Origin: a virus
Reading direction: 5' to 3' (one strand)
Length of the DNA: 25,769 bases
Virus record (IMG/VR): IMGVR_UViG_3300049734_000348
Location: 1 to 25,769 of that record
Shown: piece by piece, positions 1-25,769 of the stretch
How positions within the stretch are numbered: the first letter of the stretch is position 1
How the letters are laid out: every line of letters begins with the position of its first letter
The notes under the pieces: generated by a model
The model's database searches: none
The model's input: the letters and a program-made list of their open reading frames with translations, nothing else
Told to the model about the DNA's origin: nothing
Made by a program: the position numbers and the translations under genes

Positions 1-10
1 TGCCACCATC

Positions 11-19
11 TGGTATACT
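11..19 (+). promoter_or_regulatory. Extended -10 promoter candidate
   Basis: The bases TG-G-TATACT fit an extended -10 element (TGnTATAAT, one mismatch). Any -35 box would lie off the left edge of the window. Transcription would begin near base 25, where TTAATGATTAA (24-34) is an imperfect 11-bp palindrome that could act as an operator. The promoter would serve the small cysteine-rich ORF at 92 and perhaps the ParB-like gene. The call rests on this motif alone. Confidence 0.4.
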
Positions 20-91
20 CCCCTTAATGATTAATCACTCAGTCTGCCCGGCAGCGACAAATCCATCTTATTTACGAAAGGAAATTTCAAC

Positions 92-199
92 ATGTCACTC
101 AAACGTTTTCGCTCTTCTTTGCGCTCATGGCTGCATCGCCGATTTTGCACCTCCTGCCAGATGGGCGTCCACTGCGGCGGCTGCACCTGTTGCAGCTAA
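92..199 (+). CDS. 35-aa cysteine-rich small protein
   Basis: This short frame starts at an ATG preceded by a good ribosome-binding site (AAAGGAAA, about 8 bases upstream) and ends in TAA. The product is 35 residues. Its N-terminal half is very basic (K4, R5, R7, R11, R16, R17). Its C-terminal half carries six cysteines, C19, C22, C28, C31, C33 and C34, spaced CxxC-x5-CxxC-x-CC. That arrangement suggests a zinc knuckle or a metal-binding peptide, but I recognise no family. It sits between a promoter-like element and a GC-rich hairpin, so it could be a single-gene transcript. It is short enough that chance cannot be excluded; the ribosome-binding site and cysteine pattern are the support. Confidence 0.5.
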   Translation: MSLKRFRSSLRSWLHRRFCTSCQMGVHCGGCTCCS

Positions 200-211
200 T
201 AAAATAGAATT

Positions 212-240
212 CCCGGCCCTTTCCACGTGGAAGGGCCGGG
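212..240 (+). terminator. GC-rich hairpin, possible weak terminator
   Basis: CCCGGCCCTT at 212-221 pairs with AAGGGCCGGG at 231-240; TCC and GG extend the stem with one bulged T and an ACGT loop. No T-tract follows, so this is not a classical intrinsic terminator. It lies between the 35-aa ORF and the GGAGG ribosome-binding site (247-251) of the ParB-like gene, and may cause pausing or protect a 3' end. Confidence 0.4.
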
Positions 241-258
241 CCATCTCGGAGGCAGCCC

Positions 259-1407
259 ATGGAAAAACTTTTAGAAATCCGTGACATCATTCTTGACCCG
301 GCGCTGCAACCGCGCGCGGCGATGGATGAGGCGACGGTTGAGGAGTACACCGAGGTACTGCGGGAGGAAGGCCGCTGGCCGTTCCCACCGGTGAGCGTGG
401 TTTTTGATGGGCAGCGATATTGGCTGTGGGATGGCTTTCACCGGGTCGAGGGAGCGAAGCTGGCCGGCTGGCTGCGGGATATCCCGGCGACGGTGCAGCA
501 GGGGGACCGGGCGTTTGCACTGTGGCGGAGTTTTGGGGCGAACAAGACCCACGGCTTGCGGCGGAGCAACGCGGACAAACGGCGGGCGACGGAGATGGCG
601 CTGATCACCGCGCCGCAGCGGAGCGACCGGGAGATAGCCAATCACGTGGGCGTCCATCACGACACGGTAGGGAGAATCCGCAAGGAGTTGGAAGCGACTG
701 GCGGAATCCGCCAGTCAACCGAGCGGACCGGGGCGGATGGGCGGACGATCAACACGGCCAACATCGGCGGCCAGCCCAAAGATTCCCCAATTGGGGAAAA
801 AGAGGAGACGGTGATGTGCCCCCACTGCGACGAGGCCATTTTCATCGAGCAGGACACCAAGCCCAATGGGAGCATTGTTTGCGATAGCTGCAAGCGCCGC
901 TTTGCCAGTTATGAGGCGCTGCTGAAGGCGGTGGCCACAGGGGGTCAACAGCCCATAGTCAATGGTCAATTGTCAACTGCCCCCCAGCCCTCCACCCCCA
1001 CTGGCCAGTTCGATTGCCCCTACTGTTTCGAGGAGAAGGTGGTCCACGTCAACGGAGGGGCCTGGTGCATGAGCTGCGGGGTGAAATGGGCGTCGGTCGC
1101 ATCGTTCAAATTGGACCTGAAAAATTACGAAGTGCAGCAGGCGCACGAGGCCCACAAGCGTAATCTACAGGCGCTTCACGCGGCGGCGGGGAGTGAGGCG
1201 GCGGCCCAGATGGTGTTGGAGATGGAACAGGTGTATGAATTGCAAAAGCAGGCGATCAAAATCTTCAACCGGGTGCTGGACACGACGATCTTCGAGGACC
1301 TGGAGGCGCTGATTGCTCTGCTGGAGGATTTTGAGCTGGACACACCGCACCCCTCCGGCGTCCCTTCGGACGCGCCGGAAGCGGCGTCCCAGGGATCGAA
1401 GGGGTAA
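259..1407 (+). CDS. ParB-like DNA-binding protein with two zinc ribbons
   Basis: This 382-aa protein has an N-terminal ParB/sulfiredoxin-type domain (about residues 1-100). Its features are the QPRAAMDEATVEEY segment, an FPPV strand and the DGFHR motif in the place of the ParB box. A helix-turn-helix-like segment follows (about 100-155, SDREIANHVGVHHDTVGRIR). Two zinc ribbons come next: C187/C190/C208/C211 and C253/C256/C270/C273. The C-terminus (about 285-370) is predicted helical and acidic. Such phage ParB-like proteins are usually DNA-binding regulators or nucleases, not partition proteins, and no ParA gene is visible. The start is set by GGAGG 8 bases upstream. Two mini-repeats are translated in frame between the domains: the palindrome at 783-798 and CAATTGT-type sequence at 944-980. 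Exact function is uncertain. Confidence 0.75.
   Translation: MEKLLEIRDIILDPALQPRAAMDEATVEEYTEVLREEGRWPFPPVSVVFDGQRYWLWDGFHRVEGAKLAGWLRDIPATVQQGDRAFALWRSFGANKTHGLRRSNADKRRATEMALITAPQRSDREIANHVGVHHDTVGRIRKELEATGGIRQSTERTGADGRTINTANIGGQPKDSPIGEKEETVMCPHCDEAIFIEQDTKPNGSIVCDSCKRRFASYEALLKAVATGGQQPIVNGQLSTAPQPSTPTGQFDCPYCFEEKVVHVNGGAWCMSCGVKWASVASFKLDLKNYEVQQAHEAHKRNLQALHAAAGSEAAAQMVLEMEQVYELQKQAIKIFNRVLDTTIFEDLEALIALLEDFELDTPHPSGVPSDAPEAASQGSKG
783..798. repeat. TTCCCCAATTGGGGAA palindrome inside the ParB-like gene
   Basis: A perfect 16-bp palindrome, identical to the cores at 4845-4860 and 14448-14463 and one base off the one at 10699-10714. Here it lies in frame in a linker (DSPIGEK) before the first zinc ribbon. 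Confidence 0.85.
944..980. repeat. CAATTGT-type mini-repeat inside the ParB-like gene
   Basis: The stretch contains GTCAATGGTCAATTGTCAAC, related to the intergenic repeats at 10771-10813 and 19664-19700. It is translated in frame as part of the low-complexity linker between the two zinc ribbons, so the insertion was tolerated or used. Confidence 0.6.
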
Positions 1408-1456
1408 GAGGTCAAGTTTTTTAGGATGTCCCCCCCAAAGGGGATACGGAAGCCTA

Positions 1457-1485
1457 TTGTCAAAATAGCTCAAATGGGCTATAAT
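1457..1485 (+). promoter_or_regulatory. Sigma70-type promoter (TTGTCA-17-TATAAT)
   Basis: TTGTCA at 1457-1462 and TATAAT at 1480-1485 are separated by exactly 17 bases, giving the best consensus promoter in the window. Transcription would begin near 1491-1493 and run into an intrinsic terminator almost immediately. The -10 context GGCTATAATGGC is shared with the promoter candidate upstream of the large terminase (6108-6119). It should drive the glycosidase-like block from 1599 if the terminators are read through. Confidence 0.75.
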
Positions 1486-1496
1486 GGCCGCAAGGA

Positions 1497-1530
1497 AACC
1501 GGAGCCGGCTTTGCCGTCGCTCCGGTTTTT
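1497..1530 (+). terminator. Intrinsic terminator 1, promoter-proximal
   Basis: AACCGGAGC (1497-1505) pairs perfectly with GCTCCGGTT (1519-1527). The loop holds a second small stem, CGGC/GCCG (1506-1509 with 1513-1516). The stem merges into a run of five T (1526-1530). It begins only a few bases after the predicted transcription start, so the terminated RNA would be about 40 nt. It may work as an attenuator rather than as an end for the upstream ParB-like transcript, though it could do both. Confidence 0.75.
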
Positions 1531-1539
1531 GTTATATCG

Positions 1540-1574
1540 GCCCAGGGGCGCTCCGGTTCCTGGGCTATTTTTTT
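1540..1574 (+). terminator. Intrinsic terminator 2, tandem
   Basis: GCCCAGG (1540-1546) pairs with CCTGGGC (1559-1565), followed by TA and a run of seven T (1568-1574). Its loop contains CGCTCCGGTT (1549-1558), an exact copy of the 3' arm of terminator 1 (1518-1527), so the 5' arm of terminator 1 could pair with either copy. It ends 25 bases before the next start codon. Confidence 0.75.
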
Positions 1575-1598
1575 ATTTACAGCAGTGAAGGGTGGCGG

Positions 1599-2444
1599 AT
1601 GCAGATTGGTCTTCATGCCAGGAATGGGCCGTTCGAGCAGGCCGATTTCGATATGATCGGCGCGGCCAGGATCGAGGCGCTGGTGGTGATGAGCAATATC
1701 AGCCTGGACACTCTCGCCCGGCTGCGCGATTTTTATCCCAACTTACAGTTCATCGCCCGACTTTATGATGACCGCTTCGGGACCGATCACCACCCCTCGC
1801 CGGTGGAGTTTGCCGACAAAATGATCCCCGTGATCGCCTCCCTCAGCCCCTACTGCCAGGATTTTCAAGTCCACAATGAGCCTAACCATCCGGCGGGCTA
1901 TGAGGGCTGGCGGTCGGACGACGCCAGCGCCGTTGATTTCAACGCCTGGCTGAGCCAGGTCCTCGACTATCTCAAGGCCGGCTATCCAAAAGTCAGGTAT
2001 GGCTTCCCGGGCCTGGCCATTCCCCACAATGACCTCAATTGGCTCTACATCTGCGCCACCAGCGTCCAGAAATGCGACTGGCTGGGCGTTCACTGCTACT
2101 GGCAGACGACGCCGGCGGAGCCGGACAATCACCTGAGCGCCGAATGGGGGTTTCGCTTCACTCAGTACCATATGATTTACCCAAACAAACTCATGCACAT
2201 TACCGAGTGCGGCAATTCCAACAATCAAAGCGGCTACCCTCTGAGCGACCAGGAAATGGCCGAACAGTTAGTGGACTATTATGACGCCTGTTCTTTTTAT
2301 TATTACATCGCCTCGGTTTGCCCCTTCATTGCCAGCAGCCCCGACCCGACCTGGCAGCCGTTTAGCTGGCGGCATCCTGACGGCAGCTTCAGGCCGGTGG
2401 TCGAGGCAGTGGGCAGTATGAGCCGGATGGAGGGTGCGCTGTGA
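1599..2444 (+). CDS. Clan-A-like TIM-barrel glycoside hydrolase, copy 1
   Basis: The product is 281 aa with no signal peptide. It looks like a small TIM-barrel glycosidase of the GH5/GH39/GH51 type. HNEPNH at 92-97 gives a candidate acid/base Glu (E94) at the end of strand 4, and HITECGN at 200-206 gives a candidate nucleophile (E203) at the end of strand 7. GVHCYW (163-168) fits strand 6. It is the first gene after the promoter-terminator region, its start has an AAGGGTGG sequence just upstream, and its stop overlaps the next start (GTGA). A phage-encoded cytoplasmic glycosidase is most likely an endolysin-like or polysaccharide-degrading enzyme. I cannot name the substrate, and many such barrels in phages are uncharacterised. 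The fold call is by motif only. Confidence 0.6.
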   Translation: MQIGLHARNGPFEQADFDMIGAARIEALVVMSNISLDTLARLRDFYPNLQFIARLYDDRFGTDHHPSPVEFADKMIPVIASLSPYCQDFQVHNEPNHPAGYEGWRSDDASAVDFNAWLSQVLDYLKAGYPKVRYGFPGLAIPHNDLNWLYICATSVQKCDWLGVHCYWQTTPAEPDNHLSAEWGFRFTQYHMIYPNKLMHITECGNSNNQSGYPLSDQEMAEQLVDYYDACSFYYYIASVCPFIASSPDPTWQPFSWRHPDGSFRPVVEAVGSMSRMEGAL

Positions 2445-3403
2445 CCGCCGCTCACAAAATCGGCTTTCATATCAACGGCCCGCGCGCCGACGCCATCGAG
2501 GCGGCGATCCGGGTCCAGCCGCGGATTGTCAAAACGCTTGATTTTAGCGTGGACAGTATGCGCCGGCTGCGGGAGAACATCCCCGGCGTCATCCTCATCG
2601 GCCGGCTGGTGGTCAGCCCCCAGGAGTTTGGCGCAAGCCTCGACGAGGCTGTCGCCAGGGGCCGCGAGTTTGCCGAGCGGATTTTGCGGGAGGAGGTCAA
2701 CCAGCACCATTTTGGGGACCAGCCGCTGGTCCGCTTCTGGGAAAGCCTGAACGAGGTCTTTCCGGAATGGACCGACGACGACACCCAAAAACGCTATGAT
2801 GATTATATGGTCGCCTTCGGGGAAACAATGGCCATGGCCGGCTTTGAGCCGGTGGCCTTCAATTTCGGCCAGGGCAACGGGCGGGGGCTGAAGTGGCTGG
2901 AACTGTATCCCGGCACTCTCGAAACCTACACCCATCTGGGTTTTCACGAGTACGACTGGCCGACCATGGACCGGCTGCACACCATCGGGCTGAACGGCCC
3001 TTCGGAGCCATGGAACTTTGTGCCTGGTCTCAAACCGCACCGGGGCAACGATGGCATGTGGCGCTGCCTGCGCTACCGCCGGATCATGAACGAGGGCATC
3101 CGGCAGCGCTACGGCGATCAGCACAGGGTCATTATCACCGAATGCGGCATGACTCAGGGGGTCTGGACGCCGGCCCAGGACATCGGCTGGCTGGCCGCCG
3201 AGTGCACCGTCCCGGCTGATATACCGGGCGGAGTGGTTCCGACGCCGATCCCGGCCGAGGATTACTACAGCTCTCTCCTCTGGTACAACGGCGAGCTGAT
3301 GAAAGATGATTACGTGTTGGGCGCGTGTCTCTTTGTCACCGGGGCTTCAGGCGGCTGGGACACGTTTGAAACGTTGGGAACTATTGTTGACGGTCTAACT
3401 TAG
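2441..3403 (+). CDS. Clan-A-like TIM-barrel glycoside hydrolase, copy 2
   Basis: This 320-aa protein starts at a GTG that overlaps the previous stop codon (GTGA), implying translational coupling. It has the same plan as its neighbour. It opens with KIGFHINGP (copy 1: MQIGLHARNGP). ESLNEVF at 101-107 carries a candidate acid/base Glu (E105), GFHEYDW (168-174) sits at the strand-6 position, and IITECGM (231-237) carries the candidate nucleophile E234. The C-terminal FVTGASGGWDTFE region resembles the strand-8 end of such barrels. The two are therefore divergent tandem paralogues, not recent duplicates. No signal peptide is seen, so export would need a holin or assembly into the virion. Substrate unknown. 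Confidence 0.6.
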   Translation: MTAAHKIGFHINGPRADAIEAAIRVQPRIVKTLDFSVDSMRRLRENIPGVILIGRLVVSPQEFGASLDEAVARGREFAERILREEVNQHHFGDQPLVRFWESLNEVFPEWTDDDTQKRYDDYMVAFGETMAMAGFEPVAFNFGQGNGRGLKWLELYPGTLETYTHLGFHEYDWPTMDRLHTIGLNGPSEPWNFVPGLKPHRGNDGMWRCLRYRRIMNEGIRQRYGDQHRVIITECGMTQGVWTPAQDIGWLAAECTVPADIPGGVVPTPIPAEDYYSSLLWYNGELMKDDYVLGACLFVTGASGGWDTFETLGTIVDGLT

Positions 3404-3441
3404 GCAAGCGGCCCTGTAAGAGCCAGGGTAGAAAGGCAATT

Positions 3442-3921
3442 ATGCAGGCGAGTGAATATTATAACTACGCACCACTTAATGACTTACCGCCCAAAATCCA
3501 GCAGGACTTTGGGGCAAGCCTCGAACGCAATGTGCAAACGGCACACCATTGGTATCTGGTCGAGGCGCACAAAACTCCGCCCAAGAGCTGGCAGGAAGGC
3601 CGGATTATTGCCCACTTGATTTTTGAGGATGGGCTGCCGGCCTCAAGCGTTGACGTGGCTTTTCATTACAGCACCGCCCCCTGGTCCTACACCGTCGGGC
3701 CTAATTTTAAATGGTCGCCGCCTACTCCCCACAAGGCCCACGTGGTGCCAACCGGGGGCGGGGGCGAGATTGATGAAGTTCAGGGGAGTACTATCGAGGA
3801 AGGTGGCAGCGGTGGCATGACCGTTTGTGTCCTGGACCCGGCCAATTCCAGTGACGTGGTTTTGGGGGCCGGGATGCTGGCCGATCACAGTGGGCTTTAT
3901 TTGACGTTTCAATTGCGATAA
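3442..3921 (+). CDS. Beta-rich protein of the glycosidase block
   Basis: This 159-aa protein starts at an ATG preceded by GAAAGG. The middle reads like an immunoglobulin-like or carbohydrate-binding beta-sandwich: alternating hydrophobic strands (RIIAHLIFEDGLPASSVDVAF, about 53-73) and glycine-rich turns (GGGGEIDE and EEGGSGG). It ends in a strand pair with DHSGLYLTFQLR. I recognise no named family. It has no signal peptide or membrane segment. Its place directly after the two glycosidase-like genes suggests an accessory or binding module for the same substrate, as an inference from position. Confidence 0.5.
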   Translation: MQASEYYNYAPLNDLPPKIQQDFGASLERNVQTAHHWYLVEAHKTPPKSWQEGRIIAHLIFEDGLPASSVDVAFHYSTAPWSYTVGPNFKWSPPTPHKAHVVPTGGGGEIDEVQGSTIEEGGSGGMTVCVLDPANSSDVVLGAGMLADHSGLYLTFQLR

Positions 3922-3937
3922 CGGCGCCAGAGGCGGC

Positions 3938-4306
3938 TTGATTTACCTCCTGGGGCTTTTCCTGGCCCTGATCCCCGATTATCACATCATCGGGCCCGGC
4001 GCTCTGTCCTATACGACCGTTTTGGAGCAGGTGGCAGAGCGCCGGATCAGATTAGGGTTTGGCCTGAGTGAAATCGAGGTCGGGGCGGTCCTGGTCGCCC
4101 CGGCCAACTGCCGCCACCTGGGCCAGCGCGGCTGGCTCCTGGCCGACGGCATCCACCGGGTGGTAGTAGTGGATTGTGAGAATGGCAATCATGCCGGCCA
4201 GATGACAGCCCGGGGCATATTGGCCGATGTGTCACGGGAGAAATTGGGGCACCAGGCCGGCTGGCTGATTTTGGAAGGGAGAAGTGAAAATGGTCCTGGG
4301 GATTGA
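3938..4306 (+). CDS. Small protein with hydrophobic N-terminus, possible double-psi barrel
   Basis: The product is 122 aa from a TTG start, 16 bases after the previous stop and preceded by AGAGGCGG. The first 15 or so residues (MIYLLGLFLALIP) are hydrophobic and could be a signal anchor. The rest has short strands and a spacing (HRVVVVDC, then RGILADVSREKLGHQAGWLIL) faintly reminiscent of the double-psi beta-barrel in RlpA/3D-type wall proteins. That resemblance is weak and rests on the pattern alone. It overlaps the next small membrane-protein gene by 17 bases, suggesting the two are made together. Whether TTG is the true start is uncertain; no ATG occurs earlier in the frame. Confidence 0.45.
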   Translation: MIYLLGLFLALIPDYHIIGPGALSYTTVLEQVAERRIRLGFGLSEIEVGAVLVAPANCRHLGQRGWLLADGIHRVVVVDCENGNHAGQMTARGILADVSREKLGHQAGWLILEGRSENGPGD

Positions 4307-4424
4307 CCTTATTTTATACATCGCGGCTTTTATTCTGTTTTTGCTTGATGGCTTCAGGGTGCAGGCGCCGGTCCACTTTACCAGCATCGCCTTTGCATGT
4401 TTGGTGCTATCCCTGATTTTGTAG
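4290..4424 (+). CDS. 44-aa two-helix membrane protein, holin candidate
   Basis: This small frame begins at ATG with GGAAGGGAGA just upstream and ends in TAG. Almost the whole product is two membrane helices: residues 4-19 (GIDLILYIAAFILFLL) and 30-44 (FTSIAFACLVLSLIL). A short polar loop, DGFRVQAPVH, separates them. Small two-helix proteins with this loop pattern are common in phages and are often proposed to be holins or holin-like. The position right after three soluble enzyme or binding candidates that lack signal peptides fits a lysis cassette. It overlaps the preceding gene by 17 bases. At 44 aa it is short for a holin, so membrane function is safer than lysis function. Confidence 0.6.
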   Translation: MVLGIDLILYIAAFILFLLDGFRVQAPVHFTSIAFACLVLSLIL

Positions 4425-4427
4425 ATT

Positions 4428-4769
4428 GTGGCATCACGGAATCAACGCATCCCCTATGTTCAGGGGGGCGTACTTTACAAATTTGACGGATCGGTGGTGT
4501 GCGGCCTGGGACCCCGGACCGGCTGGCTCGATTGGCTGAAAGACCAGGGGCATCGCTCGTTTCGCTTTGAGAGCGCGGCGGGGGCGACATGCACGCTGGT
4601 CAAGGAGTGGCGGAAGGGGACGAGCGGTGAGTACCATTCATACTGGTACGCGCACAAGCGGATCAATGATAAGCTGCGGCGGCGGTATGTGGGCAAGGCG
4701 GAGAAAATGACGCTGGCCAGGCTGGAGTCGGTGGCGATGGCGTTGGGTCAGTTGGAGCTGGCGCTGTGA
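4428..4769 (+). CDS. Small protein with YWYA...RYVGK..TL signature
   Basis: This 113-aa protein starts at GTG, three bases after the preceding stop. Residues from about 64 to 107 contain YWYAHKRINDKLRRRYVGK followed by MTLARLESVA. I associate this pattern with many Chloroflexota proteins, including regulators and phage-borne proteins, where it forms a small basic module ahead of a helix. The first half has short strands (GGVLYKFDGSVVCGL, SFRFESAAG). It is probably a nucleic-acid-binding accessory protein, by analogy only. Its function is unknown, and its value here is mainly as a pointer to the host group. No ribosome-binding site better than weak is visible; coupling to the upstream stop is likely. 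Confidence 0.55.
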   Translation: MASRNQRIPYVQGGVLYKFDGSVVCGLGPRTGWLDWLKDQGHRSFRFESAAGATCTLVKEWRKGTSGEYHSYWYAHKRINDKLRRRYVGKAEKMTLARLESVAMALGQLELAL

Positions 4770-4808
4770 GGCGGTCCTTGGCCTCTACGGGCCTCCCTTC
4801 GGTCGTCG

Positions 4809-4860
4809 TTGGGGACTGTACCCAACTCGCCGGCGGCGCCAGGCTTCCCCAATTGGGGAA
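4809..4860. repeat. Composite TTGGGGAC...TTCCCCAATTGGGGAA repeat, inverted copy
   Basis: The copy runs from TTGGGGAC to a perfect 16-bp palindrome at 4845-4860. The segment GGCGCCAGGC just before the palindrome is close to the reverse complement of the GCCTGGCG found in the copies at 10662 and 14411, so this copy lies in the opposite orientation. The non-coding region 4770-4998 holds this repeat, further CCGG-rich inverted segments up to about 4900 and the inverted repeat at 4916; I see no gene in it. Confidence 0.75.
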
Positions 4861-4915
4861 TTGGCCAATCCGGACCGGGAACGGCTCCGGCCCCAATGTT
4901 CCCTTGAGGAAAGGC

Positions 4916-4975
4916 AATCTCACAACAAGGCATGGTCGGTAGGTGAAGCGTGGCGCTGCCGTATGTTGTGAGATT
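4916..4975. repeat. Perfect 12-bp inverted repeat with 36-base loop
   Basis: AATCTCACAACA (4916-4927) and TGTTGTGAGATT (4964-4975) are exact reverse complements. They lie just upstream of the HNH endonuclease and small terminase genes. Possible roles are a packaging (cos) or terminase-binding site, an operator for a dimeric protein, or an RNA hairpin ahead of the HNH start. No T-tract follows, so it is not a terminator. Confidence 0.7.
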
Positions 4976-4998
4976 CGCAGGAAGGGATAGGCAAATTA

Positions 4999-5409
4999 AT
5001 GCCCACTAGACCTCGCAGCCCGTGCTCTCATCCGGGCTGTCCCAACCGTAAGCCGTGCCCCATTCATCGGGCGACGCGCGCGCCAGACCTGCGACCCAGC
5101 GCGGCGGCGCGGGGCTACGATCAGAAGTGGCGGCGGATCCGGGCCGCGTTCTTGAAGAAGCATCCCAACTGTGTGGACTGTGGTGAGCCAGCAACAGAGG
5201 TAGACCACATCATTCCACTTGAGGCAGGCGGCACGAATGAATGGAATAATCTCCAGTCCATGTGCAAGACCCATCACAGTCAAAAGACTAATCGTATTGA
5301 TGGTGGGTTCGGCAATACAAAGGGTAGGGGGGTAAAAAGTCTACAGCCTGGCCCTAGACCGGGTGGGGCAGTCTCGCGCGCACCATCGCAAATTTCCCTA
5401 AAAAAGTGA
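4999..5409 (+). CDS. HNH endonuclease, packaging-associated
   Basis: This 136-aa protein starts with GAAGGGA about 12 bases upstream. The N-terminus has a Cys/His cluster (C9, C14, C20, H23). ARGYDQKWRRIRAAFL (37-52) is typical of phage HNH proteins. The catalytic core follows: C58-x2-C61, then VDHIIPL with D69/H70, then NNLQSMCKTHHSQKT with C89 and H92/H93. The last CxxC position is CxxH here. In many HK97-type cos phages an HNH protein sits beside the terminase genes and assists cleavage of the packaging site (known for HK97 gp74). The tail beyond residue 110 is basic and unstructured. Position directly before the small terminase supports the packaging role. Confidence 0.88.
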   Translation: MPTRPRSPCSHPGCPNRKPCPIHRATRAPDLRPSAAARGYDQKWRRIRAAFLKKHPNCVDCGEPATEVDHIIPLEAGGTNEWNNLQSMCKTHHSQKTNRIDGGFGNTKGRGVKSLQPGPRPGGAVSRAPSQISLKK

Positions 5410-5429
5410 ACGGGTAGAACGATACTATT

Positions 5430-5930
5430 ATGTCAACCAGAGGGCCAAAACCTAAACCGACTGAGTTAAAGAAAATCCAGGGGAATCCGGGGCACAGACC
5501 GCTGAACCAGGGCCAGCCCAGGCCCAAAATGCCGGTCAAGAAGGGACGCGGCATGCAGCCGATTGCCCGAAAGTTCTGGGACGAGTACGCGTCCGAGCTG
5601 GAGCGGCTGCAAATCCTGACCGGCGTGGACAGCGCGGCGTTCCGACTAATGGCGGAGCACTTCGGCTTTGCGGTGCAGGCGGCGAAGCAGCTCCAGGCGG
5701 AGGGCCTGACCGTTGAGACGGCCAAAGAGGGCGTGAAGAAAAATCCGCTGGCTCAAATTTTCAAGGACAACTCACTGGCGTTTAAAAGCTATGCCGCCGA
5801 ATTTGGATTGACGCCCAGCGCCCGCACCCGGCTGCGAATGGAGCCGGAGGGGGAGCAGCTTAGCCTGGCAGAGCAGTTGTTCAAGGCGGTGGTTGAGGTG
5901 GTGGATGAGCCGGCGCAGCAAGATTCCTGA
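5430..5930 (+). CDS. terS: Terminase small subunit, P27 family
   Basis: The product is 166 aa. It opens with RGPKPKPTELKKIQGNPG and RPLN, the hallmark of the P27-type small terminase. A helical middle follows (about 45-125) and an acidic C-terminus. Small terminases of this family bind the packaging site and recruit the large subunit. No strong ribosome-binding site is visible before the ATG (ACGGGTAGAACG), so expression may depend on coupling to the HNH gene 20 bases upstream. Its last 26 bases overlap the next small gene. Confidence 0.9.
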   Translation: MSTRGPKPKPTELKKIQGNPGHRPLNQGQPRPKMPVKKGRGMQPIARKFWDEYASELERLQILTGVDSAAFRLMAEHFGFAVQAAKQLQAEGLTVETAKEGVKKNPLAQIFKDNSLAFKSYAAEFGLTPSARTRLRMEPEGEQLSLAEQLFKAVVEVVDEPAQQDS

Positions 5931-6090
5931 GGCAGGGATTTACCCGGCAGACCTTGATCTGGCCGAGTGGCGATTATTTGAACGGCTGCGGTCCCTGCGG
6001 CGGCGCAGGCAAAATAAAATCCTACTTATTCGGAGTGAGGACTGCCGCGAGATAGGCAATCTGCCGGCAGAAAAGAAGAAATCCCATTAG
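5905..6090 (+). CDS. 61-aa basic small protein between the terminase genes
   Basis: The preferred start is the ATG at 5905, inside the end of the small terminase gene and preceded by GAGGTGGTGG; a TTG at 5893 in the same frame is less likely. The 61-aa product is strongly basic (SLRRRRQNK near residue 30; EKKKSH at the end) and largely helical. DLAEWRLFERLRSLRRRRQ suggests an amphipathic helix that could bind DNA or the terminase. I recognise no family. Downstream lies a promoter-terminator module, so it may end an early packaging transcript. Confidence 0.5.
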   Translation: MSRRSKIPEAGIYPADLDLAEWRLFERLRSLRRRRQNKILLIRSEDCREIGNLPAEKKKSH

Positions 6091-6116
6091 CCTGGCCGGG
6101 AAATATCGGCTATAAT
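6087..6116 (+). promoter_or_regulatory. Promoter candidate with flanking inverted repeat
   Basis: TATAAT at 6111-6116 lies in GGCTATAATGGC, the same context as the strong promoter at 1480. The best -35 is a poor TTAGCC (6087-6092) at 18 bases. The -10 is flanked by an imperfect inverted repeat, CCGGGAAATATC with GAAATATCCCGG (about 6097-6108 and 6127-6138, 10 of 12 positions pairing). This could be an operator or an activator site that makes up for the weak -35. Transcription would begin near 6123 and meet a terminator at 6161. Confidence 0.5.
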
Positions 6117-6160
6117 GGCAACCAACGAAATATCCCGGTCCGCGTGAAACGAAGACACAC

Positions 6161-6198
6161 CCGGGCGAGCCTTTAATTTGGGCTTGCCCGGTTTTTTT
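6161..6198 (+). terminator. Intrinsic terminator directly upstream of the large terminase
   Basis: CCGGGCGAGCC (6161-6171) pairs with GGCTTGCCCGG (6181-6191) through 11 pairs, one of them G-U. The loop is 9 bases and seven T follow (6192-6198). It ends 10 bases before the large terminase ATG and leaves no room for a ribosome-binding site. With the promoter at 6111 it makes a leader of about 75 nt, mirroring the arrangement at 1457-1574. Confidence 0.85.
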
Positions 6199-6208
6199 GT
6201 CCCCTAAT

Positions 6209-7945
6209 ATGGTCACTTATTTAGCCGGTCCGCAAGGGACCAAAATTCAAACCACATCCGGCCCGCGCTTCACGGCGGAGCAGTACGTTGATGATGTACT
6301 GAGCGGCCGGCAGAGGGCCTGCCGTTGGGTCAAACTGGCCTGCGAGCGCCACCGGCGCGATTTGCAGACGGGCCACCGGCGCGGGCTTTATTTTGACGAC
6401 ACGGCGGCGAAGGTGGCGATTGGTTTCTTTTCAGTGCTGCGGCACTGGAAGGGCGAGTGGGCCGGACAGCCGGTCACACTTGAGCCGGCGCAGCAGTTCT
6501 GGATCTGGAGCCTATTCGGCTGGAAGCGGGAGGATGGTACGCGGCGCTTCCGCACGGCTTACCTGGAGGTCGCCCGGAAGAACGGCAAAACGACCATCGC
6601 CGCCGGGGTGGGCTTATATCTCGCGTTTGTGGACGGCGAGCCGGGGGCGGAAGTGTACAGCGCGGCCACGATGCGCGACCAGGCCCGGATCAGCCACCGC
6701 GACGCGACGCGGATGGTCAAATCATCGCCGCAGCTCCGGCAGTTAATTGGGGTGTACCGGGATAACCTGCACGAGGTCAGGAGCGGCAGCAAGTTCGAGC
6801 CGCTGAGCGCCGATTACAACAGCCTGGACGGGCTGAACGTCCATGGCGTGATCGCCGACGAGCTGCACGCCTGGCCGCAGCCGGAGCTGTGGGGCGTGCT
6901 GAAGACGGGCACCGGCTCGCGCCGGCAGCCGCTGATGCTGGCCATCACTACGGCCGGGGTGGACCAGCAGGGGGTCTGCTACCGTCAAAGAGAGTATGTG
7001 ACGCGGATCCTGAAGGGCATCATTCAGGATGACGCCTATTTTGGGATCATCTACACCCTGGACACGAAACAGGACTGGCCGGACCTGGAGGCTGACGATG
7101 GCTGGCAGGATGAGCGCAACTGGGTCAAGGCTAATCCCAATCTGGGGGTGTCCAAAAAATGGGAGACGATGCGCAGTGACGCGGGCGAGGCGGCCAATAT
7201 GCCGGCGGCGTTGAACCAGTTTCTGCGCTGGCATTTGAATGTCTGGACCCAGGCGGTCACACGCTGGGTCAACCCGATTTTTTGGGCAGCCTGCGGCCAG
7301 CGGGCGGTTGACCGGGAGCAGCTTTTGGGCCGGGCCTGCTACGGCGGGCTGGACCTGTCGCAGATCTACGACATCACGGCCCTGGCGCTGGTCTTTCCTC
7401 CGGAGGAAGACGACGAACCATACCAGGCGCTCTGCGTTTTCTGGCTGCCGGCAGACAACATGATCGAGCGGGTCCGCCGAGACCAGGTGCCCTATGACGT
7501 GTGGGCGCGGGCCGGCTTTCTCAAGCTGACACCGGGGAACGTGGTGGATTATGACTTCATTCTGGCGGAGATTGGGGAGCTGGCGGAGGAGTTTGACCTG
7601 CGCGAGATTGGCTATGACCGCTACGGGGCGACGCTGGTCAGCCAGCAGCTCCAGGAGATGGGCGGCGATGAATGGGTGGTGCCGATTGGACAGGGGTTTT
7701 TGAGTATGTCGCCGCCGATGAAGGAGCTGGGCAAGCTCGTCGCCGGCCAGAATTTGGCCCATGGGAACAATCCGATCCTGACCTGGATGGCCGACAACCT
7801 GGTAGCGGTTGAGGACCCGGCCGGCAACATCAAGCCGGACAAGTCCAAAAGCCGGGAGAAGATAGACGGGGTTGTTGCCCTCATCATGGCGCTGGACCGG
7901 GCAACCCGCCACATTGATCAATCGCCGGGGATACGGATCCTATGA
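6209..7945 (+). CDS. terL: Terminase large subunit, HK97-like
   Basis: This 578-aa protein is the packaging ATPase and nuclease. VARKNGKT at 121-128 is the Walker A motif and VIADELH at 214-220 the Walker B with catalytic E218. The C-terminal nuclease domain shows candidate metal-binding Asp in GGLDLS (D382) and in GYDRYG (D470). Length and motif order fit the Terminase_1/HK97 group. The ATG at 6209 is chosen because the frame has no better start; a TTG at 6197 lies in the T-run of the preceding terminator. There is no Shine-Dalgarno sequence before either, which is odd for a highly conserved gene. The stop overlaps the next start (ATGA). Confidence 0.95.
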   Translation: MVTYLAGPQGTKIQTTSGPRFTAEQYVDDVLSGRQRACRWVKLACERHRRDLQTGHRRGLYFDDTAAKVAIGFFSVLRHWKGEWAGQPVTLEPAQQFWIWSLFGWKREDGTRRFRTAYLEVARKNGKTTIAAGVGLYLAFVDGEPGAEVYSAATMRDQARISHRDATRMVKSSPQLRQLIGVYRDNLHEVRSGSKFEPLSADYNSLDGLNVHGVIADELHAWPQPELWGVLKTGTGSRRQPLMLAITTAGVDQQGVCYRQREYVTRILKGIIQDDAYFGIIYTLDTKQDWPDLEADDGWQDERNWVKANPNLGVSKKWETMRSDAGEAANMPAALNQFLRWHLNVWTQAVTRWVNPIFWAACGQRAVDREQLLGRACYGGLDLSQIYDITALALVFPPEEDDEPYQALCVFWLPADNMIERVRRDQVPYDVWARAGFLKLTPGNVVDYDFILAEIGELAEEFDLREIGYDRYGATLVSQQLQEMGGDEWVVPIGQGFLSMSPPMKELGKLVAGQNLAHGNNPILTWMADNLVAVEDPAGNIKPDKSKSREKIDGVVALIMALDRATRHIDQSPGIRIL

Positions 7946-8112
7946 ATAGTTCGATAGGCTCACTATGGAACGATTTCCTGATGTTTGGCGGGGCTTGCTT
8001 CGTACTGGCGGGCTGCTACCTGATCACGCCGGCGCTGGCGCTGGTGGCCCTGGGCCTGATTTTGATGGCGGCCGGCCTGGCCCGGATGCGAGGTTCACAT
8101 GGCTCTGATTGA
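7942..8112 (+). CDS. 56-aa membrane protein between large terminase and portal
   Basis: It starts at the ATG within the stop of the large terminase (ATGA at 7942) and ends 14 bases inside the portal gene. It has two hydrophobic segments, about residues 13-27 (FLMFGGACFVLAGCY) and 29-45 (ITPALALVALGLILMAA), and a basic end (ARMRG). Small membrane proteins of this kind recur at this spot in HK97-like phages, with unknown function. It resembles the 44-aa protein at 4290 only in size and topology. Tight overlap on both sides supports it as a real translated gene. Confidence 0.7.
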   Translation: MNSSIGSLWNDFLMFGGACFVLAGCYLITPALALVALGLILMAAGLARMRGSHGSD

Positions 8113-9679
8113 AAAGCTGCTCAATTGGCAGCCGGGCACATTATCGCCGAAAGCTGAAAGCAATCCCTGGATTTCTCCGGCCTTTTGGGGCCTGGACAGC
8201 GCGTCCGGGCCGGCAGTCGGGCCGGATACGGCGCTGAAGATCAGCACGGTCTACGCCTGTATGGGACTGCTGTCAGAGACGATAGCCAGCCTGCCCCTGG
8301 TGGTTTTTCGCTACATCGAAAACGAGGAAGGGCGGGAGCGGGCCAGAAATCACCCCCTTTATCCGATATTGCACGACCAACCCAACGAAACGCAGACAGC
8401 CTTTGATTTTACGCAGATGATGCAGGCGCATGCGCTGATGCGCGGCAGCGGCTACGCCAAAATGGTGGCCGGGCCGCGTGGATTTGTAGACCAGCTCATC
8501 CCCCTTCACCCGAATAATGTCCGCAAGGAGAAGCTGACGAACGGGCGGATCCGCTATCAGGTGACTGAGGATGATGGGCGGGTAAAGGCTTACAACAATG
8601 AGGATATTTTTGAGGTGGGGGGCCTGACCCTGGACGGCTGGAACACGGTCAGCGTTATTACCTATGCCAGGGATTCGCTGGGCTTGAACCTGGCGGCCGA
8701 ACGGTACGGCAGCCGCTTTTTCAGGAACGACAGCCGCCCGGGCGGGGTGCTGAAGACGGATACGACCCTGAAGGGCGACGCGGCCAAGCGGATCAAGGCC
8801 GAGTGGGAGACGCTGCACGCCGGGGGGAATCAGCACCGGGTAGCCGTGCTGGAACAGGGCCTGGAGTGGCAGCAGATAGGGATCAGCCCGGAGGAGGCCC
8901 AATTTTTAGGGACGCGGGAGTTCCAGGCGGAGGATGTTACACGTTGGTTCCGCGTGCCGCCGCACATGGTTGGATTGACCAGCAAGGCCACGAGCTGGGG
9001 CAGCGGGATTGAGGAGATGAATATCGGCTTCCTGACCTATACCCTGCGGCCGTGGCTGACCCGCTGGACCCAGGCCATCAAACGCGATTTGATTTTGGCC
9101 CCACAGACCTATTTTGCTGATTTTATTGTCGAGGGCTTGCTCCGGGGCGATATTGAGACCCGCTACAATGCCTACGCGGTTGGGCGGCAGTGGGGCTGGC
9201 TGAGCGTGAACGAGATCCGGCAGCGTGAAAATCTCAATCCGGTGGCGGGAGGAGATCAGTTTCTCACGCCGCTCAATATGAGTCCGGCAGGAGCAGGGGG
9301 GCAGGGGAGCAGAGGGGCAGGGGGGAATTCTTTCTCCTCCGCTCCTCCGCTCCCCCACTCCCCTGCTGTTCATTACCGCCTGCTGGCGGAGGAGAGCGCG
9401 GCCAGGCTGGTACGGAAGGAGATCGCGGCGATAGGGCGAATGGCGAATGGCGAATGGGGGGAGGACCAGGCCGACCAGGTGAGCCGATTTTACCGGGACC
9501 ACGTGGCTCTGGTAGCTCAGGCGATGCGGATCCCGATGGAGAAGGCGGCGGTTTACTGCGACCGGGGGCGAAACGAAGTTTTAGAGAAGGGCGCGGCGGC
9601 GCTGGCCGATTGGGAGCCGCGGCGGGTATTGGAATTGGCGGATTTAGCGATGAGTACGGAAGTAGTCAGCAGTCAGTAG
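8099..9679 (+). CDS. Portal protein, HK97-like
   Basis: The product is 526 aa. Features of HK97-type portals are visible: TALKISTVYACMGLLSETIASLPL near residues 43-66, HPLYPILHDQPNE (about 84-96), DVTRWFRVPPHMVG (about 280-293) and NEIRQRENLNPVAGGDQ (about 376-392). The portal is the dodecameric ring through which DNA is packaged. The start overlaps the upstream small gene. The region after about residue 396 is unusual: mini-repeats (9291-9368 and 9435-9457) are translated as a Gly/Ser/Pro-rich linker before a final helical part. The stop codon lies in a hairpin repeat. The core call is secure; the C-terminal extension is atypical. Confidence 0.93.
   Translation: MALIEKLLNWQPGTLSPKAESNPWISPAFWGLDSASGPAVGPDTALKISTVYACMGLLSETIASLPLVVFRYIENEEGRERARNHPLYPILHDQPNETQTAFDFTQMMQAHALMRGSGYAKMVAGPRGFVDQLIPLHPNNVRKEKLTNGRIRYQVTEDDGRVKAYNNEDIFEVGGLTLDGWNTVSVITYARDSLGLNLAAERYGSRFFRNDSRPGGVLKTDTTLKGDAAKRIKAEWETLHAGGNQHRVAVLEQGLEWQQIGISPEEAQFLGTREFQAEDVTRWFRVPPHMVGLTSKATSWGSGIEEMNIGFLTYTLRPWLTRWTQAIKRDLILAPQTYFADFIVEGLLRGDIETRYNAYAVGRQWGWLSVNEIRQRENLNPVAGGDQFLTPLNMSPAGAGGQGSRGAGGNSFSSAPPLPHSPAVHYRLLAEESAARLVRKEIAAIGRMANGEWGEDQADQVSRFYRDHVALVAQAMRIPMEKAAVYCDRGRNEVLEKGAAALADWEPRRVLELADLAMSTEVVSSQ
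9291..9368. repeat. Inverted G-rich/C-rich mini-repeat inside the portal gene
   Basis: The left arm has G-runs at 9296-9301, 9304-9307, 9314-9317 and 9320-9325, a quadruplex motif with loops of 2, 6 and 2 bases. The right arm (about 9334-9365) is the complementary C-rich type and can pair with the left arm to form a long hairpin. The related GCAGGGGA unit recurs at 18851-18868. It is translated in frame in the portal C-terminal region. Confidence 0.8.
9435..9457. repeat. GCGAATG tandem mini-repeat inside the portal gene
   Basis: Three near-exact heptamer copies, GGCGAAT, stand head to tail and are translated as part of RMANGEWGE. Seven is not a multiple of three, so the copies are read in different frames, yet the gene stays open. 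Confidence 0.75.
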
Positions 9680-9711
9680 TCAGAGAAGAGATTATCTGAC
9701 ATCTGACTACT
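9675..9711. repeat. Hairpin repeat over the portal stop codon
   Basis: AGTAGTCAGA (9675-9684) and TCTGACTACT (9702-9711) are exact reverse complements with a 17-base loop, preceded by further AGTAGTCAGC/AGTCAGT units from 9661. The portal stop codon (9677-9679) lies in the left arm. No T-run follows. It could mark an mRNA processing or stability point between portal and protease. Confidence 0.75.
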
Positions 9712-9735
9712 GGCTACTCTTCATCTGGAGGCGAA

Positions 9736-10647
9736 ATGTACGAGCACATCGTTCAGGCGGTCCAGGCGCTGCCCTGGGCAATTTTACCGGAAAAACTGGC
9801 GGTGATCCAGCAGATTTTGGTTATACGGACATCCGGATACCGGCCCACAGCAGAAGAAATCAAGGCGGAGCTGGAAGCGGCCCGCAACGGCGAGAGGCAG
9901 GCGATCAGCGGGGGCACGGCCATTGCGATCATCCCCATCGTCGGAACGCTGATTCCGCGTGGAAATATGTTAATGGAGGCCAGCGGGGCGGTCAGCGTGC
10001 AGCGGCTGACGGCGGCGTTTCGGGCGGCGCTGGCTGACCCGGAGGTGGGCAGCATCATCCTGGATGTGGATTCGCCGGGCGGCCAGGTGGGCGGAATTGA
10101 GGAGCTGGCGGCGGAGATCTACCAGGCCAGGGGTCAAAAACCAATCACCGCGGTGGCCAACACCCTGGCGGCCAGTGCCGCCTATTGGCTGGCCAGCGCG
10201 GCGAGCGAGCTGGTGGTTACGCCGTCGGGCGAGGTGGGCAGCATCGGGGTGTTTGCGATCCACGAGGATTACAGCGCGGCGCTGGACAGGGTTGGGGTAA
10301 AGGTCTCGCTGATTTCTGCCGGCAAATACAAAACCGAGGGCAATCCGTTTGAGCCGCTGGGAGAAGAAGCGCAGGCGGCGGTCCAGGGCACGGTCAACGA
10401 TTACTACGATATGTTCATCAGGGCGGTAGCCAGAGGCCGTGGGGTGAGCCAGGCCGATGTCATTGCCGGTTTCGGCGAGGGCCGGGTGGTGATGGCGGAG
10501 CAGGCGGTCCGGCTGGGAATGGCCGACCGGGTGGCTACCATTGACGAGGTGATCGGCGGATTGCAGGCCGGCAGTTCAAAGGGCAAGCAGGTCCGGGCGG
10601 ACGACGGTGAGGACCGTTTGCGGCGGCTGCGGGCGTACAGCAGGTAG
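9736..10647 (+). CDS. Head maturation protease, S49 (SppA-like)
   Basis: This 303-aa protein starts at an ATG preceded by CTGGAGGCG. The ClpP/SppA fold is clear: IIPIVGTLIP (about 66-75), IILDVDSPGGQVGG (about 110-123), the nucleophile Ser in TLAASAAYW (S147), GSIGVFAIHED (about 172-182) and the Lys-bearing SAGKYKTEGNPFEPLG (K197 or K199). Phage S49 proteases, like lambda C, cleave capsid or scaffold proteins during head assembly. It lies between portal and capsid, as expected. No separate scaffold gene is visible; the N-terminal region of the capsid protein may take that role. Confidence 0.92.
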   Translation: MYEHIVQAVQALPWAILPEKLAVIQQILVIRTSGYRPTAEEIKAELEAARNGERQAISGGTAIAIIPIVGTLIPRGNMLMEASGAVSVQRLTAAFRAALADPEVGSIILDVDSPGGQVGGIEELAAEIYQARGQKPITAVANTLAASAAYWLASAASELVVTPSGEVGSIGVFAIHEDYSAALDRVGVKVSLISAGKYKTEGNPFEPLGEEAQAAVQGTVNDYYDMFIRAVARGRGVSQADVIAGFGEGRVVMAEQAVRLGMADRVATIDEVIGGLQAGSSKGKQVRADDGEDRLRRLRAYSR

Positions 10648-10661
10648 CAGGGCGCAGAAGG

Positions 10662-10714
10662 ATTGGGGACGCCTGGCGGCGCTGAAGCCGCTGGCCAATT
10701 CCCCAATCGGGGAA
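10662..10714. repeat. Composite ATTGGGGACGCC...TTCCCCAATCGGGGAA repeat
   Basis: It begins with ATTGGGGACGCCTGGCG and ends in a near-palindrome at 10699-10714 (one base differs from TTCCCCAATTGGGGAA). ATTGGGGA at the start can pair with TCCCCAAT near the end to close a stem-loop. It lies in the 176-base gap between protease and capsid genes. Confidence 0.75.
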
Positions 10715-10770
10715 ATACAAAGTGAATTTCCGGGTCCGTTGATCCGGTTTGGATAGCTCCGTAGAGCGGG

Positions 10771-10813
10771 TTAATTGTCAATATTCAATGGTCAATTTTC
10801 AATTGTTAATTTA
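10771..10813. repeat. CAATTGT-type mini-repeat ahead of the capsid gene
   Basis: AT-rich repeated units (TTAATTGTCAA, TCAATGGTCAATT, TCAATTGTTAA) fill the gap directly before the AGGAG ribosome-binding site of the capsid gene. The same family occurs at 944-980 and 19664-19700. The low GC content may keep the capsid start region unstructured. Confidence 0.65.
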
Positions 10814-10823
10814 GGAGCGAACA

Positions 10824-12026
10824 ATGAGCAATTCACGATACCATTTTTTGGTGCAGCAGCGGGCCGACCTGGTCGCTGAAGGTAAGGCGCTGCTGGCCAC
10901 TGTCGGGGAACGGCTGCTGACCGAAGAGGAGAAGGCGCAGGATGACCAGATCACGGCCCAGATTGCGGCCCTGGATTTGGAGATAGGGCGGGAAGAGAAG
11001 CGGCGGGCACAGGAACGAGGCGCGCCGGCGATCCTGAAAACGCCCCGCGGGGATAATTTCGGCAGCGCCTTTGCTCACTGGATCCAGACGGGCGATAAGG
11101 GCGGGCTGGAAGCATCGAACTTTGAGCCGGTCCCTGGCACGCCGCGCGGCGCTGGCGAGGGCTACACCATTTACGGGGCATCTAACGCCACCGATATGAA
11201 CATCGGGACGGCGGCGGATGGCGGCGACCTGGTTCCAACCGGTTTCTACAACCAGATCATCGCCCGGCGCGACGAGACCATGCTGGCAGCCCAACTGCCC
11301 ATCCTGCGCATTCCGGGCATCGGGACAACGGTGGATGTGCCGATTGACAACGAGGCGGACGGGGAGTTTGTGGCGACGACTGAAGCCAACACTTTCGATC
11401 TGGACGCGCCGGCAGTGTCCAAGAAGTCGCTGACCCTGGTCCTGTACAGCAAATACACCGACGTGTCTTACCAGCTTCTGGAGGACACGCCCACAAACCT
11501 GCTGGCCTTTATTTCAGACTTTGTGGGGCGGGGGATGGCCAAAACCCATAACAGCCTGCTCCTGACCGAAGTGGCGGCCAACGGGACCAGCTTCAAGACG
11601 TTTGCCGGGGCGGCGGTCATCGCCTTTGGCGAGCCGGAGGATATTGTCGGAAATAACGACCTATCGGCTTACCTGGACGAGGATGCGGCTGTGGCCTGGG
11701 TGATGCGATCTTCGACTCACTGGGATCTGAAAAGCATCGTCGGGACAGACCGGCAGTATGCGGTGAACGAGGACCGGGGCCGGACGCTGCTGGGCTACCC
11801 GGTTTACTACAGCCAGAAGGCGGCGGCGGCCGCTGCCAGCGCCAAGAGTATATTCTTTGGCAACTGGCGCAATGTGGGGATGCGCGAGGGGAACGGGATC
11901 ACCTTCCTGCGCGATCCGTACACCGTGGCAGTCAAGGGCCAGGTCCGGCTATTGTGGTATTTCCGCACGGTTTATGGCGTGCTTCAGGCGGAGGCGATTG
12001 GATATGGCCAACATCCCTCGGCCTAG
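10824..12026 (+). CDS. Major capsid protein, HK97 fold
   Basis: The product is 400 aa, the usual length for an HK97 capsid protein with its N-terminal delta domain. Residues about 1-65 are helical and charged (TEEEKAQDDQITAQIAAL, REEKRRAQERG), consistent with a cleaved scaffold-like region. The main fold follows, with GDLVPTGFYNQII (about 135-147) at its N-arm. FVATTEANTFDLDAPAVSKKS (about 183-203) fits the E-loop and nearby strands. GRTLLGYPVYYSQ (about 319-331) and the final strand TVAVKGQVRLLWYFRTVYGV (about 369-388) complete it. AGGAG lies 9 bases before the ATG. The preceding protease probably removes the delta domain. Confidence 0.92.
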   Translation: MSNSRYHFLVQQRADLVAEGKALLATVGERLLTEEEKAQDDQITAQIAALDLEIGREEKRRAQERGAPAILKTPRGDNFGSAFAHWIQTGDKGGLEASNFEPVPGTPRGAGEGYTIYGASNATDMNIGTAADGGDLVPTGFYNQIIARRDETMLAAQLPILRIPGIGTTVDVPIDNEADGEFVATTEANTFDLDAPAVSKKSLTLVLYSKYTDVSYQLLEDTPTNLLAFISDFVGRGMAKTHNSLLLTEVAANGTSFKTFAGAAVIAFGEPEDIVGNNDLSAYLDEDAAVAWVMRSSTHWDLKSIVGTDRQYAVNEDRGRTLLGYPVYYSQKAAAAAASAKSIFFGNWRNVGMREGNGITFLRDPYTVAVKGQVRLLWYFRTVYGVLQAEAIGYGQHPSA

Positions 12027-12052
12027 TGCTAACTAACGAGGTTCATTGACCG

Positions 12053-12688
12053 ATGAAGGACGTTTTGGTGTTTACGCCGGTTTACCGGCTGGAAGCTGAA
12101 ACGGTGACGGCGATTTTCTCGCTGGAGTGGGACGGGCCGATCTCGCTCCTGCTCCAGCGGGATAACCCGCAGGGGGAGCCGTATGCCGATCACCTGCACC
12201 AATACCTGCGGGCGCAGGATTTATTTCTGGCCGGCCCGTTTGAGGCGCTGCTGGTGATCGAGAGCGACATCATTCCGCCAGCGGACACGCTGAAGCGGCT
12301 GGCGGCGCTCGACTGCGACCTGGCTTATGGCTGCTACCAGTTCCGGGGCGGGAATGTGAGCAACATTCTGCGCAGGTACTACGATTGGCCGCAGCAGTCC
12401 CGGAATATGGGCGAGAGCCTCCAGATCACGCCGGGACTGTGGAGCGCGGCCAGGCGGCGGGGCGTGGTGGACTGCTCCGGCAGCGGCTTGGGCTGCATCC
12501 TGATCCGGCGGCACGTGCTGGAGGAGACGCCGTTTGAGGCAGCGCCCAATGTGGGCTTTTTTGACTGGCACTGGACGGAGAGGTGCTACCAGAAGAATTA
12601 CCGGATGCGGGCGGAGATGAACGTACTGTGCGGGCACAAGGATGTGGATGGAAAGGTGTTATGGCCACCGGTAGGAAGTAGGGAGTAG
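12053..12688 (+). CDS. Small GT-A-like glycosyltransferase 1
   Basis: This 211-aa protein looks like a family-2 type (GT-A) nucleotide-sugar transferase. It opens with VLVFTPVYR and has ALLVIESDIIPP (65-76), where ESD at 70-72 takes the place of the DxD metal motif. SGSGLGCILIRRHVLE (about 142-157) and GFFDWHWTERCYQ (about 168-180) fit the acceptor side. It is shorter than typical family members. It lies between the capsid and connector genes, an unusual place. It might glycosylate capsid or tail proteins, or an unknown host target. Its last residues (GSRE) and stop codon come from a GGGAGTA repeat. Activity is not proven by sequence. Confidence 0.6.
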   Translation: MKDVLVFTPVYRLEAETVTAIFSLEWDGPISLLLQRDNPQGEPYADHLHQYLRAQDLFLAGPFEALLVIESDIIPPADTLKRLAALDCDLAYGCYQFRGGNVSNILRRYYDWPQQSRNMGESLQITPGLWSAARRRGVVDCSGSGLGCILIRRHVLEETPFEAAPNVGFFDWHWTERCYQKNYRMRAEMNVLCGHKDVDGKVLWPPVGSRE

Positions 12689-12696
12689 GGAGTATG
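12681..12696 (+). repeat. GGGAGTA tandem repeat at the junction of two genes
   Basis: Two GGGAGTA units (12681-12694) follow a degenerate GGAAGTA. The first unit contains the stop codon TAG (12686-12688) of the upstream gene; the second supplies a GGGAG ribosome-binding sequence and the A of the next ATG (12694). The same heptamer occurs four times at 17177-17204. Confidence 0.85.
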
Positions 12697-13248
12697 CCCT
12701 TTTTGGAGGTGATCACCCGCTACTACAAGCGGCCGGGGATGCTGGCCAGGAACCAGGCCAGCCTGCAATTACAGACCAGTGATGACTGGAAGCAAACTTT
12801 GTTGGGAGATTCGGTGGGCCGGGGCATCGCCTGGGCGGCGGAAAACCTGGGGATGTACGCGCCCAACCTGGTAGGCGAATATATCTGGCTTTTGGACGAT
12901 GACGACGAATGTACCCGGGCCACGCTGGTGGATGAACTGAAGGGGATCGTGGAGCTGCACCACCCGGATGTAATAATGCTGAAAATGGACCATGGTCCCC
13001 TGGGGACCCTGCCCGGCCCGGCTGATTGGGGCAAGGGCGTAACCGTGGGCGGGGTGGGCAGCAGCGCCTTTGTTATCCGGCGGGCAGTGTGGCAGGCGCA
13101 CGCGACAGCCTGGCTGCCGGGGATGTATCACAGTGATTTTAATTTTATTGCGGCGGTGCTGGAGAGCGGTCCGTTGGTCTACTGGCACGATGTGGTGGCC
13201 AGCCGGGTGCAGCGGATCAGCATCGGGAGAGCGGAAGATGAAAGTTAG
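12694..13248 (+). CDS. Small GT-A-like glycosyltransferase 2
   Basis: The product is 184 aa. FLEVITRYYKRPGMLARNQASL at the start and EYIWLLDDDDECTRATLVDEL (62-82) resemble the nucleotide-sugar binding half of family-2 glycosyltransferases, with D68-D71 as the metal-binding cluster. GSSAFVIRRAVW (about 121-132) parallels the CILIRRHVL stretch of the previous gene, suggesting the two are distant relatives. The sequence is truncated compared with normal family members. It starts inside the GGGAGTA repeat and overlaps the next gene by 11 bases. A role in modifying virion proteins is inferred from position only. Confidence 0.55.
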   Translation: MPFLEVITRYYKRPGMLARNQASLQLQTSDDWKQTLLGDSVGRGIAWAAENLGMYAPNLVGEYIWLLDDDDECTRATLVDELKGIVELHHPDVIMLKMDHGPLGTLPGPADWGKGVTVGGVGSSAFVIRRAVWQAHATAWLPGMYHSDFNFIAAVLESGPLVYWHDVVASRVQRISIGRAEDES

Positions 13249-13447
13249 AGCACTTATTTCATTTGTGGGCTATGACCAAAACCGGACCAAATACCGGGTT
13301 CAAGAGGGACAGGAGTTTGATTTGCCGGCAGGCGTGGATTGGTTGAAGGCGGGGCTGGTGGAGGAGATCAAGGCCAAGGCCAAGGAATTGCCCTCGCCCC
13401 AACCCAAAGCGAGAGGGGGAAAAGCCAGGCAGGAGGAACTGCTTTAA
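13238..13447 (+). CDS. Small head-module protein, 69 aa
   Basis: The ATG at 13238 is preceded by GGGAGAGCGGAAG and lies inside the end of the upstream glycosyltransferase-like gene. The 69-aa product begins MKVRALISFVGYDQNRTKY. Its middle, EGQEFDLPAGVDWLKAGLVEEI, recalls a small beta-alpha module seen in many phage head operons before the connector. The rest is a lysine-rich tail. Role unknown; position suggests a minor head or connector accessory protein. Its stop overlaps the next start (TAATG). Confidence 0.6.
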   Translation: MKVRALISFVGYDQNRTKYRVQEGQEFDLPAGVDWLKAGLVEEIKAKAKELPSPQPKARGGKARQEELL

Positions 13448-14040
13448 TGGCCGCAAAGGGGTATTGTACCGCAGACGAGGTGGCGGCATTTCTGGGTAAA
13501 ACGTTCACGCCGGCGCAGGAAACCAACTGCGATTTACTGATCGAGCTGGCCGAGGTGGAGATTGACGAGGAGACGGGCCGGGGCTGGCTGGTTGGGCCGC
13601 AGACGGACGAGATTTACTACCCGTCTCCACCCGGTTCGTTCTGGAATAACGTGGTGTTTCTGCGTTACACGCCGCTTTTGACCATCGAGGGTATTACCGG
13701 GCGGACCGGGCCGGGCGAAGACGAGACGGGGCTGGCGGCGGATGTGGATTACGAAGTGCGGGACCCGGCAGCCGGGACGATCCGGCTGCTGAACGGGGGC
13801 TATGAGCGATTATTGCTCTCTTACACGCCGGTGGATGAGGTGCCGGGCGACATCAGGCAGGCAACGATAGAACTGGTTGCTACCCGAATCCAGCCGCAGC
13901 TCCAGCCGGGCACGTTTGGCGTTGATTCGTACAGCCTGCCGGATCTGACGGTAAATTTCTCCCGCAGCCACGTGCAGGCGGCATTTCCGCCAACGGTGCA
14001 ACGGGTGCTGGATCGCAATCGCTACCGGGTGCAGGCGTGA
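13447..14040 (+). CDS. Head-tail connector protein (HK97 gp6-like)
   Basis: The start chosen is the ATG at 13447, overlapping the previous stop (TAATG); earlier in-frame starts lie in the upstream gene. The 197-aa product begins GYCTADEVAAFLG, typical of adaptor proteins that dock to the portal. A middle section (LRYTPLLTIEGI, DVDYEVRDPAAGTIRLLNGG, LLLSYTPVDEVPGDIRQATIELVATRI) is characteristic of gp6-like connectors that carry an inserted beta domain. Length is larger than the shortest gp6 proteins (about 100 aa) but usual for this subtype. The gene order after the capsid supports the call. Confidence 0.75.
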   Translation: MAAKGYCTADEVAAFLGKTFTPAQETNCDLLIELAEVEIDEETGRGWLVGPQTDEIYYPSPPGSFWNNVVFLRYTPLLTIEGITGRTGPGEDETGLAADVDYEVRDPAAGTIRLLNGGYERLLLSYTPVDEVPGDIRQATIELVATRIQPQLQPGTFGVDSYSLPDLTVNFSRSHVQAAFPPTVQRVLDRNRYRVQA

Positions 14041-14047
14041 GGAACTG

Positions 14048-14362
14048 ATGTTTGGACTGGACCAGACGGCGAATGTGTATATCCCGAATGAGATGGATGG
14101 TAATTTTACCCAGCTCGCTAAAAGCGGCCTGGTCTGCCGGCTGGCCTACATCCAGGAGGGCGGGACAACCATCGGCGGCGAGCGTGAGGATATTGGCAGC
14201 CGGCGGCGGCTGCTGTGGGATGAGGTTTACACCATGCCGGAAACGGCCCAGGTAGAGGTAGATGGCGAGCGGTGGAATGTGTCGCCGGGGACGTATGGGG
14301 CCTTGCGTGGGCCGGACAGCAGCGTGGTGTATCGCAGGTGCGAAGTGGTGAGGGTGATTTGA
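14048..14362 (+). CDS. Head-closure / stopper-like protein
   Basis: The product is 104 aa, 7 bases after the connector, with GTGAGGAA upstream as the ribosome-binding site. It is rich in beta strands (LVCRLAYIQEGG, QVEVDGERWNVSPGTYG, VVYRRCEVVRV). Size and order (connector, this gene, gp10-like, tail terminator) match the stopper or head-closure protein of siphophages. There is no single diagnostic motif, so the name comes mainly from synteny. A composite repeat follows directly. Confidence 0.6.
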   Translation: MFGLDQTANVYIPNEMDGNFTQLAKSGLVCRLAYIQEGGTTIGGEREDIGSRRRLLWDEVYTMPETAQVEVDGERWNVSPGTYGALRGPDSSVVYRRCEVVRVI

Positions 14363-14410
14363 TTTTGGATTTACGATGGCCTCTTCGGGCCACTTCGTTT
14401 ACGATTTACG

Positions 14411-14463
14411 ATTGGGGACGCCTGGCGCGACCGCGGCCCTGTTTTTATTCCCCAATTGGGGAA
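14411..14463. repeat. Composite ATTGGGGACGCC...TTCCCCAATTGGGGAA repeat
   Basis: It starts with ATTGGGGACGCCTGGCG and ends in the perfect palindrome at 14448-14463. It is preceded by ACGATTTACGATT (from about 14398) and by a GGCC...GGCC hairpin at 14379-14395. ATTGGGGA pairs with TCCCCAAT. It fills the 136-base gap between the stopper and gp10-like genes and separates the latter from any normal ribosome-binding site. Confidence 0.8.
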
Positions 14464-14498
14464 ACAGACTGGCCAGCCGGCGCGGATATCCGTCCCCA

Positions 14499-14894
14499 AT
14501 GAACATCACGCTGAAGGGGATGGAGGATGCCGAGAAACAGTTTGTACGGATCGAACGCGGGCTGAAGGCGCTGCACAATTACATTGGGGTTGTGAAAAGC
14601 CGGATGCCCTACGCCTGGGGCATCGAATACGGGCGCCACCGGGTCAGCGGCAAGCTGGCCAGGAAGGCCGGCGGCGCGTTTTATATCCGGCGGGCGATAG
14701 ACACGGTGCTGGCCGGGGCGGACCACGATTTGAGCGAGGGTCTGAACAAGGTAACAGCGCCGGGGGTGTGGGTCGTCAGGCGGCTGGCGCTGTGGGCCAG
14801 GCGGCTGGCCCGGATCAACGCCCCGCGCGGCGGGAAGAAGCCGCGCAGCTACCGGCTGTACCGATCCATCCAGTACGAGGTGAGGAAGAAGTGA
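14499..14894 (+). CDS. HK97 gp10-like minor head-tail protein
   Basis: The 131-aa product starts at ATG 14499 (MNITLKGMEDAEKQFVRIERG), a typical opening for gp10-like proteins. WGIEYGRHRVSGKLARKAGG and the basic, helical C-terminus fit. Upstream bases (CCGTCCCCA) give no ribosome-binding site. The same frame is open upstream through the repeat to an ATG at 14376, so a longer product with a repeat-encoded N-terminus is possible but unlikely. Function in this family is probably head-tail joining or tail completion. It is followed closely by the tail-terminator candidate. Confidence 0.7.
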   Translation: MNITLKGMEDAEKQFVRIERGLKALHNYIGVVKSRMPYAWGIEYGRHRVSGKLARKAGGAFYIRRAIDTVLAGADHDLSEGLNKVTAPGVWVVRRLALWARRLARINAPRGGKKPRSYRLYRSIQYEVRKK

Positions 14895-14911
14895 GGCGTG
14901 GAGCGTAGAAG

Positions 14912-15346
14912 ATGAGTTTTAACACCACAGCGGTGGCCAATGCGTTGGTGTCGGTCCTTCAGGGGCTGAGCGGGATGGGCACGGTGCAGATCGGCACGCC
15001 CGAGAGCGTGGGACCGCGGGTGATGAGCTACGTAACGCTGGGCAGCCAGGCGACCACGCGGAAGGTGATCGGGGTGGTGACGCGGGATACACGGTTCTTT
15101 TGTATGTTCGCTTACCGGCTGGACGGGGCGGAGGCAGCGGCGGAGACGACGCTGATGAGCCTGGTGGATGCGTTTATGGCGGCCCTGTTTGCCGATTTGA
15201 CCCTGGGCGGAACGGTCACTTCATTGGAAGCCAACAGCCAGGCGGCGGACGAGCCGGATTACCAACTGCGGGCCGGGAAAGAATACCGGGAGTACCCGGT
15301 CATGGTGACGGTGACGCAGCGGGACAGCTACGAGGTGAACCCGTGA
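14912..15346 (+). CDS. Tail terminator-like protein
   Basis: This 144-aa protein starts MSFNTTAVANALVSVLQGL with GTGGAG upstream. A helix followed by strands (SYVTLGSQATTRKVIGVVTRDTRFFCMFAYRLD) and a late EYREYPVMVTVTQRD strand suit the tail-terminator fold (gpU/gp17-like), which caps the tail tube. No catalytic motif is expected. The assignment depends on order: it lies directly before the small protein and the tail tube gene. Confidence 0.65.
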   Translation: MSFNTTAVANALVSVLQGLSGMGTVQIGTPESVGPRVMSYVTLGSQATTRKVIGVVTRDTRFFCMFAYRLDGAEAAAETTLMSLVDAFMAALFADLTLGGTVTSLEANSQAADEPDYQLRAGKEYREYPVMVTVTQRDSYEVNP

Positions 15347-15420
15347 GGGATTTACACTTGTGCCTCCGCACGAAGTGCAGGCGATTTACGATTTACGATT
15401 AATCCAGCCGGAGGTGAAGC

Positions 15421-15615
15421 GTGACGGTGAAATTTAAATACATTGGCAGCGGGGAATTTTTTATCGGGATCCCGGCGCGGGATTTGATGGAAGAAGATTG
15501 GGAGCGGCTGGACGAGGAGCAGCAGAAAATGGTCACTGCCAGCCAAATTTACAAGAAGGCTGAAGCCCTGGCCTCAAACGCCAAGGCGGCGAAAGAAGAG
15601 GAGGACTCGAAATGA
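15421..15615 (+). CDS. Small tail-module protein before the tail tube
   Basis: The 64-aa product starts at GTG 15421, preceded by GGAGGTGAAGC. It opens with a beta hairpin (VKFKYIGSGEFFIGIPARDL) and ends in an acidic-basic helix (DEEQQKMVTASQIYKKAEAL). Such small proteins are common between tail terminator and tail tube in Chloroflexota- and actinobacteria-type siphophages, with unknown role. GATTTACGATTTACGATT repeat units (15383-15400) lie just upstream. Its stop overlaps the tail tube start (ATGA). Confidence 0.7.
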   Translation: MTVKFKYIGSGEFFIGIPARDLMEEDWERLDEEQQKMVTASQIYKKAEALASNAKAAKEEEDSK

Positions 15616-16595
15616 CCGGTGAACTTTGGCGAAGTACCTTTCAGATCGGGAAGGAGAGCACCGCAGGCACAACGGTAGCAGCCACCCGGAAGATGTATTT
15701 TGATATTGACGGCTCGAGGCTCAGCCGGGAGCGGGCGGCCAGGCCGCACAAATTTGCAACCGGATCGAGGGATAACGTGCGGGCCTTCACCCTGGGGCCG
15801 ACGACGGTGGGCGGGCCGCTGAAGCTGCCGCTGTCGGCGAGCGAGATCATCGAGCTGCTGCTGATGGGCATCAAGGGCGGGGTCACGCCCACGGGCGCGG
15901 GCACGACCAAGCTGTGGACCTTTACGCCGGGGACCAGCGTGGACGCGGCGACGCTCGAATGGAACGACGGGGCCGCGGCCTGGGAAGCGGGCGGCTGCTA
16001 TGTCAATAAGCTCAAGATCAGCGGCAACGTTAAAGAGGAGACCTCGGTCGAGGCCGAGGTTTTTGGGATGAACCTGGCCGCGGCGGCGCTGACGGGCGCC
16101 CTGACGGACCGGACGCCTGATTTTATCGAGGGCTGGGAGACCAAGCTCTTTATAGACGCCTATGGGGGCACGGCCGGGACGACCCAGGTGACGGGGACGC
16201 TGATCAACTGGGAAGTCGAGATTGACAACCAGATGGGCCGGAAATATTTTGCGGCCAACACCCTGGACGTGGGGGCGCTGACCATCGGCGAGCTGGCGGT
16301 CAAGGCCAAGCTGACCTTTGAAGCTTCGGCGCCGGCGGCGGCGACCGAGTTTGCCAATTGGGACTCGGTCACCGAGCGTCTGGTCCGGCTGGATTTTGGC
16401 AACAACGAGGTCATCGAGACCACCAACAAGAAGTTCGTGACAGTGGATCTGCCCGGCGCCTGGGATGCGTTTGACCTGGGCGGGACGGACGAGGGCACAA
16501 GAACTTACGAGCTGGGACTCCAGTATGTCTACGATGTGACCAATGCCTTCGGGCTGCAAATTCGCTGCCAGAATGCCAGGGCGACTGCATTTTAG
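15612..16595 (+). CDS. Major tail tube protein
   Basis: The product is 327 aa and starts in the ATGA overlap. It looks like a long-tailed phage tube protein. It opens GELWRSTFQIGKESTAGTTVAATRKMYFD, contains a central VNKLKISGNVKEETSVEAEVFGMN (about 135-158), and repeats a similar fold in the second half (LINWEVEIDNQMGRKYFAANTLDVG, about 198-222). The two related halves suggest a double tube domain. RTYELGLQYVYD lies near the end. It sits directly before the tail assembly chaperones, as expected. Its stop codon opens a GATTTACGATT repeat. Confidence 0.88.
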   Translation: MTGELWRSTFQIGKESTAGTTVAATRKMYFDIDGSRLSRERAARPHKFATGSRDNVRAFTLGPTTVGGPLKLPLSASEIIELLLMGIKGGVTPTGAGTTKLWTFTPGTSVDAATLEWNDGAAAWEAGGCYVNKLKISGNVKEETSVEAEVFGMNLAAAALTGALTDRTPDFIEGWETKLFIDAYGGTAGTTQVTGTLINWEVEIDNQMGRKYFAANTLDVGALTIGELAVKAKLTFEASAPAAATEFANWDSVTERLVRLDFGNNEVIETTNKKFVTVDLPGAWDAFDLGGTDEGTRTYELGLQYVYDVTNAFGLQIRCQNARATAF

Positions 16596-16658
16596 ATTTA
16601 CGATTTACGATTGGGGCGCTCGATGCCGGCAGCTCCGGAGCGGCCGGTCCCCAATTGG
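16595..16658. repeat. GATTTACGATT plus CCCCAATTGG composite repeat
   Basis: Tandem GATTTACGATTTACGATT starts on the last base of the tail tube stop codon. ATTGGGG (16610-16616) and CCCCAAT (16649-16655) close a stem around CGCTC/GAGCG. The end reads into GGAGG, the ribosome-binding site of the chaperone gene, so the repeat abuts a functional translation signal. Confidence 0.75.
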
Positions 16659-16667
16659 AGGTGAGTG

Positions 16668-17024
16668 ATGGCTGAAGGCAACGGCCACGGGCCGCAGATC
16701 AAGCGGAGAGAGGCGTGGGTGGAGCTGCCGGCGGAGTATGAGGGTTTCCGCTTCAGGATGTGGCTGAACGCGCCGACGCGGATCTGGAGCGAGCTGAACG
16801 GGGAGAGCGAGAAGCAGGCGCTCGAGGCGCTGCGGCAGCTCGTGCTGGAGCACAACGGCTGGCTGGATTTTGACGGCCAACCCTATCCTGCCGCGGGAGA
16901 GGTCAAATTCTGGGAGGAGATCCCTACGGAACTGGCGGCCTGCATGCTGGTGGCGGCGCAGGTGGAAATGCAGAAACTCCCAAATTCGATGGCGCCGCAG
17001 AGGCGGCGCTCAAAACGTGGCTGA
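16668..17024 (+). CDS. Tail assembly chaperone, short form (gpG-like)
   Basis: The 118-aa product starts at ATG 16668, with GGAGG about 8 bases upstream. It opens with a beta-rich domain (AWVELPAEYEGFRFRMWLNAPTRIW) and a helix (GESEKQALEALRQLVLEHNGWLDFDG). WEEIPTELAACMLVAAQVEMQKLPN completes the part shared with the longer form. The last dozen residues are Arg-rich. In siphophages this protein and its frameshifted form guide tape measure assembly before tube polymerisation. Confidence 0.8.
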   Translation: MAEGNGHGPQIKRREAWVELPAEYEGFRFRMWLNAPTRIWSELNGESEKQALEALRQLVLEHNGWLDFDGQPYPAAGEVKFWEEIPTELAACMLVAAQVEMQKLPNSMAPQRRRSKRG

Positions 17025-17191
17025 AGGCGAAGAATAAGGCGGGACTGGATCTGCCCTGGGTTTACATACGGCGGGTAGTGGCCCGAAGCTGGGGCGTGCC
17101 GCCGTGGGTGGTGGACGAGGCCCCGGTGGATGAGGTACTGACGGAGCTGAGGATTTTGGATCTTGAAGGGGAAGCAGGGAGTAGGGAGTAG
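16668..17191 (+). CDS. Tail assembly chaperone, -1 frameshift product (gpGT-like)
   Basis: Slippage of one base back at CCCAAAT (16979-16985) would join the first 106 residues of the short form to 68 more. The extension reads FDGAAEAALKTWLKAKNKAG, then LDLPWVYIRR, then WGVPPWVVDEAPVDEV, typical of the C-terminal half of tail chaperones, giving 174 aa. It ends in a GGGAGTA repeat with the residues GSRE and a TAG stop at 17189. This frame has no separate start and ribosome-binding site. The -1 scheme is the same as in lambda G/GT. The prediction is strong but unproven. Confidence 0.8.
16979..16985 (+). other. Slippery heptamer CCCAAAT for -1 frameshift
   Basis: Read in the chaperone frame as C CCA AAT, this matches X XXY YYZ. 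After slipping, the two tRNAs pair with CCC and AAA. It lies about 12 codons before the zero-frame stop, and the -1 frame downstream encodes the conserved chaperone extension. Confidence 0.8.
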
Positions 17192-17204
17192 GGAGTAGGG
17201 AGTA
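17177..17204 (+). repeat. Four GGGAGTA units, potential G-quadruplex
   Basis: GGG runs at 17177-17179, 17184-17186, 17191-17193 and 17198-17200 are separated by AGTA, a textbook quadruplex pattern on the coding strand. The unit carries the stop codon of the frameshift product (17189-17191) and lies just before the AAAGG and GTG start of the tape measure gene. Confidence 0.85.
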
Positions 17205-17207
17205 AAG

Positions 17208-18836
17208 GTGGCCAATTTAAATATAGCCCTGCAAATTTCAGCCGTTGATAATGCTTCTGGCCCCATTGGCCGCATCAAGAGTGCCCTGGGCGGGATTGGC
17301 AGCGCGGCGGGGACGGTGGCGACAATAGCGGGCGGAGCGCTGCTGACGGGTATCGGGGTGACGGTGGCCGGGCTGGATGCGGCGGGCGTGGCCGGGCTGG
17401 GCTTCAATAATTCGATGGAGCAGGTGGCGGCGCAGTTAAATGCGTTTACGAAAGATGGGGAGAAGACCTCGCAGATTCTGGATATGATCCGGGAGCGGGC
17501 GGCCAAGACGCCGTTTGAGTTCGAGCAGATGGCCCAGGCGACCACGGCGCTGTATCCGGCGGCGACGCAGAGCGGGGTGGCGCTGGAGGAGTTAATAGCA
17601 CAGGCGGAAATTCTGGCGGCCAGCAATCCGGCCCAGGGGCTGGAGGGGGCCGCGTTCGCTTTAAAGGAGGCGGTGGGCGGCGATTTTACCAGCATTATCG
17701 AGCGGTTTAATCTGCCGCGGCAGTATTTAAACCAGTTGAAGGAGGAGGGGGTACCGGCGGCGCAGGCAGTCGGTATGGCCATGCAGCAGATGGGACTGGA
17801 CGCGAGCCTGGTCAGCAATCTGGCGGAGACGGCGAGCGGGCGCTGGAGCACGCTGAAGGACACGTTTGTCACCTTGTCGGCGACCGTGACCCAGCCGATT
17901 TTTAATGCCTTCTCCGATTCGTTGGGACAGGTGAACCAGGTACTGGCGGAGAATGAGCCGCTGCTGACAGCGCTGGCGCAGCAGTTGGCGGGGGGTATAG
18001 CCACCGGGATTAATTGGCTGGTAACGGTGGGGCTGCCGGGGATGTGGGGAACGATGCAGACAGTCTGGGCCTGGATCAGCGGGACGGCCATCCCGACGCT
18101 GCAATTATGGGGACAGACGATCAGTGATTTTGTAACCCCGAAGTTTGAGGCGCTGTCGGTGATCCTGGACCAATTTATAACGGCGGTGATGCCGCCCCTG
18201 CAATTAGCGTGGCAGGCGATAGTCACGGTCTGGACGACCGAGGTGGGGCCGGCCCTGGACGAACTATGGGCAGCCCTGGGCGAGCTGTTTGAGGCGCTGG
18301 GCCTGGGCACGGGCGAAACCGATTTATGGGGCGCGGCCCTGCTAACGCTGACAGGGTTTTTATATGGGGTGACGCAGACCGTGCAGGCCCTGACGCCGGT
18401 CATCCACCTGCTGGGCGGGGCGATCAGGTTAGGAATTGACCAGGTGACAAATATGGTTGAGGGGCTGGCCAGTATGAAGCGGGGGGCGGATGCGGTGATT
18501 GCGCCGCTCCAGGCGGTGGCGGATAAAATCGGCGATTTGATTGCTTCGGCGGCGAATATGCCGGATTGGCTCATTCCCGGCAGCCCGACGCCGTTTGAAT
18601 TGGGCCTGCGGGGCATTGGGGACGCGGCCAGATCGCTGCCGGCGCTGGCGCTGCCGGGGGTTTCGGCCCTGGGTTCTTCTGCTCCAGCAGGGGGGCTGGC
18701 TTTGGCGGCTCCCGCGGGAGGGGGCGGCGGTGGGATTACGATTGGATTAATCACGATCCAGGCGGGATCTTACGAGGAAGGACAGGCGGCGGGTCGCGGG
18801 TTTGTGGAGGAACTGCGGAGCCGGGGGCTGATGTGA
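17208..18836 (+). CDS. Tape measure protein
   Basis: This 542-aa protein starts at GTG 17208 after AAAG. It follows the chaperone genes and has the usual composition: Ala/Gly-rich hydrophobic stretches (IGSAAGTVATIAGGALLTGIG near the N-terminus) and FNNSMEQVAAQLNAFT (about 68-83). Long amphipathic helices follow, and a glycine-rich linker (PAGGGGGGITIG, about 506-517) precedes the C-terminal SYEEGQAAGRGFVEELRSRG. At about 1.5 angstrom per residue it predicts a tail near 80 nm, short for a siphophage. The first part has the RERAAKTPFEFEQMAQATTALYP pattern of TP901-type tape measures. No peptidase or lysozyme domain is seen. Confidence 0.88.
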   Translation: MANLNIALQISAVDNASGPIGRIKSALGGIGSAAGTVATIAGGALLTGIGVTVAGLDAAGVAGLGFNNSMEQVAAQLNAFTKDGEKTSQILDMIRERAAKTPFEFEQMAQATTALYPAATQSGVALEELIAQAEILAASNPAQGLEGAAFALKEAVGGDFTSIIERFNLPRQYLNQLKEEGVPAAQAVGMAMQQMGLDASLVSNLAETASGRWSTLKDTFVTLSATVTQPIFNAFSDSLGQVNQVLAENEPLLTALAQQLAGGIATGINWLVTVGLPGMWGTMQTVWAWISGTAIPTLQLWGQTISDFVTPKFEALSVILDQFITAVMPPLQLAWQAIVTVWTTEVGPALDELWAALGELFEALGLGTGETDLWGAALLTLTGFLYGVTQTVQALTPVIHLLGGAIRLGIDQVTNMVEGLASMKRGADAVIAPLQAVADKIGDLIASAANMPDWLIPGSPTPFELGLRGIGDAARSLPALALPGVSALGSSAPAGGLALAAPAGGGGGGITIGLITIQAGSYEEGQAAGRGFVEELRSRGLM

Positions 18837-18844
18837 GCAAGGGA

Positions 18845-18870
18845 GCGGAGGCGCAGGGGAGCAGGGGAGA
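18845..18870. repeat. GCAGGGGA mini-repeat before the distal tail gene
   Basis: GGAGGCGCAGGGGAGCAGGGGAGA has repeated GCAGGGGA units, the same family as in the portal gene at 9291. It directly precedes the TTG start at 18871 and its GGGGAGA provides the ribosome-binding sequence. Confidence 0.7.
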
Positions 18871-19665
18871 TTGAAAGTCAAATCGTTTGATGGGCTGGCG
18901 TTGAGCCAGTATGAGATTGACGACAATATTCCGCTGGAGTTTGGCAGTAACCTGATGTCACTGCCGCGGATGGGCGGGGCCTTTGACGCGGATGGGGATG
19001 AGCAGTTCCGCAAGGCCCTGGTCATCAGCCGGGATTTTGAGCTAGTCGAAAGCAGCTACGGGGCGGTAGACACGACGCTGGACAGCCTACGGGCAAAGGC
19101 GAACCTGGGCCTGCGCTGGCTGGTGATCGAGATGCGCGACGGGAGCGAGCGCGGGACGTGGGCCAAGCTGAAGCGGGTGCAGGGGGCCTATAAGCCGGAA
19201 CATTTGACCTGGCTGCCGGTGAAGCTGACCTTTGAGGCGGCCTGGCCCTGGTTTGAGCTGATCAGCGAGGTGTGGTATCTGGACACCGGGCAGGTGCTGG
19301 ACGGCGGCCTGAATTTGGACCCGCACTATACCAGCCAGAGCGGGGCGGGCACGTTTACGATCAACAATACGGGCGGCGACCGGATCAGGCGGGGCCTATT
19401 GGTCCTGAAGGGACCCACTACCAGTCCGAAAGTAGAGAATGTGACGACGGGGGAGTGGGTGCAGTACGGGAGTGACCTGGCCAGCGGCGAGACGCTGGTA
19501 ATTGACATCGGGGCGCAGACGGCGCTTTTGGGCGGGCTGAACGTGTGGAGCGACATGAGCATCGGGGAAATGCAGATGCGGCTTTTCAGCCTGGCGGTGG
19601 GGAGCAATTCGATTGTGTTTTTGGGCGGCGGGACGCTGGAAGTACATTGGGCGAGGGCGTACTAA
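18871..19665 (+). CDS. Distal tail (Dit)-like protein
   Basis: The 264-aa product starts at TTG 18871 behind GGGGAGA. Its first half (SFDGLALSQYEIDDNIPLEFG, ESSYGAVDTTLDSLRAKAN) and YKPEHLTWLPVKLTFEAAWPWFEL (about 110-133) match the N-terminal domain of Dit proteins, which form the ring below the tube. The second half is a beta-rich domain (GTFTINNTGGDRIRRGLLVLKG, EVHWARAY) like the C-terminal sandwich of Dit. It follows the tape measure, as expected. There is no recognisable sugar-binding motif. Confidence 0.78.
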   Translation: MKVKSFDGLALSQYEIDDNIPLEFGSNLMSLPRMGGAFDADGDEQFRKALVISRDFELVESSYGAVDTTLDSLRAKANLGLRWLVIEMRDGSERGTWAKLKRVQGAYKPEHLTWLPVKLTFEAAWPWFELISEVWYLDTGQVLDGGLNLDPHYTSQSGAGTFTINNTGGDRIRRGLLVLKGPTTSPKVENVTTGEWVQYGSDLASGETLVIDIGAQTALLGGLNVWSDMSIGEMQMRLFSLAVGSNSIVFLGGGTLEVHWARAY

Positions 19666-19700
19666 TTGTCAACAGAGAATTGTCAATTGTCAATTGTGAA
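19664..19700. repeat. CAATTGT tandem mini-repeat before the tail fibre
   Basis: AATTGTCAAC then AATTGTCAATTGTCAATTGTGAA follow the Dit-like stop. The same motif family is at 944-980 and 10771-10813. The tail fibre ribosome-binding site (TAGGAG) comes directly after. Confidence 0.75.
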
Positions 19701-19715
19701 TGATAGGAGACCAGG

Positions 19716-21893
19716 ATGACAACTGATCACCATACTCCGATAGCGACGGGGGCGGCGGCGAACGCGGCCACGTTTAATACTGTGTTTGAGCAACTTGACG
19801 CGGCGATCACGGCCGGGTTGGGCGGGGTGACTTACACCAACAAGAGCGGGAGCAGCCTGGCTGCCAATGACTCCGTGATCATTGATGTCAGCAATGATGA
19901 GGCGGTGACGACGACGACGACCCTGGGCGATAACAAACGGCCGGGGATCATTGTCAGCGGCGGCGCGGCCAATGCCGAGGTAACGGTCAGCTACCTTGGA
20001 GAAGTGACGGTGGTGGTCTCCGCCAGCGCGACGCGAGGGCAGTGGATCAAAACATCGTCGGTGGCCAAGCGGGTCAGCCCGACAAGCACGCTGGACGTGG
20101 GCGTGTTTGGAATTTTGACCACGAACAGCTCCGGCGGGGCGGGGACGACGGCCAAGGCGCTGCTGTTGGGAATGGTCGTTACGGCGCCGGGGACGCACAG
20201 CCACGCGGCGAGCGAAATTATCAGCGGCCTGCTGGCCCTGGCCAGGGGCGGGACGGCGGCGGATCTGAGCGCGACCGGGCCGGGGTACGTGAAGCAGGCG
20301 ACGCTGGGAGCCGTGCTCAGTGTCGGGAGTATTGCCAGTGGGGATCTGCCGGCGGCGAGCGATACGGGCCAGGGGGCGGTGGAGCTGGCGACGAATGCCG
20401 AGGTGCAGACGGGAACGGATACGGCGCGGGCGGTGACGCCGGCCGGGGCAGCCGCTACCTACTACAAGAAATCGGAGTTTCTGAGCACCTCCGGCGGGGC
20501 GAGCGATACCGGGAAGCCGATTGTGCTGGACGCAGCCGGAAAAATAGCGGCGACGATGCTGGCGGCGGGTTATATTGACCACAGCCAACTGCTCAACCTG
20601 GCGGCGGGCGATCCGCATACGCAGTACATTTTGAAAAGCCTGCTGACGACCAAGGGCGACCTGATTGTGCGCGACGCCTCGGGGCCGCAGCGGCTGGCGG
20701 CCGGAGCGGAGGGCCAGGTGCTGGCGGTGAACGCGGCGGAGCCGACCGGGCTGAAGTGGATCCCGCCGGTGAGCGCCGGGGCGGGTATTCCCGGCTCGAC
20801 GATTGACGCCAAGGGCGACCTGATTGTGGGTACGGCCGACGACACTTACAGCCGGCTGGGGGCCGGGTCTAACGGCCAGGTGCTGCTGGCCGACAGCAGC
20901 CAGGCGGTTGGGCTGGTGTGGTCCAACCTGCTGCAAGAGAACATTTTTATCAACGGCGGATTTGACCATTTTCAGCGGAACACGGACGACACCGGGGTGA
21001 CGACCACCCGGAAGTATGTCGCCGACCGCGCGGCGGTGACGACCGGAGCGGGAACATTGGCCCACGTGCAGCGCAGCACGACGGTCCGGACCGGGGCCAG
21101 GTCAAAATACAGCCTGCAGCTCGATGGGGCTGTCGGGGTGACGACGGTGGATATTGACCAGCGGATTGAAGCGGCCATGGCCGGGCTTTATAAGCGGCAG
21201 GTCTATTTTAGCGTTTACATCTACAATGGCTCCGGGGCGGCATTTACGCCCAAATTATTTGTCTCGACCCCGTCGGTGGCCGACAATTGGACCAGCAGCA
21301 CGGTTCGCAACGGCGGCGGGTCGGGCGAGGATTTGCAGAGCTGCGCGGACAGCGCCTGGACTCAGATGACCTGGTCGGCGGACATCAGCAGTTACACAAA
21401 TATTGACAACGGGGTGGAGTTCAGGCTGCAAATTCCGAGCGGGAGCCTGGTGGCCGCGGATGTGGTGCGCCTGGCCGAGCTGAACTTGGTACCGGGCGGG
21501 GTGGCGACGCCGTTTGTGGGCCGGCCGGTTGGGATTAGTTTATTGCTATGCCAACGCTATTATATCAAATCGTTCGCCCAGGCGACCACGCCGGCGCAAA
21601 ATGTGGGAATTAACACTTCGACCTTTACCTACACGGCGCACACAGCCGCTGCGGTTGTGAACCGCAGCCCGTTCATTCCCTTTCCGGTGATAATGCGGAC
21701 GAACCCGACGATTGTGACATATAATCCGGGGGCTGCTAACAATCAGGCGCGAGATCAGAACGCGGCGGCAGATTGTTCCAGCACGGCGACGCTGGCGACG
21801 GAGCGCGGGATCCGGGTGGTGGCCACGGGTGCGGCCGGGACGGCGGTGGGGAATTTGCTGGAAGTTCATTACACGGCAGATGCGGAGTTGTGA
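19716..21893 (+). CDS. Tail fibre / receptor-binding protein
   Basis: The product is 725 aa, with TAGGAGACC before the ATG. The N-terminus (DHHTPIATGAAANAATFNTVFEQL) is typical of phage fibres. DTGQGAVELATNAEVQTGTD (about 212-231) is a fibre repeat of the Phage_fiber_2 kind. Next comes DPHTQYILKS and two tandem repeats: KGDLIVRDASGPQRLAAGAEG (about 311-331) and KGDLIVGTADDTYSRLGAGSNG (about 366-387). From about residue 408 (ENIFINGGFDHFQRNT) a carbohydrate-binding-like beta domain runs to the middle. The C-terminal RYYIKSFAQATTPAQN region ends the protein. It probably contacts the host surface polysaccharide. Gene order with a fibre-assembly-like protein and sulfatase directly after supports that. 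Confidence 0.83.
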   Translation: MTTDHHTPIATGAAANAATFNTVFEQLDAAITAGLGGVTYTNKSGSSLAANDSVIIDVSNDEAVTTTTTLGDNKRPGIIVSGGAANAEVTVSYLGEVTVVVSASATRGQWIKTSSVAKRVSPTSTLDVGVFGILTTNSSGGAGTTAKALLLGMVVTAPGTHSHAASEIISGLLALARGGTAADLSATGPGYVKQATLGAVLSVGSIASGDLPAASDTGQGAVELATNAEVQTGTDTARAVTPAGAAATYYKKSEFLSTSGGASDTGKPIVLDAAGKIAATMLAAGYIDHSQLLNLAAGDPHTQYILKSLLTTKGDLIVRDASGPQRLAAGAEGQVLAVNAAEPTGLKWIPPVSAGAGIPGSTIDAKGDLIVGTADDTYSRLGAGSNGQVLLADSSQAVGLVWSNLLQENIFINGGFDHFQRNTDDTGVTTTRKYVADRAAVTTGAGTLAHVQRSTTVRTGARSKYSLQLDGAVGVTTVDIDQRIEAAMAGLYKRQVYFSVYIYNGSGAAFTPKLFVSTPSVADNWTSSTVRNGGGSGEDLQSCADSAWTQMTWSADISSYTNIDNGVEFRLQIPSGSLVAADVVRLAELNLVPGGVATPFVGRPVGISLLLCQRYYIKSFAQATTPAQNVGINTSTFTYTAHTAAAVVNRSPFIPFPVIMRTNPTIVTYNPGAANNQARDQNAAADCSSTATLATERGIRVVATGAAGTAVGNLLEVHYTADAEL

Positions 21894-21894
21894 G

Positions 21895-22218
21895 ATGTAT
21901 CAATTAACGGATTTTGGAGTGATCCGGCTGGCGGATGGGGCGGCCATCCCCGAGGATCCTGGAAATGTAGACTATCGAGAGTACCTGGCCTGGCGGGCCG
22001 CGGGAAACAAGCCTGAACCGGCAATTTCCGATTTATGGCAGGACATCCGGGCGCGGCGGGCCAGCCTGCTGGCGGCCTCGGATTGGACCCAGGTGGCCGA
22101 TGCGCCGCTGGATAAGGCGCAGCAGGCGGCCTGGCGGGCCTACCGCCAGAAATTGCGCGATCTGCCCCGGGGGGCTGCCGATCCGGGGGCGGTCGTCTGG
22201 CCGGAGCCACCCGGATAA
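21895..22218 (+). CDS. Tail fibre assembly-like protein
   Basis: The start chosen is ATG 21895, one base after the fibre stop codon; earlier starts lie inside the fibre gene. The 107-aa product has DYREYLAWRAAGNKPEPA (about 27-44) and a C-terminal ASDWTQVADAPLDKAQQAAWRAYRQ then KLRDLP. That resembles the common phage tail chaperone module whose consensus is DWTQ.pDa.l....AWr.YRq.LRdlP. It likely helps fold or attach the fibre. The next gene, the sulfatase, begins 3 bases after its stop. Confidence 0.78.
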   Translation: MYQLTDFGVIRLADGAAIPEDPGNVDYREYLAWRAAGNKPEPAISDLWQDIRARRASLLAASDWTQVADAPLDKAQQAAWRAYRQKLRDLPRGAADPGAVVWPEPPG

Positions 22219-22221
22219 ACT

Positions 22222-23685
22222 ATGGCCAAGACCCTGCTGGCCGTTGTGGTTATGACCCTCTTTTTGTGGCCCCAGGCGGCTAAAGCCAATCTACGCTACA
22301 ATTTTGTGATTTTCCTGACCGACGACCAGCGCTGGGACACGCTCTGGGCAATGCCCGTGGTGCGGACCCGGCTGGCCAGCCGGGGGGTGACGTTTCAAAA
22401 CGCCTTCACGACAACGCCGGTGTGCTGTCCGAGCCGGGCCAGCCTGCTGACCGGCCAGTATGCCCACCATCACAAAGTGCTGAATAATGCTGTTGGGATG
22501 TGGGGGCTTAATCAGTTTGATACCCTGGCGACCAATTTGCAGCGGGCGGGCTGGCGGACCGGTTTCACCGGCAAGTACATGCACGGTTACAGCCCCGGTT
22601 ATATCCCGCCGGGCTGGACGATGTTTGTGGCAGGCGAAAATGGCGGGCAGCTCCTGGACTGGCGGCGCCTGCGGAACATTACCACCGGCAGCAGCCTGCC
22701 GGGCGCGGCGCGGCTGGGTGCGACCTACGACGTTGACCGCTATCTGACTTTGCATCACCAGGATGTGGCCCTGGATTTTTTGGATCGTTACGGTCAAAGG
22801 CCGTTTTTTTTATTCATTTCGACTTACGCGCCCCACACCCCGGCCACCCCGCAGCAGGGCGATATGGGCCTGTTTGCCGATTACATTTACCGGGGGCGGG
22901 GCTACGGCGAAGCGGATCTATCCGACAAGCCGGCCTGGCTGCGAGCGGCGGCGATTGACGCTTTGAAACCCAGTGATGAACTTAACCGCAACCGGCTGCG
23001 CTCGCTGCAATCAGTGGACAGGATGGTGGGGGTCATTCTGGACAGGCTGGCCGCGCTGGGCGTGCAGGACAGGACGGTGGTCATCTTTGCCAGTGACAAT
23101 GGGGTGAGCTGGGGGGAACACCGCTTTTATGACAAGGGCGCGCCTTACGAGGAAGTTATCAGAGTGCCGCTGATTGTGAGCGTGCCAGGCCCTGCGCCGG
23201 CGACCCCTGAGAGTGGCCGAAGTGCCGCCCGTAGGGGTGCGCGGGTTGAAAGCAAAATGGCCCTGCTGATTGACATTGCCCCAACAATTTACGAGCTGGC
23301 CGGCCTGGTCCATCCGGCTGATGGGCGGAGCCTGATCCCGCTGCTGGCTGATCCGCAGGCAGCCTACCCCTTCGGGCGGCCCTTCGGCCACTCCCAAGCG
23401 TCGTCCGAAGCGTCGTGGCGTGAAGATTTTATTATCGAGGCGTTTGGGTATCTGGAGTGGGGTTTTGAGACGGATGGGATCTGGCAGGGGGTGCGTTCGG
23501 AGCGGTGGAAGTACGTGAGGTGGAACGACGGCGAGGTGGAACTTTATGACCTGCAAAACGATCCGTTTGAGCTGGAGAATATCGCGCCGGCCAGGCCGGA
23601 CGAGGTGAGGAGGCAGGAGGGGCGGCGGCTGGATCTGCTGGGCCGGATGCTGTATCTGCCGGTGGTGAGCAATGATCCGAATTGA
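22222..23685 (+). CDS. Phage-borne secreted sulfatase
   Basis: This 487-aa protein belongs to the sulfatase (alkaline phosphatase-like) superfamily. A signal peptide is visible: positive start, hydrophobic core LLAVVVMTLFLW, and a likely cut after AKA (residue 22). TDDQRWDT carries metal ligands D34 and D35. VCCPSRASLLTGQY carries the formylglycine motif C-x-P-S-R (C68, R72). GKYMHG has K118 and H121, APHTP has H205, SDNG has D292 and N293, and K305 follows. All typical catalytic residues are therefore present. Activity would need the maturation of C68 by a host formylglycine-generating or anaerobic maturase. Ribosome-binding support is weak. It overlaps the next tail gene by 14 bases. Two inverted mini-repeats lie in surface loops. 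Substrate unknown; a sulfated polysaccharide is inferred. Confidence 0.9.
   Translation: MAKTLLAVVVMTLFLWPQAAKANLRYNFVIFLTDDQRWDTLWAMPVVRTRLASRGVTFQNAFTTTPVCCPSRASLLTGQYAHHHKVLNNAVGMWGLNQFDTLATNLQRAGWRTGFTGKYMHGYSPGYIPPGWTMFVAGENGGQLLDWRRLRNITTGSSLPGAARLGATYDVDRYLTLHHQDVALDFLDRYGQRPFFLFISTYAPHTPATPQQGDMGLFADYIYRGRGYGEADLSDKPAWLRAAAIDALKPSDELNRNRLRSLQSVDRMVGVILDRLAALGVQDRTVVIFASDNGVSWGEHRFYDKGAPYEEVIRVPLIVSVPGPAPATPESGRSAARRGARVESKMALLIDIAPTIYELAGLVHPADGRSLIPLLADPQAAYPFGRPFGHSQASSEASWREDFIIEAFGYLEWGFETDGIWQGVRSERWKYVRWNDGEVELYDLQNDPFELENIAPARPDEVRRQEGRRLDLLGRMLYLPVVSNDPN
23211..23227 (+). repeat. GAGTGGCCGAAGTGCCG mini-repeat in the sulfatase gene
   Basis: This 17-base sequence is translated in a loop (about residues 330-336). 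Its near-exact reverse complement (16 of 17) occurs at 23377-23393, giving a pair of inverted copies in one gene. Confidence 0.65.
23377..23393 (-). repeat. Inverted partner repeat in the sulfatase gene
   Basis: CGGCCCTTCGGCCACTC is the reverse complement of the element at 23211 with one mismatch. It is translated in FGRPFGHSQASSEASW (about residues 384-399), a loop unlikely to be part of the catalytic core. Confidence 0.65.
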
Positions 23686-25672
23686 CGTGCTGGATGCGAG
23701 CGACAACAAGATAGGCGAGGGGCCGCTTCAGCCGGAAGAGGTGACGATCCGGCGCTCGCTGGACAAGGTGGGCGGCTGCGATTTTCCGGTGGCAGCGGTT
23801 GAGCCGAAGGTGGCGGTGATCGGGGCGGGGCGGAAGTACCAGATTTTCCACGCGGAATATGGCCTGCTGGGAACATTCCGACACGCGAGCCAGAGCCTGG
23901 GAGCGGCCAGCGATAAGCCGATGTTGAGGGTTAAGGCGGATGACCAGTTGATCGAGCTGGTCCATAAGAACGGTTATTTTCGCCGGAATTTCAATCATAC
24001 AGCGGTGGAAAGCGTGGTGAGCACGCTGCTGAGTGTGGCCGGCTGGACGGACGGCGGCGTAGAGACGGAGATCGGCAGTACGACGGTGAGCTATGAGGGA
24101 GAGAGTATATTTGAGGCGCTGGACGTGCTGCGGGACCGTTGGGGACGGCATTTCCGGCTCGGCTCGATTGAGCGGACGCTGGATTTCGGGGCGTTGGGGG
24201 AATCGAGCGGGGTGCGGCTGATCCGGCCCGAAAGCATCCCGCGGGAGATGGAGCAGAACGGCGAGGTGGCGTTTATTGCCGGCCTGGAAATTACGGAGGA
24301 GAGCGAGGCAGTGGTCAACCGGTTGATCCCGGTGGGGGCCGGGGCCGGGACGACGCAACTGACGTTGCAGTATGTGACGGCGGCTGATACGGCTTACCCG
24401 GTGCAGTCGGGGAGCAATGCGGATGGGTCGCTGTTTTACTATATTGAGGATGGGGACAGCCAGACGGCTTACGGACTGGTGGAGCGACCGTTTGAGCGGA
24501 ACGACATCCGGCCGCTGACAAACAGCACGCCGGACCTGCAAAACGCGGCCAATGCGTTATATAATGCGGCGCTGGCAGCGCTGCTAAAGTGGAAGTCGCC
24601 CCGCAGCTATTACAGCCTGACGGCGACGAAGCTGGACCCGCGGCGGCTTAAGCCGGGGGAACAGGTGCGGGTGGTTTTCAGGGGGGTGGCGCAGGCCCAG
24701 GGCCGGCCCTACAAGTGGGTGGATGTGGACGCCGATTTGTGGGTGATGGATATTGAGGAGAGCTACAGCAGTGCCGGCCAGCAGAGTGTAAGGCTGGAGG
24801 TGGCGACGAGCGATACACGACGGACCAGCGACAGCGATGTGCTGGCGAAGCTGACCCGGGACACAAAGGTGTTCAAAACACACGTGCAGCCCAATTTGAC
24901 CCACAGCCCGACGGGGCCGTACGTGAAGCGGATGGATGCGACGCACACGGCGAGGTTCAATGTGCGGCTTAAAAGTGAGGTCCTGGCGATCAACCGGGCC
25001 ATACTGCGCTTTCAAACCAGCTCGCTGCGCAGCAGCGTGACGAGCGTGGCCGCGGCGGGAAGCACCATTGGCAGCACGCAGGCCGGGGGCGGAGGGTCGC
25101 AAACCAGCAATTCGGGCGGGGGATCGAGTCAGAGCAGTAATTCGCAGGGGAGCCATACGCACGAGGTCACTGTTTATGGTGGCAATCCGGCGGCAGCCTA
25201 TGATGTGTACTGGGACCCGGATGCACACCGGTTTGTGCTGCCCTCGGTGGGGAGTGGGGAGGATGACGGGCAGACCTCGTCTTCGGAGGGAAGCCACAAC
25301 CATTCGATCAATATCCCGTCGCACACGCACAATGTGAACCTGCCCAGTCACAACCATGATCTGTCTATTCCGGCGCACGGCCACGCCATGAGCTATGGGC
25401 TGTTCGAGGATTCGGCGGTTCCGCAGAATATCCGGGTGGCGATCAACGGAGTGGACCGGACGGCGGCGCTGGGCGGGCCATGGTCAACGGGCGGCGGAGG
25501 CGGGGGACTCAGCGGCCAGGCAGTGGGGCCGGTGGATATAGAGAAGGAGATCACGGCGTATTTGAACCGGGGGCAGGACAATACGGTGACGTTTAGCTGC
25601 TCCGGGGGGCGGGGTGAGGTGACGTGCCTGGTGGAGTGTTTGCTGACGATCCAGGCGATTGTGGTGACATAA
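23672..25672 (+). CDS. Tail tip protein with HxH array
   Basis: The 666-aa product starts at ATG 23672, inside the end of the sulfatase gene, with GGTGGTGAG upstream. The N-terminal two thirds (MIRIDVLDASDNKIGEG, IRRSLDKVGGCDFPV, then ADDQLIELVHKNGYFRRNF) resemble tail-associated baseplate hub proteins (Tal/gp28-like) with split-barrel domains. After about residue 470 a Gly/Ser/Gln linker leads to H495-x-H497 and then HxH pairs at H542, H551, H560 and H569, exactly nine residues apart, with consensus [SA]HxHxxxxP. Such HxH arrays bind metal ions in trimeric fibre stalks (T4 gp37). The C-terminal domain ends with strands (NTVTFSCSGG, EVTCLVECLLTIQ). No peptidase motif is seen. Confidence 0.78.
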   Translation: MIRIDVLDASDNKIGEGPLQPEEVTIRRSLDKVGGCDFPVAAVEPKVAVIGAGRKYQIFHAEYGLLGTFRHASQSLGAASDKPMLRVKADDQLIELVHKNGYFRRNFNHTAVESVVSTLLSVAGWTDGGVETEIGSTTVSYEGESIFEALDVLRDRWGRHFRLGSIERTLDFGALGESSGVRLIRPESIPREMEQNGEVAFIAGLEITEESEAVVNRLIPVGAGAGTTQLTLQYVTAADTAYPVQSGSNADGSLFYYIEDGDSQTAYGLVERPFERNDIRPLTNSTPDLQNAANALYNAALAALLKWKSPRSYYSLTATKLDPRRLKPGEQVRVVFRGVAQAQGRPYKWVDVDADLWVMDIEESYSSAGQQSVRLEVATSDTRRTSDSDVLAKLTRDTKVFKTHVQPNLTHSPTGPYVKRMDATHTARFNVRLKSEVLAINRAILRFQTSSLRSSVTSVAAAGSTIGSTQAGGGGSQTSNSGGGSSQSSNSQGSHTHEVTVYGGNPAAAYDVYWDPDAHRFVLPSVGSGEDDGQTSSSEGSHNHSINIPSHTHNVNLPSHNHDLSIPAHGHAMSYGLFEDSAVPQNIRVAINGVDRTAALGGPWSTGGGGGGLSGQAVGPVDIEKEITAYLNRGQDNTVTFSCSGGRGEVTCLVECLLTIQAIVVT

Positions 25673-25701
25673 GGGGCCGGATTTTACCGCAGAGGTGAAT
25701 T

Positions 25702-25769
25702 ATGATCATTATTCTGCAATCAATTCTGCAACGGAGCATAGAAACAGGGCAGCCGATGAGCCGGATTGT
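25702..25769 (+). CDS. Start of a further gene, truncated by the window edge
   Basis: ATG at 25702 is preceded by AGAGGTGAATT, a fair ribosome-binding site. The first 22 codons read MIIILQSILQRSIETGQ then PMSRI and run off the end. Position suggests another tail or fibre-related gene. Too little is present to assign a product. Confidence 0.55.
   Translation, partial: MIIILQSILQRSIETGQPMSRI

Follow-up and report, generated by a model that had tools for sequence, protein, structure and literature searches.

The locus described here raises the question of what a sulfatase is doing among the genes with which a phage recognises its host, and where such an enzyme would act. The window, by which we mean the whole 25769-base stretch of DNA that was analysed, is an IMG/VR virus record and probably a fragment. 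Its late operon follows a siphovirus-like order of terminase, portal, S49 protease, major capsid, tail tube, tape measure, Dit, fibre, fibre-assembly chaperone, sulfatase and tail tip, and the features that matter most for the argument are these:

17208..18836, + strand: tape measure protein (PHROG tape measure; 68% identity over 548 aa to the related phage G001)
18871..19665, + strand: distal tail protein, Dit (PF22768, 8.5e-08; PHROG Dit, 4.2e-10)
19716..21893, + strand: tail fibre, 725 aa (PHROG tail fibre protein, 2.3e-31)
21895..22218, + strand: tail-fibre assembly chaperone, APC or Phage_tail_APC (PF16778, 1.1e-20; PHROG tail fibre assembly, 4.6e-19)
22222..23685, + strand: type I (formylglycine) sulfatase, 487 aa (PF00884, SGSH_C, conserved active site, fold search)
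22222..22287, + strand: probable Sec signal peptide, residues 1-22, MAKTLLAVVVMTLFLWPQAAKA (hydrophobic core, AKA, helix in model)
22423..22437, + strand: catalytic motif C68-C-P-S-R72, the formylglycine site (sequence and alignment)
23672..25672, + strand: tail tip or tail-associated protein, 666 aa (34% to the N-terminal 660 aa of the G001 tip; PHROG structural matches)

The identity of the enzyme is carried by profile matches and by its active site. The open reading frame occupies exactly 22222-23685 and matches the Pfam families PF00884 Sulfatase (E 1.2e-36, residues 27-361) and SGSH_C (E 1.6e-16, residues 298-455); these sulfatase domains are the only ones Pfam finds in the protein, which carries no fibre or attachment domain. 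A CCPSR motif beginning at C68 supplies the C/S-x-P-x-R sequence required for formylglycine, and residues D34, D35, C68, R72, K118, H205, D292, N293 and K305 are invariant when the protein is aligned with five chromosomal homologues. The metal ligands and catalytic Lys and His of type I sulfatases (two N-terminal Asp, a late Asp-Asn, Lys, His and Lys) are all present. Judged from its sequence, 22222-23685 therefore apparently encodes an intact formylglycine-type sulfatase, in agreement with the original prediction of a complete enzyme with every expected catalytic residue. A Foldseek search with a low-confidence structure model (mean pLDDT 57) returned solved sulfatases as the best matches, family S1_11 first, with E down to 4e-20; alongside the strong profile matches, the protein is predicted to have the alkaline-phosphatase-superfamily fold. 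The BFVD fold search, for which the query model was weak, returned sulfatases in giant viruses only. The PHROGs v4 family phrog_19870, which has no assigned function or tail-module annotation, is matched by P0001 at 1.5e-36 and also by the sulfatases of L052, L105 and L102. A DGR target protein named FGE-sulfatase / C-type-lectin has been described (PMC12724379); an FGE/C-type-lectin misnaming of the window protein was excluded, as it matches PF00884 and does not match PF03781.

What the enzyme would act on can be narrowed only by analogy. The NCBIfam equivalog models match the protein only far below their cut-offs, and a named enzyme can therefore not be assigned. The nearest solved structures are the GlcNAc-6-O-sulfatase BT4656 (5g2v) and the 6-O-galactose porphyran sulfatases 7lha and 7snj, members of the S1_11 family of formylglycine (S1) carbohydrate sulfatases, with which the window protein has its fold family, catalytic Cys motif and metal ligands in common. 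That these are 6-O-sulfatases of hexoses and glucosamine counts for a 6-O-sulfated substrate; identity to them is only about 20-23%, however, so that their substrates are not transferable and a 6-O-sulfated sugar is a guess only, and they belong to catabolic loci whereas the window protein sits in a phage tail operon.

The N-terminus of the window sulfatase suggests a route out of the cell. Residues 4-15 form a hydrophobic core with a mean Kyte-Doolittle value of 2.74, the highest among the 12 sulfatases compared, followed by a cleavage-like AKA motif, and the structure model has a helix over residues 2-21. On the strength of the core and the AKA motif this segment is probably a Sec signal peptide, which upholds the earlier claim that the enzyme carries one. 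Similar N-termini are present in its cellular homologues and are lacking in the sulfatases of G032, of the T4-like records and of G851 considered below. The nearest of these homologues come from MAGs of Actinomycetota and from one labelled Gammaproteobacteria (L006), with which the window sulfatase groups in a tree at 99/99 support on long branches. Uncharacterised 'TDDQRWDTLWAMP' sulfatases of Actinomycetota and related MAGs (L002-L007) are 42-43% identical over the mature protein, have the active-site residues in common with it and bear N-terminal export signals as it does; their surroundings are ordinarily chromosomal and free of tail genes, as far as can be read from the ORFs, unlike the tail operon of the window.

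The original prediction held that formylglycine at C68 would have to be made by a host enzyme. PF03781 has no match in the window contig, and the viral records tested contained no PF03781 enzyme either, so that activation would indeed depend on the host. Five MAGs that carry a sulfatase homologue (G033, G035, G036, G038 and G040; loci L002, L004, L005, L007 and L009) likewise gave no PF03781 match, which could reflect incomplete MAGs or another activation route. A search for the host by TerL did not identify it: the best identity was 49% among 396 genomes from the phylum to which G033 belongs and 46% among 398 from that of G037.

Is the gene a genuine part of the phage? The chaperone stop at 22218 and the sulfatase ATG at 22222 leave a gap of 3 bases, the tail-tip start at 23672 overlaps the 3' end of the sulfatase by 14 bases, both as first reported, and the genes on both sides are phage tail genes by PHROG assignment. 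The codon-usage distance of the sulfatase to the phage core is 0.139, while the larger core genes span 0.125-0.163; codon usage like that of the core makes an assembly chimera unlikely. An assembly chimera, or a decaying passenger gene without a role, would be in keeping with a locus seen on a single contig, with an exact-pattern search that found no close viral homologue of the sulfatase and with the chimeric appearance of another record (L080). The tight junctions with tail genes, the intact frame and active site and the phage-like codon usage speak against it, and we regard it as very improbable; the original prediction, which had named a chimera as something that would overturn it, survives this objection. 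Low GC skew as a sign of recent import of the sulfatase was considered and dropped after per-gene codon analysis. The chaperone and the sulfatase lie in the same frame (22216-22224), separated by a TAA stop and one sense codon, and readthrough would yield a fusion.

Comparison with the closest phage, G001, whose TerL is 86% identical, places the sulfatase within the part of the tail region that changes between relatives. G001 is syntenic with the window through the tape measure gene at 47-86% identity, and the tape measure is the last tail gene of high identity common to both. Between the end of its Dit-like gene (L044:7135) and the start of its 1678-aa tip protein (7191) there are 55 bp, where the window interval from Dit to tip (19665 to 23672) spans about 4 kb and holds fibre, chaperone and sulfatase. 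The first ~660 residues of the G001 tip are 34% identical to the window tip, and its C-terminus carries a collar domain; we read G001 as having a fibre-like C-terminus fused to the tip in place of the separate fibre, chaperone and sulfatase. PF00884 was found in 0 of 31 TerL relatives of the window, many of which are fragments. Together, the difference between 55 bp and ~4 kb and the lack of PF00884 in these relatives mark the interval as variable, and the sulfatase can be assigned on this basis to a variable host-recognition cassette of fibre, chaperone and sulfatase. Exact-pattern searches of viral contigs with the sulfatase protein alone or with the tail tip found no close viral homologue, and the window fibre has mosaic, partial domain matches only, in L060 and L061.

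Other parts of the window drew our attention in passing. Two overlapping tandem ORFs (1599-2444 and 2441-3403, + strand) are paralogues 28% identical to each other, whose HNEPN / TECG-like motifs recall glycoside hydrolases; Pfam and PDB searches gave zero matches, G001 lacks both, a single-sequence model of ORF 1599-2444 was uninformative, and their codon-usage distance of 0.20-0.23 is atypical relative to the phage core. A glycosyltransferase-like pair (12053-12688 and 12694-13248, + strand) lies between the major capsid and head-tail connector genes and is kept in G001 (47%, 63%) and partly in G003 (50%), with Pfam support for ORF 12694-13248 at E 0.05 only. A palindromic repeat around TTCCCCAATTGGGGAA occurs in four copies, at 782, 4844, 10698 and 14447, and was not found in the relatives checked (L010, L044-L051).

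Sulfatases also occur in other phages. Two scans of IMG/VR metagenome contigs for the C-x-P-[ST]-R motif at the DNA level, which do not amount to a census, returned 48 loci, 26 of them matching sulfatase profiles (one, L110, under the Pfam cut-off). These 26 occupy varied contexts, including non-structural or cellular ones, and several lie in structural modules. In G851, whose contig also carries terminase, portal, protease, tape measure and endolysin, a 428-aa sulfatase without signal peptide overlaps the last of three fibre-like ORFs by one base. An alignment-based scan of viral contigs added one phage, G032, in which an 854-aa fibre-like gene is followed after 9 bp by a sulfatase with the motif CGAAR and no signal peptide; the contig has weak matches to terminase, head-tail adaptor and capsid. 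G847 encodes a 1682-aa protein (L102 370-5418) that includes an internal sulfatase domain (2.7e-26) and whose gene is directly followed by gp25-like and gp6-like baseplate wedge genes, and G849 a 1067-aa protein (L105 807-4010) with such a domain (1.2e-23), shortly after the baseplate-wedge gene that opens its operon; the N-terminus of the latter resembles the next ORF (E 1.6e-17). G847 and G849 are myovirus contigs with likely related operons, in which the sulfatase domain is fused into likely structural proteins, different genes in each, and these fusions suggest that other phages carry a sulfatase in the tail.

In six T4-like records the sulfatase lies between the portal and head-maturation protease genes, an arrangement read from PHROG assignments in L066/L086 and from similarity in the remaining four; the L085 record breaks off within the sulfatase. 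A further detail concerns L093, where a Sulfotransfer_2 ORF (8272-8937, 2e-07) shares the portal-protease insertion (5852-10375) with the sulfatase, a pairing that fits sulfated glycans being at stake; a further sulfotransferase-like ORF was noticed there by eye at 5852-6661, without a Pfam match. Phage-borne sulfatases with no fibre linkage are found in G346, L077, L087/L089 and L068/L078.

Several candidates were left out of this tally. We did not count L110, for its sub-threshold Pfam match, L112, which stands in a cellular-looking context, or L079 (unknown neighbours), and L080 was set aside as a probable chimera: one ORF (3542-5122, - strand) joins a C-terminal and an N-terminal sulfatase piece to Terminase_6C, and is either an assembly chimera or an odd insertion in a terminase gene. 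Unverified Campylobacter phage A11a/A18a records carry a sulfatase (L057, MG065691.1 79118-88353, and MG065686.1); that of A11a was not accepted, its surrounding ORFs looking cellular (transporter and membrane genes, enterobacterial order), and is probably contamination. Two human-gut 'Bacteriophage sp.' records were not accepted either, since they look like cellular loci.

These surveys qualify the starting assumption that sulfatases are not usual in phage structural modules: it agrees with the 50,697 annotated phage records, whose sulfatases stand, where inspected, only in apparently cellular contexts, and it gives way in so far as such genes recur in several phage lineages. The original prediction would have failed had homologues occurred only in host chromosomes and never beside tail genes; G032 and G851 carry them after fibre or fibre-like genes, and G847 and G849 inside baseplate-operon proteins. 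Sulfatases thus recur in the structural modules of several lineages, with the fibre-adjacent cases of G032 and G851 probably independent.

We favour, at about an even chance, a reading in which the window sulfatase is cargo of the variable cassette, activated by the host and exported, and removes sulfate from a polysaccharide of the cell surface or matrix. Its place between the chaperone and tail-tip genes and the tight coupling count for a cargo role in host recognition. The analysis shows the gene, its intact active site, its junctions, its cassette context and the recurrence of sulfatases in structural modules of other phages; export, activation, substrate class, timing and benefit are the inferred parts. 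Against this reading weigh the unsuccessful TerL search for the host, the lack of PF03781 matches in several MAGs with near homologues, and the non-structural or cellular contexts of some of the sulfatases on which the recurrence is based. Of the original prediction, the intact and probably exported enzyme, its coupling to the chaperone and tail-tip genes and its need for a host enzyme to make formylglycine are supported; that the fibre may recognise the sulfated polymer, or that superinfection may be blocked, are proposals. The enzyme would be translated together with the late tail genes, presumably be activated by a host formylglycine-generating enzyme and leave the infected cell through its signal peptide late in infection. 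Outside, it would take sulfate esters, most likely on 6-O-sulfated sugars, off the coats of the infected cell and of cells nearby. The benefit would fall around lysis: progeny could be freed from a sulfated coat or matrix, the receptor on infected cells and debris could be destroyed so that neither progeny nor competing phages stick, and the coat around neighbouring cells could be loosened.

A different placement of the same activity would make the sulfatase part of the virion: carried on the tail, it would desulfate capsule or sheath at adsorption, by analogy with tail-spike depolymerases and deacetylases, with the hydrophobic segment a leftover or an anchor in membrane or virion. Its position in the tail operon, the domains fused into likely structural proteins in G849 and G847 and the fibre-adjacent sulfatases of G032 and G851, which have no signal peptide, all fit such a role. 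The window protein, however, keeps the signal-peptide-like N-terminus of its cellular homologues and has neither an attachment domain nor a fusion, and an exported protein would leave the cytoplasm, where tails assemble; the predicted signal peptide and the lack of an attachment domain favour late export over virion incorporation, and we judge a virion role unlikely. Rather unlikely, in our view, is an auxiliary metabolic or lysogenic-conversion gene that scavenges sulfate or opens sulfated polysaccharide as a carbon source, its place in the tail operon being incidental, as for a moron. The cellular homologues with export signals could be catabolic; an integrase-like ORF, seen on sequence inspection at the left end of G001, means that the lineage of the window may be temperate; and some phage sulfatases lie elsewhere, that of G346 near a repressor-like gene and that of L076 beside thymidylate-synthase-like genes (read by eye). 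Tight coupling with late tail genes nevertheless suits lysogeny or early infection poorly, and the association with fibre and baseplate genes is repeated in unrelated phages.

The chemistry itself could also be misread. Some enzymes of the sulfatase superfamily hydrolyse phosphate esters, which counts against the cargo-sulfatase reading, and the group attacked could be a phosphodiester, a phosphonate or phosphoethanolamine on teichoic acid or another surface polymer. The catalytic promiscuity of the superfamily and weak matches to PF01663 Phosphodiest and NCBIfam PehA point that way; the full Pfam and SGSH_C matches, the CCPSR motif and profile and fold matches led by carbohydrate sulfatases point away from it, and we consider such a substrate improbable.

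Sulfatases already figure in lists of viral metabolic genes (PMC10029852), and a review of gut phages goes no further than to say that glycans might be acted on by enzymes that phage structures carry, experiments being lacking (PMC9853417). Open-access papers yielded no description of a sulfatase in a phage tail module. Taken together, the window sulfatase and its counterparts in several unrelated environmental phages suggest that some phages deal with their hosts in part by removing sulfate from sugars of the cell surface, which has been overlooked. More broadly, and at slightly less than an even chance, sulfatases may form a recurrent and undescribed class of enzymes for interaction with the host, which phages have repeatedly acquired, next to fibres or in baseplate-operon proteins and sometimes paired with a sulfotransferase, and with which phages would edit bacterial surface sulfation to enter, leave or exclude rivals; the secreted version in the window would be the exported form. 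If a phage sulfatase is indeed bound up with the fibre cassette, sulfation would become a trait of phage resistance and phage escape, and the practice of annotating viral sulfatases as sulfur-cycle metabolism genes would need correction.

The sulfatase family itself is well known. Sulfated polysaccharides are borne by many bacteria or surround them, and most work on the passage of phages through bacterial coats has concerned enzymes that cut chains. What would be new is a phage enzyme that modifies glycans by an unusual chemistry and that, in this case, would leave the cell by an unusual route. Like the tail-spike depolymerases and polysaccharide deacetylases, the window sulfatase is a phage-encoded modifier of surface glycans among receptor-binding genes. 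It is not a backbone-cleaving lyase or hydrolase, usually a beta-helix, of the tail depolymerase kind; rather than cutting or deacetylating a chain it is predicted to remove a sulfate substituent, and it lacks a fibre fusion and has a probable signal peptide. The proposed logic would be closer to that of a receptor-destroying enzyme than to that of a tail spike: as with the neuraminidase of animal viruses, a surface group would be removed and progeny would not re-adsorb, a functional analogy between enzymes that are not homologous.
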